Positions 1 to 64,000 of a stretch of 64,000 nt of DNA are shown here, in pieces. The notes under the pieces are model-generated. The model was not told the origin of the DNA. It worked only from the letters and a program-made list of their open reading frames with translations, and did no database searches. A program made the position numbers and the translations under genes. Each line of letters begins with the position of its first letter. Positions within the stretch are counted from its first letter, which is position 1. Source of the DNA: Longimycelium tulufanense (lineage in GTDB: Bacteria; Actinomycetota; Actinomycetes; Mycobacteriales; Pseudonocardiaceae); assembly GCF_014645795.1 (NCBI RefSeq), contig NZ_BMMK01000017.1:88336-152335 (forward strand), written 5' to 3'.

Positions 1-1248
1 GAGGACGGGCCGTGCGAACGCGCACGCGACAAGGTGACGCACCGATTCGGGCGCTAACCCACAGAGCGGTGTCCCCTCCAGGAGCACCTCTCCATCGTCT
101 GGTGTGGACAGTCCGGCAACGAGTGCGGCGAAGACGGATTTGCCCGAACCGGAACGACCCACGACCGCAACCACGGAGCCGGCCGGAACCACGAGATCCG
201 GCACGGACAGGATGACCTTGCCGTCGGTGTCCCGGACCCGAACTCCGCGCAGCTCCAACGTGCCTTCCCCGGGTGGGACGGGCCGATACCCGGCCGGTGC
301 CGGCGGAACGCACAGCACCTCGTCGATCCTCCTCGCCGCGGCCCTGGCGCGGGCCAGTGCGGTCAGTGCGGAGGCTTGGCGCACGACGGCCATACCGAGC
401 GCGACGTAGCCGGCGGCGGCCACCACGTCTCCGACGCCGATCCGGTCCATCGCCACGCCAAGCCCCGCGGCCGCCAGCACGGCGACCTCGACCGCGGGCA
501 GCAGCAGCCCGGCGCGCCAGGCAAGGGCCGCCTGGGCCAGCCACAGGGCGTGGCCGGCGGCGGCCAGCCGCGGCAACGGGCGCAACACCCGGTCCGCCTC
601 CCGTTCGGCCAGGCCGGCCCCCTGGATCGTGCGGAGGCCACCGACCGCGTCCAGCAGCCGGGCGGACAACTCACCCACCACCCGTTGGTAGGTGGCCACG
701 TCCCCGGCGGTACGCCGCAGGTGGGCCCCGGCGAGCCGGAGCGCGAGCGGCAGGCTCAGCAGGAACACCACGGCCAGCCACCAGTCGAGCACCGCCAGCG
801 CGACGACCGCGCCCAGTGACACGGTGGCAGCGTTGGCCAGTCGTACCAACGTTGCGGCGATCGTGCCTGCCTGCGCGGCGTCGCCGCTGAAGCGGCTGAC
901 TGCATCGCCCGGGGCGAACCGACGATGTCCCGGGACACCCAGGGCGAGGAGATGCTCGATCAGGCGATGTCGTAACCAGGCCGTGCCCCTGCTCGTGCAG
1001 CGGGCCTCCCCGACCATGCCGACGGCGTCGCCGGCGACCACGACCAAGGCCAGCAGCAGAACCCACAGTGCCGCCCCGCCGGCGTCCGCGGTGGGTGAGA
1101 GCGCGCCATCCACCCCGCGGGCGACCGCGTCCGGCAACAGCAGGGTGGCGGCCGTGCCCGCCATCCCACCGATCAGGAGTGCTGTCAGCCATCCCGGGGA
1201 GCGAAGGAACACCCGCCGCAACAACCGGTCGCCGGGATTCGCTGACAC
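1..1248 (-). CDS. ABC exporter, fused membrane and ATPase domains (partial, lanthipeptide export)
   Basis: Half-type ABC exporter whose 3' end lies beyond the left edge, leaving about 416 codons. The N-terminal part has hydrophobic stretches typical of an exporter membrane domain. The nucleotide-binding domain begins near 240 and shows a clear Walker A (GRSGSGKS) at about 142-165. The proposed start is the GTG at 1248, preceded by AAGGA at 1256-1260 and placed just after the hairpin downstream of the precursor gene. By position it corresponds to RamA/RamB- or LabT-type transporters of class III lanthipeptide loci, which export the modified peptide. The window ends before any second transporter gene could be seen. 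Family assignment is firm; the substrate is inferred from context. Confidence 0.85.
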   Translation of the reverse strand, partial: MSANPGDRLLRRVFLRSPGWLTALLIGGMAGTAATLLLPDAVARGVDGALSPTADAGGAALWVLLLALVVVAGDAVGMVGEARCTSRGTAWLRHRLIEHLLALGVPGHRRFAPGDAVSRFSGDAAQAGTIAATLVRLANAATVSLGAVVALAVLDWWLAVVFLLSLPLALRLAGAHLRRTAGDVATYQRVVGELSARLLDAVGGLRTIQGAGLAEREADRVLRPLPRLAAAGHALWLAQAALAWRAGLLLPAVEVAVLAAAGLGVAMDRIGVGDVVAAAGYVALGMAVVRQASALTALARARAAARRIDEVLCVPPAPAGYRPVPPGEGTLELRGVRVRDTDGKVILSVPDLVVPAGSVVAVVGRSGSGKSVFAALVAGLSTPDDGEVLLEGTPLCGLAPESVRHLVACAFARPVL

Positions 1249-1286
1249 GAGGTGTTCCTTTGCTCGAAGGTCCGGGCGATGATGCC

Positions 1287-1329
1287 GGGTGGGGGAGCGA
1301 CGCAGTCCGGAGGCGTCGCTCCCCCACCC
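1287..1329 (-). terminator. perfect 17-bp hairpin after the lanthipeptide precursor gene
   Basis: The arms 1287-1303 and 1313-1329 are perfect reverse complements around a 9-nt loop. The hairpin sits between the precursor stop (1355) and the transporter start (1248). There is no T-tract, so it is better read as an attenuator or 3'-end stabiliser that keeps precursor transcript more abundant than transporter transcript than as a full terminator. Confidence 0.75.
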
Positions 1330-1354
1330 TTGTCACGGCCTCAGCAGAGGCGTG

Positions 1355-1489
1355 TCAGTCGCAGGTGGTGACGCTGAGGCTGCTGTCGCCGCACAGCAGG
1401 AGGCTGGCGTTGCTGCCGGCGTCGTAGCCACCACCGTGGCCCAGCTCCTCGCCGGTCTCCATCGCCTGCAGGTCCAGGACCAGGTTCAT
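1355..1489 (-). CDS. class III lanthipeptide precursor, SapB/AmfS type
   Basis: A 44-aa peptide starting MNLVLDLQAMETGEELG. It was found by translating the gap between LanKC and the transporter. The leader carries the LDLQ motif recognised by class III synthetases. The core NASLLLCGDSSLSVTTCD is very close to SapB/RamS of Streptomyces as I recall it. Two Ser-x2-Ser-x3-Cys units are present (S26/S29/C33 and S36/S39/C43), the pattern for lanthionine or labionin rings. A perfect GAGGAGG ribosome site lies 5 nt before the ATG, and the gene starts 12 nt after lanKC ends. SapB-like peptides are surfactants that help aerial hyphae leave the substrate; that role here is inferred from similarity. Confidence 0.93.
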   Translation of the reverse strand: MNLVLDLQAMETGEELGHGGGYDAGSNASLLLCGDSSLSVTTCD

Positions 1490-1501
1490 CTGTCCTCCTC
1501 G

Positions 1502-4201
1502 TTAGTGACTTTCTTCGGTTCCAACCAGCTCGGGGGCTGGCCGGTCTGGGTGCCGGCCCGGGTTGGCCGGCGAGGATGCGGTCGGGCCGGTGGCGCGCCC
1601 CGGCACGGCGGCACCGTCGGTGGCCGGTCGCTGGCCGTGGGTTCCGCGCAGGAACGGAAGCGGGGGCGTGCCGTCGAGGGCGTGGGCGAGGGCCAGCAAC
1701 ACCCCGGCGTTTCCGGTGCCGACGTCCATCGAGAGCCGGCGGAGCTGGTTGCCGGGGAAGGCGATGCCGTCCCGGTACGGGATGGCGAACCAGCCGAGCT
1801 GCCGGAGGTGTTGCCACACCAACTGCTCGTCGCGGGGGTCGCGGCGTCGCCTGGCCGTGGCGGTGAGGGCCGCGACCAGTCCGGCGCGGCCCAGGAACAG
1901 CCCGGGCTGGCTCACGAAACCGGCCCGGCAGGACCGCAGCAACGCGTCCAGCATGGAAACCGCGCCCGCCGCCGGGGCGAGGGTGGCCAGCTCACCGAGC
2001 ACCAGGGCGATGCCGGCGCTGCCGACCTCGAGGTAGGGCAGGGTACGCAGCGCGCCGTCGCGGACCTGCCAGGTGCCGTCCGGACGTTCCGTGCACTCGT
2101 CGAGGTCCCGGTGGAGCGCCTGGTCGGCGGCGGCCAGCCAGGCCGGATCGGCGGTGTGCTCGTACAGGCGCAGGAACAGTAGCGCCGGGCCGGACCAGCC
2201 ATGGAGCAGGCCCGCCTTCGCCCGCGCGGGCGGCGGCCCGGGGTGGCCGGCCCACCCGGCGAGCCGCTCGCCGATGGCCAGGGCGTGGCGCACCAGGTCG
2301 TCGGAGTCCCATCGCCGGCCCAGGTGCAGCAGGTTGAGAGCGACACCGGCCAGACCACCGCCGAGTCCGTGGTCGGTCAGCTCGGCGACGGCCGGGGTGG
2401 CCGCGGCCACCAGGTCGCCCGCCTCGGTGCGGTAGCCGAGCTCGTCGAGCACGTAGGCCACGCCGTGGGCACCGTCGTAGAAGCCGGGTCGTCGTGGCCG
2501 TTCCGCCGCGATGTTGTCGAGCAACCACCGTTCGTACTTGTCAAACCTGCCGGCACCCGCGACATGTAAGGCGTGCAGTACGCCTGCCGCGCCGTAGGCG
2601 AACGGCGCCCCACCGTGGGTGAACTGCGCGATGTCACCGGGGAACAGTCGGTCTCGCCGCTCGGGGGTCGCGCTGGCGACGATGGCATCGACGATGGCGC
2701 GGCGTACCTGGCTCCAGTTGGGCGGATCGGCGTCGAACTCGGTGCGTCTCCGGCGGGTCGACCGCGCGGTATCGGGCCGCGTCCGTGGTGCCAGTTCGGT
2801 GAGCACCGGGCCGAAGTAGTTCGGCTCGACCGGGAAGAGTTCGCGGACCAGGTCGACGTAGCTCAGCACCTTGTCGGGATCGAGCGCCGTAACGACGTTC
2901 AGCGGCAGGAAGAACCAGAGCCGCAGGGCGGCGAGGGCGTAGCGGTCGGTGTCCGGGCCGACGCGGTCGGCCGGGGCGAAGAAGCCGGCGGCGCCGAGGG
3001 CGGGGCGGCGGGGTTGTTCGATGTCGGACGCCAATTCGAAGTCGACGAGGCCGACCTGGTCGTTGTCGTCGATCAGGATGTTGTGCGGGTGCAGGTCGCC
3101 GAACACCAGGCCGCGGTCGTGCACCGCGTCGATCAGACGCTCGATGCGGGCCACGATGCGCTGCACACGCTCGGCGTAGGCGCGCAGTGCCGTCGGCTTG
3201 CCGGGGTCCCCGTCCGGTCGGGACAGTGGGTACTCCCGGGCGAGCCATCTGCCGAGGGAAGTGCCCGGAATCCGCTCCAGGGCGAGGAAGTGGTGCTCCC
3301 AGGCGACGAAGGAGTCGTGCACCGCCGGGATTCCCCGGATACCGGCCAGCCGCTCCAGCACGGTGTGCTCGCGGTTCAGGCGGGTGACGGCGTCGGTGCC
3401 GTCCCGGTCCAGCCCGGCGTGCGGGCGGGCCTCCTTCAACACCACCTGGTCGCCGCCGTCGCTGGACGTGGCGAGATAAACGCCGCCGCCGTTGGAGAAG
3501 TGCAGGGCGGCCTCGACGCCGTACGGGAAAGCGTTCGGATCGCCACCGTTCTTTCGCGCCGCGAGGTGTGGTTCCAGGAATTCGGGGACGGTGACCCAAT
3601 CTGGTAATACAAAATACGGCTTTCGCTCGTCGGGAACCAGTTTCCCGTCGGGCCGGGCCACCGCATGAACGGCGTGCCCGTCGCCGTCGGTGGTCCACCG
3701 CTGCGCGAATCCGCCCCAGCGGACGTAGAGCGGCCCGGAACCGTATCGGAGATCACTGAGGATGTAGGGGCCGTGTTCGCCGGCCAGCGGGGCGGACAGC
3801 TCGCGCAGCACCCGGGCGAGTTCGGCCTCGTCGACGGGGTAGATCGTCACCAGCTTGCCACCGGAGGCGCGCGCGGCGTACTTGGAGTTGCGGGCCAGCA
3901 GGACCCGCGGGCCGCGGAGGAACTTGAAGGCCAGCCGGTTGGCCACGCAGTAGCCCCAGACCACGCGCAGCACGCGCTCGGCATTGTCGAGGGCGGCCGA
4001 GACGTGCACCTTCCACCCCTGCGCCGGCAGGTTCACCGCGTGCGGGTGCAGCACCGTCCACACGTCCCGACTGCCCTGCCACCAGCCGATGGGCACCGCG
4101 GGCAGCGAATCGGCGAAAAGGGGCTCGTCGGGATTGGCGCGCGCGGGGTCCTCGTAGAACAGCGGATCAGCGAAGCAGAACGCCTCGTACCGCGCGTCCA
4201 T
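1502..4201 (-). CDS. class III lanthionine synthetase (LanKC, RamC-like)
   Basis: An 899-aa three-domain enzyme that phosphorylates and eliminates Ser residues of the precursor and then cyclises the rings. Residues 1 to about 215 form the lyase-like domain. Residues 220-480 form a Ser/Thr-kinase-like domain with ATP lysine K256 (VVLKEARP), catalytic loop GDLHPHN at 368-374 and a DFE metal motif at 387-389. Residues from about 520 form a LanC-like cyclase containing GLLHGWSG at 664-671. The Cys and Cys-His zinc ligands of class I, II and IV cyclases were not seen, which fits class III. The start is ATG 4201, preceded by GGAAGGGA. A proline-rich tail closes the protein. The precursor gene follows within 12 nt. 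Confidence 0.92.
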   Translation of the reverse strand: MDARYEAFCFADPLFYEDPARANPDEPLFADSLPAVPIGWWQGSRDVWTVLHPHAVNLPAQGWKVHVSAALDNAERVLRVVWGYCVANRLAFKFLRGPRVLLARNSKYAARASGGKLVTIYPVDEAELARVLRELSAPLAGEHGPYILSDLRYGSGPLYVRWGGFAQRWTTDGDGHAVHAVARPDGKLVPDERKPYFVLPDWVTVPEFLEPHLAARKNGGDPNAFPYGVEAALHFSNGGGVYLATSSDGGDQVVLKEARPHAGLDRDGTDAVTRLNREHTVLERLAGIRGIPAVHDSFVAWEHHFLALERIPGTSLGRWLAREYPLSRPDGDPGKPTALRAYAERVQRIVARIERLIDAVHDRGLVFGDLHPHNILIDDNDQVGLVDFELASDIEQPRRPALGAAGFFAPADRVGPDTDRYALAALRLWFFLPLNVVTALDPDKVLSYVDLVRELFPVEPNYFGPVLTELAPRTRPDTARSTRRRRTEFDADPPNWSQVRRAIVDAIVASATPERRDRLFPGDIAQFTHGGAPFAYGAAGVLHALHVAGAGRFDKYERWLLDNIAAERPRRPGFYDGAHGVAYVLDELGYRTEAGDLVAAATPAVAELTDHGLGGGLAGVALNLLHLGRRWDSDDLVRHALAIGERLAGWAGHPGPPPARAKAGLLHGWSGPALLFLRLYEHTADPAWLAAADQALHRDLDECTERPDGTWQVRDGALRTLPYLEVGSAGIALVLGELATLAPAAGAVSMLDALLRSCRAGFVSQPGLFLGRAGLVAALTATARRRRDPRDEQLVWQHLRQLGWFAIPYRDGIAFPGNQLRRLSMDVGTGNAGVLLALAHALDGTPPLPFLRGTHGQRPATDGAAVPGRATGPTASSPANPGRHPDRPAPELVGTEESH

Positions 4202-5244
4202 ACCGTTCGATCCCTTCCACAGTGTTCGTGCGGGAGACCCGCACCCGGTCGGCAGCCACGAGTCATGCCACTCGCGATAAGCAGCGGTGATCGCTCGCGG
4301 TTGCCTCCGGCATTGGATTGTCCGCCGCACCGTGCAGCGGCCCGTGACATTCCCTCACAGCACCGGCGGCCAGCCAAGGCTCCATTCCAACGAATCGCGG
4401 TTGTGATGCATGTCGCGAAACTCGCTTACCTACTCCGGAGTTTTCAACGGTGCGTGACGGAAAAACGCCACGACACCACCCGTTTGCCGCACTGGTCGCT
4501 TCGACAAGCAAACTACGTGTTTCTCGTCCGCCGGTCGCGCGCCGGTGATGCCTCATTCCGGCCGAGGACAACGTCGTTACCTGGTCGGATCGCGTCCGGT
4601 ACCGATCAGCGGACGACCAAACGGCCGGGGCCGACCATTCGGGTGATCCAACCACGGCGAGTGACCAGTCTCCTGTGCTCCCCGTAGCGTTGATCGCTGT
4701 CAACCCAGGGAAGACATTTCGTGAAAATACCCCAGCAGGGGTAGGTCGCCCATTGACCCGATCTGCCGAACAAAGGGCCGGTCACCCGGGCGGTATTGGA
4801 TGTTGGTAAACCCGACGCCGCGCAGGCGGGGCAATGCCGGACCGGGAAAAGGTCAGAAAGTCAGACAACTCGCTGCGCCATCCGGCCGAGCCGCGCATGC
4901 CAGCGACCCGGTCGGAACCGGTCTGTGCCGAGGAGCAAGATGATGGTGCCGCACGCCACGGTTCCCAACACGTCCCACCGGAAGCGTGGGGACAGAACAG
5001 GAACTATCGAGCGCATCCCACCCGAGAGGCGATCGGCCTCGCGCCACTTGGCCGAGGACGGCGTTGGCGCACAGGTCTGGCCGGTGCGGGAGACGTCTTG
5101 CAGCCGGCGAGTCTCTGGTGGGGCGCTTCGTTGTGCGGGAATGCGTCAGGGGCGGCCCGTGGTGGACCTCGTCGGCGATCGATGTTCCGCCAACAGGGTC
5201 CGTGGTGGGCCGCCCCTGACGATCTCGTGGTCCTGCCGTGTGTT
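4202..5244. other. intergenic region upstream of lanKC, downstream of the suf operon
   Basis: About 1 kb without a convincing gene; open frames here lack coding character and ribosome sites. It must hold the lanKC promoter (minus strand). A weak TTGAAA hexamer at 4442-4447 is a possible -35, but no good -10 was found at the right distance. The right end holds the long hairpin at 5145-5220. Confidence 0.5.
5145..5220 (-). terminator. long inverted repeat after the suf operon
   Basis: Arms 5145-5158 and 5207-5220 (GTCAGGGGCGGCCC and its complement) pair perfectly over 14 bp. An inner pair (5164-5168 with 5197-5201) extends the stem. It lies 25 bp past the last suf gene and lacks a T-tract. Likely terminator of the suf transcript. 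Confidence 0.6.
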
Positions 5245-5655
5245 CTAGACGGTGAAGCCGAGGGCACGCAGCTGCTCGCGCCCCTCGTCGGTGATGCGCT
5301 CCGGACCCCACGGCGGCATCCACACCCAGTTGATGCGGAAGTCCCGGACCAGGCCGCCGCCCGGGCCACCGGTCAGCGCCGCCTTGGTCTGGTCCTCGAT
5401 GACGTCGGTCAGCGGGCACGCCGCCGAGGTCAACGTCATGTCCAGGGTGGCGACGCCGTCCTCGTCGACCCGGATGTCGTAGACCAGGCCGAGGTCGACG
5501 ACATTGATCCCGAGCTCGGGATCGACCACGTCCCGCATGGCCTCCTCCAGGTCGGCCACCGCGGGCTGCTCCGCCGTGGGCGCGGGCGGCTCGGGCAGGC
5601 TGGCCGCGTCGCGTGCCACGTCCTCGTTGCTCACGCTGTACTTCGGCCCACTCAT
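5245..5655 (-). CDS. sufT: Fe-S assembly factor, SufT/MIP18 (DUF59) family
   Basis: A 136-aa cytosolic protein of the MIP18/DUF59 family, which helps mature Fe-S proteins. The conserved DPELGINVVDLGLVY block follows a variable Ala/Pro-rich N-terminus, and the reactive cysteine lies in LTSAACPLTD. The start (MSGPKYSVSN) overlaps the sufU stop as ATGA at 5652-5655, so translation is probably coupled. It is the last gene of the suf operon, matching the usual actinobacterial order. Confidence 0.93.
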   Translation of the reverse strand: MSGPKYSVSNEDVARDAASLPEPPAPTAEQPAVADLEEAMRDVVDPELGINVVDLGLVYDIRVDEDGVATLDMTLTSAACPLTDVIEDQTKAALTGGPGGGLVRDFRINWVWMPPWGPERITDEGREQLRALGFTV

Positions 5656-6119
5656 CGGGCTGCGACTCCATTCGTCTCGACGACACGGGCCACCGCGTCC
5701 TTGAAGGCCATCCATCCCAGCAGGGCACACTTCACCCGCGCCGGGTACCGGGCCACACCGGCGAAGGCGATGCCGTCCTCCAGCACGTCCTCGTCCGGCT
5801 CGACCTGGCCCCGACCCTGCATCAGCTCCAGGAACGCGGCGTGCTTGTCGAACGCCTCGGCGACCGTGCGGCCGACCACCAGGTCGGTGAGCACCGACGT
5901 GGCGGCCTGGCTGATGGAACAGCCCTGCGCGTCGTAGGACACGTCGTCCACGACCGCCCGGTCCCCATCGCCCTTGAGGTGTACCCGCAACGTCACCTCG
6001 TCCCCGCAGGTGGGGTTGACGTGGTGCACCTCGGCCTCGAAGGGCTCCCGCAGACCGCGTCGGTGTGGATTCTTGTAGTGGTCCAGGATGATCTCCTGGT
6101 ACATCTGGTCGAGCTGCAT
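5652..6119 (-). CDS. sufU: SufU, sulfur-transfer partner of SufS
   Basis: A 155-aa zinc protein that accepts persulfide sulfur from SufS in Gram-positive SUF systems. The metal-ligand cysteines are in NPTCGDEV, QGCSISQA and VKCALLGW. The start MQLDQMYQEI was chosen because it matches the family N-terminus and lies 4 nt after the sufS stop. Its stop overlaps the sufT start. Confidence 0.95.
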   Translation of the reverse strand: MQLDQMYQEIILDHYKNPHRRGLREPFEAEVHHVNPTCGDEVTLRVHLKGDGDRAVVDDVSYDAQGCSISQAATSVLTDLVVGRTVAEAFDKHAAFLELMQGRGQVEPDEDVLEDGIAFAGVARYPARVKCALLGWMAFKDAVARVVETNGVAAR

Positions 6120-6123
6120 CCGG

Positions 6124-7500
<1,377 letters not shown>

Positions 7501-8286
7501 TCAGTTACCGGCGCCGGCCCCGGCCGGCTCCTGCTTGCCGGTGAAGCGGACGTAGCCCTCTTCCTCGAGCCGCTCGGCCAGCTCCGGGCCACCCGACTCC
7601 ACGATGCGCCCGCGGGAGAACACGTGCACGAAGTCGGGGGTGATGTGCTTGAGAATGCGGGTGTAGTGGGTGATCAGCATGATGCCGATCTCCGGGTTCG
7701 CGCCCTTGTACCGGTTCACGCCGTCGGAGACCACCCGCAGCGCGTCGACGTCCAGGCCGGAGTCGGTCTCGTCCAGGATCGCCATTTGCGGCTTGAGCAG
7801 CGCGAGCTGCAGGATCTCGTGCCGCTTCTTCTCCCCGCCGGAGAAACCCTCGTTCACGCTGCGCTCGGCGAAGGCCGGGTCGATCTCCAGGTCGGCCATG
7901 GCCTGCTTGACCTCCTTGACCCAGTGCCGCACGGCCGGGGCCTGACCCCGGACGGCGGTCGCCGCGGTGCGCAGGAAGTTCGACATCGACACACCCGGCA
8001 CCTCGACCGGGTACTGCATGGCCAGGAACAGGCCGGCACGCGCCCGCTCGTCGACGCCCATCTCCAGCACGTTCTCGCCGTCGAGCAGCACCTCACCCGA
8101 GGTGACCTCGTACTTGGGGTGCCCGGCGACGGAGTACGCCAGCGTCGACTTGCCCGAGCCGTTCGGGCCCATGATCGCGTGCGTCTCGCCGCCCTTCACC
8201 GTCAGGTCGACGCCGTTGAGGATCGGCTCGGGCCCCTCGTCGGTGGCGACCGAGACGTGCAGGTCCTTGATCTCGAGGATGGCCAT
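7501..8286 (-). CDS. sufC: SufC, ATPase of the SufBCD scaffold
   Basis: A 261-aa ABC-type ATPase working as a soluble partner of SufB and SufD. Walker A is GPNGSGKST, the signature region is GFSGGEKKRHEIL, and Walker B is MAILDETDSGLD. This signature is typical of SufC rather than of transporters. The ATG at 8286 begins MAILEIKDLH, the conserved family start. It lies 44 bp after the Rieske gene. Confidence 0.96.
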   Translation of the reverse strand: MAILEIKDLHVSVATDEGPEPILNGVDLTVKGGETHAIMGPNGSGKSTLAYSVAGHPKYEVTSGEVLLDGENVLEMGVDERARAGLFLAMQYPVEVPGVSMSNFLRTAATAVRGQAPAVRHWVKEVKQAMADLEIDPAFAERSVNEGFSGGEKKRHEILQLALLKPQMAILDETDSGLDVDALRVVSDGVNRYKGANPEIGIMLITHYTRILKHITPDFVHVFSRGRIVESGGPELAERLEEEGYVRFTGKQEPAGAGAGN

Positions 8287-8330
8287 GGGTTTTCTTTCGC
8301 TCTCCTGGTGGGTGGGAAGTCGTCGGGTGG

Positions 8331-8648
8331 CTAGTTGCGGCGGGTGGTGACGTCGACGTACACGTCGCCGTCGCGCACGCTCACGGCGAAGACGTCCACC
8401 GGCTCGGTGGCCGGCAGCGAGGACGGCTTGCCGGTGTGCAGGTCGAAGCAGGAGCCGTGCAGCCAGCACTCGATGCCGCTGCCCGTCACCTCGCCCTCGC
8501 TCAGCGCGACCTCGGCGTGCGTGCAGACATCGTGCAGGGCATGCACCTCGTCGCCGTCGCGGACCAGGACCACCGGGGTCCCGTCCACGTCAACGCCCAC
8601 CGGCTGCCGTTGTTCCAGCTCGGTGAGGGAGCACACGCGAACGGTCAT
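8331..8648 (-). CDS. Rieske [2Fe-2S] ferredoxin-like protein in the suf operon
   Basis: A 105-aa small Rieske protein like ferredoxin subunits of non-heme oxygenases. The cluster ligands are in DVCTHAEV and ECWLHGSCFD, giving the C-x-H and C-x2-H pairs. Its ATG overlaps the sufD stop (ATGA at 8645-8648). A Rieske gene between sufD and sufC is common in actinobacteria. An electron-transfer role in cluster assembly is inferred from position. Confidence 0.93.
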   Translation of the reverse strand: MTVRVCSLTELEQRQPVGVDVDGTPVVLVRDGDEVHALHDVCTHAEVALSEGEVTGSGIECWLHGSCFDLHTGKPSSLPATEPVDVFAVSVRDGDVYVDVTTRRN

Positions 8649-9844
8649 GTGCCCACCGCCTCGAGTTCGGCCTCGATGGCCGCCGCCAGCCGCTCCCGCA
8701 CCTCGGGCACGCCGATCTTCTGCAGGATCTCGCCGAAGAAGCCGCGCACCACCAGCCGGCGCGCCAGTTCGGTGGGGATGCCCCGGGCCTGCAGGTAGAA
8801 CAGCTGCTCGTCGTCGAACCGGCCGGTGGCGCTGGCGTGGCCGGCGCCCTCGATCTCCCCGGTCTCGATCTCCAGGTTGGGCACCGAGTCGGCGCGCGCC
8901 CCGTCGGTGAGCACCAGGTTGCGGTTCAGCTCGAAGGTGTCGGTGCCCTCGGCCGCGGCGCGGATCAGCACGTCGCCGATCCACACCGTGTGCGCGTTGT
9001 CGCCCTGCAGTGCGCCCTTGTAGACGACGTTGCTGCGGCAGTTGGGCACCGCGTGGTCGACGAACAGCCGGTGCTCCAGGTGCTGGCCGGCGTCGGCGAA
9101 GTACAGGCCGAGCAGCTCCACGTCACCGCCCTTGTCGGCCAAGGACACGGTCGGGCTGACCCGGACCACCTCGCCGCCGAGGGTGACCACGCTGTGCCGC
9201 AGGACGGCGTCGCGGCCGACCCTGCCGTGGTGGGCGGAGACGTGGACGGCGTCGTCGGCCCAGTCGTGCACGGCGACCACGGTCACCTGGGCGCCGTCGC
9301 CGAGCACGAACTCGACGTTGTCGGCGTAGGTGCCGGAGCCGCGGTGGTCGATGACGACCACGGCCTCGGCGAACGGCTCGGCGCGCACCTGCAGGTGGCC
9401 GTAGTCCACCTTGCCCTCGCCCGGGCCGGTCACGGTGACCGTGGTCGGCCCGGAGGCGCGGGTGTCGCGCGGGATCGTGACGATCGTTGCCTCGGCGAAG
9501 GAGCACCACGCCTGGGCGGCGACCCGGTCGCCGGGGATACCGGCGACGCCGAGCCGCTCGTCACCGCGGGCCACGGTCTCGACCCGCACCTCGGGGGCGG
9601 CGGCCACCTCGACGGTGGCCGCGCCGGTGCGCACGGCGCTGCCGTCGTGCAGGCCACGCAGTCGGCGCATCGGCGTGAACCGCCAGTCCTCCTCGCGCCC
9701 GCTGGGCTTCTCGAACGCCTCGACGTCAAAGGACGTGAAGCGCTCGGCCCGGGAGGCGGCGGGGACGGCCGGCGCGCCGGCGCCGTGCGAGTGGGCCCCG
9801 AGGCCGTGCTGGGTCTTCTCCGTGGTCATGTCAGCTGTCGTCAT
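8645..9844 (-). CDS. sufD: SufD, Fe-S scaffold subunit
   Basis: A 399-aa partner of SufB in the SufBC2D scaffold. The C-terminal beta-helix core and the segment SATGRFDDEQLFYLQARGIP are typical. The start ATG at 9844 lies 2 nt after the sufB stop. Sequence further upstream in the same frame only shadows sufB. Confidence 0.95.
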   Translation of the reverse strand: MTTADMTTEKTQHGLGAHSHGAGAPAVPAASRAERFTSFDVEAFEKPSGREEDWRFTPMRRLRGLHDGSAVRTGAATVEVAAAPEVRVETVARGDERLGVAGIPGDRVAAQAWCSFAEATIVTIPRDTRASGPTTVTVTGPGEGKVDYGHLQVRAEPFAEAVVVIDHRGSGTYADNVEFVLGDGAQVTVVAVHDWADDAVHVSAHHGRVGRDAVLRHSVVTLGGEVVRVSPTVSLADKGGDVELLGLYFADAGQHLEHRLFVDHAVPNCRSNVVYKGALQGDNAHTVWIGDVLIRAAAEGTDTFELNRNLVLTDGARADSVPNLEIETGEIEGAGHASATGRFDDEQLFYLQARGIPTELARRLVVRGFFGEILQKIGVPEVRERLAAAIEAELEAVGT

Positions 9845-9846
9845 GG

Positions 9847-11298
9847 TCAGCCGACGGCCCCTTCCATCTGCAGCTCGATCAGTCGGTTCAACTCGAGGGC
9901 GTACTCCATGGGCAGCTCGCGGGCGATCGGCTCCACGAAGCCGCGCACCACCATGGCCATGGCCTCGTCCTCGGTCAGGCCGCGGGACATCAGGTAGAAC
10001 AGCTGGTCGTCGCTGACCTTGGAGACCGTGGCCTCGTGCCCCATGGCCACGTCGTCCTCTCGGATGTCGACGTAGGGGTAGGTGTCGGACCGGCTGATGT
10101 TGTCCACCAGCAGGGCGTCGCACTTCACCGTCGACTTGGAGTGGTGGGCGCGCTTGTGCACCCGGACCAGGCCGCGGTAGGAGGTGCGGCCGCCGCCCCG
10201 GGCCACCGACTTGGACACGATGGTCGAGGAGGTGTGCGGCGCCAGGTGCTCCATCTTGGCGCCGGCGTCCTGGTGCTGGCCCTCCCCGGCGAAGGCGATG
10301 GACAGCACCTCGCCCTTGGCGTGCTCGCCCATCAGGAACACCGACGGGTACTTCATGGTGACCTTGGAGCCGATGTTGCCGTCGATCCACTCCATGGTCG
10401 CGCCCTCTTCGGCCTTGGCGCGCTTGGTGACCAGGTTGTAGACGTTGTTCGACCAGTTCTGGATGGTCGTGTACCGGCACCGGGCGTTCTTCTTGACGAT
10501 GATCTCCACGACCGCCGAGTGCAGCGAGTCCGAGGAGTAGATCGGCGCGGTGCAGCCCTCGACGTAGTGCACGTAGGCACCCTCGTCGACGATGATCAGC
10601 GTCCGCTCGAACTGGCCCATGTTCTCGGTGTTGATCCGGAAGTAGGCCTGCAGCGGGATGTCGACGTGCACGCCCGGCGGCACGTAGATGAACGAGCCGC
10701 CCGACCACACGGCGGTGTTCAGCGCGGAGAACTTGTTGTCGCCGGCCGGGATGACCGAGCCGAAGTACTCCCTGAACAGCTCCGGGTGCTCACGCAGGCC
10801 GGTGTCGGTGTCCAGGAAGATCACGCCCTGGGACTCCAGGTCGTCGCGGATCTTGTGGTAGACGACCTCGGACTCGTACTGGGCGGCCACACCGGCGATC
10901 AGGCGCTGCTTCTCGGCCTCCGGGATGCCCAGCTTGTCGTAGGTGTTCTTGATGTCCTCGGGCAGCTCGTCCCAGGTGGCCGCCTGCTTCTCGGTGGAGC
11001 GGACGAAGTACTTGATCGAGTCGAAGTCGATCCCGGTCAGGTCAGCGCCCCAGCCCGGCATCGGCTTGCGGTCGAAGATGCGCAGCGCCTTCAGCCGGGC
11101 CTCGAGCATCCACTCGGGCTCGTCCTTCCTGGCCGAGATGTCCCGGACGACCTCCTCGGAAAGGCCGCGGCGGGCGCTGGCCCCGGCGACGTCCGGGTCG
11201 GCCCAGCCGTACTCGTAGCGGCCGAGGGTCGCCAGGGCCTCCTCCTGGCTCAGCGGCTGCGCGGTGGTGGGTGTGCGCTGCTCCGCAGCGGCAGTCAT
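9847..11298 (-). CDS. sufB: SufB, Fe-S scaffold subunit (no intein)
   Basis: A 483-aa core scaffold protein that binds the nascent cluster. Conserved blocks include [19 protein letters not shown] and the C-terminal [14 protein letters not shown]. Unlike the mycobacterial homologue it has no intein. The ATG at 11298 overlaps the sufR stop (ATGA, 11295-11298), so the repressor and the first scaffold gene are probably co-translated. Confidence 0.96.
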
Positions 11299-12200
11299 GC
11301 GGGCTCCCCTTCGGTTGCTTGGCTCGACCCCGTGGACGGGCCGGTTCGGGCCGTCCCGCCCTGGTTCGATCCCGGGATCCGTGCGGTGTCCCCGGCCGGT
11401 TCCGGGGTGTCCGGATCCGGTGTCGGGCACGTCTTCGTGGTGGTGTCACTCGTGGTGGTCTCACCCGTGAGCGGGATGTGCGTGGTGCACGCCGCGTCGC
11501 CGCGGGCGATGGTGGCCAGGCGTTGCACGTGGCTGCCGAGCAGCTCGGCGAAGGCGGCGGTCTCCGCCTCGCAGAGCTGCGGGAACTCCGCGGCCACGTG
11601 CGCCACCGGGCAGTGGTGCTGGCACAGCTGCTCGCCCATGCCGACCCGGCGGGTCGAGGCAGCGTAACCCTCTCGGGTGAGGGCGATGGCCAGCGCCTGG
11701 GCCCGCTCGGTGAGACCGGTGCGGGCGGTCACCGCGGCGCGGTGCCGGTCGACGAGGCCGGCCACCCGGCGCTCGGCGAAGGCCCGCACCGCCTGCTCCC
11801 CGCCGTGCTCGGCCAGGAAGCGCAGCGCGGCGACCGCGATGTCGTCGTAGGCGTGGCCGAACCGGGCCCGGCCGGCCTCGGTCAGCAGGAACAGCCGGGC
11901 CGGGCGACCCCGGCCGCGGCGGCCCCGCCGCGGCGCGTCCCTGGTGCACGCCTCGCCGTCGGCGAGCAGGGCGTCCAGGTGCCGGCGGACGGCGGCCGGG
12001 CTCAGGCCCAGCTCCTCGGCGACCGCGGCGGCGGTGACCGGTCCCTGCTCCAGCAGCAGGCGGGCCACCGCGTGCCGGGTGCCGCCGTCGGCGTGCGCGC
12101 CCGCCCCGTTCGGCGGGGTGCTGACACCCGCGGCCGACACCGAACCGCCGCCCCCGATTCCGGTGGCGGCGGCCGGCTCGACGGCCTCGACGTTTTTCAC
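11295..12200 (-). CDS. sufR: SufR, Fe-S-sensing repressor of the suf operon
   Basis: A regulator of about 301 aa with an N-terminal winged helix-turn-helix ([19 protein letters not shown]) and a C-terminal cysteine cluster (CQHHC plus a Cys 13 residues on) expected to bind an Fe-S cluster. In mycobacteria holo-SufR represses its own operon. The start is uncertain. The GTG at 12200 lies inside the operator at 12197-12211 and a TAGGCA hexamer at 12212-12217 would give an almost leaderless mRNA. An upstream in-frame ATG near 12240 is an alternative. The low-complexity N-terminus gives little help. Confidence 0.88.
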
Positions 12201-12211
12201 AACATGAGTGT
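12197..12211 (-). promoter_or_regulatory. SufR operator, ACACT-N5-TGTGA
   Basis: The minus strand reads ACACTCATGTTGTGA, an exact match to the ACACT-N5-TGTGA site I recall for mycobacterial SufR (Rv1460). It lies over the probable sufR start and just downstream of a possible -10 (TAGGCA, 12212-12217), a good position to block transcription. Confidence 0.75.
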
Positions 12212-12391
12212 TGCCTATTTCAGGGCCAACGGCAAAGCCCATGGTCAGCACGGTGAGTGGGCTCACAGCCTGGGCCGGGCGGGTGGGCCGGGCGGCCGGC
12301 CGGGAGGGAGCGGCACGTCGCATCGCTACGCTTCGTCATCGTGGTGGCGGGCGGACCGGCGGGTGATGCGGCGCTGGACGAGGAGCGAGAC

Positions 12392-14044
12392 GTGGCGGGC
12401 ACCGGGCGCGGCCCGGGCGCCACGGCCAACGGCGCACCCGGCGGCCGGCCGTCGACGGCGGTGTTGACCGTGGCGTCCAGGGAGCTGGCCGAACCGGCCC
12501 CGCTGGACCGCGTCGAGCGGCGCCAGCTGGACATCGTGCGCCGGTTCGGCACGGTCGGCTCGCTGCTGCTGGCGGTCGGCGCGTTGGGCGCCGGCGCGAG
12601 CCCGGTCAACAACCCGGTGCAGGGCATGCGGCTCCTCGGCCTGCCCGCCCGGATGCCCACCGCCTCGCTGGCGGTGGCCTACGCCGGTGTGATCATGATC
12701 GTGCTGGCCTGGCTGGCGCTGGGCCGGTTGGCCCGGCCCGGGCGGCCGCGGCTGGTCTCCCGCCGGCAGCTGGACCGCACGCTGGTCATGTGGGTCACCC
12801 CCCTGGCGCTGGCCCCGCCGATGTTCAGCCGGGACATCTACAGCTACCTGGCGCAGACCGAGATCGCCAACCTGGGCATGGACCCCTACCAGGTCGGGCC
12901 GGTGGACGCGCTGGGCCCGGACCACCCGCTGACCCAGGGCGTGCCCAACATCTGGCGGGACACCCCCGCCCCCTACGGCCCGGCCTTCCTCACCATGTCC
13001 CGGGTCATCGCCTGGGCCGCCGGGGACAACGTCGTGCTGGGCATCCTGCTGCATCGGGTGTTCGCGCTGGCGGGTGTGGCGTTGATCATGTGGGCGCTGC
13101 CGCGGCTGGCGCGGCGGTGCGGGGTGCGGCCGGTGAGCGCGCTCTGGCTCGGCGCGGCCAACCCGCTGGTGCTGTTCCACCTGGTCAGTGGCATCCACAA
13201 CGAGGCGCTGATGATCGGGCTGATGCTCGCCGGCTTCGAGATCGCGCTGCGCAACAACCGGATCGCCACGGTCGTCACCGGCGCCCTGGTGATCACCACC
13301 GGCGCGGCGGTGAAGATCACGGCCGCGCCGGCGCTGGGCTTCCTGGGCGCGGCGCTGGCTCGCCGACGCGGCGGCCGGGTCGCCGACCTGGTGCGGATCG
13401 CCCTGCTCCTCACCGCGGTGTTCGTCGCCGGGACCACGGCGTGGTCGCTGTTCAGCGGCCTGGGCTTCGGCTGGCTGCAGACCCTGGACACCGCCAACAA
13501 GGTGCGCAGCTGGATCTCGCCGTCCACCGCGTTGGGCATGCTCGGCGGCGGGCTGGGCATCCTGCTCGGCCTGGGCAACCACAGCGACCAGGTGGTGGAT
13601 CTGACCCGGGTGATCGGCCAGGCCACCAGCGCGGTGATCATGCTCGGCCTGCTGTGGCTGTCCTTCCGCAGCTGGCGGCACCACCGCGCCCGCGAGCCGC
13701 TGGCCGCGCTGGGCGTGGCGCTGGGCGCGGTGATCCTGCTCGGGCCGGTCGTGCACCCCTGGTACCTGCTGTGGGCGGCGATTCCGTTGGGAGCGGCCAC
13801 CACCTCGCCCCGGTTCCGGGCCGCCGCCACCGTCATCACCGTCGTGCTGGCCCTGGTGGTGCCGCCGACCGGGGCGGCGTTCGACAACCGCGCCTACGTG
13901 ATGCCGCAGGCCATCGTGGCGGCGGTGATCGTCGTGGCGCTCGCGCTGGTCGTGGTGCGCAAGGTGATCCTGCCGGCCGGGTTCCCCACGGCGTTCCCGG
14001 CGGGTGCTCCCCGGCCCGCCGCCACCGGTGACCCGGCAGGGTGA
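12392..14044 (+). CDS. mptB: MptB-like alpha-1,6-mannosyltransferase (GT-C membrane enzyme)
   Basis: A 550-aa polytopic membrane glycosyltransferase that uses polyprenyl-phosphate sugar donors to extend extracytoplasmic glycan. The first loop carries MFSRDIYSYLAQ, the acidic catalytic-loop region of this family. Many hydrophobic segments follow and conserved blocks such as HLVSGIHNEALMIGLML are present. The start GTG 12392 has AGGAG at 12381-12385. It is divergent from sufR, as in mycobacteria (Rv1459c beside Rv1460). The exact acceptor in this organism is not known. Confidence 0.88.
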   Translation: MAGTGRGPGATANGAPGGRPSTAVLTVASRELAEPAPLDRVERRQLDIVRRFGTVGSLLLAVGALGAGASPVNNPVQGMRLLGLPARMPTASLAVAYAGVIMIVLAWLALGRLARPGRPRLVSRRQLDRTLVMWVTPLALAPPMFSRDIYSYLAQTEIANLGMDPYQVGPVDALGPDHPLTQGVPNIWRDTPAPYGPAFLTMSRVIAWAAGDNVVLGILLHRVFALAGVALIMWALPRLARRCGVRPVSALWLGAANPLVLFHLVSGIHNEALMIGLMLAGFEIALRNNRIATVVTGALVITTGAAVKITAAPALGFLGAALARRRGGRVADLVRIALLLTAVFVAGTTAWSLFSGLGFGWLQTLDTANKVRSWISPSTALGMLGGGLGILLGLGNHSDQVVDLTRVIGQATSAVIMLGLLWLSFRSWRHHRAREPLAALGVALGAVILLGPVVHPWYLLWAAIPLGAATTSPRFRAAATVITVVLALVVPPTGAAFDNRAYVMPQAIVAAVIVVALALVVVRKVILPAGFPTAFPAGAPRPAATGDPAG

Positions 14045-14118
14045 TCACGCTCACCATCGACGCTGGTGAGGGGGCCCACGTCCGCCACCCGGCCGGGGAC
14101 GACATAGGCTTGCCCGTC

Positions 14119-15057
14119 GTGAGCCGTAACGCCGACCACCACCCCGCAGTCGAGGTGTCCGGGCTGGTCAAGCGCTACGGCTCGACCACCGCCGTGGACG
14201 CCGTCGACCTGCGGCTTCCCCGCGGTCGGGTGCTCGCCCTACTCGGCCCGAACGGCGCGGGCAAGACCACCACCGTGGAGGTGTGCGAGGGCTTCCTGCG
14301 CCCGGACGCCGGCCGGGTGCGCGTGCTCGGCCTGGACCCGGTCGCCGATGTCGAGCGGCTGCGGCCGCGGGTGGGTGTGATGCCGCAGGGCGGCGGTGCC
14401 TACCCCGGGGTGCGGGCCGACGAGATGCTGCGGCTGGTCGCCGCCTGCGCGGCCCACCCGCTCGATCCGGACTGGCTGCTGGCCACGCTCGGGCTGGACG
14501 CCGTGCGGCGTACCCCGTTCAAGCGGCTCTCCGGTGGCCAGCAGCAGCGGCTGTCCCTGGCGTGCGCCCTGGTGGGCCGGCCGGAGCTGGTGTTTCTGGA
14601 CGAGCCCACCGCCGGCATGGACCCGCAGGCGCGCCGCCTGGTGTGGGAGGTGGTTGCCGCGCTGCGGGCCGACGGGGTCTCGGTGTTGCTCACCACGCAC
14701 CTGATGGACGAGGCCGAGACGCTGGCCGACCACGTGGTGATCATCGATCGCGGGCGGGTCGTGGCCGAGGGCTCGCCGGAGGCGTTGACCAGCGAGACCG
14801 CCGACCGCCAGCTGCGGTTTCGGGCCCGCCCCGGTCTGGACCTGCACCTGCTGCTCACCGCGTTGCCCGAGGGCTGCCACGCCATCGAGACCACGCCCGG
14901 CTCCTACCTGGTGACCGGCACGATCGACCCGCAGGTGGTGTCGACGGTGACCTCCTGGTGCGCCCAGCACGGCGTGCTGGCCAGCGAACTGCAGGTGGCG
15001 CGGCGCAGCCTGGAGGACGTGTTCCTGGAACTGACCGGACGGGAGCTGCGCCCGTGA
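14119..15057 (+). CDS. ABC transporter ATP-binding protein (DrrA type)
   Basis: A protein of about 312 aa with Walker A GPNGAGKTT, signature LSGGQQQRLSL and Walker B VFLDEPTAGMD. A C-terminal domain typical of DrrA/NodI-like exporters follows. Two starts are possible: GTG 14041, which overlaps the mptB stop, or GTG 14119, which lies 8 nt after TAGGCT (14105-14110) and would suit a leaderless transcript. The second is preferred because family homology begins just after it. It pairs with the permease that follows. The substrate is unknown. Confidence 0.92.
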   Translation: MSRNADHHPAVEVSGLVKRYGSTTAVDAVDLRLPRGRVLALLGPNGAGKTTTVEVCEGFLRPDAGRVRVLGLDPVADVERLRPRVGVMPQGGGAYPGVRADEMLRLVAACAAHPLDPDWLLATLGLDAVRRTPFKRLSGGQQQRLSLACALVGRPELVFLDEPTAGMDPQARRLVWEVVAALRADGVSVLLTTHLMDEAETLADHVVIIDRGRVVAEGSPEALTSETADRQLRFRARPGLDLHLLLTALPEGCHAIETTPGSYLVTGTIDPQVVSTVTSWCAQHGVLASELQVARRSLEDVFLELTGRELRP

Positions 15058-15839
15058 GGACCCAGACGCGCTTTCCCACCGGCACCTTCCGGCCGGAGCC
15101 GGGCCGGGGTCGGCTGCTCGGGATGCTCGCCACGCACACCCGCACCGAGGCGACGCTCACGCTGCGCAACGGGGAGCAGGTGTTGCTCACCCTGCTGATC
15201 CCGCTGGCACTGCTGGTCGGGTTGAGCGTGCTGAAGGTCGTGCCGCTGCCCGAGCCGCGGGTGGACTCGGTGACGCCGCGGGTGCTGGCGCTGGCGGTGA
15301 TGTCGACGACCTTCACCGGCCAGGCGATCGCGCTCGGTTTCGATCGCCGGTACGGGGTGCTCAGGCGGCTGGCCGCCACGGCGTTGCCGCGGTGGCTGTT
15401 GGTGGCCGGGCGGGTGCTGGCGAACCTGCTGGTGGTGGCGATCCAACTGGTGGTGCTCGGCGTGGTGGCCGCGGCGCTGGGCTGGTCGCCCGCGGCGTCC
15501 GGGCTGGGGTGGGCCCTGGTGTTCGTGGTGCTGGGCGGGCTCGCCTTCGGTGCGCTCGGCGTGCTGTTGGGTGGCGCGTTGCGGGCCGAGGTCGTGCTGG
15601 CGCTGGCCAACACCGTGTGGTTCGTGTTGCTGCTGGCCGGCGGGATCGTGGTACCGCTGAGCGCGTTGCCGGACGGCTTGGCCGAGGTGGTACGGCTGTT
15701 GCCGTCGAGCGCGCTGGCCGAAGGGTTGCGGACCGCATTGGTGGAGGGCACGTTCCCGGGCTGGGAGCCCCTCGCGGTGCTCGTCGGCTGGACCGCCGTG
15801 GCCGGCCTGCTGGCCACGCGCACCACGCGGCTGACCTGA
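15054..15839 (+). CDS. ABC-2 type permease
   Basis: A 261-aa membrane protein with six predicted helices, partner of the preceding ATPase. The GTG start overlaps the ATPase stop (GTGA, 15054-15057). The same ATPase/permease pair lies between mptB and ctaA in mycobacteria (Rv1458c/Rv1457c). The substrate is not known; a lipid or glycan precursor is possible but unsupported. Confidence 0.9.
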   Translation: MRTQTRFPTGTFRPEPGRGRLLGMLATHTRTEATLTLRNGEQVLLTLLIPLALLVGLSVLKVVPLPEPRVDSVTPRVLALAVMSTTFTGQAIALGFDRRYGVLRRLAATALPRWLLVAGRVLANLLVVAIQLVVLGVVAAALGWSPAASGLGWALVFVVLGGLAFGALGVLLGGALRAEVVLALANTVWFVLLLAGGIVVPLSALPDGLAEVVRLLPSSALAEGLRTALVEGTFPGWEPLAVLVGWTAVAGLLATRTTRLT

Positions 15840-15919
15840 GCGGTCGGCCCTTCCGGGGTCCTGCGTGATCGAGGCCCCAGCGGCGCCGGGCTGCCGCGAA
15901 CACATGTAGGCAGACCACT

Positions 15920-15932
15920 TACTATCGGGCGC
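15920..15932 (+). promoter_or_regulatory. -10 element for a leaderless ctaA transcript
   Basis: TACTAT at 15920-15925 ends 7 nt before the ctaA GTG at 15933. This fits the actinobacterial leaderless pattern, and no ribosome site is present. The -35 region is not distinctive. Confidence 0.65.
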
Positions 15933-16907
15933 GTGCCAGCCCTCTCCTGGTTGTCCCGGATTCCTGCGCCGCCGCTCGCGTGGCAACGCGCGTTCGCGAT
16001 CGCGGCGCTCGTCGCGCACGCGGGGATCGCGGTGACCGGCTCCGTGGTACGCGTGACCGGTTCCGGGCTGGGTTGTCCCACGTGGCCGCAGTGCGTTCCC
16101 GGCAGCCTGACACCGGTGGCCCGACCCGAGTTCGACGCGCTGCACCAGTGGGTGGAGTTCGGCAACCGGCTCCTCACCGGGGCGGTCGGCCTGGCGAGCG
16201 CGGCGTGCCTGATCGCGGCCCTGCTGGTGCGGCCGCGACGGCCGCGGCTGATCTGGCTGGCGGCGGCCATGCCGGCCGGTGTGGTCGCGCAGGCCGTGAT
16301 CGGGGGCATCACCGTGCTGACCGGGCTGCTCTGGTGGACGGTGGCGGCGCACTTCCTCGCGTCGGTGGTGCTGACGTGGCTGGCCGTCCTGCTCGTGCGA
16401 GCGATCAACGAGGGCGACGAGCCCGCGCGACCGCTGGTGCCCGGCGCGTTGCGCAGGTTGCAGGCGTTCAACGTTGTCGTCCTGGTCGCGCTGTTGGTGG
16501 CGGGCACCCTGGTGACCGCGGCCGGGCCGCACTCGGGAGATGCGAACACCCCGCGCCTGGACCTGCCGGTGGCCTCGCTCGCCCAGGTTCACGCCGACCT
16601 GATGTTCCTCTATCTCGGTGCCGTCGTCGGGTTGGGCTTCGCGTTCCGCGCGGTGGGCGTCCCGCGCCAGGTCTGGTCGAGCTTCTGGACCGTGATCGCC
16701 GTCGTCATCGCGCAGGGCACGTTGGGGATGATCCAGTACTGGACCGGGGTGCCCGAGGTGTTGGTGTCCTTCCACGTTCTCGGCTCCGCCCTGGTCACGA
16801 TTGCCACCGCGGCGTTGTGGACCGCGACCCGGAACCGGGGTCCGCGACCGGTGCCCGGAATGACCGCCGTTGCCGAAACCCCCACTCCGGCCGGCGTCCG
16901 GGCATGA
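15933..16907 (+). CDS. ctaA: heme A synthase (CtaA/COX15)
   Basis: A 324-aa membrane enzyme that converts heme O to heme A for cytochrome aa3 oxidase. It shows the expected histidines: VAHAGIA, LHQWVEFGNRL, AAHFLAS, VHADLMF and FHVLGS. A Cys pair lies in the first extracytoplasmic loop (GCPTWPQC). About eight hydrophobic segments are visible. The GTG start is set by the -10 box 7 nt upstream. The partner gene ctaB is at 34.6 kb, on the far side of the accessory block. Confidence 0.95.
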   Translation: MPALSWLSRIPAPPLAWQRAFAIAALVAHAGIAVTGSVVRVTGSGLGCPTWPQCVPGSLTPVARPEFDALHQWVEFGNRLLTGAVGLASAACLIAALLVRPRRPRLIWLAAAMPAGVVAQAVIGGITVLTGLLWWTVAAHFLASVVLTWLAVLLVRAINEGDEPARPLVPGALRRLQAFNVVVLVALLVAGTLVTAAGPHSGDANTPRLDLPVASLAQVHADLMFLYLGAVVGLGFAFRAVGVPRQVWSSFWTVIAVVIAQGTLGMIQYWTGVPEVLVSFHVLGSALVTIATAALWTATRNRGPRPVPGMTAVAETPTPAGVRA

Positions 16908-16947
16908 CCCATCGCCAGCCGTCCACGGCCCGCTGTCTACCGTGGAC

Positions 16948-19527
16948 TTACTGGGAGCCCGGTGCCGTTCCCGGTCTGGCGTCGACCAGTTGGCGGAGGC
17001 GGGCGAGGAGCTCGCTGCGGTTGGCACAGCCGAGGCGTTGCCGCATCCGGGCCATGTGGTGCTCGACGGTCTTGGCGGAGATGAAGAGCCGGTCGGCAAC
17101 CTGCCGGTAGGTCATGCCGGCCAGCACGAGGGCGGCCACTTCCTGCTCCCGCTCGCTGAGCTGGACGGATTCCCGCGCGTCCGTGGTACCGGCCGCCGCG
17201 CCCGGGGTGGCGCCGCGGGGCGTGCCCTGCAACATCCGCGCCCGGTCGAGCAGGCCGACCATGGCCCGCCGGTCGGAGGTGCGGATCGCGGCCTGCCCGG
17301 CGAGCCGGGCCGCGTCCCACACCAGCCCGGCGTCGTGCAGCGCGAGCGCGACCGCATCCACCCGGGCCGGGTCGACCCTGCCCCGGGTGATCTCCAGCCA
17401 GCACTCGCCCGCCGCGGCGAGAACGGCGTTGTGGCGGTTGTGGTCGCGGTGCTCGGCCAGTGCCACGGCGTGTTGTTCGGCCGCCTCCGGGCGATCGGCG
17501 ATGATCGCCGCGTGCAGGCCACCCCAGTGCAGCGGTGCCGCCCACAGTGACGGGTCCCCCAGCCGCGCCAGCACCGAACGCGCCTCGGCCAGGTGTGGCG
17601 CGATCCGCTCGGAGTCCCGCTGCCGGGCCGCGGCGGTGGCCAGCTCCGCCAGCGGCAAAAAGGTGTAGAGGTCGACCGGGTGCCGCAGGACCGCTTCGCG
17701 GGCGTGTCCCCAGTGCCGGTGCAGCCCGGCGAGATCGCTGTGCCGCCGGGCCAGTCCCACCTCGAGTGCGACGGCGAAGAGCCGGTCGCGTGGTTCGAGT
17801 GCGGTGCCGCCCGGGGTGGCCCGGGTGAGGTGTTCCCGCGCGGCCGCCGTCCGCCCCCGGGCCATCGCGATCCAGCCCAGCAGCAGCCGGTGCCGTACCG
17901 CCATCGGCGTGCCGCCCATGCCGGTGGCCAGGGCGCGGTCGAGCACCGATCGTGCGGCGTCGAACTCCCCGCAGTGCAGGGCCACGAGGGCCGCCAGTGC
18001 GGCCGGGCTGTCCGGCAGCGGAGTTGCATGGCGCGCCGGCTCCAGCAGCGAGGCGGCCCTGACCAGGGTCGACAACGCCCTGCTCCAGCAGCCGTCGACC
18101 GACTCGCGCAGCCCGTGCGCCATCAACGCGGCCGCACCGACCAGCAGGGTGGGCGGGCCGTCGACGGGGATCTCCGCCAGCAACTGGCGTGCCTCCTCGA
18201 GGCGGCCGGTCCCGAGCAGGCCGATGGCGGCGAAGGCGGGCGACGGGCCGACGCCGGCCCACCGGTAGAGCTCGGCGCTGCGGTCGAGCTGGCCGCGGTG
18301 GGCGAATGCCGCCGCCGCAACGGCCGCGGCGTCCCGCCGCCCCGGTGCGTCCTCCGTCGCGATGACCTGGTCGGCCCACCGCAACGCGGCCTCAAAGTCC
18401 CCCACCAGCGCCGCGGCCCTGGCCCGGCCGGCAGCGACCACGTCCGCCGGGCGGCCGGCGGCCACCGCCGCGGCGAACAGCTCGCCCGCCAGCGCGGGCT
18501 GCTCGACGAGCGCCTCGCCCGCCGCGGCCTCGAAGACCGCGGCCGCACTCGCACCCCCGGCCCCCGTGCCGAGCAGGGAACGGGCCAACGGGAGCACCGG
18601 GCCGCCGCGGCCCAGCCGCAGCTCGGCGAGCCGCTGCCGGACCGCGTACCGGCGTTCGGCCGGGACCACCGCGGCGATCGCGCGGCGGCTCAGCGGGGGC
18701 AGCGCCCCGTCGGGGTCGACCAGGCTGGTGGCCCGGGCCGCGGCCATCACCTCGGCGACGCCCTCGGCGTCGGAGTCCAGCAGGGCGGCCAGCAGGTCGA
18801 GGTGGCGGCCGAACCCCGCCTCGATGGCCAGCAGCAGGCGCTGGACGTCGGGATCCAGCCAGTCCAGCTCGGGTTGGAAGCCGGTGAGGGCGGCCAGCGG
18901 CACTTCGGTGGGCCGGTCCGGGTTGGCCGGCACGACCTCGAAGGCGGCGGCCAGCCGGGCGACGAACCGGGGCACTCCCCCGGTCTGGGCGTGCACGAAC
19001 TCCACCAGCGCCGGGCTGGGAACGCGCCCGAGTACGCCGGCCAGCAGGTCGGCGACCTGCGCGGGGTCGAACGGGCGCAGTGCGAGGGAACGGCCGGCGC
19101 CGACGAGCACCTCGGTCAGCTCCACCAGGGTCGCCGGGCGCGGCCACGGCCGGGCGGCGACGACGAGCCGGGCGCCCGGCGCCGCGGCCAGCCGGACCAG
19201 GTCGCGCAGGTGGGCCGCGCCGAGCAGGTGCGCGTCATCGACGAGCAGGACCGCGTCGGCGGCCGGCGCGCCGGTGGCGAGCGCTGCCTGGTCCAGCACC
19301 TCGGCCCCGACGCGTCGGTAGGTGTCGGCGATCTCCCGCAGGATCGTGGTCTTGCCGAGGCCGGCGGGGGCGAGCAGCGCCCCGCGCAGCGGCGCGGCGG
19401 GGTCGTCCCCGATGGCCGCGAGCAGGTCGTTGACGGGGCCGGTCAGGATCGGGGCAGGTCGGGTCGGTGCTGGGGACAACGGCCTTCCTCGGGTGCGGGT
19501 TGTCGCGCGGCAGCGGGGTGCGGTCAT
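16948..19527 (-). CDS. large LuxR-family regulator with N-terminal ATPase domain (IniR/Rv0339c-like)
   Basis: An 859-aa regulator of the LAL/MalT architecture. A P-loop ATPase lies at about residues 30-270 (Walker A APAGLGKTT, Walker B AVLLVDDAHLL). A long alpha-helical TPR-like middle follows, then a C-terminal GerE helix-turn-helix with LSEREQEVAALVLAGMTY. The start overlaps the stop of the Hsp70-like gene (ATGA, 19524-19527), so both form one operon. In mycobacteria a protein of this design and size (Rv0339c, IniR) sits beside iniBAC and activates it. That parallel suggests it controls the iniB-like operon at 21.4-25.6 kb. What it senses is unknown. Confidence 0.85.
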   Translation of the reverse strand: MTAPRCRATTRTRGRPLSPAPTRPAPILTGPVNDLLAAIGDDPAAPLRGALLAPAGLGKTTILREIADTYRRVGAEVLDQAALATGAPAADAVLLVDDAHLLGAAHLRDLVRLAAAPGARLVVAARPWPRPATLVELTEVLVGAGRSLALRPFDPAQVADLLAGVLGRVPSPALVEFVHAQTGGVPRFVARLAAAFEVVPANPDRPTEVPLAALTGFQPELDWLDPDVQRLLLAIEAGFGRHLDLLAALLDSDAEGVAEVMAAARATSLVDPDGALPPLSRRAIAAVVPAERRYAVRQRLAELRLGRGGPVLPLARSLLGTGAGGASAAAVFEAAAGEALVEQPALAGELFAAAVAAGRPADVVAAGRARAAALVGDFEAALRWADQVIATEDAPGRRDAAAVAAAAFAHRGQLDRSAELYRWAGVGPSPAFAAIGLLGTGRLEEARQLLAEIPVDGPPTLLVGAAALMAHGLRESVDGCWSRALSTLVRAASLLEPARHATPLPDSPAALAALVALHCGEFDAARSVLDRALATGMGGTPMAVRHRLLLGWIAMARGRTAAAREHLTRATPGGTALEPRDRLFAVALEVGLARRHSDLAGLHRHWGHAREAVLRHPVDLYTFLPLAELATAAARQRDSERIAPHLAEARSVLARLGDPSLWAAPLHWGGLHAAIIADRPEAAEQHAVALAEHRDHNRHNAVLAAAGECWLEITRGRVDPARVDAVALALHDAGLVWDAARLAGQAAIRTSDRRAMVGLLDRARMLQGTPRGATPGAAAGTTDARESVQLSEREQEVAALVLAGMTYRQVADRLFISAKTVEHHMARMRQRLGCANRSELLARLRQLVDARPGTAPGSQ

Positions 19528-21020
19528 CGCGGGGTGGCCGACGGGGAAGGGGCGCGGGAGCCGCCGGCGGCACCGGTCGGGTTGGGCTTGCTGGTGCTGG
19601 ACGCGGGTTGGCGTGGCGGGTCGTGGTGGTTGGCGGGCTCCTCGGCGAACGCCCACAGCGCACCCGCGGCGATCACGCCTGCGGCGGCCGCGGCCAGCCC
19701 CACCGGTTTCGCGCCGGGTGTCAGCGGGTTGGACCGCCGTTTCGGGGGAAGCTTGAGCGGGGTCACCTCGACCGGCGGCCGGGGTGGCGGGGGCGCGAGC
19801 GGGGTGTCATCCGCCCCGACTGGGCGGAGGGCTGGGAGTTGCTGGCCGGAGCGGGCCGCCAGGCGCGAGAGCTGCTCGCCGAGCCGAGCCATCAGCACGG
19901 TCGGTTCCTCGTCGGAACCGACGACGGTGACCGGGAGGCGTGGTGCGCCCACGAGCCGGTGCCGGGCGACCAGCGCCGCACCCGCGGCGACGGCGGTCTG
20001 CGGTGCGGGGTCGGCGAGGGGTGGGGTCCCGAGCCGGGCGGCGAGCATCTCGGCCACCAGGGGAAGCCGGGTCGTACCGCCGACGAGCAGCACGCCGGTG
20101 CGCCCGCGGTGCCGCGCGAAGCGCAGGAGCCGGGCCAGGGCCTCGGCCGTGGTGCCGACTGCAGGCTCGGCCAGCTCGTGGAGCTCCTGGCGGGTCACCG
20201 GTACCGGGGTGTAGGCACCGTCCCAATACACCGGGATGGTGGTCTCGGTGGCGGTGGACAACGCCTCCTTGGCCGAGACGCACTCCTGCCGGAGGTCCGC
20301 CATCGCGCACCGGGCGTCGGGGTCGCCTGGATCCGGTTCGTCCCGCCGGAAACCGAGCGCGGTGCGGACCTTTGCCACCAGCAGGTCGTCGAGGTGTGTA
20401 CCCGCGCGGGGGTCGGGGTCCTGCCAGCAGGTGAGCATCTCGAACGGGCCTGCGGCGGTCCGGCGGACCAACGCACACTTCGGGTGGCCACCGCCCAGAT
20501 CGAGCACGGCCAGTTCGGTGCCGGGGTCGACGCGCTGGCGCGCCGCATGGTTCTCGGCGGCGGCCAACGGTTCGGGCAACAGCGTGAGATCGGTCAGGCC
20601 GGCGCGGCGCAGCTGCTGGTGCAGCAGGCCGGTGCGGTAGGGACCCCACGTGGCGGGGTGCGTCACCGCAACGTGTCTGGGTGCCGTCCCTTCCCGTGCC
20701 TGTACGTGGTGGAGCACCGCGGTGACCTGCGCGGTCACCAACGCCTGCGCTGGATACGCCGCGTCACCAAGGATCAGCGGCACATCGTCGCCGATCCGAG
20801 TGATCGGACCGTGGGCCGCGTGACCGGGCTCGGTGCGTGCGCACTCCAGGGCGGCGGCCCCGACCACGGCCGCGCCGGTGCCGTCGAGGTGGACCACGGC
20901 GGGGATGGTCGGACCGCTGGCCCCCAGCCCGACCACCTCGGGCCGGGCCGGTCCGGCGAGCCGGCAGGTCGCCGCGGCGACGGTGCTGGTGCCGACGTCG
21001 AGACCCAGGACGTAGGGCAT
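19524..21020 (-). CDS. membrane-anchored Hsp70-like protein without substrate-binding domain
   Basis: A 498-aa protein. The N-terminal part is an Hsp70/actin-type ATPase (phosphate loop GLDVGTSTVAAA, adenosine-site block VLLVGGTTRLPLVAEML). A proline-rich linker, one hydrophobic helix at about 440-458 and a 40-aa Ser/Pro-rich tail follow. The peptide-binding domain and lid of DnaK are absent. This implies an ATPase on the cytoplasmic face tethered to the membrane. The ATG at 21020 has GGAGGA upstream. It is divergent from iniB and co-directional with the LuxR/ATPase gene. A stress-sensing or remodelling role with the dynamins is inferred. Confidence 0.85.
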   Translation of the reverse strand: MPYVLGLDVGTSTVAAATCRLAGPARPEVVGLGASGPTIPAVVHLDGTGAAVVGAAALECARTEPGHAAHGPITRIGDDVPLILGDAAYPAQALVTAQVTAVLHHVQAREGTAPRHVAVTHPATWGPYRTGLLHQQLRRAGLTDLTLLPEPLAAAENHAARQRVDPGTELAVLDLGGGHPKCALVRRTAAGPFEMLTCWQDPDPRAGTHLDDLLVAKVRTALGFRRDEPDPGDPDARCAMADLRQECVSAKEALSTATETTIPVYWDGAYTPVPVTRQELHELAEPAVGTTAEALARLLRFARHRGRTGVLLVGGTTRLPLVAEMLAARLGTPPLADPAPQTAVAAGAALVARHRLVGAPRLPVTVVGSDEEPTVLMARLGEQLSRLAARSGQQLPALRPVGADDTPLAPPPPRPPVEVTPLKLPPKRRSNPLTPGAKPVGLAAAAAGVIAAGALWAFAEEPANHHDPPRQPASSTSKPNPTGAAGGSRAPSPSATPR

Positions 21021-21361
21021 CCCGCTCGCTTCCTCCGCGACAGCCACCGGCGGGCCCGTGCGGCCACGGCCCGCACCCCCGGTTCGGGGTCGCCTGTTCG
21101 TACCAAAGGGGCCGTGCCCCGAGCCGACTCCCGAACGCCTCGGTGGACCGACCCCCTAATCCCCCTAACGAGTGCCGGTTACGCCCCGAGACGGAGGGTG
21201 ATCAACAACTGGGAGTAATCCCCGATGCCCGACCGGCCGGGCCCGCCCTAGCGTCTGGCCCCGCGCCGGTCGCCGCGGCAGCACATCGCGGTCGGTCCCG
21301 TGGCGACCCGGCGCCTCATCGGTTCGACAAGACCACGCCTTTCGAGGGAGACGCGTTCCCC
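21021..21361. promoter_or_regulatory. divergent control region between the Hsp70-like gene and iniB
   Basis: A 341-bp non-coding gap that must hold promoters for both directions. The clearest element is the tandem CCCCCTAA at 21152-21159 and 21161-21168, a candidate operator for one of the two flanking LuxR regulators. No convincing -35/-10 pair was found. Confidence 0.45.
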
Positions 21362-22249
21362 ATGACGCACGAGACGACGCTGCACGACTTCGTTCTCCAC
21401 CTGCTGAGCGACCCGCAGGCCCGGGCTGCCTTCGAGACCGACCCCCAGGGCGTCCTCGAGCAGGCGGGCCTGGGTGACATCACCGCGCTGGACGTGCAGG
21501 AGGTCATCCCGCTGGTGGTGGACACCGCCCCGGTGGCCGGGCTGACCGGGCTGGACACCGACCTGGTCGGGCTGTCCTCGCTCGGGGTGGACGCCCGCCC
21601 CGCGGACGCGATCGGCCAGCTGCAGGCGGTGACCCAGAAGCTGGCGCTGGGCCAGCCGGTCAGCGGCGGCGTGACGGCCGCGGCGGCCGGTGCGGTCACC
21701 CTCGACCAGGGCGGCGTGTCGGCCGGCTTCGGCGCGGTCGGCCTGCACGACCAGGGCGCGGTCTCGATCGGCGCCAGCGGCAACGCCGAGCGTGACACCG
21801 AGGAGCTCGACGGGGACGCGTTGGGCGGTGAGGTGCTGGATGCCGCGTGCCAGCAGGTGGAGGCCGCAACCGGCACCGTGGACGCGGTGGCCGGGGCCGC
21901 CACCGGCAGCGCCGCCGGCGTCGTGGGCGCCGCGGGCACGTCGGTCGGCGCGCTGACCGGTGGCGTCGACGCCTCGGTGGATGCCCTCACCGGCGCCGTC
22001 GGCGGCACGGTGTCCAACGTGGGTGGTGTCGTCGACGGCCAGCTGGACGCCGCGGGCGTGCACGACGTGGTTGGGTCGGTCCCGGCCACCGACGCGGTGG
22101 AGGACGTCGCCGGCACCACCGTGCACGGCGCGCTCGACACCGTGAACGGCGGTGCCGTGGGCAACACCGTGGCCGGGCTGGGCGACGCGACGGACGTGGC
22201 CGGCCTCGGTGGCTCCGCCCAGGGCGGCCTGGACCTCGGCCTGCTCTGA
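21362..22249 (+). CDS. IniB N-terminal domain protein, Gly/Ala/Val-rich
   Basis: A 295-aa protein. The first about 70 residues (TLHDFVLHLLSDPQARAAF and after) match the IniB N-terminal domain of the mycobacterial isoniazid-inducible protein. The rest is low-complexity sequence rich in Gly, Ala, Val, Asp and Thr with repeating VDxxTG/VGG patterns and almost no aromatic residues. No signal peptide or clear membrane helix is seen. The ATG at 21362 has GAGGGAG about 12 nt upstream. A perfect hairpin follows, then the two dynamin genes in the same direction. In mycobacteria iniBAC responds to cell-wall inhibitors; the function of IniB itself is unknown. Confidence 0.85.
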   Translation: MTHETTLHDFVLHLLSDPQARAAFETDPQGVLEQAGLGDITALDVQEVIPLVVDTAPVAGLTGLDTDLVGLSSLGVDARPADAIGQLQAVTQKLALGQPVSGGVTAAAAGAVTLDQGGVSAGFGAVGLHDQGAVSIGASGNAERDTEELDGDALGGEVLDAACQQVEAATGTVDAVAGAATGSAAGVVGAAGTSVGALTGGVDASVDALTGAVGGTVSNVGGVVDGQLDAAGVHDVVGSVPATDAVEDVAGTTVHGALDTVNGGAVGNTVAGLGDATDVAGLGGSAQGGLDLGLL

Positions 22250-22282
22250 CCTCCTTCCGGCCTGACCAGCCGACACCGCGCC

Positions 22283-22320
22283 CAGGGGCCGGGCCCGTCA
22301 CCCGACGGGCCCGGCCCCTG
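22283..22320 (+). terminator. perfect 17-bp GC-rich hairpin between iniB and iniA
   Basis: Arms 22283-22299 and 22304-22320 are perfect complements around a 4-nt loop (ACCC). There is no T-tract. It lies 33 bp past the iniB stop and 39 bp before the iniA start. It could terminate most iniB transcripts or protect their 3' ends so that IniB is made in excess over the GTPases. Confidence 0.75.
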
Positions 22321-22358
22321 CCTTCACCCGCACGGGTAAATCACGGCACACTCCCGGC

Positions 22359-24179
22359 GTGATCGCACCCCCCTGGCTCGGCCTGCTCGAGGAGACGATC
22401 GGGTCCTGCGTCACCCACCGCCGCCCCGACCTGGCGGATCGGCTGCGGCGGAAGCGGTCCCAGCTGCTGGACCCGACGCTGCGCGTCGTTGTGGCGGGGC
22501 CGGCGAAACAGGGCAAGAGCCAGCTGGTCAACGCCCTGGTGAACGCGCCGGCCTGCGTCGTGGGTGACGGTGCGGGCAGCGGCCCGCCCACCGTGGTGCG
22601 CTACGCCGAGACGCCCACCGCCGGCCACGTCACCCGACCCGGGACGGCCGCCCTCCTGGGCCCGGGCGCCACGGCCGGAGCGGCCCCGATCCCGATGGCG
22701 GAGCCGGGTCGCGGGGTGCCGCGCGGCTTCGGGTTCGTCGAGGTCGGCCTGCCCCGCACGCTGCTGGCGTCCGGCATCACCCTGGTGGACACGCCAGGGA
22801 TCGCCCCGGCGGACGTCTCGTCGCCGGCCACGCTGTCCTGGCTGGACGCCGCCGACGTGGTGCTGTGGGTCTGTGGCGCCATGAGCGAACTGTCCGGCAA
22901 CGAGCTCGACCTGCTCCACCGTTGCGTCCGGTCCTGTCCGGCCACGGTCGTCGTGCTCAGCAAGATCGACGTTGTCCCCGGGTGGCGCAGGGAGGTCGAA
23001 CGGTTGCGCTCCCAGCTCACCGGTGCCGCGGTCGCGGTGCCGGTCATCCCGGTGTCCGCCGCGCTGCGGCTCCGTGCCGCTCGCAATGGCGACAAGGGCC
23101 TCAACGCCGAGTCCGGTTTCCTCGAGCTGATCGGCCACCTGCGGCGGGAGGCGACCGGAAAGACCGAGGGGCTGGCGTGCCGAACCGCCGGTGCGGTGGC
23201 GCAGGACGCGCTCGACCAGCTCATCGATCCACTGCGGACACAGCTGACCACCCCGGTGGAAGATCGTGCGCGGGACGTGGCCGCCGTGATGGACGGGGCA
23301 CAACGCCGGCTCGACGAGCTGCGGCGGGCCACCACGCGTTGGCAGAACCTGCTTTCCGACGAGATGACCGACCTGATGGCCGACATCGAGTACGACCTGC
23401 GCGACCGGACCCGGCAGATCCTGCGCGAGGTGGAACGCATCTTCGACGAGGCCGATCCCAACGACGTCTGGGAGCACTTCGCCGGATGGCTGACCGAGCG
23501 GCTCACCGAGGCGGCGGATCGCAACTTCGGCTGGTTGGCCGACCGGTGCCAGTGGGTCGCGGAGAAGGTCGCGCGGAACTTTCCCGGACCGTACGAGGAG
23601 ATCCCCGCCGAACTGGTCGCGCTGGAGGCCGCGCCCGGGGTCGACGGATCCACGATGGATGCTCCTCGGGTCGAGCGGTTCACGGTCGGGCAGAAGATGT
23701 TCACCGCGCTGCGCGGCTCCTATGGCGGTGTCCTGATGTCCGGACTCATCACCGGGTTGGCCGGGATGCCCCTGATCAACCCGATCTCGCTGGGCGCCGG
23801 GGCGGCGTTCGGCGGCAAGAGCATCCACGACGAGGCGAAGAACATGCTCAAGCGCAGGCAGGCCTCCGCGAAGTCGACAGCGCAGCGGCACATCGACGAC
23901 TTCTTCCTCGCCTTCAGCAAGCACTGCAAGGACCTTGCACGTCAGGTGCAACGGCGGCTGCGGGACCACTTCACCGCACGCACCGAGGAGTTGCAGCGCG
24001 ATGTGGTGGAAATGTCCCGCCGGACCCGGCAGGCGGCCCAGGACCAGGCGATCGCACGAGAGCGGCGACACCGTGAGGTACGGGTGGAACTGGAACGCCT
24101 CGCCGGGTTGCGACAACGCGTCCAGGCTCTGACGGTGCAGCACGCACTCCCCAGAGCGGCACGGGAGATCGCGCGGTGA
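22359..24179 (+). CDS. dynamin-like GTPase, IniA-like
   Basis: A 606-aa large GTPase. G1 is GPAKQGKS (47-54), G3 DTPG (144-147) and G4 SKID (201-204). A long helical stalk follows, with a hydrophobic hairpin near residues 455-485 (SGLITGLAGMPLINPISLG) that could insert into membrane, and a basic coiled-coil-like C-terminus. Bacterial dynamins of this kind remodel or repair membrane; mycobacterial IniA is such a protein. The GTG start has no clear ribosome site, so a leaderless transcript from a box near 22347-22352 is possible. It overlaps iniC by 4 bp. Confidence 0.88.
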   Translation: MIAPPWLGLLEETIGSCVTHRRPDLADRLRRKRSQLLDPTLRVVVAGPAKQGKSQLVNALVNAPACVVGDGAGSGPPTVVRYAETPTAGHVTRPGTAALLGPGATAGAAPIPMAEPGRGVPRGFGFVEVGLPRTLLASGITLVDTPGIAPADVSSPATLSWLDAADVVLWVCGAMSELSGNELDLLHRCVRSCPATVVVLSKIDVVPGWRREVERLRSQLTGAAVAVPVIPVSAALRLRAARNGDKGLNAESGFLELIGHLRREATGKTEGLACRTAGAVAQDALDQLIDPLRTQLTTPVEDRARDVAAVMDGAQRRLDELRRATTRWQNLLSDEMTDLMADIEYDLRDRTRQILREVERIFDEADPNDVWEHFAGWLTERLTEAADRNFGWLADRCQWVAEKVARNFPGPYEEIPAELVALEAAPGVDGSTMDAPRVERFTVGQKMFTALRGSYGGVLMSGLITGLAGMPLINPISLGAGAAFGGKSIHDEAKNMLKRRQASAKSTAQRHIDDFFLAFSKHCKDLARQVQRRLRDHFTARTEELQRDVVEMSRRTRQAAQDQAIARERRHREVRVELERLAGLRQRVQALTVQHALPRAAREIAR

Positions 24180-25618
24180 CCCCATTCCTTGCGGCGGCGG
24201 ATCTGCTGGCGACGACGCGTTCCCTGTTCTCCGGCGCTCTCGCCTGCTACCAGGGCAACCCCCGCGCCACCGCCTGGCTGCGACACCACCTGGACCGGCT
24301 GGAGCAACCGATCCAGGTCGCCATCGTGGGCGGCCCGCGGTCGGGAAAGTCCACTTTGGTCAATGCGCTGGTCGGTGAGGAGGTGGCACCGCTGGCCGCC
24401 GGTGCCCGGCCGGTCACCTGCTACCGGGGTGGGCCGGTCCCTCGGGTGCGGGTCCACGCACCACACCGTCCCCCTTGGGAGATTCCGGCCGAGCGCCGGA
24501 ACCGGGGGCTGCGGCTGGCGACCGGGAACCAGCTACCGCGGGACGTCGACCGGGTCGTCGTGGACTGGCCCGCGCGCCTGCTCCGCGACCTCACGCTGAT
24601 CGACACACCGCCACTCACCGGCGATGGACCGGCCCATCAGGCGGCCGTGCAGGCGGACGCCGTCGTACATCTCACCCGCCACCTGCCCGGTACCGAGCTC
24701 CCGCTGCTGACCTCGTTGCAGGACAACACCTTCGGTCCGCTGGGCCCGGTGAGCGCCCTCGTCGTGTTGTCCCGCGCGGACGAGATCGCCGGTGGCGGGA
24801 TCGACGCGCTCTCCTCGGCCAAGCAACTCGCCCGCCGGTTCCGCGGTGACCCCCGTGCGCAGGTGGCCTGCCAGGCCATCCTGCCGTTTGCCGGGCTGGT
24901 TGCCACCGCCGGGCGGACGTTGCGGGACGAGGAGTTCGCCCTGCTGCAGCATCTCTCGACGGTTCCCCGCGAGGAGCGGGAAGACCTGTTGCTGTCGGCT
25001 GACCGCTTCCTTGCCGCAGAACAGCTTCCGGCGAGTGAGGACGAACGTCGGTGGCTGGTCGAGCGGTGGGGCCTGTTCGGTTTGCGGCTGACCACCGCCC
25101 TGATCCGCACCGGATGCGGCTCGGCCGTGCAGCTGGCCGCCCAGCTCGCGCAACGCAGCGGTCTGAGCGACGTGCGCGAGATGATCCGGCTGTGCTTCGT
25201 CGAGCGTGCCGAGGTACTCAAGGCCCGCACGGCATGGCTGGCGCTGGACGTACTGCTCCGTAGCGAGCCCCGCCCGGGCACCCGGGAGCTGGCGGCCGAC
25301 CTGGAACGGGTCGCGGCCGGTGCGCACGACTTCGCTGAGCTCCGCCTGCTGGCCGCGCTGGAGTCGGGGCGGGTGCAGCTTCCCGGGGACCTGGCCGACC
25401 GGGCCCGACAGCTGGCCGGGAGCCACGGCACCACGCCGCACGCCCGGCTGGCGCAGGATCCCGACGCCGGGGTGGAGGAGCTGCACCTGGCGGTCTCCGC
25501 GGAGCTCCGCGACTGGCGCGACCACATGGGGAACCCGGCTTTCACCGCCGACCAACGGGAAGCGGCGCGGATCGTCGCCCGCAGCTGTGCGGGAATGCTG
25601 ATCCGGCTCACCGGGTGA
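24176..25618 (+). CDS. second dynamin-like GTPase, IniC-like
   Basis: A 480-aa GTPase with G1 GGPRSGKST (52-60), a DTPP G3 motif instead of DTPG, and G4 as LSRADE. It lacks an obvious membrane hairpin and is shorter than the upstream partner, as IniC is relative to IniA. It starts in a GTGA overlap with iniA, indicating coupled synthesis and probably a heteromeric pair. The altered G3 may reduce its own hydrolysis; that is an inference. Confidence 0.86.
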   Translation: MTPFLAAADLLATTRSLFSGALACYQGNPRATAWLRHHLDRLEQPIQVAIVGGPRSGKSTLVNALVGEEVAPLAAGARPVTCYRGGPVPRVRVHAPHRPPWEIPAERRNRGLRLATGNQLPRDVDRVVVDWPARLLRDLTLIDTPPLTGDGPAHQAAVQADAVVHLTRHLPGTELPLLTSLQDNTFGPLGPVSALVVLSRADEIAGGGIDALSSAKQLARRFRGDPRAQVACQAILPFAGLVATAGRTLRDEEFALLQHLSTVPREEREDLLLSADRFLAAEQLPASEDERRWLVERWGLFGLRLTTALIRTGCGSAVQLAAQLAQRSGLSDVREMIRLCFVERAEVLKARTAWLALDVLLRSEPRPGTRELAADLERVAAGAHDFAELRLLAALESGRVQLPGDLADRARQLAGSHGTTPHARLAQDPDAGVEELHLAVSAELRDWRDHMGNPAFTADQREAARIVARSCAGMLIRLTG

Positions 25619-25631
25619 CGCGGCGCCCGGC

Positions 25632-26465
25632 TCAGCCGATGGCCGCCCCGGTCACGGGCAACCGGCGCACGGCGGCCGCGGGCGGCCGCGGCCACGACGG
25701 CAACGGTGCCGGGGCCAGCGCGGTACCGGCGACCTCGACGTTGAGCGGCGACACCACGCCGTGGCGGTAGGCCAGCGCCACGGCCCGGGCGCGGTCCCTG
25801 GCGTCCAGCTTGCGCAGGATGCTCTTCACGTGGCTGCGGACTGTCTCCAGCGACACCACCAGCAGGCTGGCGATCTCCTGGTTGTCGATCCCCTCCGCCA
25901 TCAGGTGCAGCACCTGGAGCTCACGGCGGGTGAGGTCGTGCCGGCCGCAGCGGTCGAACCGGATCCGCCCGGCCGGCAGCCGGACCAGTTCCGGACGCAC
26001 CAGGTCGCGGTCGGGGGTGGTGCGGCGCAGGGCGTCGGCGACCGTCCGCGGGTCGGCGTCGCGTGGGATCACCACGTCGGCGCCGGCCAGTAACGCCTCG
26101 GCGGCCCGCTCCCCGGCCCACGGGCCGGGATCCACCACCACAATCAGGCGGCAGCGGCTGCGGCCGCTGGCCAGGTTCTGGATCAGGTAACCGGCGGGGT
26201 CCAGAGCGGAGTCCACCACGACGACGTTCCGCCGTCCCTGCGGCGGGTCGGCCAGCGCGGCGGCGACCGAGCCGGTGACCCGCACCGCGCCGTGCGCGGT
26301 GACCTGGTGGGCGGCCCGGACGAAGTTCTCCGGCACCATCCCGTCCGCCATCAGCAGCAGGACCCCGTCAACCCCGCCTCTGCCATCGCGCGGCAAGCCG
26401 GTGACGGGCCGGGACCCGGTCATCCGGGTGGTCCAGCCACGGCGTGGCTCGAGTGTCGGTCGCAA
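25632..26465 (-). CDS. LuxR/NarL-type DNA-binding regulator with degenerate receiver
   Basis: A protein of about 277 aa. The N-terminal receiver-like fold has one possible phospho-acceptor (VVVVDSALD) but is poorly conserved. The C-terminal GerE helix-turn-helix reads LTRRELQVLHLMAEGI followed by SLETVRSHVKSILRKL. The TTG at 26465 is proposed because AAGGAGG (26472-26478) lies 6 nt before it; ATG 26423 is the alternative. It faces iniC convergently with only 13 bp between. No kinase partner is adjacent. It may regulate the ini-like block. Confidence 0.82.
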   Translation of the reverse strand: MRPTLEPRRGWTTRMTGSRPVTGLPRDGRGGVDGVLLLMADGMVPENFVRAAHQVTAHGAVRVTGSVAAALADPPQGRRNVVVVDSALDPAGYLIQNLASGRSRCRLIVVVDPGPWAGERAAEALLAGADVVIPRDADPRTVADALRRTTPDRDLVRPELVRLPAGRIRFDRCGRHDLTRRELQVLHLMAEGIDNQEIASLLVVSLETVRSHVKSILRKLDARDRARAVALAYRHGVVSPLNVEVAGTALAPAPLPSWPRPPAAAVRRLPVTGAAIG

Positions 26466-27140
26466 CGTGGTCCTCCTTGGGCGGGGCGAGCGAGAAGGTC
26501 TCGTAACCCAGTGAGTTGCGACCGGTCCGTTCCGTGACGCCAATCTGGTGTGACGTGCTTCACATCCAGGAACTACCGGTCGGTAATTGGTTCACACCAC
26601 GCGAATCAGGCGGTCCCCCGCGGTTCCAGGTGGCCGATCACCGGCCAGCCGGGGACCTCCCCGGCCGCCGGCAACCCACACCCGAGGTCTGCGCGTCCGC
26701 GAGCAGCAGCCGGGTCGGCTCGTCAACGTCCGGGGGCGAACCCGGTGTGCGGGGCGACCCAGTCCAGGTTCCGCCGGTCGCGGTGCTGGTGCACGGCTCG
26801 GCGTGCGGCGGCTGTACCCGCATCGCCGGGGACGTTCGCGAGATCTTCCGGGTTCGGGTGCACCTGCGCTCCTGCCGTGATCCGCATCCGGCGAGCGAGT
26901 TTCCCAGTTGCCGACCCACCGGCACCGGGCTGTCGGCGTCCCGCACTCGGCGTGGGTTTCGGATATTGACAACCTTTCCTGGTACGTCGGACCACGAACA
27001 TTTCCCACCCGACCGCGCTACCCACCACAAAATACTGGCATGCGATCTCGGCACTGTGGCCGGCGCTCCGGACCTGCCGTACCCGTTGAATCGTTCCGCC
27101 GATCTCACCCCCCGTGGCAACGGCTACTCGAACAACGGTC
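26466..27140. other. intergenic region without a supported gene
   Basis: About 675 bp. Open frames on both strands have mixed composition, no ribosome sites and no recognisable motif. It carries the promoter of the LuxR gene at its left end and ends at the terminator of the secreted-protein gene. Confidence 0.5.
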
Positions 27141-27185
27141 AAAAAAAACCGGTGGGGCAGATCTTCGAAGATCTGCCCCACCGGT
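27141..27185 (-). terminator. intrinsic terminator with T-tract for the secreted-protein gene
   Basis: A 38-bp perfect palindrome at 27148-27185 (ACCGGTGGGGCAGATCTT and its mirror) is followed on the minus strand by seven T residues (27147-27141). This textbook terminator is unusual for a high-GC actinomycete. It lies about 75 bp after the stop of the gene at 27261-27770. Confidence 0.9.
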
Positions 27186-27260
27186 CGGGAGTTCTACTTG
27201 CGGGAGTCGGGTCGGCCCAGCCCCGAATGCGCCGGCCCGACGCGACTCATTTTGGGTACG

Positions 27261-27770
27261 TCAGACCCCTTGTCCGCCGTTGTCCTCGGTGGCGGAGTTG
27301 TTGCTGGGGTCGGTGTCGGTAATGCCATCCGGCATCTTGACCAGGTCGACCTTGACCGTCACCCGGTGCCAGGGGGCGTAATGATATACGGTCCAGACGA
27401 AGTTGGCCTGCTCGCCGGGCTGAAGGGGCTGGGTCGTGGTGATGTAGCCCGGCACGAGGGGAGCGACACCGACCGGCTGGGACAGGGACTTCCCATCGGT
27501 GCTGAAGATCGTGATTGCGTGCACCTCGGGAGGCACGTTGTGATGGTTGCTCACATCGAACTTCACCTGGACGCCAGCAGGGATGGTGGTGGTGCCGGTG
27601 TTCTTGATGAAGCCGTTTCCGGATCCGAACACGCCTTGGATCCCACCGGTCCGAGTGACACCGACACCCACGTCGGGTCCCTCGGCGGCCTGCGCCGGCG
27701 CGACGAACAGGCCGACCGGCAGCAATGCCGACAGTATGCCTGCCAGCGTCGCGATAACAACTCGCCTCAC
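27261..27770 (-). CDS. small secreted protein of unknown function
   Basis: A 169-aa protein with a clear N-terminal signal peptide (hydrophobic core about residues 5-22, likely cleavage after AQA near 28). The mature part is about 140 residues, has no cysteine, is rich in Thr, Val, Gly and Pro, and looks like a beta-sandwich (FDVSNHHNVPPEVHAITIF, PGEQANFVWTVYH). I do not recognise a family. The GTG start has AAGGAG 5 nt upstream. It is monocistronic, with its own strong terminator. Confidence 0.8.
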   Translation of the reverse strand: MRRVVIATLAGILSALLPVGLFVAPAQAAEGPDVGVGVTRTGGIQGVFGSGNGFIKNTGTTTIPAGVQVKFDVSNHHNVPPEVHAITIFSTDGKSLSQPVGVAPLVPGYITTTQPLQPGEQANFVWTVYHYAPWHRVTVKVDLVKMPDGITDTDPSNNSATEDNGGQGV

Positions 27771-28475
27771 GGTTTCTCCTTACCGAAAATTGGATTGCTG
27801 ATCCAGGACTGGGATACCGCCGTACCGAAGTACACTCGAAAGAATCCGCGAACCCACACCGGCCCGGAGTCGTTACTGGAGGCGCGTCAGGCGAGCCACC
27901 GGGCCGAGCGACGCGACCAGCGCGACACCGGCCAAGGCACGCCACCCCGACGGCGAGACTTCACGGAGTTGGGCATGGACGGACCTTTCGAGTAGGCACG
28001 ACACCGACGCCCGACACCCGGCCGGAACATCTCGACGTGATCCCCTGCAGGAATGACCCCCTGGACTCGGTCGAGCCGGAAGGCTGAGACGAACCTAAGA
28101 AGAGGCCACGGCCGGCGGAAAGCGGAGCACCCCGAAGCCCCCGCGCGGGGTTACCGGCACTCCCCCCGGGAGGGGAAAAACTGGCGAGTACCGTCAGTGT
28201 GAAACAAGTCGAAGAACCGCACCATGACGGAAAGTACCGGGAAATATCACTCTACGCACCCGCCCACGACCGGACGAAACGGACGAAACAAGCACATCGA
28301 CTTTGTTGTCACCGCTGACCGGAACGAGCCGTACCCGATTGAACGCCGATAGAAACGTCGTCGCGTTACATCCCGATTCGAGCGGCTACACCGAGTGCGG
28401 CCGTCGCGTCTGGCCCACCGATTCTCCGGCAACGGAACCGGACTCTGTGGCGAGCCCGCTGCACCTTCGTCGTAC
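27771..28475. other. intergenic region without a supported gene
   Basis: About 700 bp with lower GC than its surroundings. It contains the promoter of the secreted-protein gene on the minus strand. Open frames inside it are short and lack coding character. Confidence 0.5.
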
Positions 28476-28946
28476 TCAGCCGCGCTGGGCGTCACGGGCG
28501 CGCTCGAGCTGGTTCCGGAGGTCGTCCAACGCGCCGCTCAGCGAGCCGTACACCTCGTCGACGACCCGCAGCCGCTCGGCCCGGTCAGGATCGCCCGACA
28601 GCAGCCGGAGCCCACCCGCGGTCAGGTCGCGCACCCCCGCGACGGACTCCAGCCGCCGCTCCACGAAGTCGACCCACCGCTGCTCGTCGACCCGGTAGAG
28701 CGCGGCCATCCGGCCGCGCCGCGTCATCTTCCGCACCAGTCCCTGCCCGATGAGCAACCGCAGGTTGGTACTGATCGAGCCGCTGCTGGCCTCCAGCGCC
28801 GCGGACAGCTCGGCCGGCGTCCGCTCCGGTGGGTTGCAGATCAGCAGGTAGCCGAGGATGCGGCCGGCGATGAGGGGGAAGCCGTCCCGCTCGAAGGTCA
28901 TCGCGAAGTGTTCCACCCACGACGACAGCAGGTCCTCGCGCGCCAC
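28476..28946 (-). CDS. GbsR/MarR-type transcriptional regulator
   Basis: A 156-aa winged-helix protein. The DNA-binding part reads TPAELSAALEASSGSISTNL, followed by a wing with RKMTRRGRMAALYRV and a helical dimerisation tail. It resembles the regulator at 55786 in design. The start is ambiguous between GTG 28949 and GTG 28946; GGGAGG lies upstream and better spacing favours 28946. It is divergent from the small secreted protein at 29141, the likely but unproven target. Confidence 0.85.
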   Translation of the reverse strand: MAREDLLSSWVEHFAMTFERDGFPLIAGRILGYLLICNPPERTPAELSAALEASSGSISTNLRLLIGQGLVRKMTRRGRMAALYRVDEQRWVDFVERRLESVAGVRDLTAGGLRLLSGDPDRAERLRVVDEVYGSLSGALDDLRNQLERARDAQRG

Positions 28947-29140
28947 CACGCCTCCCGTAGATCAGCGTCGAGCAGACTATTCAATATGCACTGAAGCCAC
29001 AGGATAGCCGATCAGGGTCACCATCGTCGAAGAGATAGGGTGATCACCTCTTCGCGGCATGCTGCCGGACGCCACTCAAGGCCCGCATCTCCCCCGCCGA
29101 TCTCCCGAGCGTTCCACGTTGTGATCCAGAAAGGGCCTGT

Positions 29141-29491
29141 ATGTCCCGCGCCTGGCGCCAGCGCTCCAGAAGAGCCGTCCTCGTGCTCACCACCCCGCTC
29201 TGCGGGCTGCCGGTACTGCTCGCCCCGTCCGCCGCCGCCCAGGAAACCGCGGCGTGCGTCAACGTCGCGCCGGAGACCACGCGCTACGAGTACAGCGACG
29301 GAAGCTACCTCGAGGCCGACGGCGTCTACGAGGGTTGTGTCGAGTACACCGACACCGTGATCAGCGGTGGCTTCTGCCCCGACTGGGCCGGCTGGTCGCG
29401 GTGCAACCCCTGGACCGAGGGCCACCAGCACCAGAGCTACCGCAAGATGGCCGACGGTGGGTACGCCAACGAGCACGACCTTCTCTGGTGA
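29141..29491 (+). CDS. small secreted cysteine-containing protein
   Basis: A 116-aa protein with a basic N-terminus, hydrophobic core and likely cleavage after SAAA near residue 33. The mature part of about 82 aa has four cysteines (AACVN, EGCVE, GGFCP, SRCNP), which could form two disulfides. It is acidic and Tyr/Trp-rich. No family is recognised. AAAGGG precedes the ATG. It is divergent from the GbsR/MarR regulator. Confidence 0.7.
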   Translation: MSRAWRQRSRRAVLVLTTPLCGLPVLLAPSAAAQETAACVNVAPETTRYEYSDGSYLEADGVYEGCVEYTDTVISGGFCPDWAGWSRCNPWTEGHQHQSYRKMADGGYANEHDLLW

Positions 29492-29680
29492 GCGGCGTGG
29501 GGCTGGGCCCCGACACCAGCCCCACGCCCAGTTGGCCCCGGTTGACCCTGTCTGTCCACTGAGGACATTCGACACCCGCGGTGGGGCCGTGGGCACACAA
29601 CGGCTGGACAGCCGGCCAACCGGCCCGCGACACCCGTAACCGGGATGTGTTGGACCGGAGGCGAGTGCCGGTGCCAGAGG

Positions 29681-30559
29681 TCACCGCCGGGGGAGGGCGG
29701 CTCGCACCGCCGAGGCAAATCTGGCCGGTGCCTCCGGCCCGGTCTGCCGCAAGCCCAGTGAAGGTTCGGTGAGCTCCAGCTCCAGCAGCAACGGTCGACC
29801 ATCCGGACCGTGCACGACGTCGACGCGCGCGTACACCAGGTCACAGCGCCGGAGTCGGAACCGGGCACAGGTCGCATCCAGCACGTCCTCGGCCAACCGC
29901 CGCTGCTCCCCCGTCGGTTCGGCCGGTCGCAGCTTCTCGGTCAGGAACAGGCCGGAGTCGTCGGCCTCGTTCCCGAGCATCGGCCCCTTGTTGAAGGCAT
30001 GCGAGTAAATCCCGCCCAGGTACACCAGGGCGGTCTCGCCCTCGGCGGCCACCGCCGGCTGGTACGGCTGCACGAGCACGGTGTGGCCGTCCGCGTGCAG
30101 GGCGGCGAGGTGCTCCCCCGCCTCGTCCCACTGCTGCACGGTGAACCGGGCCGCACCGGACGATCCCACCCCCACAGCAGGCTTCACCACGACCTCGGTG
30201 TCCGGCCAGTCCGGTCGCTCGCCGGGAGCCACGACGGCGGTGGGCACCACCGCGACACCGTCCGCCGCCAGGTCGACCAGGTAGGACTTGTCGGTGTTCC
30301 ACCGCACCACGGGGGCGGGGTTGGCCAGCGCCGGCAGGGACTCGCACCAGGCGAGGAACTCCTTGTACCGCGTGGTGTAGTCCCACGTCGCGCGCAGCAC
30401 CACCAGGTCGGCGTCGGCGAAGGCGGTCGCCGGGTCGTCCCACGGGGCGAAGGCCGCGTCCACCCCGACCGCCGCGAGCGCGCCGGGAAGCGCGTCGTCG
30501 TCGCCGTCGCCGACGGGCAGCTGGGAGCAGGTGGCCAGCAGCACAACCGGACGGCTCAT
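29681..30559 (-). CDS. ATP-grasp enzyme of RimK/glutathione-synthetase type
   Basis: A 292-aa cytosolic enzyme expected to form an amide or peptide bond via an acyl phosphate. ATP-grasp features include VVVKPAVGVGSSGAARF (ATP lysine and glycine-rich loop) and the metal-site region DVVHGPDGRPLLLELELTEP. The start (MSRPVVLLAT) overlaps the stop of the upstream small gene as ATGA at 30556-30559. The substrate is unknown, and the partner protein has no known function. Confidence 0.85.
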   Translation of the reverse strand: MSRPVVLLATCSQLPVGDGDDDALPGALAAVGVDAAFAPWDDPATAFADADLVVLRATWDYTTRYKEFLAWCESLPALANPAPVVRWNTDKSYLVDLAADGVAVVPTAVVAPGERPDWPDTEVVVKPAVGVGSSGAARFTVQQWDEAGEHLAALHADGHTVLVQPYQPAVAAEGETALVYLGGIYSHAFNKGPMLGNEADDSGLFLTEKLRPAEPTGEQRRLAEDVLDATCARFRLRRCDLVYARVDVVHGPDGRPLLLELELTEPSLGLRQTGPEAPARFASAVRAALPRR

Positions 30560-30861
30560 CGGCCACCCATCCGGTGCCGGTGCCGCGAACCGATCTTCAC
30601 CTGGGCCGTGGTGTCCAGGTCCCACTGGGCCAGCTCCAGGCCCTCCACCTCGGCGACCACGGCCTCGCCGGTGGCGACGTCGGGAACGATGACGTCGCCG
30701 AGCGCGCCGTCCTCGCCCACCAGCGTCAACCGGGCGCCCTTCTGGCCGAGGTACTGGACGACGGCGCGTCCGCTCTGGCCGTGCTCGGCGACGAACCGGC
30801 GGGCGGCGTTCACCGCGGCGGCGGGAGGTACGGGCTTGGAGGCAGCGTTCTGGTCACCCAC
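30556..30861 (-). CDS. small conserved protein of unknown function, coupled to ATP-grasp gene
   Basis: A 101-aa soluble protein with a beta-rich centre (ARLTLVGEDGALGDVIVPDV) and a basic C-terminal tail ending RHRHRMGGR. The GTG at 30861 lies 6 nt after TACGCT (30868-30873), suggesting a leaderless transcript. It overlaps the ATP-grasp gene by 4 bp. No function is assigned. Confidence 0.75.
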   Translation of the reverse strand: MGDQNAASKPVPPAAAVNAARRFVAEHGQSGRAVVQYLGQKGARLTLVGEDGALGDVIVPDVATGEAVVAEVEGLELAQWDLDTTAQVKIGSRHRHRMGGR

Positions 30862-30873
30862 GAGCGGAGCGTA
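30862..30873 (-). promoter_or_regulatory. -10 element for a leaderless transcript of the 30556-30861 gene
   Basis: TACGCT (minus strand, 30873-30868) ends 6 nt before the GTG start, and no ribosome site is present. The -35 region (GAACTC around 30891-30896) is weak. Confidence 0.5.
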
Positions 30874-31074
30874 ACCCCACAGGGCCGGGCGAGTTCGACG
30901 AACGTGAGAAATCACCGCCGGTCACCGCGGGGTGACGCGATGCCGGCCGGGGCCGGCATGCGTGCGGCCCCGAACTCCGGGACGCTGCCCGGGAGTCAGG
31001 GCGCGCGGCGGGAACACCGGCACGGTCCGGCCGGTTGCTGCGGGTGAACGGCCCAGCAAGGCGAGGAGGAACCG

Positions 31075-32046
31075 ATGCGCGTGATCGAGGTGCGCAGCTA
31101 CGGCGGGCCCGAGGTGCTCGAACCCGCCGAGCGGGAGGAGCGCGCACCGGGCCCGGGCGAGTTGCTGGTCGAGGTCGCCGCCGCCGGGGTCAACTTCATC
31201 GACACCTATCAGCGGACCGGCGTTTACCCGCTGCCGCTGCCGTTCGTCCCGGGGCTGGAAGGAGCCGGTCGGGTCGTCACGGTCGGCGAGGGGGTCACCG
31301 AGTTCGCCGTGGACGACCGGGTGGCCTGGGGGCAGGCGCTGGGCAGCTATGCCAGCCGGGCGGTGGTCCCCGCATCTTCCGCGGTCGCGGTGCCGACGGG
31401 GGTCGATGACGAGACGGCGGCCGGGGCGTTGCTGCAGGGCATGACCGCGCACTACCTGACGCGCTCCACGTTCGCGGTGCAGCCCGGCGACACGGTCCTG
31501 GTGCACGCCGCCGCCGGTGGGATGGGCCTGCTGCTGACCCAGTCGGTCAAGCGGCTGGGCGGCCGGGTGATAGGCACCGTGTCGACGGCGGAGAAGGAGG
31601 CCCTGGCGCGTGCGGCGGGCGCGGACGAGGTGATCCGGTACACCGAGGTCGAGGACCTGGCGGGTGAGGTGCGCCGGCTGACCGGTGGCCGGGGCGTGGA
31701 CGTGGTCTACGACGGGGTGGGCCGCAGCACCTTCGACGCCAGCCTGGCGAGCGTGCGCCCACGGGGGACCCTCGCGTTGTTCGGTGCGGCCAGTGGGCCG
31801 GTGCCGCCGCTGGATCCGCAACGCCTCAACGACGCGGGCTCGGTGTTTCTCGCCCGGCCGTCGCTGGCGCACCACGTGGCGACCCGTGAGGAGTTGGTGT
31901 GGCGGGCCGGTGAGGTGTTCGACGACATCGTGTCCGGGGCGCTGAACATCCGGGTCGGTGGTCGCTACCCGCTGGTGGACGCGCGGAGGGCGCACGAGGA
32001 CCTGGAGGCGCGCCGGACCACGGGCAAGCTGCTCCTCGTGCCGTGA
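31075..32046 (+). CDS. qor: NADPH:quinone reductase, zeta-crystallin type
   Basis: A 323-aa zinc-free member of the medium-chain reductase family that reduces quinones using NADPH. The nucleotide fold shows VLVHAAAGGMGLLLTQ and the N-terminus AAGVNFIDTYQRTGVYP is typical. GAGGAGG precedes the ATG by 5 nt. In mycobacteria a qor gene (Rv1454c) lies close to ctaA, so this is the first gene back in conserved order after the accessory block. Confidence 0.92.
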   Translation: MRVIEVRSYGGPEVLEPAEREERAPGPGELLVEVAAAGVNFIDTYQRTGVYPLPLPFVPGLEGAGRVVTVGEGVTEFAVDDRVAWGQALGSYASRAVVPASSAVAVPTGVDDETAAGALLQGMTAHYLTRSTFAVQPGDTVLVHAAAGGMGLLLTQSVKRLGGRVIGTVSTAEKEALARAAGADEVIRYTEVEDLAGEVRRLTGGRGVDVVYDGVGRSTFDASLASVRPRGTLALFGAASGPVPPLDPQRLNDAGSVFLARPSLAHHVATREELVWRAGEVFDDIVSGALNIRVGGRYPLVDARRAHEDLEARRTTGKLLLVP

Positions 32047-32050
32047 CACT

Positions 32051-32092
32051 GCTGCCCTCAGGCGCCGGAGCGAGCCCGGCGCCTGAGGCAGC
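32051..32092 (+). terminator. hairpin after qor
   Basis: CTCAGGCGCCGG and CCGGCGCCTGAG form a 12-bp stem, extended by GCTGC/GCAGC across a one-base bulge, 4 bp after the qor stop. There is no T-tract. Likely terminator. Confidence 0.65.
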
Positions 32093-32316
32093 ATGTCGGG
32101 TCCCCGGAGCCGAAACCGCTGATCAACAACCGTGTGCCGGTCCCGTCGTCAGGACAGTGGTGGGCGGCTACGGCGCATACGGGCCGCGGTTCGACACGCG
32201 GAGATCGCCCACGATCGGGTCGTAGGCAGACGGACACGCCGCGACGAACCTTCACTTGGCGGGGCGCGTCGGGGACCTTCGGGGAGATACCCGGCACGGC
32301 GCGGAGGGAGGCGACG

Positions 32317-33552
32317 GTGGCCACGCCGACGACCGCCAGGGCAGCACCCACCTCGAGACCGCCCCGCAATCCGGTCCCGAAGCCGCCCAACGGTCGCCCG
32401 CCGCGAGTGGTCGCCGATCATGCCACAGCCGGCCTCGCCCCCGTCAGCCACCTTCCCAGTCGCTGGTGGGACGCGGTGGACTCGGTCGGCCGGGACCGGT
32501 TCCTGCCCGCCCATGTCTGGGTCGACAACGGGCGGGGCGAGCCCGTGCCGGTCTCCCGCTACACCGAGCCGCACCGCTGGGCCGAGGTGGCCGATGCCGA
32601 CGTCACGGTGTTGCTCCAGTTCGACGATGGTGCGGTCCGCTGGCCGGAGATCGGCCGGGAGCGCACGGCGACCTCGCCCGCCCCCAGCGTCGTGGTGGCG
32701 TTGTTGGACGCGTTGCGGGTGGAGGAAGGGCACCGCGTGCTGGAGATCGGCACCGGAACCGGGTACACGGCGGCGGTGCTGGCGCACGGGCTCGGCCCGT
32801 CCCGGGTGACCACCGTGGAGATCGACCACTTCCTGGCCGCGACCGCACGCGGTGCCCTCGCCTCCCACGGCTATCTGGTCACGGTCGCGGCCGCCGACGG
32901 GACCGCCGGTCATCCCCCACGCGCGCCCTACGACCGGGTGCTGTCCAGCGCCGCCGTGGCAGTGGGCGCACTGCCCTTCGCGTGGGTGACACAGACCCGA
33001 CCGGGTGGACGGATCGTGGCGCCGGTGCGGACCTCGTTCACCGATGGGGCCGCGCTGGTCGCGTTCGCCGTGGATGAGGGCGGCCGTGCGACCGGCCGGG
33101 CGCTGGGACGGATCGTGCTGCCACCGCTGCGGCAGCACCGGGAGCCCCTGGCCGACCTCGGGGACGTGGTGCCCGATGATCCGGACGCGGTTGTCTCCCA
33201 CACGACGCTCAAGCTGTGGCGGGTGGCGAAGCGGTTCGACGCGCGATGGGCGATCGGCGTGCAGGTGCCGGGCTGCCAGTGGCGGCACGAGCCACCCGAC
33301 GCCGAGCATCCCGAACACCTGCTGTGGCTGCTCGATCCGGGCTCGAGGTCATGGGCGAACGTCCGGTACGGCACGACCCGTGGCCCGCACGTCGTCCGGC
33401 AGTGCGGCCCACGCCGGCTGTGGGACGAGGTGGTCACCGCGTACCGGTGGTGGAAGGCGCAGGGGAAGCCGGGTCTGCACCGTTGGGTGCTCTCGGTCAC
33501 GCCCACCGGGCAGCAGGTGCGGCTCGAGGACGAGACGTCCGAGGAGGGCTGA
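32317..33552 (+). CDS. PCMT-like SAM-dependent methyltransferase
   Basis: A 411-aa protein. Residues about 130-260 form a Rossmann SAM-binding fold of the protein-L-isoaspartate methyltransferase family, with motif I VLEIGTGTGYTAAVLA. A long C-terminal extension of about 150 aa is not part of classical PCMT. The N-terminus is Pro/Arg-rich and may be unstructured. The GTG at 32317 is chosen for the GGAGGGAGG just upstream. The target (damaged protein or peptide) is not known. Confidence 0.82.
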   Translation: MATPTTARAAPTSRPPRNPVPKPPNGRPPRVVADHATAGLAPVSHLPSRWWDAVDSVGRDRFLPAHVWVDNGRGEPVPVSRYTEPHRWAEVADADVTVLLQFDDGAVRWPEIGRERTATSPAPSVVVALLDALRVEEGHRVLEIGTGTGYTAAVLAHGLGPSRVTTVEIDHFLAATARGALASHGYLVTVAAADGTAGHPPRAPYDRVLSSAAVAVGALPFAWVTQTRPGGRIVAPVRTSFTDGAALVAFAVDEGGRATGRALGRIVLPPLRQHREPLADLGDVVPDDPDAVVSHTTLKLWRVAKRFDARWAIGVQVPGCQWRHEPPDAEHPEHLLWLLDPGSRSWANVRYGTTRGPHVVRQCGPRRLWDEVVTAYRWWKAQGKPGLHRWVLSVTPTGQQVRLEDETSEEG

Positions 33553-33683
33553 GGGCGTTCCCCAACCCAGGCAACAGGCCCGCCACGCGGGCACCTCGCA
33601 GCCCGTCAGCCGTGCCGACTGGCCGAGCCGCGTGGGCGGGCGCACGCTGGGCGCGAGATGTTGACCAGCGGGGGTGGTCGGGA

Positions 33684-34532
33684 ATGTGCCGATGGCTCGT
33701 GTACTCGGGGTCGCCGATCCTGCTCGACACCATGATCTACCGCCCACCGCACTCACTCATCGAGCAGAGCATGCACGCCCGTCTCGGCGTCGAGACGACC
33801 AACGGCGACGGGTTCGGCGTTGGCTGGTATGCCGGGTCGAAGACCGAGCCCGCCCTGTTCCGGGGGCTCGGCCCGGCGTGGTCGAACCGCAACCTCCGGG
33901 AACTTTCCGGGCACATCGTGTCGCCGCTCTTCTTCGCCCACGTACGGGCCTCCACCGGCACCGCCGTGCAGGAGACCAACTGCCACCCGTTCCGGCACGG
34001 CAACTGGTTGTGGATGCACAACGGCGTCATCGAGGAGTTCGCCCGGCTCAGGCGAGCGCTGGCGGTCGAGGTCGCCCCAGCCCTGTTCGCCGACATCGAG
34101 GGATCGACCGACTCGGAGCTGATGTTCTTCCTCGCCCTGACGTTCGGTCTCACCGACGACCCGCCCTCGGCGGTGGCCCGCATGGTGGGCTTGGTCGAAC
34201 AGATCGGCCGCGAGCACGGTGTGCCCGCGCCAGTACAGATGACGGTCGCCACCTCCGACGGCACCAGGATGTGGATCTTCCGCTACTCCAGTGAGCATCG
34301 GTCCCGGACGCTCTTCTACAGCACCGAAATCAGCACGCTTCGCAAGATGTACCCGGAGATCGAGCCGTTCCGGCGAGCCTCCCCGGAGACGAAGCTGGTG
34401 GTCTCCGAACCGCTGGGCGACCTGGCGGGCGCCTGGAACGAGGTCCCCGAGTCGAGCTACGGCGTCATCCAGCCCGGCGAGGACGAGATCCATCCGTTCC
34501 AGCCACAGCCTCCGGGCAGCGGGTCGTCGTGA
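33684..34532 (+). CDS. class II (Ntn) glutamine amidotransferase, YafJ/EgtC-like
   Basis: A 282-aa enzyme whose N-terminal nucleophile Cys2 (MCRWLVYSG) is exposed after Met removal. The glutamine-site block is TNGDGFGVGWYAG and the FAHVRASTGT motif is present. No egtABD genes are nearby, so a role in ergothioneine synthesis is not supported. It probably acts as a stand-alone amidohydrolase. It runs convergent to ctaB. Confidence 0.87.
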   Translation: MCRWLVYSGSPILLDTMIYRPPHSLIEQSMHARLGVETTNGDGFGVGWYAGSKTEPALFRGLGPAWSNRNLRELSGHIVSPLFFAHVRASTGTAVQETNCHPFRHGNWLWMHNGVIEEFARLRRALAVEVAPALFADIEGSTDSELMFFLALTFGLTDDPPSAVARMVGLVEQIGREHGVPAPVQMTVATSDGTRMWIFRYSSEHRSRTLFYSTEISTLRKMYPEIEPFRRASPETKLVVSEPLGDLAGAWNEVPESSYGVIQPGEDEIHPFQPQPPGSGSS

Positions 34533-34589
34533 CCTACCGCCAGGCGGAAGCCGGTCATGCCGGTGTCCCAGTAGGCGGGACCGAAGGCG

Positions 34590-35561
34590 TCAGAGGAACG
34601 GCCAGCCGAGAGCCGGCCAGCCGAGCAGCGAGTCCACCGAAAGGCCCACGCACACCAGGGTCAGGTAGGTGTTCGACAGGTGGAACAGCTTCATCGGCTT
34701 GGTCTTCTCGCCACGCTTGGTCGCACCGTGCAGTTGGTGGGCCATCAGGATGAACCACAGCCCACTCAGCGCGGCGAAAGCGGCATAGAGCCAGCTCGTG
34801 GCCGGGACCAGCAGCAACGACCACAGCACCGTCGCCCACGTGTAGCGGACGATCTGCCGGGACACCTGACGGGGCGGGGCCACCACGGGCAGCATCGGCA
34901 CGCCCGCGCGCTCGTAGTCGTCGCGGAACTTCATGGCCAGTGCCCAGGTGTGCGGCGGGGTCCAGAAGAAGACGATCCCGAACATCACCAGCGCCGGCCA
35001 TTCGACGGTCCCGGTCACGGCGGACCAGCCGATCACCACCGGCATGCACCCGGCCGCCCCACCCCAGACGACGTTCTGCGCGGTGCGGCGCTTGAGCACC
35101 AGCGTGTAGACGAAGACATAGAACAGGATCGTGGCGACGGCGAGCAGGCCGGCCAGCAGGTTCGTGGTGGCCCACAGGAATGCGAAGGACGCCAGCCCCA
35201 GCACGATGCCGAACACCAACGCATGACGATTGCTCACGCTGTGTTTCGGCAAGGGTCGCACTTTCGTGCGTTTCATCACCGAGTCAATATCGGCGTCGGC
35301 CACGCAGTTCAAAGCGTTGGCACTGCCGGCCGCCATGATCCCGCCGACCAGGGTGGCGAAGAACGTGCCCAGCGGCGGCAGGCCGCGCTGGGCCAGCAGC
35401 ATCGCCGGGATGGTGGTGACCAACAGCAGCTCGATAACCCGTGGCTTGATCAGCCCGACATAGGCTTTGAGCAGGTCGCCGGCCGTGCGGGCGCGGCCTT
35501 CGGCGGGGAGATCGGCGCCGGTGCCCACCGTCTGCTCATCCGAGCAGGTCCTACGGCTCAC
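34590..35561 (-). CDS. ctaB: heme O synthase (protoheme IX farnesyltransferase)
   Basis: A 323-aa UbiA-type prenyltransferase that farnesylates heme b; CtaA then makes heme A. The diphosphate-binding motifs are NCVADADID and a second acidic block [11 protein letters not shown]. Seven to nine hydrophobic helices are visible. The start GTG 35561 has a G-rich site just upstream. It is divergent from tkt, as in mycobacteria. Confidence 0.95.
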
Positions 35562-35836
35562 GGCGCCCCCCGCGCAGCGGTCACCGGCATGGGATTCCTC
35601 GTCAGTTCGGGTACCGGCCCTGGACAGTGGGCCGTGGCGAATGGTAGCCGCACTACCTACCGGACCACCCGGCGGGGTGCTTCGCGCCGGTCTCCACCGT
35701 GCCGAGATCACACCATCGGCGGATGGTGACTAGGCTGGCGCGCGGACGAGGGAGAACGAGCGGGTCGCTTGTGCGACGAACCCAGGGACGCCGTGACGAG
35801 CACGCCCGCGACCTACGTGAACTGGGAGCAACGTCC

Positions 35837-37942
35837 GTGTCCGTCACCGACGATCTCACCCGCCTGACCACCCCCCGCGTACCGGACGACTGGACCGAGC
35901 TCGACAGGCGCGCGGTCGACACGATCCGGGTACTCGCGGCCGACGCCGTGCAGGAGGTGGGCAACGGTCATCCCGGCACCGCGATGAGCCTCGCGCCGAC
36001 CGCCTACGCGTTGTACCAGCGGATCATGCGACACGACCCGAGCGACCCGGAATGGATCGGCCGGGACCGGTTCATCCTGTCCGCCGGGCACAGCAGCCTG
36101 ACCCTCTACCTGCAGCTCTTCCTCTCCGGCTACGGGATGGAGCTGGCCGACATCCAGGCGCTGCGGACCTGGGGTTCCAAGACCCCCGGGCACCCCGAGT
36201 ACTGGCACGCCCCGGGGATCGAGATCACCACCGGCCCGCTGGGCCAGGGGCTGTCCTCGGCCGTGGGCATGGCGATGGCCGCCCGGCGGGAGCGCGGCCT
36301 GTTCGACCCGGAGGCGCCGCCGGGGACCAGCCCGTTCGACCACCACATCTACGTGATCGCCTCCGACGGTGACATCGAGGAGGGTGTCACCTCCGAGGCG
36401 TCGTCCATCGCGGGCGTGCAGCAGCTGGGCAACCTGGTCGTCATCTACGACGACAACCGCATCTCGATCGAGGACGACACCAAGATCGCCCTGGGCGAGG
36501 ACGTGGGCAAGCGGTACGAGGCGTACGGCTGGCACGTGCAGCACGTGGAGGGCGGCGAGAACGTCACCGAGGTGCTGGCCGCGCTTCGGGCCGCCAGGGC
36601 CGAGACCGAGCGCCCGTCGATCATCGTGCTGCGCACGGTGATCGCCTACCCGGCGCCGCACGCGATGAACACCGGTGAGTCGCACGGCGCGGCGCTGGGC
36701 GCGGACGAGGTCGCCGAGGTCAAGCGGATCCTGGGCTTCGACCCGGACCGCACCTTCCAGGTGGACGACGAGGTGCTCGCGCACGCGCGCAAGGTCGTCG
36801 AGCGCGGGAAGGCCGCACACGCCGAGTGGCAGCGGTCGTTCGAGGCGTGGGCCCAGGCCAACCCGGAGCGGCACGCGTTGCTGCAGCGGATGGCCAGGCG
36901 GCAGCTGCCGGACGGCTGGGCGGCGAAGCTGCCCAGCTGGAAGCCCGACCCGAAGGGGGTCGCGACCCGCAAGGCGTCCGGTGAGGTGCTCAACGCGCTC
37001 GCCGACGTGCTGCCCGAGCTGTGGGGTGGCTCGGCCGACCTGGCCGGCAGCAACAACACCACGATGAAGGGCGCCGACTCCTTCGGCCCGACCGAGATCT
37101 CCACCGGCAAGTGGCAGGCCCAGCCCTACGGCCGCACGCTGCACTTCGGCGTCCGTGAGCACGCCATGGGCGCGATCCTCAACGGCATCGCGCTGCACGG
37201 CGGCACCCGCCCCTACGGCGGCACGTTCCTGGTGTTCAGCGACTACATGCGGCCGGCGGTGCGGCTGGCCGCGCTGATGAAGTCGGCCGCGATCTATGTG
37301 TGGACGCACGACTCGATCGGCCTGGGCGAGGACGGCCCGACCCACCAGCCGGTCGAGCACCTGGCCGCGCTGCGGGCGATCCCGGGCCTGTCGGTGGTGC
37401 GCCCGGCCGACGCCAACGAGACCGCGGCGGTGTGGAAGACGGTGCTGGAACGGCCGGACGCCCCGGCCGGGCTGGCGTTGACCCGGCAGAACGTGCCGGT
37501 GCTGGAGGGCACCGACGCCGAGGGCGTGGCCCGCGGCGGTTACGTGCTCGTCGACGGCGACAACGGCAACGGTGAGCCGGACGTGGTGATCATCGCCACC
37601 GGCTCGGAGGTGCAGCTGGCGGTCGAGGCCCGGAAGATCCTGGCCGAGCAGGGCGTTGCCGCTCGTGTGGTCTCGATGCCGTGCGTGGAGTGGTTCGACG
37701 AGCAGGACCAGACCTACCGCGACCAGGTGCTGCCACCCTCGGTGAAGGCGCGGGTCTCGGTGGAGGCCGGTGTGGCGATGCCGTGGCACCGGTTCGTCGG
37801 GGACGCCGGTGAAACCGTGTCCCTGGAGCACTTCGGCGCGTCCGCCGACTACAAGACGCTGTTCCGCGAGTTCGGGTTCACCGCCGAGGCGGTCGTCGAG
37901 GCCGCGCGGCGCAGCCTGGGCCGGGCACGCGGCACCGCCTGA
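35837..37942 (+). CDS. tkt: transketolase
   Basis: A 701-aa thiamine-diphosphate enzyme of the non-oxidative pentose phosphate pathway. It shows [15 protein letters not shown], the metal/ThDP block [15 protein letters not shown] and the C-terminal substrate region [18 protein letters not shown]. The GTG at 35837 has GGGAG upstream. It opens the operon tkt-tal-pgi-zwf-opcA-pgl. Confidence 0.96.
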
Positions 37943-37971
37943 CGTGAACGCGTGATGTGGAGGCTAGAGCA

Positions 37972-39087
37972 GTGAGCACGAGCAACCCGTTGGCCGCGTT
38001 GAGCGAGGCCGGTGTCTCCGTCTGGCTGGACGACCTGTCCCGCGAGCGGATGGAGTCGGGCAACCTGGCGAGCCTGATCCGCGACCACCACGTGGTCGGG
38101 GTGACCACCAACCCGACCATCTTCGCGGCCGCGCTGGCCAAGGGCGAGTCCTACGACGCGCAGGTGCGTGAGCTCGCCGAGCGCGGCGCCTCGGTGGACC
38201 AGACGGTGCGCGAGATCACCACCACCGACGTGCGCACCGCCTGCGACGTCTTCCGGGACCTGTGGGAGCGCACCAACGGCCTGGACGGCCGGGTGTCGAT
38301 CGAGGTGGACCCGCGGCTGGCGCACGACACCGAGGGCACCGTCGCCGAGGCGCTGGAGCTGTGGAAGACGGTGGACCGGCCGAACCTGATGGTCAAGATC
38401 CCGGCCACGGTCGAGGGCCTGCCCGCGATCACCCGGGTGCTGGCCGAGGGGGTGAGCGTCAACGTCACGCTGATCTTCTCGGTGGAGCGCTACCGGGCGG
38501 TGATGGACGCCTTCCTGGCCGGATTGGAGCAGGCCAGGACCAAGGGCCACGACCCGGCCCGGATCGCCTCGGTGGCGTCGTTCTTCGTGTCCCGGGTGGA
38601 CACCGAGGTCGACAAGCGGCTGGGCGAGCTGGGCTCGGCGGAGGCCGAGGCGCTGCGGGGCGAGGCGGCCATCGCCAACGCCCGGCTGGCCTTCGTCGCC
38701 TACGAGGAGGTCTTCGCCGGGGAGCGCTGGCAGGCGCTGGCCGACGCCGGGGCCCGGCCGCAGCGTCCGCTGTGGGCGTCCACCGGCGTGAAGGACCCGG
38801 CCTACTCCGACACCCGTTACGTGGACGAGCTGGTCACGGCGGGCGTGGTGAACACGATGCCGGAGAAGACGTTGTTCGCCGTCGCCGACCACGGCGAGGT
38901 GCGCGGCGACACCGTGCGGGGTACGGGCGAGCAGGCGAAGCAGGTCTTCGACCGGCTGGCCGCCGCGGGAGTGGATCTCGACGACGTGTTCGCGGTGCTG
39001 GAGCGCGAGGGCGTGGAGAAGTTCGACAAGTCCTGGACCGAGTTGCTGGACACCGTGACAGAGCAGCTCGAGCAGGCGAAGGACTGA
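37972..39087 (+). CDS. tal: transaldolase
   Basis: A 371-aa enzyme exchanging a dihydroxyacetone unit between sugar phosphates. The Schiff-base lysine is in [11 protein letters not shown], and [14 protein letters not shown] is the conserved N-terminal block. The GTG at 37972 has GGAGG 8 nt upstream. It lies 29 bp after tkt. Confidence 0.96.
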
Positions 39088-39093
39088 GGCTGG

Positions 39094-40719
39094 ATGGGAG
39101 TATCCGAGTTGGACGTGGCGATCGTCCACGATGGACTTGCCTCCGACGCCGTCGCGCTCGTCGACCGCCTGGTCGACGAGCGGGTGGCCAGCCAGCTGGC
39201 GGCGCAGGACCCCACGCTGTGGGGTCCTGCCGCCCAGCCCGAGGCGTCCATCCGGCTGTCCTGGACCACGCTGCACGAGACGTCCCGGCCGCTGCTGGCC
39301 GAGGTCGAGGCGCTCGCGGCCGAGTTGCGGGCCGAGGGCATCGACCGGGTCGTGCTGGCCGGCATGGGGGGCTCCTCGCTGGCCCCGGAGGTCATCTGCG
39401 CGACCGCGGGCGTGCCGCTGGTGGTGCTGGACACCACCGACCCCGGGCAGGTGGCCGACGCGCTGGCCGGTGACCTGCGGCGCACCGTGATCGTGGTGTC
39501 GTCGAAGTCCGGGACCACCGTCGAGACCGACAGCCACCGCCGGATCTTCGAGTCTGCTTTCGCACAGGACGGAATCGATGCAGCGTCCCGGATCGTGGTG
39601 GTCACCGACCCGGGCTCCCCGCTGGCCGAGACCGCCGGCGAGGCCGGGTACCGCAAGGTGTTCCTGGCCGATCCGAACGTGGGTGGCCGCTACTCGGCGC
39701 TGACCGCGTTCGGCCTGGTGCCGGCGGGGCTGGCCGGTGCCGACATCGCCGCGTTGCTGGACGACGCGGCGGAGGCGGCGCGGGTGCTGGCCGTCGACGG
39801 CGCGGACAACCCGGCGCTACGGTTGGCCGCCGCGCTGGGGGCGGCGCACTCGGTGGGCGCGGAGAAGGTGGTGCTCGCCGACACCGGGTCCGGGATCACC
39901 GGCTTCGCCGACTGGGCGGAGCAGCTCATCGCCGAGTCGACCGGCAAGGAGGGCACCGGCCTGCTGCCGGTGGTCGTGGAGAACGCTGACGCGCCGGGCT
40001 TCGCCGACGCCGGTGAGGACGCCACCCCGGTCGCGCTGGGCCCGGCCACCGGCTCCGCGCGGATCACCACGACCGGGCCGCTGGGCGGGCTGTTCCTGCT
40101 GTGGGAGTACGCCACGGCGGTCGCCGGCCGGTTGCTGGGCATCAACCCGTTCGACCAGCCGGACGTGGAGGCGGCGAAGAAGGCCGCGCGGGCGCTGCTG
40201 GACAACCCGTCGCCGACCGGGCCGACGACGGCACCGAACGTGGTGGACGGGCCGGTGGAGGTCTACGCCTCGGGTAACTGGATGAGCGCGGGTGTGGCGT
40301 CGGTGGCCGACGCGTTGCGGGCGTTCCTGGCCGCGGCCCCGGAGCACGGTTACCTGGCGGTGCAGGCGTACCTGGACCGGATCGACGACGCCTCGACGTC
40401 GCTGCTGCGGGCCGAGCTGGCCCGCCGTTCCGGGTTGCAGACCACCTTCGGGTGGGGTCCACGGTTCCTGCACTCGACCGGGCAGTACCACAAGGGCGGC
40501 CATCAGAACGGGATGTTCCTGCAGGTCACCGGGGCTGTGGTGGAGGACCTGGACGTGCCTGGCCGGCCGTACACGCTCGGTGAGCTGCAGCGGGCGCAGG
40601 CGCTGGGTGACGGCCAGGTGCTGGCCGAGCGGAAGCGCCCGGTGTTGCGGCTGCACCTGCTGGACCGGCTGGCGGGACTGGCCCACGTGGTCAAGGCGGT
40701 CCAGGAGGTCCGCGGGTGA
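39094..40719 (+). CDS. pgi: glucose-6-phosphate isomerase
   Basis: A 541-aa isomerase linking glycolysis and the pentose phosphate route. It has the sugar-phosphate SIS motifs GGSSLAPEV and SSKSGTTVET and a C-terminal block HSTGQYHKGGHQNGMF. It lies 6 bp after tal and overlaps zwf by 4 bp. The mycobacterial operon lacks pgi at this place, so this is an addition seen in some actinomycetes. Confidence 0.92.
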   Translation: MGVSELDVAIVHDGLASDAVALVDRLVDERVASQLAAQDPTLWGPAAQPEASIRLSWTTLHETSRPLLAEVEALAAELRAEGIDRVVLAGMGGSSLAPEVICATAGVPLVVLDTTDPGQVADALAGDLRRTVIVVSSKSGTTVETDSHRRIFESAFAQDGIDAASRIVVVTDPGSPLAETAGEAGYRKVFLADPNVGGRYSALTAFGLVPAGLAGADIAALLDDAAEAARVLAVDGADNPALRLAAALGAAHSVGAEKVVLADTGSGITGFADWAEQLIAESTGKEGTGLLPVVVENADAPGFADAGEDATPVALGPATGSARITTTGPLGGLFLLWEYATAVAGRLLGINPFDQPDVEAAKKAARALLDNPSPTGPTTAPNVVDGPVEVYASGNWMSAGVASVADALRAFLAAAPEHGYLAVQAYLDRIDDASTSLLRAELARRSGLQTTFGWGPRFLHSTGQYHKGGHQNGMFLQVTGAVVEDLDVPGRPYTLGELQRAQALGDGQVLAERKRPVLRLHLLDRLAGLAHVVKAVQEVRG

Positions 40720-42248
40720 AGGCGAGAACATGGCGTAACCCGCTGCGCGACGAGCGGGACAAGCGGCTGCCCCGGATCGCCGGGCCGTGCGGGCTGGTGA
40801 TCTTCGGGGTGACCGGTGACCTGTCCCGCAAGAAGCTGATGCCGGCCATCTACGACCTGGCCAACCGGGGGCTGCTGCCGCCGGGCTTCGGCCTGGTGGG
40901 CTACGCCCGCCGGGACTGGGCCGACCAGGACTTCGGCCGCGTGGTGTACGAGGCGGTGCGCCAGTACGCCCGTACTCCGTTCCGGCAGGCGGTGTGGGAC
41001 CGGCTGGCCGAGGGCTTCCGGTTCGTGCCCGGCACCTTCGACGACCCGGCGGCGTTCGACTCGCTGGCTGCCACCGTCAAGGAGCTGGACCATGACCGGG
41101 GCACCGGTGGGAACCACGCGTTCTACCTGTCGATCCCGCCGTCGTTCTTCCCGGTGGTGTCCGAGCAGCTGGCCCGTTCCGGGCTGACCGAGCCCGGGCC
41201 GGACCAGTGGCGCCGGGTGGTCATCGAGAAGCCGTTCGGGCACGACCTGGCCAGCGCGCGCGAGCTGAACCGCATCGTCAACGAGGTCTTCCCCGAGGAG
41301 TCGGTGTTCCGCATCGACCACTACCTCGGGAAGGAGACGGTGCAGAACATCCTGGCGCTGCGCTTCGCCAACCAGCTGTTCGAGCCGTTGTGGAACTCGC
41401 ACTACGTCGACCACGTGCAGATCACGATGGCCGAGGACATCGGCATCGGTGGCCGGGCGGGCTACTACGACGGGATCGGTGCGGCACGCGACGTCATCCA
41501 GAACCACCTGCTGCAGCTGCTGGCGTTGATGGCCATGGAGGAGCCGACCTCCTTCCACCCGCGGGCGCTGCGGACCGAGAAGGTCAAGGTGCTGTCGGCG
41601 ACCAAGCCGGTGGGGCCGTTCGAGGAGACCACGGCCCGCGGCCAGTACGTCGGTGGGTGGCAGGGCGGCCAGAAGGTGCGCGGCTACCTGGAGGAGGACG
41701 GCATCGCGCCGGGCTCGACCACCGAGACGTACGCGGCGATCACCTGCGCGGTGAACACGCGGCGATGGGCCGGGGTGCCGTTCTACCTGCGCACCGGCAA
41801 GCGGCTGGGCCGCCGGGTGACCGAGATCGCCGTGGTGTTCAAGCGGGCCCCGCACCTGCCGTTCGACGCCACGATGACCGAGGAGCTGGGGCAGAACGCG
41901 CTGGTGATCCGGGTGCAGCCGGACGAGGGCGTGACCATGCGGTTCGGGTCGAAGGTGCCGGGCGCGGCGATGGAGGTCCGCGACGTCACGATGGACTTCG
42001 GCTACGGGCACGCGTTCACCGAGAGCTCGCCGGAGGCGTACGAGCGGCTGCTGTTGGACGTGTTGCTGGGCGAGCCGTCGTTGTTCCCGGTGAACGAGGA
42101 GGTCGAGCTGTCCTGGGAGATCCTGGATCCCGTGCTGCGGTATTGGGAGGCCAAGGGCAGGCCGGAGCCGTACACGGCGGGTTCGTGGGGTCCGGACTCG
42201 GCGCACGCGATGTTGGACAGGACCGGTCGGCACTGGAGGCGCCCGTGA
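40716..42248 (+). CDS. zwf: glucose-6-phosphate 1-dehydrogenase
   Basis: A 510-aa enzyme, first step of the oxidative pentose phosphate pathway, producing NADPH. The nucleotide motif is FGVTGDLSRKK and the active site RIDHYLGKE. It starts with a GTGA overlap with pgi and ends with another GTGA at 42245-42248, where a 30-codon frame begins before opcA. Confidence 0.96.
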   Translation: MKARTWRNPLRDERDKRLPRIAGPCGLVIFGVTGDLSRKKLMPAIYDLANRGLLPPGFGLVGYARRDWADQDFGRVVYEAVRQYARTPFRQAVWDRLAEGFRFVPGTFDDPAAFDSLAATVKELDHDRGTGGNHAFYLSIPPSFFPVVSEQLARSGLTEPGPDQWRRVVIEKPFGHDLASARELNRIVNEVFPEESVFRIDHYLGKETVQNILALRFANQLFEPLWNSHYVDHVQITMAEDIGIGGRAGYYDGIGAARDVIQNHLLQLLALMAMEEPTSFHPRALRTEKVKVLSATKPVGPFEETTARGQYVGGWQGGQKVRGYLEEDGIAPGSTTETYAAITCAVNTRRWAGVPFYLRTGKRLGRRVTEIAVVFKRAPHLPFDATMTEELGQNALVIRVQPDEGVTMRFGSKVPGAAMEVRDVTMDFGYGHAFTESSPEAYERLLLDVLLGEPSLFPVNEEVELSWEILDPVLRYWEAKGRPEPYTAGSWGPDSAHAMLDRTGRHWRRP

Positions 42249-42337
42249 GCGACTACTGGCTTGTCGCTGGAGGTGCTGGAGCTTGCGGGGGCCGACCGGC
42301 CGCGGGTGTCCCGCATCGACACAGGAGGCGCCCGTGA
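42245..42337 (+). CDS. possible 30-codon coupling ORF between zwf and opcA
   Basis: A GTG-initiated frame that overlaps the zwf stop (GTGA, 42245-42248) and whose TGA overlaps the opcA start (GTGA, 42334-42337). The 14-mer GGAGGCGCCCGTGA occurs at both junctions (42235-42248 and 42324-42337), so each has the same ribosome site and start. It encodes a Gly/Ala/Arg-rich peptide with no known motif. It may exist only to pass ribosomes on to opcA. Confidence 0.4.
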   Translation: MSDYWLVAGGAGACGGRPAAGVPHRHRRRP

Positions 42338-43539
42338 TCATCGACCTGCCTTCGACCACGACATCGCAGGTCAACAAGAAGCTCGTCGAACTGCGTGACC
42401 AGGGGGGCGCGGTCGCCCTGGGCCGGGTGCTCACCCTGGTGATCGTCACCGATGACGGGGTGCAGACCGAGGAGGCGGTGGACGCGGCGAACCAGGCCAG
42501 CCGCGAGCACCCGTGCCGGGTGATCGTGGTGGCGCGCGGCTCGCGCAAGGCCGCGGCGCGGCTGGACGCACAGATCCGGGTCGGCGGGGACGCCGGGGCC
42601 AGCGAGGTCGTCGTGCTCCGGCTCTACGGCCCGCTGGCCGACGAGGGTGCGAGTTGTGTGGTGCCGTTGCTGCTGCCGGATGCCCCGGTGGTGGCGTGGT
42701 GGCCGGGCAAGGCACCGGAGGTGCCGGCACGGGACCCGATCGGTCGGCTCGCGACGCGACGGATCACCGACGCTGCGGCGGAGAAGAGCCCGATCAAGGC
42801 GTTGGAGACGCGCCGCGCCTCCTACGCCGAGGGCGACACCGACCTCGCGTGGACCCGGTTGACCACCTGGCGGGCGTTGCTGGCCTCCGCGCTGGACCTG
42901 CCGCCGCACGAGAAGATCACCGCGGCGACGGTCACCGGCGGCTCCGACTCCCCCTCCACCGACCTGCTGGCCGGCTGGCTGGCCGCGTACCTGCGGATCC
43001 CGGTGCGGCGGATGCGGCGGCCGGCCGGGGAGGGCATGCATTCGGTGGTGCTGGAACGTGCTTCCGGCCATGTCGAGCTGGTACGGCCCGATGGCAGCGT
43101 GGGTACGCTGACCCAGCCGGGGCAGCCGGAGCGTCGGGTGGCGTTGCAGCGCCGGGAGAACCAGGACTGCCTGGTGGAGGAGCTGCGCCGGCTGGACCCG
43201 GACGAGATCTACGAGGCCACGCTCAAGGGCCTGGCGAAGGTGGACCACTCGCGGACCACGGTGCGGGCGACCAGCCCGGCCCGACGTTCCCGTGCCAAGG
43301 CGGGCAAGAGCGCCGGGGCGGGTGCGCGGAAGTCGGCTGCTGCGTCGCGTGAATCGGCGAAGGCCGGTACCAAGGTCACCGCGAAGGTGGCGGGTACGAA
43401 GCCGGCGGCGAAGGGCACCACGGCGGCCCCCGAGGCGGCCGGGGCGCAGCCGTCCGCCAAGACCTCGGCGGCGGGCAGGTCGGCGCCGAGGTCGGCCAAG
43501 CGGGCGGGCACGAAGACGAGCGGCAGGGCGGAGAAGTGA
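42334..43539 (+). CDS. opcA: OpcA, activator of glucose-6-phosphate dehydrogenase, with basic tail
   Basis: A 401-aa OpcA family protein, needed for full Zwf activity in actinobacteria and cyanobacteria. The conserved core ends near residue 310 (LKGLAKVDHSRTTV). A tail of about 90 residues (312-401) follows, built almost only of Ala, Lys, Ser, Gly, Thr and Arg in histone H1-like AAKx repeats. The GTG at 42334 has AGGAGG 6 nt upstream. It overlaps pgl by 4 bp. Confidence 0.92.
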   Translation: MIIDLPSTTTSQVNKKLVELRDQGGAVALGRVLTLVIVTDDGVQTEEAVDAANQASREHPCRVIVVARGSRKAAARLDAQIRVGGDAGASEVVVLRLYGPLADEGASCVVPLLLPDAPVVAWWPGKAPEVPARDPIGRLATRRITDAAAEKSPIKALETRRASYAEGDTDLAWTRLTTWRALLASALDLPPHEKITAATVTGGSDSPSTDLLAGWLAAYLRIPVRRMRRPAGEGMHSVVLERASGHVELVRPDGSVGTLTQPGQPERRVALQRRENQDCLVEELRRLDPDEIYEATLKGLAKVDHSRTTVRATSPARRSRAKAGKSAGAGARKSAAASRESAKAGTKVTAKVAGTKPAAKGTTAAPEAAGAQPSAKTSAAGRSAPRSAKRAGTKTSGRAEK

Positions 43540-44315
43540 GGCAACCCCAGGTCGTGGTGCATGGCACCGCGGAGCTGTTGGCTGCCGCCGTGGCGGCGCG
43601 GTTGGTGACCCGGTTGGTCGATGCGCAGGCCGCGCGGGGTTCCGCGTCGCTGGTGCTCACCGGTGGTCGCACGGGTATCGCGGTGTTGGAGGAGCTGCGG
43701 GAGGCCCCGGCGCGGGACGCGGTCGACTGGTCGCGTGTCGACCTGTACTGGGGTGACGAGCGATTCCTGGCGGCGGGGCACCCGGAGCGGAACGAGACCC
43801 AGGCGCGGGAGGCGTTGCTGGACCATGTGCCGGTGGATCCGGCGCGGGTGCACGTGATGGCGCCGTCGGACGGCGAGTTCGGGGACGACCCGGACGCGGC
43901 CGCGGCCGCCTACGCCGAGGTGTTGAAGGCCGGGGCGCAGCCGGAGGACCACGCGCCGGTTCCGGCGTTCGACGTCTGCCTGCTGGGTGTGGGCGAGGAG
44001 GGGCACACCGCGTCGGTGTTCCCCTCCTCTCCGGCGGTGTACGAGACCGAGCGGTCGGTGGTGGCGGTGCGGAACTGCCCGAAGCCGCCGCCGACCCGGG
44101 TTTCGTTGACGTTGCCGGCGATTCGGTCCGCGACCGAGGTGTGGCTGTTGACCACGGGGACGGGCAAGGCGGCGGCGGTCGCCATGGCGCTCAGCGGGGC
44201 CGGTGAGGTGCAGCTGCCGGCGGCGGGTGCCCGCGGGCGCCGCCGCACGCTGTGGCTGCTGGACCGCGCGGCGGCGGCCAAGGTGCCCGGCGTGTTCGTT
44301 CCCCCGCTGGCCTGA
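43536..44315 (+). CDS. pgl: 6-phosphogluconolactonase
   Basis: A 259-aa enzyme hydrolysing the lactone made by Zwf. It has LVLTGGRTGIAVLEEL, VDLYWGDERFL and CLLGVGEEGHTASVFP, all typical of the DevB/Pgl family. It starts in a GTGA overlap with opcA and ends the operon. The secG-tpi-pgk-gap genes that often follow in actinobacteria are absent from the window. Confidence 0.95.
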   Translation: MRQPQVVVHGTAELLAAAVAARLVTRLVDAQAARGSASLVLTGGRTGIAVLEELREAPARDAVDWSRVDLYWGDERFLAAGHPERNETQAREALLDHVPVDPARVHVMAPSDGEFGDDPDAAAAAYAEVLKAGAQPEDHAPVPAFDVCLLGVGEEGHTASVFPSSPAVYETERSVVAVRNCPKPPPTRVSLTLPAIRSATEVWLLTTGTGKAAAVAMALSGAGEVQLPAAGARGRRRTLWLLDRAAAAKVPGVFVPPLA

Positions 44316-44545
44316 GCCTCGTCCCCTCCCTGGACAGTCCCCCGCCCTCCCGGGGGCTGACGCCCCGCGTCCAGGCTAGTCGCGTGTTTGGCCAACTCAA
44401 AACACGTGTCCACAGCGAGAACCGGCTGTCCACAGGGGACAAATATTCACTTGACACGGGGTGACGGCAGTGGGCGGCCGGCCACCCCCGGCCGGAAGTC
44501 ACCGCGGGCGCGGTAGAGACACCGCGGAAACGTCTGCGGCGCGCG
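44316..44545. other. convergent intergenic region with repeats and two DnaA-box-like sites
   Basis: Between pgl (plus) and the MFS gene (minus). It holds an inverted repeat (CGTGTTT 44383-44389, AAACACG 44400-44406), two copies of TGTCCACAG (from 44407 and 44427) that differ by one base from the TTGTCCACA DnaA box, and a TTGACA near 44453. A short CCCCCG/CGGGGG hairpin lies near 44340. No gene was found. Confidence 0.4.
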
Positions 44546-46087
44546 TTACGCCTGCCCCCTCGACGCCGTGCCCGCTGGCTCGGTCTCCTGCCGACCCGGC
44601 TTCCGCTGTCGGAGCGCGACCGACGTGAACATCGCGAGAAGCGCGACGGTCACACAGGCCACGACCGCGGTCAGCCGGAAACCGTAGGTGTACGCGGATC
44701 GTGCGGCGTCGGCGATCAGGTCGCCGGCCTCGCCCCCGACCCGCCGGGCGGCCGTCACGCCTTCCCCGATCGAGTTTCCCGCCTCGGACGGCGTGACCGC
44801 CTCGAGCTTGTCCGGCAGCACGAAGCTGTGCGTGTAGAGCGCTGCCATCAGGCTGCCGAGCAACGCGATACCGAGCCCGGCACCGACTTCGTAGGAGACC
44901 GACTCGATGGAGGCGGCGGCTCCGGCTCGGTGCTGCGGGGCACCGGTCATGATGGCGTCCGACGCCACCGTCTGCACGGCGCCGTGCCCGGCACCGATCA
45001 ACACCAGACACACCATGATCACGCCGGAAGCGTGCTGGGTGGAGAATGCCGCCGTCCCCGCGTACCCCACCGCTGCCATCACAAGCCCGGCCGAGACAAC
45101 CCCGCGCAGGCCGAGGCGGGACACCAAAAAACCACCCAGCGGGCCACCGACGAACGCCGCGATCGGCATGGGGAGAAGGAAGAACCCTGCTTCCCACGGG
45201 GACAGCCCGAGCACGAACTGCAGCTCCTGGGCGAGCAGCAGTTCGAATCCGACCATCACCAGCACCGGCACCACCGAGGCCAGGACACCGATGCGAAAGC
45301 GTCGTTCGGCGAACAATGTCAGGTCGAGCATGGGGTGCCTGGCGCGTAGCTGGCGCCGGACGAACAGGACGAGCACCGTCGCGCCGACCAACCCGGGGAC
45401 CAGGAACTCGGTGGCTGAGCTCCCACTGTGGGCGAGAGCTTTGACCGCGTAGACGACGCCGACCACGCCGACGATCCCGAGCACCGGTGACAGCGGCTCC
45501 CACGGTTCCTTGTGCTCCGCTGCACGGTTGGCCAGCAACACCGTGACCAGCACCAGCGCGAGTCCCACAATCGGGACGTTGATGAGGAACACCGAGCCCC
45601 ACCAGAAGTGCTCGAGCAGGGCACCGCCGGCCACCGGTCCCACGGCGGCGCCACCGGAGGCAACCGCACTCCAGACGCCGATGGCGACCGCGCGCTCCCG
45701 GTCGTCATGGAACACCTGGCGGATGATGGCCAGCGTGGCCGGGATGATCATCGACGCTCCGGTCGCCAGCGCGGCGCGACCGGCGATCAGTAACGGTGGT
45801 GTCGGTGAGAAGGCGGAGACGGCGGACGCAACCCCGAACACGGCCAATCCGAGAAGCAGCAGCCGCTTGTGCCCCATACGGTCGCCGAGCGGTCCGGTGA
45901 CGAGCACCAGACCCACCATCATCAGCGGGTAGATGTCGGCGATCCACAGCACTTCGCGGGCGGTCGCGCCGAGGGTGTCGGTGAGCGAGGGCACCGCGAT
46001 GTTGAGGATGGTCGCGTCCGCCGCCACCGGTAGATAGCACCCGGCCACGACGGCGAGGACGAACCAGCGATTCTGCTTGTCGGTCAA
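44546..46087 (-). CDS. MFS drug/metabolite exporter, EmrB/QacA (DHA2) type
   Basis: A 513-aa membrane transporter, probably 14 helices, with the motif A-like loop GPLGDRMGHKRLLL and motif C region AVGPVAGGALLEH. It probably exports the product of this operon or confers self-resistance. The start is a TTG overlapping the ATP-grasp stop (TTGA, 46084-46087). It is the last gene of the six-gene operon. Confidence 0.9.
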   Translation of the reverse strand: MTDKQNRWFVLAVVAGCYLPVAADATILNIAVPSLTDTLGATAREVLWIADIYPLMMVGLVLVTGPLGDRMGHKRLLLLGLAVFGVASAVSAFSPTPPLLIAGRAALATGASMIIPATLAIIRQVFHDDRERAVAIGVWSAVASGGAAVGPVAGGALLEHFWWGSVFLINVPIVGLALVLVTVLLANRAAEHKEPWEPLSPVLGIVGVVGVVYAVKALAHSGSSATEFLVPGLVGATVLVLFVRRQLRARHPMLDLTLFAERRFRIGVLASVVPVLVMVGFELLLAQELQFVLGLSPWEAGFFLLPMPIAAFVGGPLGGFLVSRLGLRGVVSAGLVMAAVGYAGTAAFSTQHASGVIMVCLVLIGAGHGAVQTVASDAIMTGAPQHRAGAAASIESVSYEVGAGLGIALLGSLMAALYTHSFVLPDKLEAVTPSEAGNSIGEGVTAARRVGGEAGDLIADAARSAYTYGFRLTAVVACVTVALLAMFTSVALRQRKPGRQETEPAGTASRGQA

Positions 46088-47439
46088 GGTGATTCCGCTC
46101 GCGTGTCGTGTCCAGCGTGCTGGATCCGACCTCGTACCTGCTCGACCAGCGCGTGGAACCCGTCCATCGACGGTGCGAAGATCATGCAGCTCAGTCTTCC
46201 TGCCTCCAGTCCGGTCAGCTCGCAGGGAACGACGCCGGTGGGCGCCGACCCCGGTGCGCGCACCAGGGGGCCGAGGAGATCCAGGACCGCTTCCAGGGAT
46301 ATGCCGGCTTCGAGCCCGTAGAAGTCGAAGTTTCCCACCGCGGTATGTTCTGCGTAGTTTGCCCCGAAAAAGCCCGATCCGAAGTCGTGGACGTGGGTGG
46401 AGCCGGTGCGCCGGGGGTTGAGGTCGAGCAGGAAGACCTCCCCGCTCTCCCGGGCGACCGCGTCGATCCCGAAGTGTCCGCGGTATCCCCGACGCTGGAG
46501 CTCACGGGCGATGACGAGGCTGCCGGACACCAGGTTCTCGTACCACTTCTCCGTCACCAGCGACGGTCCCGTCGCGTTTCCGCGGAGCCGGGTGGGACCG
46601 TCGAACAACATCTCGCACACGTGGGTCAGGACCGGTTCCGCTGCCGGCTCCTCCGGAACGATGTACTCCACCGACGGGAAGACGACATCGTCCCCGTCGA
46701 CGTACTCCTCCACCACGATGGGGTCGTCACCGTAGAAGGTGCCTTCTGTCAGGGACCGGCGGATGTGTTCCGGATCGTCCCCTGGCCGGAAGATGAGCAG
46801 GCCGACACTCGCCTCGCCTCGGTCGGCCTTGGCGATGCAGGGCCGTCCCTCGGCAAGAAACTCGGTGACGGCGACGGTGGCTTCGGCCCGACTGTGGCAT
46901 GTCCGACCGTCGGCGACACGGCAGGTGGATCCGGCCAGGCCGAGCTCGACCACGAGCGACCGCAGGCCATGCTTGGTGTCGAGGATGTCCCGGAGTGTCT
47001 GGCTCGGGCAGCTTTCTGGGAGCTCGACGGTGACACCGCGCAGCCGCAACGTCTCGACGAACGTCCAGAGGTCGGCCGTGGTCGTGTGCGGTAAGAGCCG
47101 GACGCGCCCCGTCGGGCCGGCGTAGTCGACCAGGCCGGCCATCACCTGCTCGTCACGGACGATGTCGGTGAACAGGGATCCGGAGAGGGAACGCGGGCTG
47201 AGGTTGCCTACCCCGGACAGCCCGAGGAAACCCGTCTGCCAGTCGAGGTTTCCGATCGGTCGGGCGGTGACGATGAGCTTCCGGGTGGGTTGCCAGAAGA
47301 CAGCCTGATCCTGCTGGGAGAACGATTCGGCCAGGATTGCGCTGGCCTGGCGCGCGTCGGATGCGCGTCCGGCGACCTCACCGAGGGTGTCGACCGCGTT
47401 GCAGACGCAGACGGTGGGAACCGGATCCGTGCCTGTCAC
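46084..47439 (-). CDS. ATP-grasp ligase with preATP-grasp domain
   Basis: A 451-aa enzyme. The C-terminal half is an ATP-grasp fold with IVVEEYVDGDDVVFPSVEY and the metal-binding block EVFLLDLNPRRTGSTH. The N-terminal half resembles preATP-grasp domains of peptide ligases of the PGM1/PylC-like group. It likely joins a carboxylate to an amine. The GTG start overlaps the stop of the creatininase-family gene (GTGA, 47436-47439). The substrates are unknown. Confidence 0.82.
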   Translation of the reverse strand: MTGTDPVPTVCVCNAVDTLGEVAGRASDARQASAILAESFSQQDQAVFWQPTRKLIVTARPIGNLDWQTGFLGLSGVGNLSPRSLSGSLFTDIVRDEQVMAGLVDYAGPTGRVRLLPHTTTADLWTFVETLRLRGVTVELPESCPSQTLRDILDTKHGLRSLVVELGLAGSTCRVADGRTCHSRAEATVAVTEFLAEGRPCIAKADRGEASVGLLIFRPGDDPEHIRRSLTEGTFYGDDPIVVEEYVDGDDVVFPSVEYIVPEEPAAEPVLTHVCEMLFDGPTRLRGNATGPSLVTEKWYENLVSGSLVIARELQRRGYRGHFGIDAVARESGEVFLLDLNPRRTGSTHVHDFGSGFFGANYAEHTAVGNFDFYGLEAGISLEAVLDLLGPLVRAPGSAPTGVVPCELTGLEAGRLSCMIFAPSMDGFHALVEQVRGRIQHAGHDTRAESP

Positions 47440-48248
47440 GGCCTGCCCTCCGCGCGGTCCGCGGTGACCAGTCCCTCGCGCGGGACCCCGTAGCCGGAGC
47501 GCACCAGCTCGCAGACGTTGTCCACGACATGCCAGAACAGGCGCTCGCCGAGGTCGGCGGACGCACCCTCGGTCGAGGACAGCACACCCTGGTTGGACAT
47601 GCGGGACACGTCGAGTGGATGGACGTACACGCCTGCCAGTGGTGGGGTGTCGTGTCCCGGCCGACTTGCACGGACGGTGTCCGGCCGGAGGTAGAGCATC
47701 AGGCTGGTCTCGGTGAGTCCGGCGTGTTCGGCGTGCCAGCCGGGAAAGTCGGGCAACTCCCGGGCGAGGAAGGAGCCATGCACGAAGCTCCACCAGCTCG
47801 CGGCCAGGATCACGGTGTCACGGAACAGATCGGTGGGCCGGCACCCGTCGATGGCCTCGAAGAGGAGCCCCTCGTTCTCGTAGTGCCCGTTGATGATCAC
47901 CAGACGTCCCGGCCGCAGCTCGGACAGTCCCCGCAGGCAGTCCGTCAGGTACTCGACCAGCGTCGTGCCCCGTAGATGCACGGTGCCCGGGAGGTGCAGT
48001 CCTCCCCCACTCTGTGGGAGGGAGCGCGCCGAGATCGGTTGGCTGGGCAACAGGTACCCGTCGAGCGCGGCCGCGACCTCCTCCGCGATCGCGGAGGGTA
48101 TGTCGTGGTCGACGGACAACGGCAGGTGTGGTCCGTGCTGCTCCAGTCCGCCGACCGCCCACACCAGGGTGGAACCCTCCACAGTGGACCCGACCTGGGC
48201 GCTGGTGAGGTCTCCGTACCGGCGAACGGTCGTCGTGCGACGACGCAT
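47436..48248 (-). CDS. creatininase-family metal hydrolase
   Basis: A 270-aa member of the creatininase/MftE fold. The metal-binding motifs are GGLEQHGPHLPLSVDHD, INGHYENEG and WHAEHAGLTETS. Family members cleave cyclic or linear amide bonds (creatinine, FAPy, mycofactocin leader). The ATG at 48248 has AGGGG upstream and lies 3 bp after the preceding gene. The substrate here is unknown. Confidence 0.87.
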   Translation of the reverse strand: MRRRTTTVRRYGDLTSAQVGSTVEGSTLVWAVGGLEQHGPHLPLSVDHDIPSAIAEEVAAALDGYLLPSQPISARSLPQSGGGLHLPGTVHLRGTTLVEYLTDCLRGLSELRPGRLVIINGHYENEGLLFEAIDGCRPTDLFRDTVILAASWWSFVHGSFLARELPDFPGWHAEHAGLTETSLMLYLRPDTVRASRPGHDTPPLAGVYVHPLDVSRMSNQGVLSSTEGASADLGERLFWHVVDNVCELVRSGYGVPREGLVTADRAEGRP

Positions 48249-48251
48249 CCC

Positions 48252-49166
48252 TCATCCCCTCTTCGGCAGGCTTCGGCCCACCAGGCTGTCGACGGTGGTG
48301 TCATGGCTCCGCAACCAGGCCGCGACCCCGTTCTGGATGGCTGCGAAGGTCTCGTGCATGTTCTTGTGTAGCGCGGTGTAGACCTGCACGACGTTCGCAC
48401 CGACGCTGAGGTACTCGACGACGTCCGAGGCGTGCTGGACCCCGCCACCGCCCAGGATCGGCGCCTCGACGCCCCGCTGGCGCAGAGCGAAGATCTCGGC
48501 GAGCACGAGCGGTTTGATGCCGGCACCGGAATACCCGAACGCGCCGCCGAGCCGCACCTCACCGGTCACCGGGTCGACGGCCAGACCGGCGATGGTGTCG
48601 CTGAGGGTGATCGCGTCGGCGCCCGCCTCCAGGGCGGCCAGCACCCGGTCCCGCGTCCGCTCGCCCACGGCGAGCTTCACGCTGAACGGCAGGGAGGTCA
48701 GCTCCCGGACCGCCTGGACGTGGGCGGCCACCCGGCCCGGGGTGTCGTCCAGGCCCTCCTCCTCGTTCATGCAGGAGATGCCCAGCTCCAGTGCCCGGCA
48801 GCCGGTTTCGGCGACGCGCTGTGCCAGCGTGCCCAGCTCCGCGGGTGAGTTCGCGTGCACCGAGGCGATCACCGGAAGACCGTCCTGGGCGAACCGGGCC
48901 AGCATCGCGCACCAGTCGTCGACGCTCCGGCGGGAGTACGTCGTGCTGTTGAGCATGCCCGTGGGGAGGCGCAGCACGCGCTCGTCACCGATACGGGGTG
49001 GGCTCGGGTGGATGGTCTTGGTGACGACGGCGCCCGCGCCACGCTCCAGCAGGCGGCGGATGTTCCGTTCCTGGTCGGTGAGTAGCCCGGAGCCGACGAC
49101 GACCGGTGACGACAGGGTCATGCCCAGCGCCCTGCACCGGGCACGGCCCTCGGCCATGACAGCCAT
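48252..49166 (-). CDS. dihydroorotate-dehydrogenase-like FMN enzyme
   Basis: A 304-aa TIM-barrel flavoenzyme of the PyrD/DHOD class. It has SSPVVVGSGLL at the start, LPFSVKLAVG on a central strand and the phosphate-binding end APILGGGGVQHASDVVEYL. The usual DHOD region has LELGISCMNEEEG in place of NxSCPN, so it is not a normal pyrimidine enzyme. GGAGG precedes the ATG. It probably oxidises or reduces a small heterocycle or amino-acid derivative. Confidence 0.82.
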   Translation of the reverse strand: MAVMAEGRARCRALGMTLSSPVVVGSGLLTDQERNIRRLLERGAGAVVTKTIHPSPPRIGDERVLRLPTGMLNSTTYSRRSVDDWCAMLARFAQDGLPVIASVHANSPAELGTLAQRVAETGCRALELGISCMNEEEGLDDTPGRVAAHVQAVRELTSLPFSVKLAVGERTRDRVLAALEAGADAITLSDTIAGLAVDPVTGEVRLGGAFGYSGAGIKPLVLAEIFALRQRGVEAPILGGGGVQHASDVVEYLSVGANVVQVYTALHKNMHETFAAIQNGVAAWLRSHDTTVDSLVGRSLPKRG

Positions 49167-49188
49167 GGTTTCCTCCAGCCGGCGCAGA

Positions 49189-49728
49189 TCAGTCCACCAT
49201 TGCCACGGTGTCCCGCGCGGCCGAGGAGATCAGGCCGAGCAGCGTGGAACGGTCGTGCTGCACGCGCGTGATGTCGAAGACGCCCACCTGGGCCACCGCC
49301 GGCAGCCCTCGCAGCAGATGGCTTGCGGTCGGGGTGACGGGCAGCGGCGTGACGAGGACGATCGGCTTGCCGAGTGCGGAGGCCCAGCCCAGCTCGACGT
49401 GGGTGCCGTCGGTGCGCAGCAGCCCGCCGCGTTCGTGTGCGGGCAGGACGGGGACGAAGACGTCGCAGCGCCGCATCCAGCGGAGGTCGCGCTCGGCGAC
49501 CTGCTCGGGAGTGAACAGGGCGGTGTCGTCCCCGAACTTCTCGGCCAGGTGGGCGGAGAAGACGGTGCCGCTGGCGGCCCGCACCGACTCGATGATGTCG
49601 TGGATGGCGTCGCGGAGCGGTGAGTAGAACCCGTCACGTTGGATGGCGTGCTGGATGGGCCCGCCCACGAAGACGTTCATCCCGGTCAGGTCCGCCTCGT
49701 CACGGGTGGTGAGGGAAAGGTCGTCCAC
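49189..49728 (-). CDS. nucleoside 2-deoxyribosyltransferase-like protein
   Basis: A 179-aa protein of the NDT/RCL fold. It has the N-terminal MNVFVGGPIQ and the C-terminal GTHVELGWASALGKPIVLV with the conserved glutamate. Such enzymes cleave or transfer N-glycosidic bonds. The GTG at 49728 has AAGGAG upstream. It lies between the ectC homologue (55 bp) and the flavoenzyme (22 bp). Whether a nucleoside is part of the pathway is inference. Confidence 0.8.
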   Translation of the reverse strand: MDDLSLTTRDEADLTGMNVFVGGPIQHAIQRDGFYSPLRDAIHDIIESVRAASGTVFSAHLAEKFGDDTALFTPEQVAERDLRWMRRCDVFVPVLPAHERGGLLRTDGTHVELGWASALGKPIVLVTPLPVTPTASHLLRGLPAVAQVGVFDITRVQHDRSTLLGLISSAARDTVAMVD

Positions 49729-49783
49729 ATCTGCTCCTTGCTTGTCGGGATCGGCGATGGATCCCGGGGGAACACCGGCGGTT

Positions 49784-50167
49784 TCAGTAGCCCGACGGAT
49801 GGGACCGGCCGAGGTGGTGCCGTTCGTGCCCCTTGAGTGGCGGGTTGAAGACGCTGATGAGGATGAGATCGCCGGCGCCAGCACGCAGGTAGTGCTGGTC
49901 GTGCTGGTCCAGTGCGTAAAGATCGCCGGTCCTGATCGGGTAGACTTTGCCCGCCATGTCCTCGATCTCGCCTTCGCCGGCGATGCAGTAGCAGGACTCG
50001 AGGTGGTTCTGGTACCGCAACAGCGAGGTCGTGCCGGCACGGACGACGGTGTGACAAATCGTGTAACCCATGTTGTCGGACTCGACCAGGAGCCGATAAC
50101 TCCTACCGTTTCCCCAGTCGACGTCGCGATCGGTACCTTTGACCTCGTCGAGACTTCGTACGAACAT
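49784..50167 (-). CDS. ectoine synthase homologue (EctC-like), without ectA/ectB
   Basis: A 127-aa cupin matching EctC along its whole length: [17 protein letters not shown], the [20 protein letters not shown] block and the end [12 protein letters not shown]. By my alignment the iron-site residues of EctC are kept (E57, Y84, H92). EctC closes N-acetyl-diaminobutyrate to ectoine. No ectA, ectB or ectD lies in the window, and the genes behind it are not osmolyte genes. It may therefore do a related ring closure on another substrate. It is the first gene of the operon. Confidence 0.9.
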
Positions 50168-50355
50168 TAAGAAATCCCCACCAAACGAAGTTGTCCACCA
50201 CGGGAGTGGACAGCGATGACCGTTCGATAGATGCGCAACAGGTCAGTTCCGGGATGCGCTCCAGCGGTGGTCACAACGACACCGCGACATGAACCACAGA
50301 TCAGGAGCGTGCCGCGCCGGGCGAGAATGATGGCCGGGACCGTGTCCCGACACAT
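50167..50355 (-). CDS. possible small leader ORF ahead of the ectC homologue
   Basis: A 62-aa frame starting [10 protein letters not shown] and containing CGSC. Its TAA shares a base with the ectC ATG (TAATG at 50165-50169). Third-position GC is only moderate and the ribosome site (GGTGGG) is mediocre. It could be a translated leader or chance; no family is recognised. Confidence 0.25.
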
Positions 50356-50732
50356 GTCAGTTACCCACCGGCCTCCCCTTGCACCACTGCCTCCGCAAAC
50401 TACCCGAACCGCTGATGAGATCGATCCAATCAAAGATCTCCAGCCAAATCCAAACCATGACCGGACTGCCACCCGAACGGACGCAGGGGCAACAACGAGC
50501 CCGAGGTCGAATGTTCGGACCGGGATGGTGGATTGAAGGAAGAGCAGTACTGGCGCCGCGAACGGTTCAGCACCAACAACACCATAATCGCCCGATAATC
50601 GGAGCCACGTTCAGCCGGAGTTGCCGTACCGACCACGCATCGCCAGAATTTCGCGAAACAGACAGTGCGCGTTTGTTGGAAGGTCTGCGCCGGCAGGCGG
50701 CCCGGTGCGCCGGGCGTGGGCGCCGAACATCG
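50356..50732. other. intergenic region, likely promoter of the ectC operon
   Basis: About 380 bp with lower GC than its neighbours. It contains no supported gene and must carry the promoter for the six-gene operon. No clear -35/-10 pair was identified. Confidence 0.4.
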
Positions 50733-50966
50733 TCAGCCGCGCTCGCACCCGTCCCGATGCGGGAGCGGGGCCAACGGGTGCGCCGCGCGGCGGGCGGCGC
50801 GGGCGCGGGCCTTCGCCGACAGGTCGGCGACGAGTGCGGCGAGCCGGTGCGGGTCGACGGTGGTGGCGCCCGGACCGAACTCGATGTCCCAGACGGCACC
50901 GCCGGGTCCCACCAGCACGGTGACCAGCCCGTCGGGACTGCTGGCCGTGGCGGCGATGCGGTCCAT
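50733..50966 (-). CDS. YbaB/EbfC-like small protein
   Basis: A 77-aa protein with the YbaB-type beta segment (VTVLVGPGGAVWDIEFGPGA) and a following basic helix. It is shorter than typical YbaB. Such actinobacterial paralogues often lie beside secretion or regulatory genes. The ATG at 50966 has GAGGAG 8 nt upstream. Function unknown. Confidence 0.65.
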   Translation of the reverse strand: MDRIAATASSPDGLVTVLVGPGGAVWDIEFGPGATTVDPHRLAALVADLSAKARARAARRAAHPLAPLPHRDGCERG

Positions 50967-51644
50967 CGGTGTTCTCCTCACTCGGTTGGCGTTCAACCGT
51001 TCCATCATCACCGTCGAACCGACCGTTCGGTGCATCCTCAACATCCAATTAGCACCCGATCGGAGCACTCCTTACGTCGCCCGTTGCGGAGTTGCCCGGC
51101 CGCCCGAACAGTCCACAGCGGACACCGCCGAACGGAGGACAGAACTTTCACCGGACTGCTTGTCCGTTGCGCCTCCACTCCTCGTGGAACAGGTCGCCAA
51201 CGCCCAGAAGACAGCGCCTCCTCAGCGTATCCGGGTCACGCTTACCCGTAGTGATCGCCTGGATGTCCACTGTGACAAGCCAATCTGAAGAGATTGGCCT
51301 GGCCGGACCTTGCCGTGACGAATCGGTCCACGCGGCGTGACGACGAACAAGTCGCTCATGTGCCCGACATGCGGACACAGAAAAAGGGCAGCACGGCGGC
51401 AATGCGCCGGTGCACGTGTTCGCGTTCGCGAAGAACTTGCGATCAGGACGTTCGGGTCTTGTCCACGAACTGGGATATCTGCCAAGTGGCTAACTCTGCG
51501 CTCGTCTTTGCCACACGAAAGAAGTACCTTTACCCCCGTCGTTCGGGTGGTGGAGGTGACGCCCTGGTTGCTCACGATCTTTCGCGGGGCAGTTCGGGCG
51601 GCACCCGCGGTGCACCGCTCGTCCCGGCGCAACGCGGCACCGCC
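50967..51644. other. intergenic region upstream of the histidine kinase
   Basis: About 680 bp of mixed composition. Short frames exist on both strands, including one with CPTCGH near 51360, but none has a ribosome site or homology. It probably contains promoters for the YbaB-like gene and the kinase. Confidence 0.4.
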
Positions 51645-52817
51645 GTGACCGCGGGCCGCGGCTGGTGGCCACGCTGGGCGGACCGGGCCGGCCGGTGGCA
51701 GCAGCTGGCATTGGACCTCGGCGTGGTGGTCCTCGCCGGCTTGGACGTCGCGCTCTGGAGCCCGCCACCGGACGTGGACGTGCAGACCTACTCGAACGTG
51801 CTGTCCTGGGTCGCCGTCGTGGCGCTGCTGTTCCGTCGGCGGTTCCCGCTGGCGACGGCGGTGCTGACCTTCCCCGGCTACCTGGTCGGCTGGTCCCAGC
51901 TCGCCGCGATCTTCGCGATGTACTCGGTGGCGCGCCACTACAACCGGAGCTGGCAGACGGTGGTCGGGGCGGTACTGGTCTTCGTACCCCGAACCGTGCT
52001 CTGGCCGCCGGAGAAGTTCTTCGAGCAGGACATCGGTGACCACCTGCACAACGTCATGTACGGGTTCATCGTCACCGGCTTACCGCTGGCGGTCGGTCTG
52101 CTCGTGCATACCCGCGGCGAGTTGTCCCAACGCCTGACCGAGCTGGCCGAGAGTCGGGAGCGGGAGAAACGCCTGCACGCGCACTCGGTGCTGGCCGAGG
52201 AGCGGGCGCGACTCGCCCGCGAGATGCACGACGTGGTCTCGCACCAGGTCACGCTGATCGCGATGCAGGCCGGGGCATTGCAGGTGTCCACCAACGACGC
52301 GGACGCGCGGGAGACCGCCCAGACCATCCGGACACTGAGCACCCGCACGCTCGAGGAGCTGCGGCAGATGGTCAGTGTGCTCCGAGTCGCCGCGTTGGAC
52401 GCGGCCGCCGCATCCCAGCGCAGTCTTGCCGATCTGCCTGAGCTGATCGCGGGCTGCGGTGTCGACGTGCAGCTGTCGGTCGGACAGCTACCCGAGTCGC
52501 TGTCCCCGGAGCTGTCCACCACCGCGTTTCGAACGGTGCAGGAAGCACTGACCAACGTCCGTAAGCACGCTCCCGGCGTCGCGGCCGAGGTGCGGTTGCA
52601 AGTGAATGGGCGGGATCTGCTCGTCGAGGTGCGCAACGAGGCCCCGGCGGCGCAGTCCTCCCGGTCGTCGTTCCCCTCCGGCGGACACGGTTTGGTGGGC
52701 CTGCGGGAGCGGGCGGAGTTACTGGCCGGGACGTTCGAGGCCGGCCCGACGGCGGACGGCGGCTACGTCGTTCGCGCGCGTCTCCCCCTCCGCTGCCCAC
52801 CCCGCGCCCGTCGCTGA
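51645..52817 (+). CDS. NarL-family sensor histidine kinase (HisKA_3)
   Basis: A 390-aa kinase. About four to five membrane helices occupy residues 20-165, with almost no extracytoplasmic loop. The dimerisation/phospho-acceptor helix reads RLAREMHDVVSHQ, the N box TVQEALTNVRKHA, and the G box GGHGLVGLRERAEL. The start GTG 51645 lacks a good ribosome site and is the least certain part. No response regulator adjoins; the convergent ABC exporter could be its target. Confidence 0.87.
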   Translation: MTAGRGWWPRWADRAGRWQQLALDLGVVVLAGLDVALWSPPPDVDVQTYSNVLSWVAVVALLFRRRFPLATAVLTFPGYLVGWSQLAAIFAMYSVARHYNRSWQTVVGAVLVFVPRTVLWPPEKFFEQDIGDHLHNVMYGFIVTGLPLAVGLLVHTRGELSQRLTELAESREREKRLHAHSVLAEERARLAREMHDVVSHQVTLIAMQAGALQVSTNDADARETAQTIRTLSTRTLEELRQMVSVLRVAALDAAAASQRSLADLPELIAGCGVDVQLSVGQLPESLSPELSTTAFRTVQEALTNVRKHAPGVAAEVRLQVNGRDLLVEVRNEAPAAQSSRSSFPSGGHGLVGLRERAELLAGTFEAGPTADGGYVVRARLPLRCPPRARR

Positions 52818-53159
52818 GGTCGTCTGTCCCGGTGGCTGGTCCCGTCCGAATCGATCGGGATACGACATCGGTTCGATAAACAGGTAAGAATCGTTGCCTC
52901 GGTCTCCGCCGCCCGCGATCTGATCCGGACTCCGTTTGTCCTGTCTGCCATCCACGAATGCGGCGCGCTCCGCTGGCCAGGTACAGCTACCGGTGCGCGA
53001 CGCACTCGACAGCCTCGTCCGGGGCTCTTCCCGGCCATTGGCCTGACGTGCCCAGGTGATGCCGGCCCACGACGCATTCCCTGTGACAACAGGGGTTCTT
53101 GGTCGAGGTGCGGGGTGCGGCCCCCAAGACCGCACCCCGCACCGTCGTCACCACTCGTG
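52818..53159. other. convergent intergenic region with a strong hairpin
   Basis: Between the histidine kinase (plus) and the ABC permease (minus). Apart from the hairpin at 53107-53143, nothing recognisable was seen. Confidence 0.5.
53107..53143. terminator. bidirectional 14-bp hairpin
   Basis: GGTGCGGGGTGCGG (53107-53120) pairs perfectly with 53130-53143 around a 9-nt loop. It lies 17 bp after the permease stop and could end transcripts from both sides. There is no long T-tract. Confidence 0.75.
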
Positions 53160-54764
53160 CTACTCCGTGGTGATGTCCCGGCGGCGGAATCCCGCGAAGC
53201 CCGCGGCGGTCAGTCCCACCGCGACCAGGGCCAGCCACGCCAGCGGGGTTGCGGCGAACTCGCCGCCCGGAAGCTTCGGGACGTGGGTGAACGGGGAAAC
53301 GTCCAGCAGCCACTGGTTGAGCTGCAGCATGGGACCGAACTGGCTGACCAACAGGAACAGCACCAGGGCAGCCCAGGTCACCCCGACCATCCGGGGCAAC
53401 AGCCCGAACAACGCCACGGCGATCCCCACGGTCACCCACACCGCCGGCAACTGCGCGAGCGCACCGGCCAGCACCCGTGGCGTCTCCTCGGCGGCGTCCC
53501 CGGTGCGTAGGCCGTGCACCAGTCCGGCGGCCGCTCCGCCCGCGGCGAGCGGCACAACGACGCCTACGAGGGCGAACACCACGTGGCCGCCCAGCCACCG
53601 CAGCCGCGTGGTGGGGGTGGCCAGCAGCGGCTCGGCACGCAACCCCACTTCCTCGGCGCGGGGCCGCAACGCGGCCTGCAGGCCGTAGATCGTGGCCACG
53701 AGCCCAAGAACACCCATCATCGACGAGAAGTAGGAGTCGATGATGCCCTTCTCCCCGCCCATCGCGGCGATGAGTTGTCGCAGCTGCGGGTTGTCGGTGG
53801 CCAGGGCACGCATCCCGTCGGCGATGCCGCCGAGGACCACGCCGACCACGGCGAAGGCAACGGTCCACCACGCGAGGGAGGCGCGGTGCAGTCGCCACGC
53901 CAGCCCAAGTGGGCTGCGCAGCGACGGTGCCGCCGTCTCGGGCCCGGACCGGGTCGGGATCAGGCCGGCATCCAGGTCCCGGTGGGCGACCAGAAGATGT
54001 GCCACGGCGACGAGCACGACCGCGAACGCCGCCGGGAACGCCAGCACCCACCAGCGTTCGTCGGCGAACGGGCGGATCCGTTGGGCCCAACCGATCGGCG
54101 ACAACCAGGACAGCCAGACCGGGCCGTCCTCCCCCGAAGCGTCACCTGCGACGCGCAGCAGGAAAGTGACGCCGAGGATGAGGCCGGCGAGGCCGGTCGC
54201 CGTCCGCGCGTGTGCGGTGAGCTGCTCGGTGACCGCGGCGAGTGCGGCGAAAACCCAGCCCACGGCGGCGAACGACAGGCCCAGGGCGACCGAGCCCGCC
54301 GGCTCGCCCAGGCCGGCCAGTCCGAGCGCCACCAGCGCCGCGAGCACGAGGTTGGCGCCGAAGGCCACCACGAGCGCGGCGGTCAGCGGAGCGTGCCGGC
54401 CGACGACGGTGGCGCCCAGCAGCTCGAGCCGGCCCGCCTCCTCCTCGGCACGGGAGTGCCGGACCACGGTCAACAGGCTCATCAGGGCCACCAGCACGGC
54501 GATGAAGCCGCCCACGCGCCACGCGGTGAGCCCGCCGATCGAGCTGGGGTCGAAGACGGGGCCGATCAGCGCGGTCAGTGACGGGTTACTGCTGAGGATC
54601 GAGCCGAACTGCCGCCGGGACTCGACCGTCGGGTAGAGGTCGGCGAGGGCACTGGCGGTGATGACCGGCACGACGGTGAGGCCGACGATCCAGATCGGCA
54701 GCCGCACCCGGTCCCGGCGCAGGGCCAGCCGGACCAACGACCCGGTGCCCACGAGCGTGCCCAT
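53160..54764 (-). CDS. ABC exporter permease, duplicated ABC-2 type
   Basis: A 534-aa membrane protein with about 12 hydrophobic helices arranged as two related halves, like actinobacterial polyketide-antibiotic exporters. The start shares a base with the ATPase stop (TGATG at 54762-54766). It likely exports a toxic or lipophilic compound under control of the divergent MarR-type gene. Confidence 0.88.
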   Translation of the reverse strand: MGTLVGTGSLVRLALRRDRVRLPIWIVGLTVVPVITASALADLYPTVESRRQFGSILSSNPSLTALIGPVFDPSSIGGLTAWRVGGFIAVLVALMSLLTVVRHSRAEEEAGRLELLGATVVGRHAPLTAALVVAFGANLVLAALVALGLAGLGEPAGSVALGLSFAAVGWVFAALAAVTEQLTAHARTATGLAGLILGVTFLLRVAGDASGEDGPVWLSWLSPIGWAQRIRPFADERWWVLAFPAAFAVVLVAVAHLLVAHRDLDAGLIPTRSGPETAAPSLRSPLGLAWRLHRASLAWWTVAFAVVGVVLGGIADGMRALATDNPQLRQLIAAMGGEKGIIDSYFSSMMGVLGLVATIYGLQAALRPRAEEVGLRAEPLLATPTTRLRWLGGHVVFALVGVVVPLAAGGAAAGLVHGLRTGDAAEETPRVLAGALAQLPAVWVTVGIAVALFGLLPRMVGVTWAALVLFLLVSQFGPMLQLNQWLLDVSPFTHVPKLPGGEFAATPLAWLALVAVGLTAAGFAGFRRRDITTE

Positions 54765-55678
54765 CAGGCCACCGCCTCGTTGGCCGTGCCGTTGAGGTCG
54801 TCCTCGTAGTGGCGCAGGAACAGCTCCTCGAGCGTGGGCGGCTGGCTCACCAGCCCCACGACGCCGAACCGGGTGAGGTGGCGCAGCACCTCGTCGAGCC
54901 GGTCGCCGTCCACCTCACAGCTGACCGTGGTCCCGCGCACCGTCAGGTCGTGCAGGCCGGACAACGTCTCCAGCCCGGTGGGCGGGTGGGCCAGGTCGGC
55001 GGTGATCGAGGTGCGGGTGAGGTGGCGCAGCTCGGCGAGCGTGCCGCTCTCCACGGTGCGGCCGTGCCGGATGATGCTCACCCGCTCGCACAGCGCCTCG
55101 ACCTCGGCGAGGATGTGGCTGGAGAGCAGCACGGTGCGCCCGTTGTCGCGCTCCTCGGTGATGCACTCGCGGAAGATCGCCTCCATCAGCGGGTCCAGGC
55201 CGGCGGTGGGCTCGTCGAGTAGGAGCAGTTCGGCGTCGGAGGCCAGCGCGGCGACGAGCGCGACCTTCTGCCGGTTGCCCTTGGAATAGGTGCGGCCCTT
55301 CTTGCTCGGATCCAGGTCGAAGCGCTCCATGAACTCGTCCCGGCGCTTGGGGTTGAGCCCACCGCGCAGCCGGCCGAGCAGGTCGATGACCTCGCCACCG
55401 GACAGGTTCGGCCACAGCGACACGTCGCCGGGGACGTAGGCGAGCCGGCGGTGCAGCTCGGCGGCGTCGTGCCAGGGGTCGCCGTCGAGCAACCGGATGG
55501 TGCCGGCGTCGGCGCGCAGCAGGCCCAGCAGGATGCGGAGCGTCGTCGACTTGCCCGCACCGTTGGGACCCAGGAAACCGTGCACCTCGCCCTCGCCGAC
55601 CCGCAGGTCGAGCCCGTCGAGGGCGTGGGTCCGGCCGAAGGACTTGTGCAGCCCGGAGACCGAGATGGCGGTTTTCAT
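54764..55678 (-). CDS. ABC exporter ATP-binding protein
   Basis: A 304-aa ATPase with Walker [10 protein letters not shown], an unusual signature [15 protein letters not shown] in place of LSGGQ, and Walker [13 protein letters not shown]. The variant signature is known in antibiotic-exporter ATPases of this class. The ATG at 55678 lies 7 nt after a -10 box, so the mRNA is probably leaderless. Confidence 0.92.
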
Positions 55679-55714
55679 GCTTCAGAAGCTACACTCTTTT
55701 CACAATCTCGTGAA
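55679..55714 (-). promoter_or_regulatory. promoter and operator for the ABC exporter
   Basis: On the minus strand: -35 TTCACG (55714-55709), a 17-bp spacer, -10 TAGCTT (55691-55686), 7 nt, then ATG. The palindrome TTCAC-N6-GTGAA at 55699-55714 covers the -35 and part of the spacer. It is the likely site where the divergent MarR-type protein represses. Confidence 0.75.
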
Positions 55715-55785
55715 GATTAGTTGATGGTGCGGCTCGACCGGCTCGACCGGCTGGGACGGGTCGAGATCGCGGGAAGGGTGAGCGT

Positions 55786-56286
55786 GTGACAACGGCGGGC
55801 CGGGACGACGCGGCGGTATCGCGGTTCATCGAGCGGTTCGCCTCGGCGCTCGTCGAGGCCGGCATCCCCCGCATGCCGGCACGCGTGTTCACCGCCCTGA
55901 TGAGCTCGGACTCCGGCCGGCTCACCGCCGCCGAGCTGGCCGAGCAGCTGCGGGTGAGCCCGGCCGCGATCTCCGGGGCCGTCCGGTACCTGGGGCAGGT
56001 GAACCTGGTCACCCGGGAACGCGAGCCCGGGTCCCGCCGCGACCACTACCAGGTGCACGACAACGTCTGGTACGAGGCGATCCTGCGCCGCGACCAGATC
56101 CTGCACCGGTGGGAGAGCATCCTGCGCGAGGGCCTGACCGCGCTCGGCCCGGCCACCCCGGCCGGCGTCCGGGTGAACGTGACGCTCGAGTTCTTCGAGT
56201 TCCTGCAGCGGGAGCTGCCGGCCGTGCTCGCGCGCTGGCGCGAGTACCAGGCCGAGCGCCGCGAGCACCAAGCCTCCCGCCCCTAG
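55786..56286 (+). CDS. MarR/GbsR-type regulator, divergent from ABC exporter
   Basis: A 166-aa winged-helix regulator with LTAAELAEQLRVSPAAISG as recognition region, a wing with REREPGSRRDHYQV and a helical C-terminus. GGGAAGGG precedes the GTG. It is divergent from the ABC exporter with a palindrome between, the usual layout of an efflux repressor. Confidence 0.88.
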   Translation: MTTAGRDDAAVSRFIERFASALVEAGIPRMPARVFTALMSSDSGRLTAAELAEQLRVSPAAISGAVRYLGQVNLVTREREPGSRRDHYQVHDNVWYEAILRRDQILHRWESILREGLTALGPATPAGVRVNVTLEFFEFLQRELPAVLARWREYQAERREHQASRP

Positions 56287-56473
56287 GAACGCCCCTGCGA
56301 CGCACCGGCGCCGGATATCCTTTTCGTTCCTTTCATCCTGTTCTGGGGCTGGCGGCTCCACCCTGTTCTCCGTTGGACTCGCACGCGTGCAAGCAGGGTC
56401 AGACCACCCCATACCGCACCTGGGGGACGTCTGGTGACCGGTTGCCCACGGCGGCACCCGCATACTCGAAGGC

Positions 56474-57487
56474 ATGGCGGGCCAGCTATTCACCGCGGAC
56501 GACGACTCGAACCGCGAAGGATCCCAGGTCGGGCTGCGCCACGACGGGCAGAGAGGCGTTGGGTCCGCTGCGGCCGAGCGCGGGCAGTTCGCCGCGTCGT
56601 CACACCGCTCCCGCACGCCAGGGCTGGTCGGCTTCCTGGTGACCGCGGTGGCGTGCGTGATTGCGTTCATCGCCTGCTACGTGGTGCTGGTTCTCACCCC
56701 TGGCGGTCAGCAGGTGGAGGACGCGCTTTTCCTCAAGGCATGGGATCCGGCCGTCGCCAAGATCATGTCCCCGCTGTCGAGATTCCGGATCGCCGCCGAC
56801 CTGGTCTTCCCCCTGGCAGCCCTTGCGACGGTGTGGTTGGTCGCGGTGGCGCGTCGATGTCGGCGACTCGGGCGCATCGGCATCGGGTGCATCGCGGCTT
56901 CGGTCGGCGTCGCGGAGGTGCTCAAGTACGTCGTCCTCGATCGGCCGGCCCTCAACGGGCTGAGCCTGACCGGTGGCAACAGCTTCCCCAGCGGACATGT
57001 TGCCTTCGCGATGTCGTTCGTCCTCGCGCTTGTCCTGGTCCTCCCCCACCGGGCGCGACCGCACGTGATGGCGGTCGGGGGAACAGGGGTGGCGGTGACC
57101 GCCGGCATGACCGTCATGGCTGGTTGGCATCGACCCAGTGACATCATCGGCTCGACCCTGTTGGTCCTCGCTGTTTTCTGCGTCGCCATCCTCCTGCTCG
57201 CACGCGGCGGAGGTGTCTCCGTCCAGCCGGACCAACGCTCGATGCAGGCGATGGTCGCCGCCCTCATGCCGATGTCATTCGTCCTTGCGCTCTGGTTCAC
57301 CGTTGGTGGAACGCCCGCATTCGCCGGAACTGTCACCACAGCATTCCTGATGGTCGCACTACGGCTCCTGCATTCAGTCGATCTGAGCTCGCAACTCCAC
57401 ATCGTCGACCGGGACTTGTCCCATCCCACACGACAGTCTGTCCACAACGGACACCGATGCCAACGCGATGACCACGTCGACGATTGA
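56474..57487 (+). CDS. PAP2-superfamily membrane protein
   Basis: A 337-aa protein with a 50-aa hydrophilic N-terminus and then six or more helices. PAP2 motifs: motif 1 KYVVLDRP, motif 2 SFPSGHVAF, motif 3 GWHRPSDIIG with the catalytic His and Asp. The Ser-Arg pair normally seven and six residues before that His is replaced by Met-Thr, so activity may be altered. A family role in dephosphorylating lipid phosphates is expected. CATACT ends 7 nt before the ATG, suggesting a leaderless transcript. Confidence 0.78.
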   Translation: MAGQLFTADDDSNREGSQVGLRHDGQRGVGSAAAERGQFAASSHRSRTPGLVGFLVTAVACVIAFIACYVVLVLTPGGQQVEDALFLKAWDPAVAKIMSPLSRFRIAADLVFPLAALATVWLVAVARRCRRLGRIGIGCIAASVGVAEVLKYVVLDRPALNGLSLTGGNSFPSGHVAFAMSFVLALVLVLPHRARPHVMAVGGTGVAVTAGMTVMAGWHRPSDIIGSTLLVLAVFCVAILLLARGGGVSVQPDQRSMQAMVAALMPMSFVLALWFTVGGTPAFAGTVTTAFLMVALRLLHSVDLSSQLHIVDRDLSHPTRQSVHNGHRCQRDDHVDD

Positions 57488-57833
57488 GGAACTGCTCGGC
57501 CGCCCACCGTTGCACCTCCTTGACTGGCCGTACGCCACCGCGACGCACTTTTGGCCGCCCCCGCAGATGTGTGACACGGCGGAGCTCCGGATCTCCGCGG
57601 TACGGACACGCTCCGTGCGTCGGGCAAGCTGGGCGCCCCCGGCGACTTCGGCGACGGCGGGCCGGATTTCGACCGCTGCACCAACTTCGAGACCGAAGTG
57701 AACTGCGAAGCCCAGTCGCGCGGATGGGTAAGCGGCGTAGCCAAGCAGTTCCGGCACGAGTGACGGGGGCCCGGCTGAGAAGCTGCCGGGCGCCGTTGCC
57801 GTGAGCATCGCGGTTCGGTGAACCGCAGCGCGG
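57488..57833. other. convergent intergenic region without a supported gene
   Basis: About 345 bp between the PAP2 gene and the VOC gene. Short frames exist but lack ribosome sites and homology. Confidence 0.5.
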
Positions 57834-58223
57834 TCAACTCGCGGTGGACGCGTTCCAGTCGAGAAGCTGGATGATGACCCCGTTGGGGTCGAGCACCTGG
57901 AAGGCGCGCTCGCCCCACTCCTCCGGGGTCAACGGCATGGCAATGGAAACGCCCTCACGCTCCAACCGCGCCAGCTCCCCTTCGACGTCGTCGACCACGA
58001 AGGCCAGAGCCGTGCCGCTGACATGCGTGTCCCGCTGATGGTCGGGCAGGGTCGACAGGCCACGGCGCAGGAACACGACGTTCATCCCGGTATCCGGCCG
58101 GCTCAGCGAGGCGAACCCGTCGGCCGCCATGTCCTCGGTGAAGCCGAAGTGCTCGACCAGGAACGAGCTGGAGGCGGGAACGTCGGCGACGTTCAGGGTC
58201 ACGGCGGACGAGGTGATCTTCAC
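57834..58223 (-). CDS. VOC-family (glyoxalase/bleomycin-resistance fold) protein
   Basis: A 129-aa protein of two beta-alpha-beta-beta-beta units. It begins VKITSSAVTLNVADVPASS and ends FQVLDPNGVIIQLLDW. It may bind a metal or sequester a small molecule. The GTG at 58223 has GGGAGG upstream. The promoter region carries a perfect palindrome. Confidence 0.87.
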   Translation of the reverse strand: MKITSSAVTLNVADVPASSSFLVEHFGFTEDMAADGFASLSRPDTGMNVVFLRRGLSTLPDHQRDTHVSGTALAFVVDDVEGELARLEREGVSIAMPLTPEEWGERAFQVLDPNGVIIQLLDWNASTAS

Positions 58224-58273
58224 GGTCTGACCTCCCGTAGCAATGGACGATGGCGCCCCAGAACCAGCGCTGC

Positions 58274-58286
58274 CGTACAATGTACG
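58274..58286. promoter_or_regulatory. palindrome CGTACA-A-TGTACG upstream of the VOC gene
   Basis: A perfect 13-bp dyad about 50 bp before the VOC start, in AT-richer sequence. Candidate operator for an unidentified regulator. Confidence 0.45.
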
Positions 58287-58406
58287 ATACATAGAACGGT
58301 AAGCGCCGATGACCTGTCCAAGATCTGGTGAGGGAGACGACCGGAGATGGGCCCGGCAGCCGCAGCTGCCGGGCCCATGCATGGCCCTCAACCGTCGCGA
58401 ACGCGA

Positions 58407-58640
58407 TCACGCGTCGGAATCGGCACGAGCAGTGGCCTCCCGGAGCTGGCGCAGGGCTTCGGGAAACTTGGCGACGCACTGTTCCAACGCGTGCTCCTCG
58501 AGGACCACTTCGAAGCACTCATCGCCGTCGTCGAAGCCCACCTCGACCGAGCTGTCAGCAGAGCTGACGATGCACCGCACCTCGGTGTTTCCGCGAACGG
58601 TCACCCATCCCCCGACCCTGACCGAACCTCGTGTGCCCAT
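58407..58640 (-). CDS. small conserved-looking protein of unknown function
   Basis: A 77-aa acidic protein starting MGTRGSVRVGGWVTVRG, with beta strands followed by a C-terminal helix. GGAAGGGG lies 7 nt before the ATG. It is divergent from the XRE gene and shares its palindromic control region, so it may belong to the same module. No family is recognised. Confidence 0.6.
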   Translation of the reverse strand: MGTRGSVRVGGWVTVRGNTEVRCIVSSADSSVEVGFDDGDECFEVVLEEHALEQCVAKFPEALRQLREATARADSDA

Positions 58641-58721
58641 AGGACAACCCCTTCCATCCGACGTACCCCGCGACATCACTTGAAGCACCTGATCGATTAC
58701 TCTGGGTGCAGGGAGATCATA

Positions 58722-58749
58722 AGCTACACGCAAATACTTGCCTGTAGCT
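58722..58749. promoter_or_regulatory. 28-bp operator-like palindrome upstream of the XRE gene
   Basis: AGCTACA-C-GCAA-ATAC-TTGC-C-TGTAGCT: 7-bp outer arms and 4-bp inner arms pair exactly around a 4-bp centre. It lies 29 bp before the XRE start and 82 bp before the divergent small gene. Probable binding site of the XRE protein. Confidence 0.6.
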
Positions 58750-58777
58750 AAATAAGGTGATGTTGAAGGGACCGCAC

Positions 58778-59647
58778 ATGGGCCAGCGCCGGCTCGGACT
58801 CGACCGCATCCAGGTCGCTGCCACCTTGCGTCGTATGCGCGAGGAGGCTGGCCTGTCCAGGGACGAGGCAGCGGCAGCACTCGACTGCACTGCGGCGAAG
58901 ATCAGCAACCTCGAACTTGGCCGAACGGGCGTGAAAACCCTTGAGTTGGAGAAGTTGCTCGACCTCTACGATGCTTCAGGCGACGAGCGGGAAGCGCTGA
59001 TCGAAACGGCGCGGGCGGCGCGCGGGCGGCGACCCCGAACTCCTCATGGGTCACTCCTTCCGCTACGGTTCCGCCGCGCATACGACCTTGAAACCCAAGC
59101 TCGCGCCGTAATGTTCTACTCCCCTGAGGTGATCCCGGGCGTACTCCAGACGGAGAACTACCTGAGCGCCCTACTGAGTTACAACGGTGTACTCGGCCAT
59201 GCGGAGATCGAGCGCCGACTCAGCCTGTGGCAGCGGCGGCGCAAGGTGCTGACCGCAGGCTCTCCGCCCGTGTATCACTGCATCCTCGGTGAAGCCGCAC
59301 TCTACAAGAACGTTGGGGGACCAGCGGTGATGTGGGAACAACTGACGAGCCTCGTCGAGTGTATGCGCGAAGCGCCTACCGCTGCTGTCCAGATCTTGCC
59401 CCTGGCATCAGGGCCACACGGCTTCATGGGCATGACGACCACGATCCTTCGGTTTGATCCGCCAGCACCGGATGTTCTCCACAACGACATCCCGGAGCGG
59501 GATCCCCTCACCGACAAGCCTTCGGAGGTCAAGGCCGCGCTCAGATACTTCGGGATGCTCCAAGACCACGCACTCGACCAGGATGAGAGTCTTTCTCGCA
59601 TCATGGAGGTTGCCGAGGAGCACAGGAAGCAGGCCGACGATGCGTAA
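58778..59647 (+). CDS. XRE-family regulator with DUF5753-type C-terminus
   Basis: A 289-aa protein. The helix-turn-helix is at residues 10-65 (GLSRDEAAAALDCTAAKIS). The rest matches the actinobacterial DUF5753 domain (YSPEVIPGVLQTENYLSALL). Such proteins pair with a DUF397 partner in bldB/whiJ-type loci. ATG 58778 is preferred for AAGGGA upstream; GTG 58757 is possible. It overlaps the DUF397 gene by 8 bp. Codon use is less GC-biased than its neighbours. Confidence 0.9.
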   Translation: MGQRRLGLDRIQVAATLRRMREEAGLSRDEAAAALDCTAAKISNLELGRTGVKTLELEKLLDLYDASGDEREALIETARAARGRRPRTPHGSLLPLRFRRAYDLETQARAVMFYSPEVIPGVLQTENYLSALLSYNGVLGHAEIERRLSLWQRRRKVLTAGSPPVYHCILGEAALYKNVGGPAVMWEQLTSLVECMREAPTAAVQILPLASGPHGFMGMTTTILRFDPPAPDVLHNDIPERDPLTDKPSEVKAALRYFGMLQDHALDQDESLSRIMEVAEEHRKQADDA

Positions 59648-59840
59648 CAAGCACGTGTGGTTCACGCCGCGCAAGTCCTACAACACCCAAACCTGCGTCG
59701 AGACCAAGATCACCGATGATGCCGTGTATGTGCGTAACTCCAACGCACCCGAGGCCGGCACCGCGGTCTTCACGCACCGCGAGTGGCGGGTCTTCATCGA
59801 CAGCGTGCGGGAGACCGACGACTACGACCTCCCCGCCTGA
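59640..59840 (+). CDS. DUF397 protein, partner of the XRE regulator
   Basis: A 66-aa protein with the DUF397 pattern (CVETKITDDAVYVRNSN, FTHREWRVFIDSV). It overlaps the end of the XRE gene (58778-59647). XRE/DUF397 pairs are common in streptomycetes and relatives and often affect development or antibiotic production; some behave like toxin-antitoxin pairs. Confidence 0.9.
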   Translation: MRNKHVWFTPRKSYNTQTCVETKITDDAVYVRNSNAPEAGTAVFTHREWRVFIDSVRETDDYDLPA

Positions 59841-59865
59841 GTCGGGCTGCTCAATTCGGCTCTGC

Positions 59866-61164
59866 TCAGGCGAGGATCGTCGTGATGGCCGCGCAGGCTG
59901 TGCGAGAGGCCGGTGTGCCGCGGTCGGCGAGGGCCTTCCGGACCACCGCGAGGCGTTCCCGGACCCGGCTCGCACCGAGGTGCGGGGCGAACTGGTCGAG
60001 CCCCGCCAGCACGACGTCGGCGGCACCCTCGGCGTTCCCTTGCCGGATCCGCGCCTCGGCCAGTGTGATGGTGTGCAGGAGCTGGTTGCGTGGCTTGTGG
60101 CTTCCGAGTTCGGGCAGGCTGTGCAGCAGCTCCTGTTCGGCACGGTCCGGTTGGTCGAGGTCGATCCAGGACTTCCCGGCCTTGGCGACGAGTGTGGCGT
60201 GGCTGACCCAGGTCAACCACGTGGGCCCGGTGGAGTCGGTGCCGGCGAGGGTGACCGCCTCGTCCATCGCCTGTTCGAACGCCGAGCGCCGGCCCAGCAT
60301 CGCGTGGGCGCGCGCTTCGCGGCACGCCAGCAGGGCCCGTAGTCGTCGCGGCGAGTCGCTGGCGCCGTGGCGCGCGATGCGGTGCAGGCGTAGGGCGCCC
60401 TGCGGATCCCCGGTCCAGGACGCCAGATAGCCCAGGCACGACAGGGCGTGGGCACCGAGTTCGCGTGCGCCGGCGGCCGTTGTGGCCCGGAGAGCGAGCA
60501 GGAAGTAGCGCTGTGCACAGCCATGGCGGCCCAGGTCGATCGCACTCCACCCGGCGATCTCGGCAAGCTCGGCCAGGTGCCGGTGCAGTTCGGCGGCCTG
60601 CGCCGAGTCGTAGGCGCAACCACCGGTCAGGCCCGAGATCCAGCGCAGGTCGTGGTGCGCCCAGTCAAGGACGATGGGTCCACTGCGGTCGTCCTGGAGT
60701 CGGCGCAGCTCGACGACGCGAGTTCCGACCAGGTCGAGCACTTCCGGAGTCAGTTCGACGCCCGAAGCCTGCGAACGGGGACGTGCGCGCTCCTCGCCGG
60801 CCCAGTCCACGGCGACGGTGAGCACCGTGGCATCGGCAAGCAGGGGCGGGTTTCCGCATTCGACGTCGCGGAGCGCCTCCGCCAACGGCCCCTGGGTCAC
60901 CACGGCGGCCTTGGCGCAGGGTAATGGCGGGACGACATGGCGCCATTTGTCCGGCCAGACCTTCTCGACGGTGACGTTCTCCCCGAGGTGACATCCGAGG
61001 ATCTCGGCGACCAGCCGGGGCGTGTTCCCCCGCGGATAGGAACCCCGGAGCCAGGCATATGGCGCCTTCGAGCTGATGGCACCGGGACCGGAAACCCGGT
61101 TGATCTCCTTGGCCAGCCGTTCCGGTGACCAGCCCAGGCGGTCCAAGTACGCGCGGAGCGACAC
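59866..61164 (-). CDS. regulator-like protein with N-terminal HTH and TPR-type repeats
   Basis: A 432-aa protein with an N-terminal helix-turn-helix-like part (LGWSPERLAKEINRVSG, then APYAWLRGSYPRG) and a C-terminal half of helical TPR-like repeats. It resembles actinobacterial signalling regulators. GAGGGG precedes the GTG. It runs convergent to the XRE/DUF397 pair. Confidence 0.75.
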   Translation of the reverse strand: MSLRAYLDRLGWSPERLAKEINRVSGPGAISSKAPYAWLRGSYPRGNTPRLVAEILGCHLGENVTVEKVWPDKWRHVVPPLPCAKAAVVTQGPLAEALRDVECGNPPLLADATVLTVAVDWAGEERARPRSQASGVELTPEVLDLVGTRVVELRRLQDDRSGPIVLDWAHHDLRWISGLTGGCAYDSAQAAELHRHLAELAEIAGWSAIDLGRHGCAQRYFLLALRATTAAGARELGAHALSCLGYLASWTGDPQGALRLHRIARHGASDSPRRLRALLACREARAHAMLGRRSAFEQAMDEAVTLAGTDSTGPTWLTWVSHATLVAKAGKSWIDLDQPDRAEQELLHSLPELGSHKPRNQLLHTITLAEARIRQGNAEGAADVVLAGLDQFAPHLGASRVRERLAVVRKALADRGTPASRTACAAITTILA

Positions 61165-61767
61165 GGTATCCCCTCGTGACGGTCATAGTCGTGCTCGATG
61201 ACATGATCGTGCCGTGCGACGGGGACGCCCGTCATCGCCACTTCAACAACAGTTTTCGTGACACCGTGTCCAGGAATTACCCGACCAATGCGATCATTTC
61301 AAGAAGCAGATCTTATATATCGCCGGATTCGGTAAGTACGCCGCACGGTCCGCCTTCTTCTTCCCACTGTCGGAATTTCCGCCGACCCCGATCCCGAATA
61401 TTGCGTCCGCGGGGGACGTACCGGGCCGCGCCGCGGCTGGTGGACACCTCGCGTTCTGGTGACCGCGGCGCCGGCACGGCCCCGCACGCCGGAGCGGGGC
61501 GGGGCGACATAAGGCCGGACGCGGCAACGTTCAACACAGAAACCAAAACCGTTCGATTTTGGTAATAACCAACCACGCACCGTTACCAGTCGAACCGGCA
61601 ACGCATTCTCACGCCGGTCGTACGCTCGGTTTTGACTAATTTGACCGCTTTAACCTCCACCGAGCCTTCCCCACGAGGCCGGATGTTGCTGAACTGATAT
61701 CCGCCATCATCACGAGACGGAAGGTGAAACGGCACATGTTGGTTCGTGACATGACGAGGTGTCGGCG
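61165..61767. other. intergenic region upstream of the symporter
   Basis: About 600 bp. The part 61550-61700 is AT-rich for this genome (TTTTGGTAATAACC near 61556 and TTTTGACTAATTTGACC near 61630) and probably holds the promoter and control sites of the symporter operon. No gene was found. Confidence 0.5.
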
Positions 61768-63429
61768 ATGAGCGTCGCTGCCGATCTCCGCCTTTCCGTC
61801 AGCCCGATCGACAGCGTGATCGTTGTCATCTTCTTCGCCGTCGTGATCGGCAACGGTGTGCTGGCGCGGCGCTTCGTGAGCGGCAGCACGGACTTCTTCC
61901 TGTCCGGTCGTTCCCTGCCGGCCTGGGTTTCGGGCTTCGCCTTCATCGCGGCCAACCTGTCGGCGATGGAGCTGCTGGGCATGGCCGCCAACGGCGCCCA
62001 GTACGGAATGCCGGCCACCCACTACTACTTCATCGCGGCAATCCCGGCCATGGTGTTCCTCGGCCTGGTCATGATGCCGTTCTACTACTCCTCCCGGGTC
62101 CGCAGCGTCCCGGAGTTCCTGCGGCGCCGCTTCAACAACGCCGCCCACCTGTTCCAGTCCCTCGCCTTCGCCGTCGCGTCGATCCTCATCGCCGGCATCA
62201 ACCTCTACGCCCTCGGCCTGCTCGTCAACGGCCTCCTCGGCTGGCCCGTCTGGCTGTCGATGCTGACCGCCGCCCTGGTCGTCCTCTCCTACACCACCTT
62301 CGGCGGGCTGTCGGCCTCGATCAACAACGAGGTCATGCAGTTCTTCGTCATCGTGGCCGCCCTGGTGCCCCTCACGCTCATCGGACTGCACCGGGTCGGC
62401 GGCTGGGACGCCCTGATAGGACACGTCACCGCCAAACTCGGCGAGGACGCCACCCACGCCTGGCGTGGCACGACCGTCGGCGAGGCCACCAACCCGTTCG
62501 GCAACTGGATCGCCATCGCACTGGGCATGGGCTTCGTGACGTCGTTCGGTTACTGGACCACCAATTTCGCCGAGGTACAACGGGCGCTGGCCGCCAAGGA
62601 CCTCGCCGCCGCCCGCCGCGCCCCCCTCATCGGCGCCTTCCCCAAGATGCTGCTGCCCGCCGTGGTGATCCTGCCCGGCATGATCGCCCTGCCGCTGCTG
62701 CCCGAGCTCGGAACACCCGGCGTGCCCTACAACAACGCCCTTCCGTTGCTCATCGGGGAGCTGCTGCCCACCGGACTGGTCGGACTCGCCCTCGCCGGAC
62801 TCCTCGCCTCCTTCATGGCGGGCATGGCCGCGAACATCAGCGCCTTCAACACGGTGGTCACCTACGACATCTGGCAGTCCTACGTCCGCAAGGACCGCGC
62901 CGACCGCTACTACCTCGCCGTCGGACGGGTCGCGACCGTGGTCGGCATCGGCCTGGGAATCGGCGCGGCGTTCATCGCCGCCGGCTACCACAACATCCAG
63001 ACCTACATCCAGCAGCTCCAGTCGTTCTTCAACGCTCCCCTGTTCACCACGTTCCTGTTCGGCATGCTGTGGAAACGGGTGACGCCGTGGGCCGGTTTCT
63101 GGGGAATGATCGCGGGAGTCGCGGGCGCTGCCGGTGTCTACGTCGCCGAGGCCCTCGGCTGGCTGTCGTTCAACTCCGAGCAGGCCGCCGCCTTCGCCGG
63201 CTCCGGAGCCGCCTTCGTGGCCGACGGTGTGGTGACGCTGGCCGTCACCGCCGTCACCGTTCCCAAGCCGGACCACGAGCTGCGCGGGCTGGTGTGGAGC
63301 CTCACCTCACGGCGGTGGAACACCGCCGACCGCGATAGCCGCACGCTTCGCCGATGGGTGCAGTCACCGGTGACGTTGGGTGTGATCTGCCTGTCTTTCG
63401 CGACCGCACTGAGCTTCTGGATCGCCTGA
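61768..63429 (+). CDS. sodium:solute symporter (SSS/SLC5 family)
   Basis: A 553-aa transporter with about 14 helices. Family features include FFLSGRSLPAWVSGFAFIAA, LSAMELLGMAANGAQYG and FMAGMAANISAFNTV. The ATG at 61768 is preferred; GTG 61759 is an in-frame alternative. The following Gfo/Idh dehydrogenase suggests uptake of a sugar or inositol; the substrate is inferred. Confidence 0.9.
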   Translation: MSVAADLRLSVSPIDSVIVVIFFAVVIGNGVLARRFVSGSTDFFLSGRSLPAWVSGFAFIAANLSAMELLGMAANGAQYGMPATHYYFIAAIPAMVFLGLVMMPFYYSSRVRSVPEFLRRRFNNAAHLFQSLAFAVASILIAGINLYALGLLVNGLLGWPVWLSMLTAALVVLSYTTFGGLSASINNEVMQFFVIVAALVPLTLIGLHRVGGWDALIGHVTAKLGEDATHAWRGTTVGEATNPFGNWIAIALGMGFVTSFGYWTTNFAEVQRALAAKDLAAARRAPLIGAFPKMLLPAVVILPGMIALPLLPELGTPGVPYNNALPLLIGELLPTGLVGLALAGLLASFMAGMAANISAFNTVVTYDIWQSYVRKDRADRYYLAVGRVATVVGIGLGIGAAFIAAGYHNIQTYIQQLQSFFNAPLFTTFLFGMLWKRVTPWAGFWGMIAGVAGAAGVYVAEALGWLSFNSEQAAAFAGSGAAFVADGVVTLAVTAVTVPKPDHELRGLVWSLTSRRWNTADRDSRTLRRWVQSPVTLGVICLSFATALSFWIA

Positions 63430-63448
63430 ACCACAACCGGGGTGAACG

Positions 63449-63802
63449 ATGACGGCCTTTGACCGCGACGCGCGTCCCAACCGTGCGAGCCGACTGCTGA
63501 CCGCCCTCTTCGACGTACGATGGATGATCGCGGGGCTCTTCGCGCTCTACGGGGTCATTCTGGCCGTGCACGGCGCCTGTTGCTGGTCCGACAACGACGA
63601 GATCAAGACCGGTGGGCTCCGCATGACCCTGTGGTCGGGCCTCGCCATGATCGCCGTCGCGGTGTTCTTCGCCGCCTGGGCCTGGCTGCGCCCGTCCACC
63701 CGAGGACAGGACACCCGCGCCGAGTCACAGGCATCACCGTCCGTTCCCGAACCAGAGCTCGATCTGGCCGCCACTGCGCGGCCAACACTGACGCGGCCCT
63801 GA
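63449..63802 (+). CDS. small two-helix membrane protein next to the symporter
   Basis: A 117-aa protein with two hydrophobic helices (about residues 25-45 and 60-80), a CC pair at the end of the first helix (VHGACCWSDND) and a soluble acidic tail. It lies 19 bp after the symporter, in the same operon. It may be an accessory subunit; no characterised homologue is known to me. Confidence 0.7.
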   Translation: MTAFDRDARPNRASRLLTALFDVRWMIAGLFALYGVILAVHGACCWSDNDEIKTGGLRMTLWSGLAMIAVAVFFAAWAWLRPSTRGQDTRAESQASPSVPEPELDLAATARPTLTRP

Positions 63803-63877
63803 ACCCGTCACCACAAAGTGTCCCTACACCCCGACCGTCGCAAGATCGCGACAGAACCGAAAGGAAAAGAATCCCCG

Positions 63878-64000
63878 ATGCGTATTGGAATCGCTGGGGT
63901 TGGACGAATTGGCCAGATGCATGCGGCCAATTTGGTCTCGCTGGATGTGTTCGATGAGGTGTTGTTGTTTGATCCGTTGCCCGGTCGGGCTGAGCGGGTG
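63878..64000 (+). CDS. Gfo/Idh/MocA-family dehydrogenase, inositol-2-dehydrogenase-like (partial)
   Basis: The first 41 codons of an NAD-dependent sugar or inositol dehydrogenase, cut by the window end. The N-terminal Rossmann motif is GIAGVGRIGQMHAANL. AAAGGAAAAG precedes the ATG. Codons at the start are noticeably AT-richer than elsewhere. It probably oxidises the substrate imported by the symporter. Confidence 0.8.
   Translation, partial: MRIGIAGVGRIGQMHAANLVSLDVFDEVLLFDPLPGRAERV

Follow-up and report, generated by a model that had tools for sequence, protein, structure and literature searches.

Six open reading frames lie head to tail on the minus strand of the window, which here means the whole 64,000-nucleotide stretch of Longimycelium tulufanense DNA that was analysed (Table 1). 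In the ORF list, all six stand at the positions given in a preliminary description of this DNA, and the spacing reported there, with gaps of 55, 22 and 3 bp and two overlaps of 4 bp each, is recovered when it is computed from the starts in the table. For the NDT-like and ATP-grasp frames, longer upstream starts are also listed, and the GTG starts were used for these distances. Neither NRPS domains nor aminopyrrole genes were found by Pfam in the six genes, the flanking genes being judged from gene lists, and within the operon none of the genes was recognised as coding for an electron-transfer partner of the DHOD-like enzyme. A palindrome, TGTCCAC-N7-GTGGACA, lies 25 nt before the EctC start and was not found at 4 other loci checked. 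In addition, no sigma-70-type promoter was found for the operon, and terminator-like matches were at chance level.

Table 1. Genes of the operon, with positions in the window (ADPC, 5-amino-3,4-dihydro-2H-pyrrole-2-carboxylate)
Feature	Position	Strand	Length and start	Match	Predicted role
EctC homologue	49784..50167	-	127 aa	Pfam Ectoine_synth 3.5e-41	predicted ADPC synthase
CMP N-glycosidase-like protein (NDT-like)	49189..49728	-	179 aa, GTG start	PF05014, Nuc_deoxyrib_tr 1.2e-9	
DHOD-like flavoenzyme	48252..49166	-	304 aa	PF01180 (DHO_dh) 6.5e-27	predicted cytosine reductase
Creatininase-family hydrolase	47436..48248	-	270 aa	PF02633 6.5e-46; creatinine amidohydrolase 1j2t 1.7e-37	
preATP-grasp/ATP-grasp ligase	46084..47439	-	451 aa, GTG start	ATP-grasp_3 5e-5	
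DHA2-like MFS exporter	44546..46087	-	513 aa, TTG start	PF07690 (MFS_1) 6e-49	

The trio, the ligase and the exporter

Pfam agrees with the names first given to all six genes, but two of the labels need changing. The nearest solved structures to the "NDT-like" protein are BlsM (6e-12) and MilB (9e-12), the next family, DNPH1/Rcl, following at 0.006; judged by sequence, no other structurally characterised PF05014 enzyme comes as close to the protein as these CMP hydrolases. Likewise, the ligase is nearest to PGM1, and the PGM1 fold is matched across the whole chain and above generic ATP-grasp; by the same kind of comparison it is PGM1-like. Pfam recognises ATP-grasp_3 alone in the window ligase, and its relative P0032 carries PF18604 (PreAtp-grasp). 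The MFS protein is SmvA-like in NCBIfam (NF011571, 5.8e-144, below its cut-off) and is predicted to serve both product export and self-protection.

The hydrolase, the DHOD-like enzyme and the creatininase form a trio that is encoded on one strand at 24/24 loci, which were chosen for a ligase or a strong hydrolase match, in the order NDT-DHOD-CRN in 21 and DHOD-CRN-NDT in 3. Residues were counted across these loci with the distant ligase relatives L004 and L021 excluded. The hydrolase has a GTH-x-E motif, whose E112 is invariant (24/24), as are E36, H38, D47, H122 and E124 of the creatininase. The DHOD-like enzyme retains the active-site Cys132, while G129 and D190, again invariant at all 24 loci, replace two Asn residues of PyrDB; this suggests a changed substrate, which one not being indicated.

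An identical six-gene set, in the same order, occurs in another genus (G078), and Streptomyces samsunensis has the same genes with EctC relocated between the creatininase and the ligase. Given these recurrences, the grouping is more than chance, and the genes are unscattered in the relatives that have them. The ligase itself is rare: it was found in 2/150 relatives, the window's own genome counted, and in 1/250 genomes of the order of the Chromobacterium genome, this one being already known. A protein search gave 32 ligase relatives, with neighbourhoods read for those met again as loci. The trio was present at 17/19 ligase-family loci and EctC at only 4/17 loci with trio and ligase; thus, there is no fixed link between the ligase family and ADPC. 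For instance, EctC is missing from loci in Agrobacterium and Chromobacterium that do have the trio and ligase, where the acid partner must therefore be another. More distant ligase relatives, 26-31% identical, occur in Thioflavicoccus (L004) and an Anaerolineae MAG (L021, a match at a contig end), where the trio was absent from the stretches examined, and no ligase relative was found on viral contigs.

Conversely, in 7 Streptomyces genomes the fetched 11-20 kb hold the trio but no ligase homologue. Three of these clusters (L074, L076 and L078) look pyrrolamide-type by gene content, condensation domains having been looked up in L076 only. Their trio proteins are 60-72% identical to those of the window, in the same order, and are followed by what seem to be the same sugar-nucleotide genes (gene layout, with Pfam on chosen L074 and L076 genes). 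L076, from genome G243 (S. atriruber by the identical protein P0033), adds condensation domains, a carrier protein, a methyltransferase, an amidohydrolase and ABC transporters. Its hydrolase is 77% identical to an S. netropsis protein named Dst4 in UniRef, and the operon hydrolase belongs to the same family. Alone among the three genomes, G243 carries a second EctC, which is divergent and lies about 13 kb away from the trio; it directly adjoins a preATP-grasp gene (PGM1 2.3e-7, with PF18604 slightly under its cut-off). The G243 hydrolase is also 90% identical to a protein of S. venezuelae, the anthelvencin species; ADPC is part of anthelvencin and is not known from congocidine or distamycin. 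These occurrences suggest that the trio is a portable module for 3-aminopropionamidine, serving several unrelated assembly systems.

The EctC homologue

The iron ligands E57, Y84 and H92 are present in the alignment, as had been claimed, and most substrate-site residues and the ectoine synthase fold are retained as well. The EctC gene had also been described as an orphan without ectA or ectB. This holds for the operon, since Pfam finds neither among the six genes and no EctB homologue was found on the fetched stretch around it, but not for the genome, where a complete ectABCD lies on another contig (G000 C4). Consequently, ectoine need not come through the operon EctC. Solitary or orphan EctC proteins are reported to make up about a quarter of those surveyed (145/582), with a function that is there called unresolved (PMC5924519, PMC6344544), and the operon offers a concrete candidate substrate, product and partner enzymes for them.

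In the alignment, the operon EctC has a Trp at 18, within a WGNG motif, and Gly at position 21. Trp21 is described as completely conserved in 437 EctC proteins of ect clusters, and some orphan EctC proteins are described as having a Trp shifted by two residues (PMC6344544). In a tree of 24 sequences, the non-canonical EctC proteins, including that of the operon, lie opposite the EctB-linked ones across a 100/100 branch. Among the fetched loci, a C-terminal Tyr ends 21/21 distinct EctC-like proteins without a nearby EctB, in contrast to 0/39 with one, a match of 6.8e-4 in the Chromobacterium genome being below the cut-off and excluded. From an EctC search of the class, at most 30 places were turned into loci, and a second strong non-canonical place in G924 was left out. 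The C-terminal Tyr and WGNG make a simple signature that separated the two kinds of EctC on every locus fetched, and for genomes with such an EctC, ectC alone could be a misleading basis for predicting ectoine production. Relatives that are 61-68% identical occur on rhizobial plasmids; 120 plasmid records had an EctC match, of which 40 were listed and 7 opened. A hydrolase match was present in 7 records, with none of the rhizobial ones among them. Two further EctC loci, L129 and L130, are without a clear partner gene.

A proposed route to noformycin

Noformycin is an old antiviral amidine, with the structure used in the route below, and 3-aminopropionamidine derives from cytosine. On the strength of the gene set, the product of the operon is probably noformycin, or a compound very close to it, assembled from ADPC and 3-aminopropionamidine. 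This proposal draws on the observed gene content and homology, on residue conservation and on neighbourhoods that recur, and we infer every one of its reactions. The BlsM/MilB-like hydrolase would release cytosine from CMP, and the DHOD-like flavoenzyme would reduce it to 5,6-dihydrocytosine. The creatininase-like hydrolase would then cleave the ring C2-N3 bond with loss of CO2, giving 3-aminopropionamidine (C4H7N3O + H2O - CO2 = C3H9N3). In parallel, the EctC homologue would cyclise L-glutamine to ADPC (C5H8N2O2). The PGM1-like ligase would use ATP to form an amide between the ADPC carboxylate and the amine of 3-aminopropionamidine, yielding noformycin (C8H15N5O, 197.128; [M+H]+ 198.135), which the MFS protein would export. 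If true, this would be a minimal NRPS-free gene set for noformycin.

The cyclisation has a precedent: in a reported side reaction, Halomonas EctC converts glutamine to ADPC (PMC6344544, PMC5924519), although one paper phrases it as a condensation of two glutamines (PMC4795551). The reaction is described as very inefficient, with an equilibrium on the glutamine side (PMC5924519); for this reason, a pull by the ligase is assumed in the proposed route. The suggestion that the product is a cyclic amidine or heterocyclic amino-acid metabolite fits this scheme, ADPC being a cyclic amidine amino acid, and that reading is partly supported overall. The further claim, that no known pathway is matched, stands for the whole set but not for its parts, as the trio also occurs in pyrrolamide-type clusters and glutamine cyclisation by EctC is documented (PMC6344544, PMC5924519). 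No biosynthetic paper was found on noformycin (noformicin), on EctC with ATP-grasp or pyrrole/Trp-like genes, or on a CMP hydrolase with an amidine; subscription literature was mostly outside the scope of this search, and the cluster may be published.

Other readings of the operon are less probable. The steps could be swapped, with 3-aminopropionamidine first attached by the ligase to glutamine or another amino acid, and the ring closed by EctC only afterwards, or the acid could be a different glutamine-like amino acid, giving a noformycin analogue. In Dactylosporangium roseum, genes for A, PCP and TE precede EctC and a PhyH gene follows the ligase, so its product differs or is larger, and action of EctC on a bound amino acid is possible; no substrate could be identified for its A domain from solved structures. 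In other clusters, moreover, the ligase family lies beside quite different acid-supplying genes. Nevertheless, the window EctC is not accompanied by an A or PCP gene and free glutamine is described as a side substrate of EctC (PMC6344544), and we regard this reading as unlikely. Still less probable is that the trio yields a different amine, such as a guanidine or a beta-alanine-type fragment, and the product is another cyclic amidine conjugate: the DHOD-like and creatininase families are broad and D190 and G129 stand in place of the PyrDB Asn residues, but the hydrolase is CMP-hydrolase-like and Dst4-related, and the trio occurs in pyrrolamide-type clusters, for which 3-aminopropionamidine is reported as the common precursor of the compounds found in S. 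netropsis (PMC4047045).

It is very improbable that the operon EctC supplements the ectoine supply as an orphan ectoine synthase and is linked to the other five genes incidentally. A Halomonas ectC mutant is reported to have formed ectoine with a solitary EctC from Pseudomonas syringae (PMC5924519), so that some orphans may well have kept ectoine synthesis; the retained iron ligands, most of the substrate-site residues and the fold likewise favour this reading. The genome, however, already has ectABCD, and in D. roseum the operon EctC is the sole EctC match; the protein also belongs to a different clade, with its Trp shifted and its C-terminal segment exchanged for another, and the six genes are found together again in other genera. 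A catabolic or protective operon, for pyrimidine salvage or amidine disposal with the MFS protein as a drug pump, is the least credible alternative, as the resemblance of the latter to drug exporters and the occurrence of DHOD-, creatininase- and hydrolase-like enzymes in degradation are set against two enzymes that build rather than degrade, the cyclase and the PGM1-like amide ligase, and against a trio that also lies within a cluster holding NRPS parts.

Beyond noformycin, we tentatively propose, at slightly less than even confidence, that the orphan EctC proteins marked by WGNG and a C-terminal Tyr form their own glutamine cyclase family (ADPC synthases), in which a former side reaction of ectoine synthase is now the main one. 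Their product, a cyclic-amidine proline analogue, would be fed into many antibiotics: joined to 3-aminopropionamidine by one ligase (noformycin) or joined to aminopyrrole in anthelvencin-type clusters. A third type of cluster would load it on a carrier and oxidise it to an aminopyrrole, from which tryptophan-like enzymes would build a pyrrolo[2,3-b]pyrrole.

Comparison with known systems

Compared with ectoine synthase EctC (PF06339), the operon EctC is without linkage to ectAB, has Cys at position 38 and lacks the ENGxYPL tail, ending in Tyr. BlsM and MilB, from blasticidin S and mildiomycin, have the GTHVE-GWAS motif in common with the operon hydrolase. In contrast to them, the latter is accompanied by the reductase and creatininase of the trio; thus, cytosine would be consumed and not built into a nucleoside. 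The ATP-grasp peptide ligases PGM1 (pheganomycin ligase) and BesA are 14-21% identical to the operon ligase over the fold, but the latter is predicted to act on a small acid with a cyclic amidine and on an amine that is not a peptide. Finally, the pyrrolamide clusters (congocidine/netropsin, distamycin, anthelvencin) have genes for 3-aminopropionamidine, Dst4 and its neighbours, that resemble the operon trio, a likeness judged on the pyrrolamide-type loci L074, L076 and L078. Unlike them, the operon is without NRPS, carrier protein, aminopyrrole or sugar-nucleotide genes, and one ligase would do all of the assembly.

The operon and its recurrence

The preliminary description gave six head-to-tail genes, three of whose junctions are gaps (55, 22 and 3 bp) and two are overlaps of 4 bp; the gene lists bear this arrangement out and place all six on the minus strand. 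Besides the ectoine synthase homologue (EctC), the operon encodes a hydrolase (NDT), a DHOD-like flavoenzyme and a creatininase (CRN), together called the trio, followed by a PGM1-like preATP-grasp ligase and an MFS exporter. This operon is a real unit, and the gene set recurs elsewhere: in G078, from another genus of Pseudonocardiaceae, with the same six genes in identical order; in Streptomyces samsunensis, with all six and EctC between the creatininase and the ligase; and in Dactylosporangium roseum, where A, PCP and TE genes precede EctC, trio and ligase and PhyH follows. In an EctC search of the D. roseum genome, no match besides that of the operon was found. The ligase is rare, occurring in two of 150 relatives, the window's own genome included, and at 14 loci (one distant) in the named genome collection. 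In a 719-aa database protein (P0007), the creatininase is fused to an operon-type ligase.

Coordinates and content of the operon and compared loci
Feature	Loci	Coordinates	Content
Six-gene operon	Window, minus strand	44546-50167	Pfam: Ectoine_synth, Nuc_deoxyrib_tr (PF05014), DHO_dh, creatininase, ATP-grasp, MFS_1
Palindrome	Window	50192-50212	TGTCCAC-N7-GTGGACA, 25 nt upstream of the EctC start; one copy in the window, absent from four related loci checked
Type (a)	Window, L022, L008, L019		Trio, EctC, ligase
Type (b)	Ten Streptomyces loci: L009, L010, L011-L018	L010 (S. noursei, the locus scanned): 744-12729	Trio, ligase, MFS; in L010, all of these opposite divergent ACP, KS, FabA-like, AMP-ligase and class III aminotransferase genes
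Type (c)	Agrobacterium plasmids	L003: 7618-17339	Trio, ligase, decarboxylase (DAP-decarboxylase-like in L003), 2OG oxygenase (2OG-Fe in L003), adjoining LuxI/LuxR-type genes (LuxI and LuxR in L003); MATE exporter in L003
Type (d)	L072, L073, L075, L077		Trio and, in all four, a related MFS, with neither ligase nor EctC in the sequence fetched; L072 (the locus read) adds a luciferase-like monooxygenase and flavin reductase
Type (e)	L074, L076, L078		Pyrrolamide-type clusters
EctC/Trp-like clusters	L068, L069, L124 (S. clavuligerus pSCL4), L126	L068: 5328-15263; L069: 4777-11474	Non-canonical EctC, A domain, carrier protein, acyl-CoA dehydrogenase, TrpD/TrpA/TrpF/TrpC-like genes; KS in L068 and L126
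EctC/Trp-like cluster	L125 (Aliiroseovarius)		Fewer Trp-like genes than the preceding four; KS
EctC and adenylation gene	L127, L128	L127: 6909-12305; L128: 7469-12916	EctC, adenylation-domain gene, one or two genes, ~410-codon ORF with hydrophobic start; no trio beside EctC

The trio, its partners and its predicted product

Trio loci were counted at 24 sites: 17 with the ligase (the window, L022, L008-L020, L003 and L005) and seven from Streptomyces genomes (L072-L078) chosen by strong hydrolase matches. Two distant ligase relatives (L004, L021), with no trio on the stretch examined, were left out. The trio lies on a single strand in all 24, ordered NDT-DHOD-CRN in 21 and DHOD-CRN-NDT in three (two Agrobacterium, one Chromobacterium). 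No variation occurs at any of the 33 trio sites checked across the 24 loci, or at nine ligase sites across the 17. Among 392 Streptomyces genomes, 27 have a hydrolase match at 1e-6, ten of them strong (1e-60 or better) and the remainder weaker family members.

EctC accompanies only 4 of the 17 trio and ligase loci. In S. noursei, the divergent genes would provide the ligase, a member of the same family, with a different amino acid. A constant trio combined with changing acid-supplying genes is the pattern expected of a portable module that provides a shared amine.

Among solved structures, those closest to the window hydrolase are BlsM and MilB, both CMP hydrolases. Its counterpart in L076 is 77% identical to P0044, a protein named Dst4 by UniRef, whose source, given as 'Streptomyces net', is read as S. 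netropsis. 3-Aminopropionamidine is a precursor common to the pyrrolamides identified in S. netropsis (PMC4047045). In the predicted route, the hydrolase would convert CMP to cytosine, reduction would give dihydrocytosine, and ring hydrolysis with loss of CO2 would yield 3-aminopropionamidine, a sequence that balances chemically. We take this path to be the congocidine route; no account of a cytosine route for congocidine was found in the openly readable literature. In the DHOD-like protein, the active-site Cys (C132), N73 and N134 are retained, but G129 and D190 replace PyrDB Asn residues; given the role of these residues, this is consistent with a substrate distinct from orotate. Residues E36, H38, D47, H122 and E124 of the creatininase are likewise retained.

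EctC and the link to ADPC

The label of orphan holds for EctC within its operon but not for the genome (6.8 Mb), where a second EctC lies on a different contig as part of a complete ectA-ectB-ectC-ectD set (matching Pfam GNAT, class III aminotransferase, Ectoine_synth and PhyH). Given this set, the operon EctC is a paralogue dispensable for ectoine production.

The strongest link between EctC and the cyclic amidine amino acid ADPC is a natural comparison, albeit a small one of three pyrrolamide-type genomes, with L076 read more fully than L074 and L078. Only G243 (S. atriruber, by the identical protein P0033) has a non-canonical second EctC. Its gene lies ~13 kb from that of the trio and immediately precedes one for a preATP-grasp protein of 447 aa (PF18604 at 1.2e-5, just below the cut-off; PGM1 at 2.3e-7; 26% identity with the window ligase). 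The other two, G312 and G330, have only EctB-linked EctC, as do the four type (d) genomes. The G243 cluster hydrolase is 90% identical to one from S. venezuelae, an anthelvencin producer. Anthelvencin contains ADPC and its cluster includes the ATP-grasp ligase Ant23; congocidine and distamycin are not known to contain ADPC. On this background, the pairing of EctC with preATP-grasp would be a mark of clusters that have to produce ADPC and couple it to an amine.

Non-canonical EctC also occurs in other settings. The EctC/Trp-like clusters read like pathways in which ADPC would be loaded, oxidised to an aminopyrrole and extended by a second pyrrole ring; parts of this gene set flank loci L091 and L092. 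On rhizobial, Agrobacterium vitis and Paraburkholderia plasmids (L120-L123), EctC is 59-68% identical to the window's and has varied neighbours, with no trio found on the fetched stretches; in Sinorhizobium terangae (L121), an annotated ATP-grasp gene lies ~2 kb away. A single activity for the whole clade is conjecture, because rhizobial-plasmid relatives 61-68% identical to the window's EctC have no hydrolase match in their records, EctC loci L129 and L130 have no evident partner gene, and a solitary Pseudomonas syringae EctC could make ectoine in Halomonas (PMC5924519).

The window operon is likely a noformycin-type pathway, and it offers a direct way to test what orphan EctC proteins do. 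Its parts each resemble known things; their combination is a new variant.
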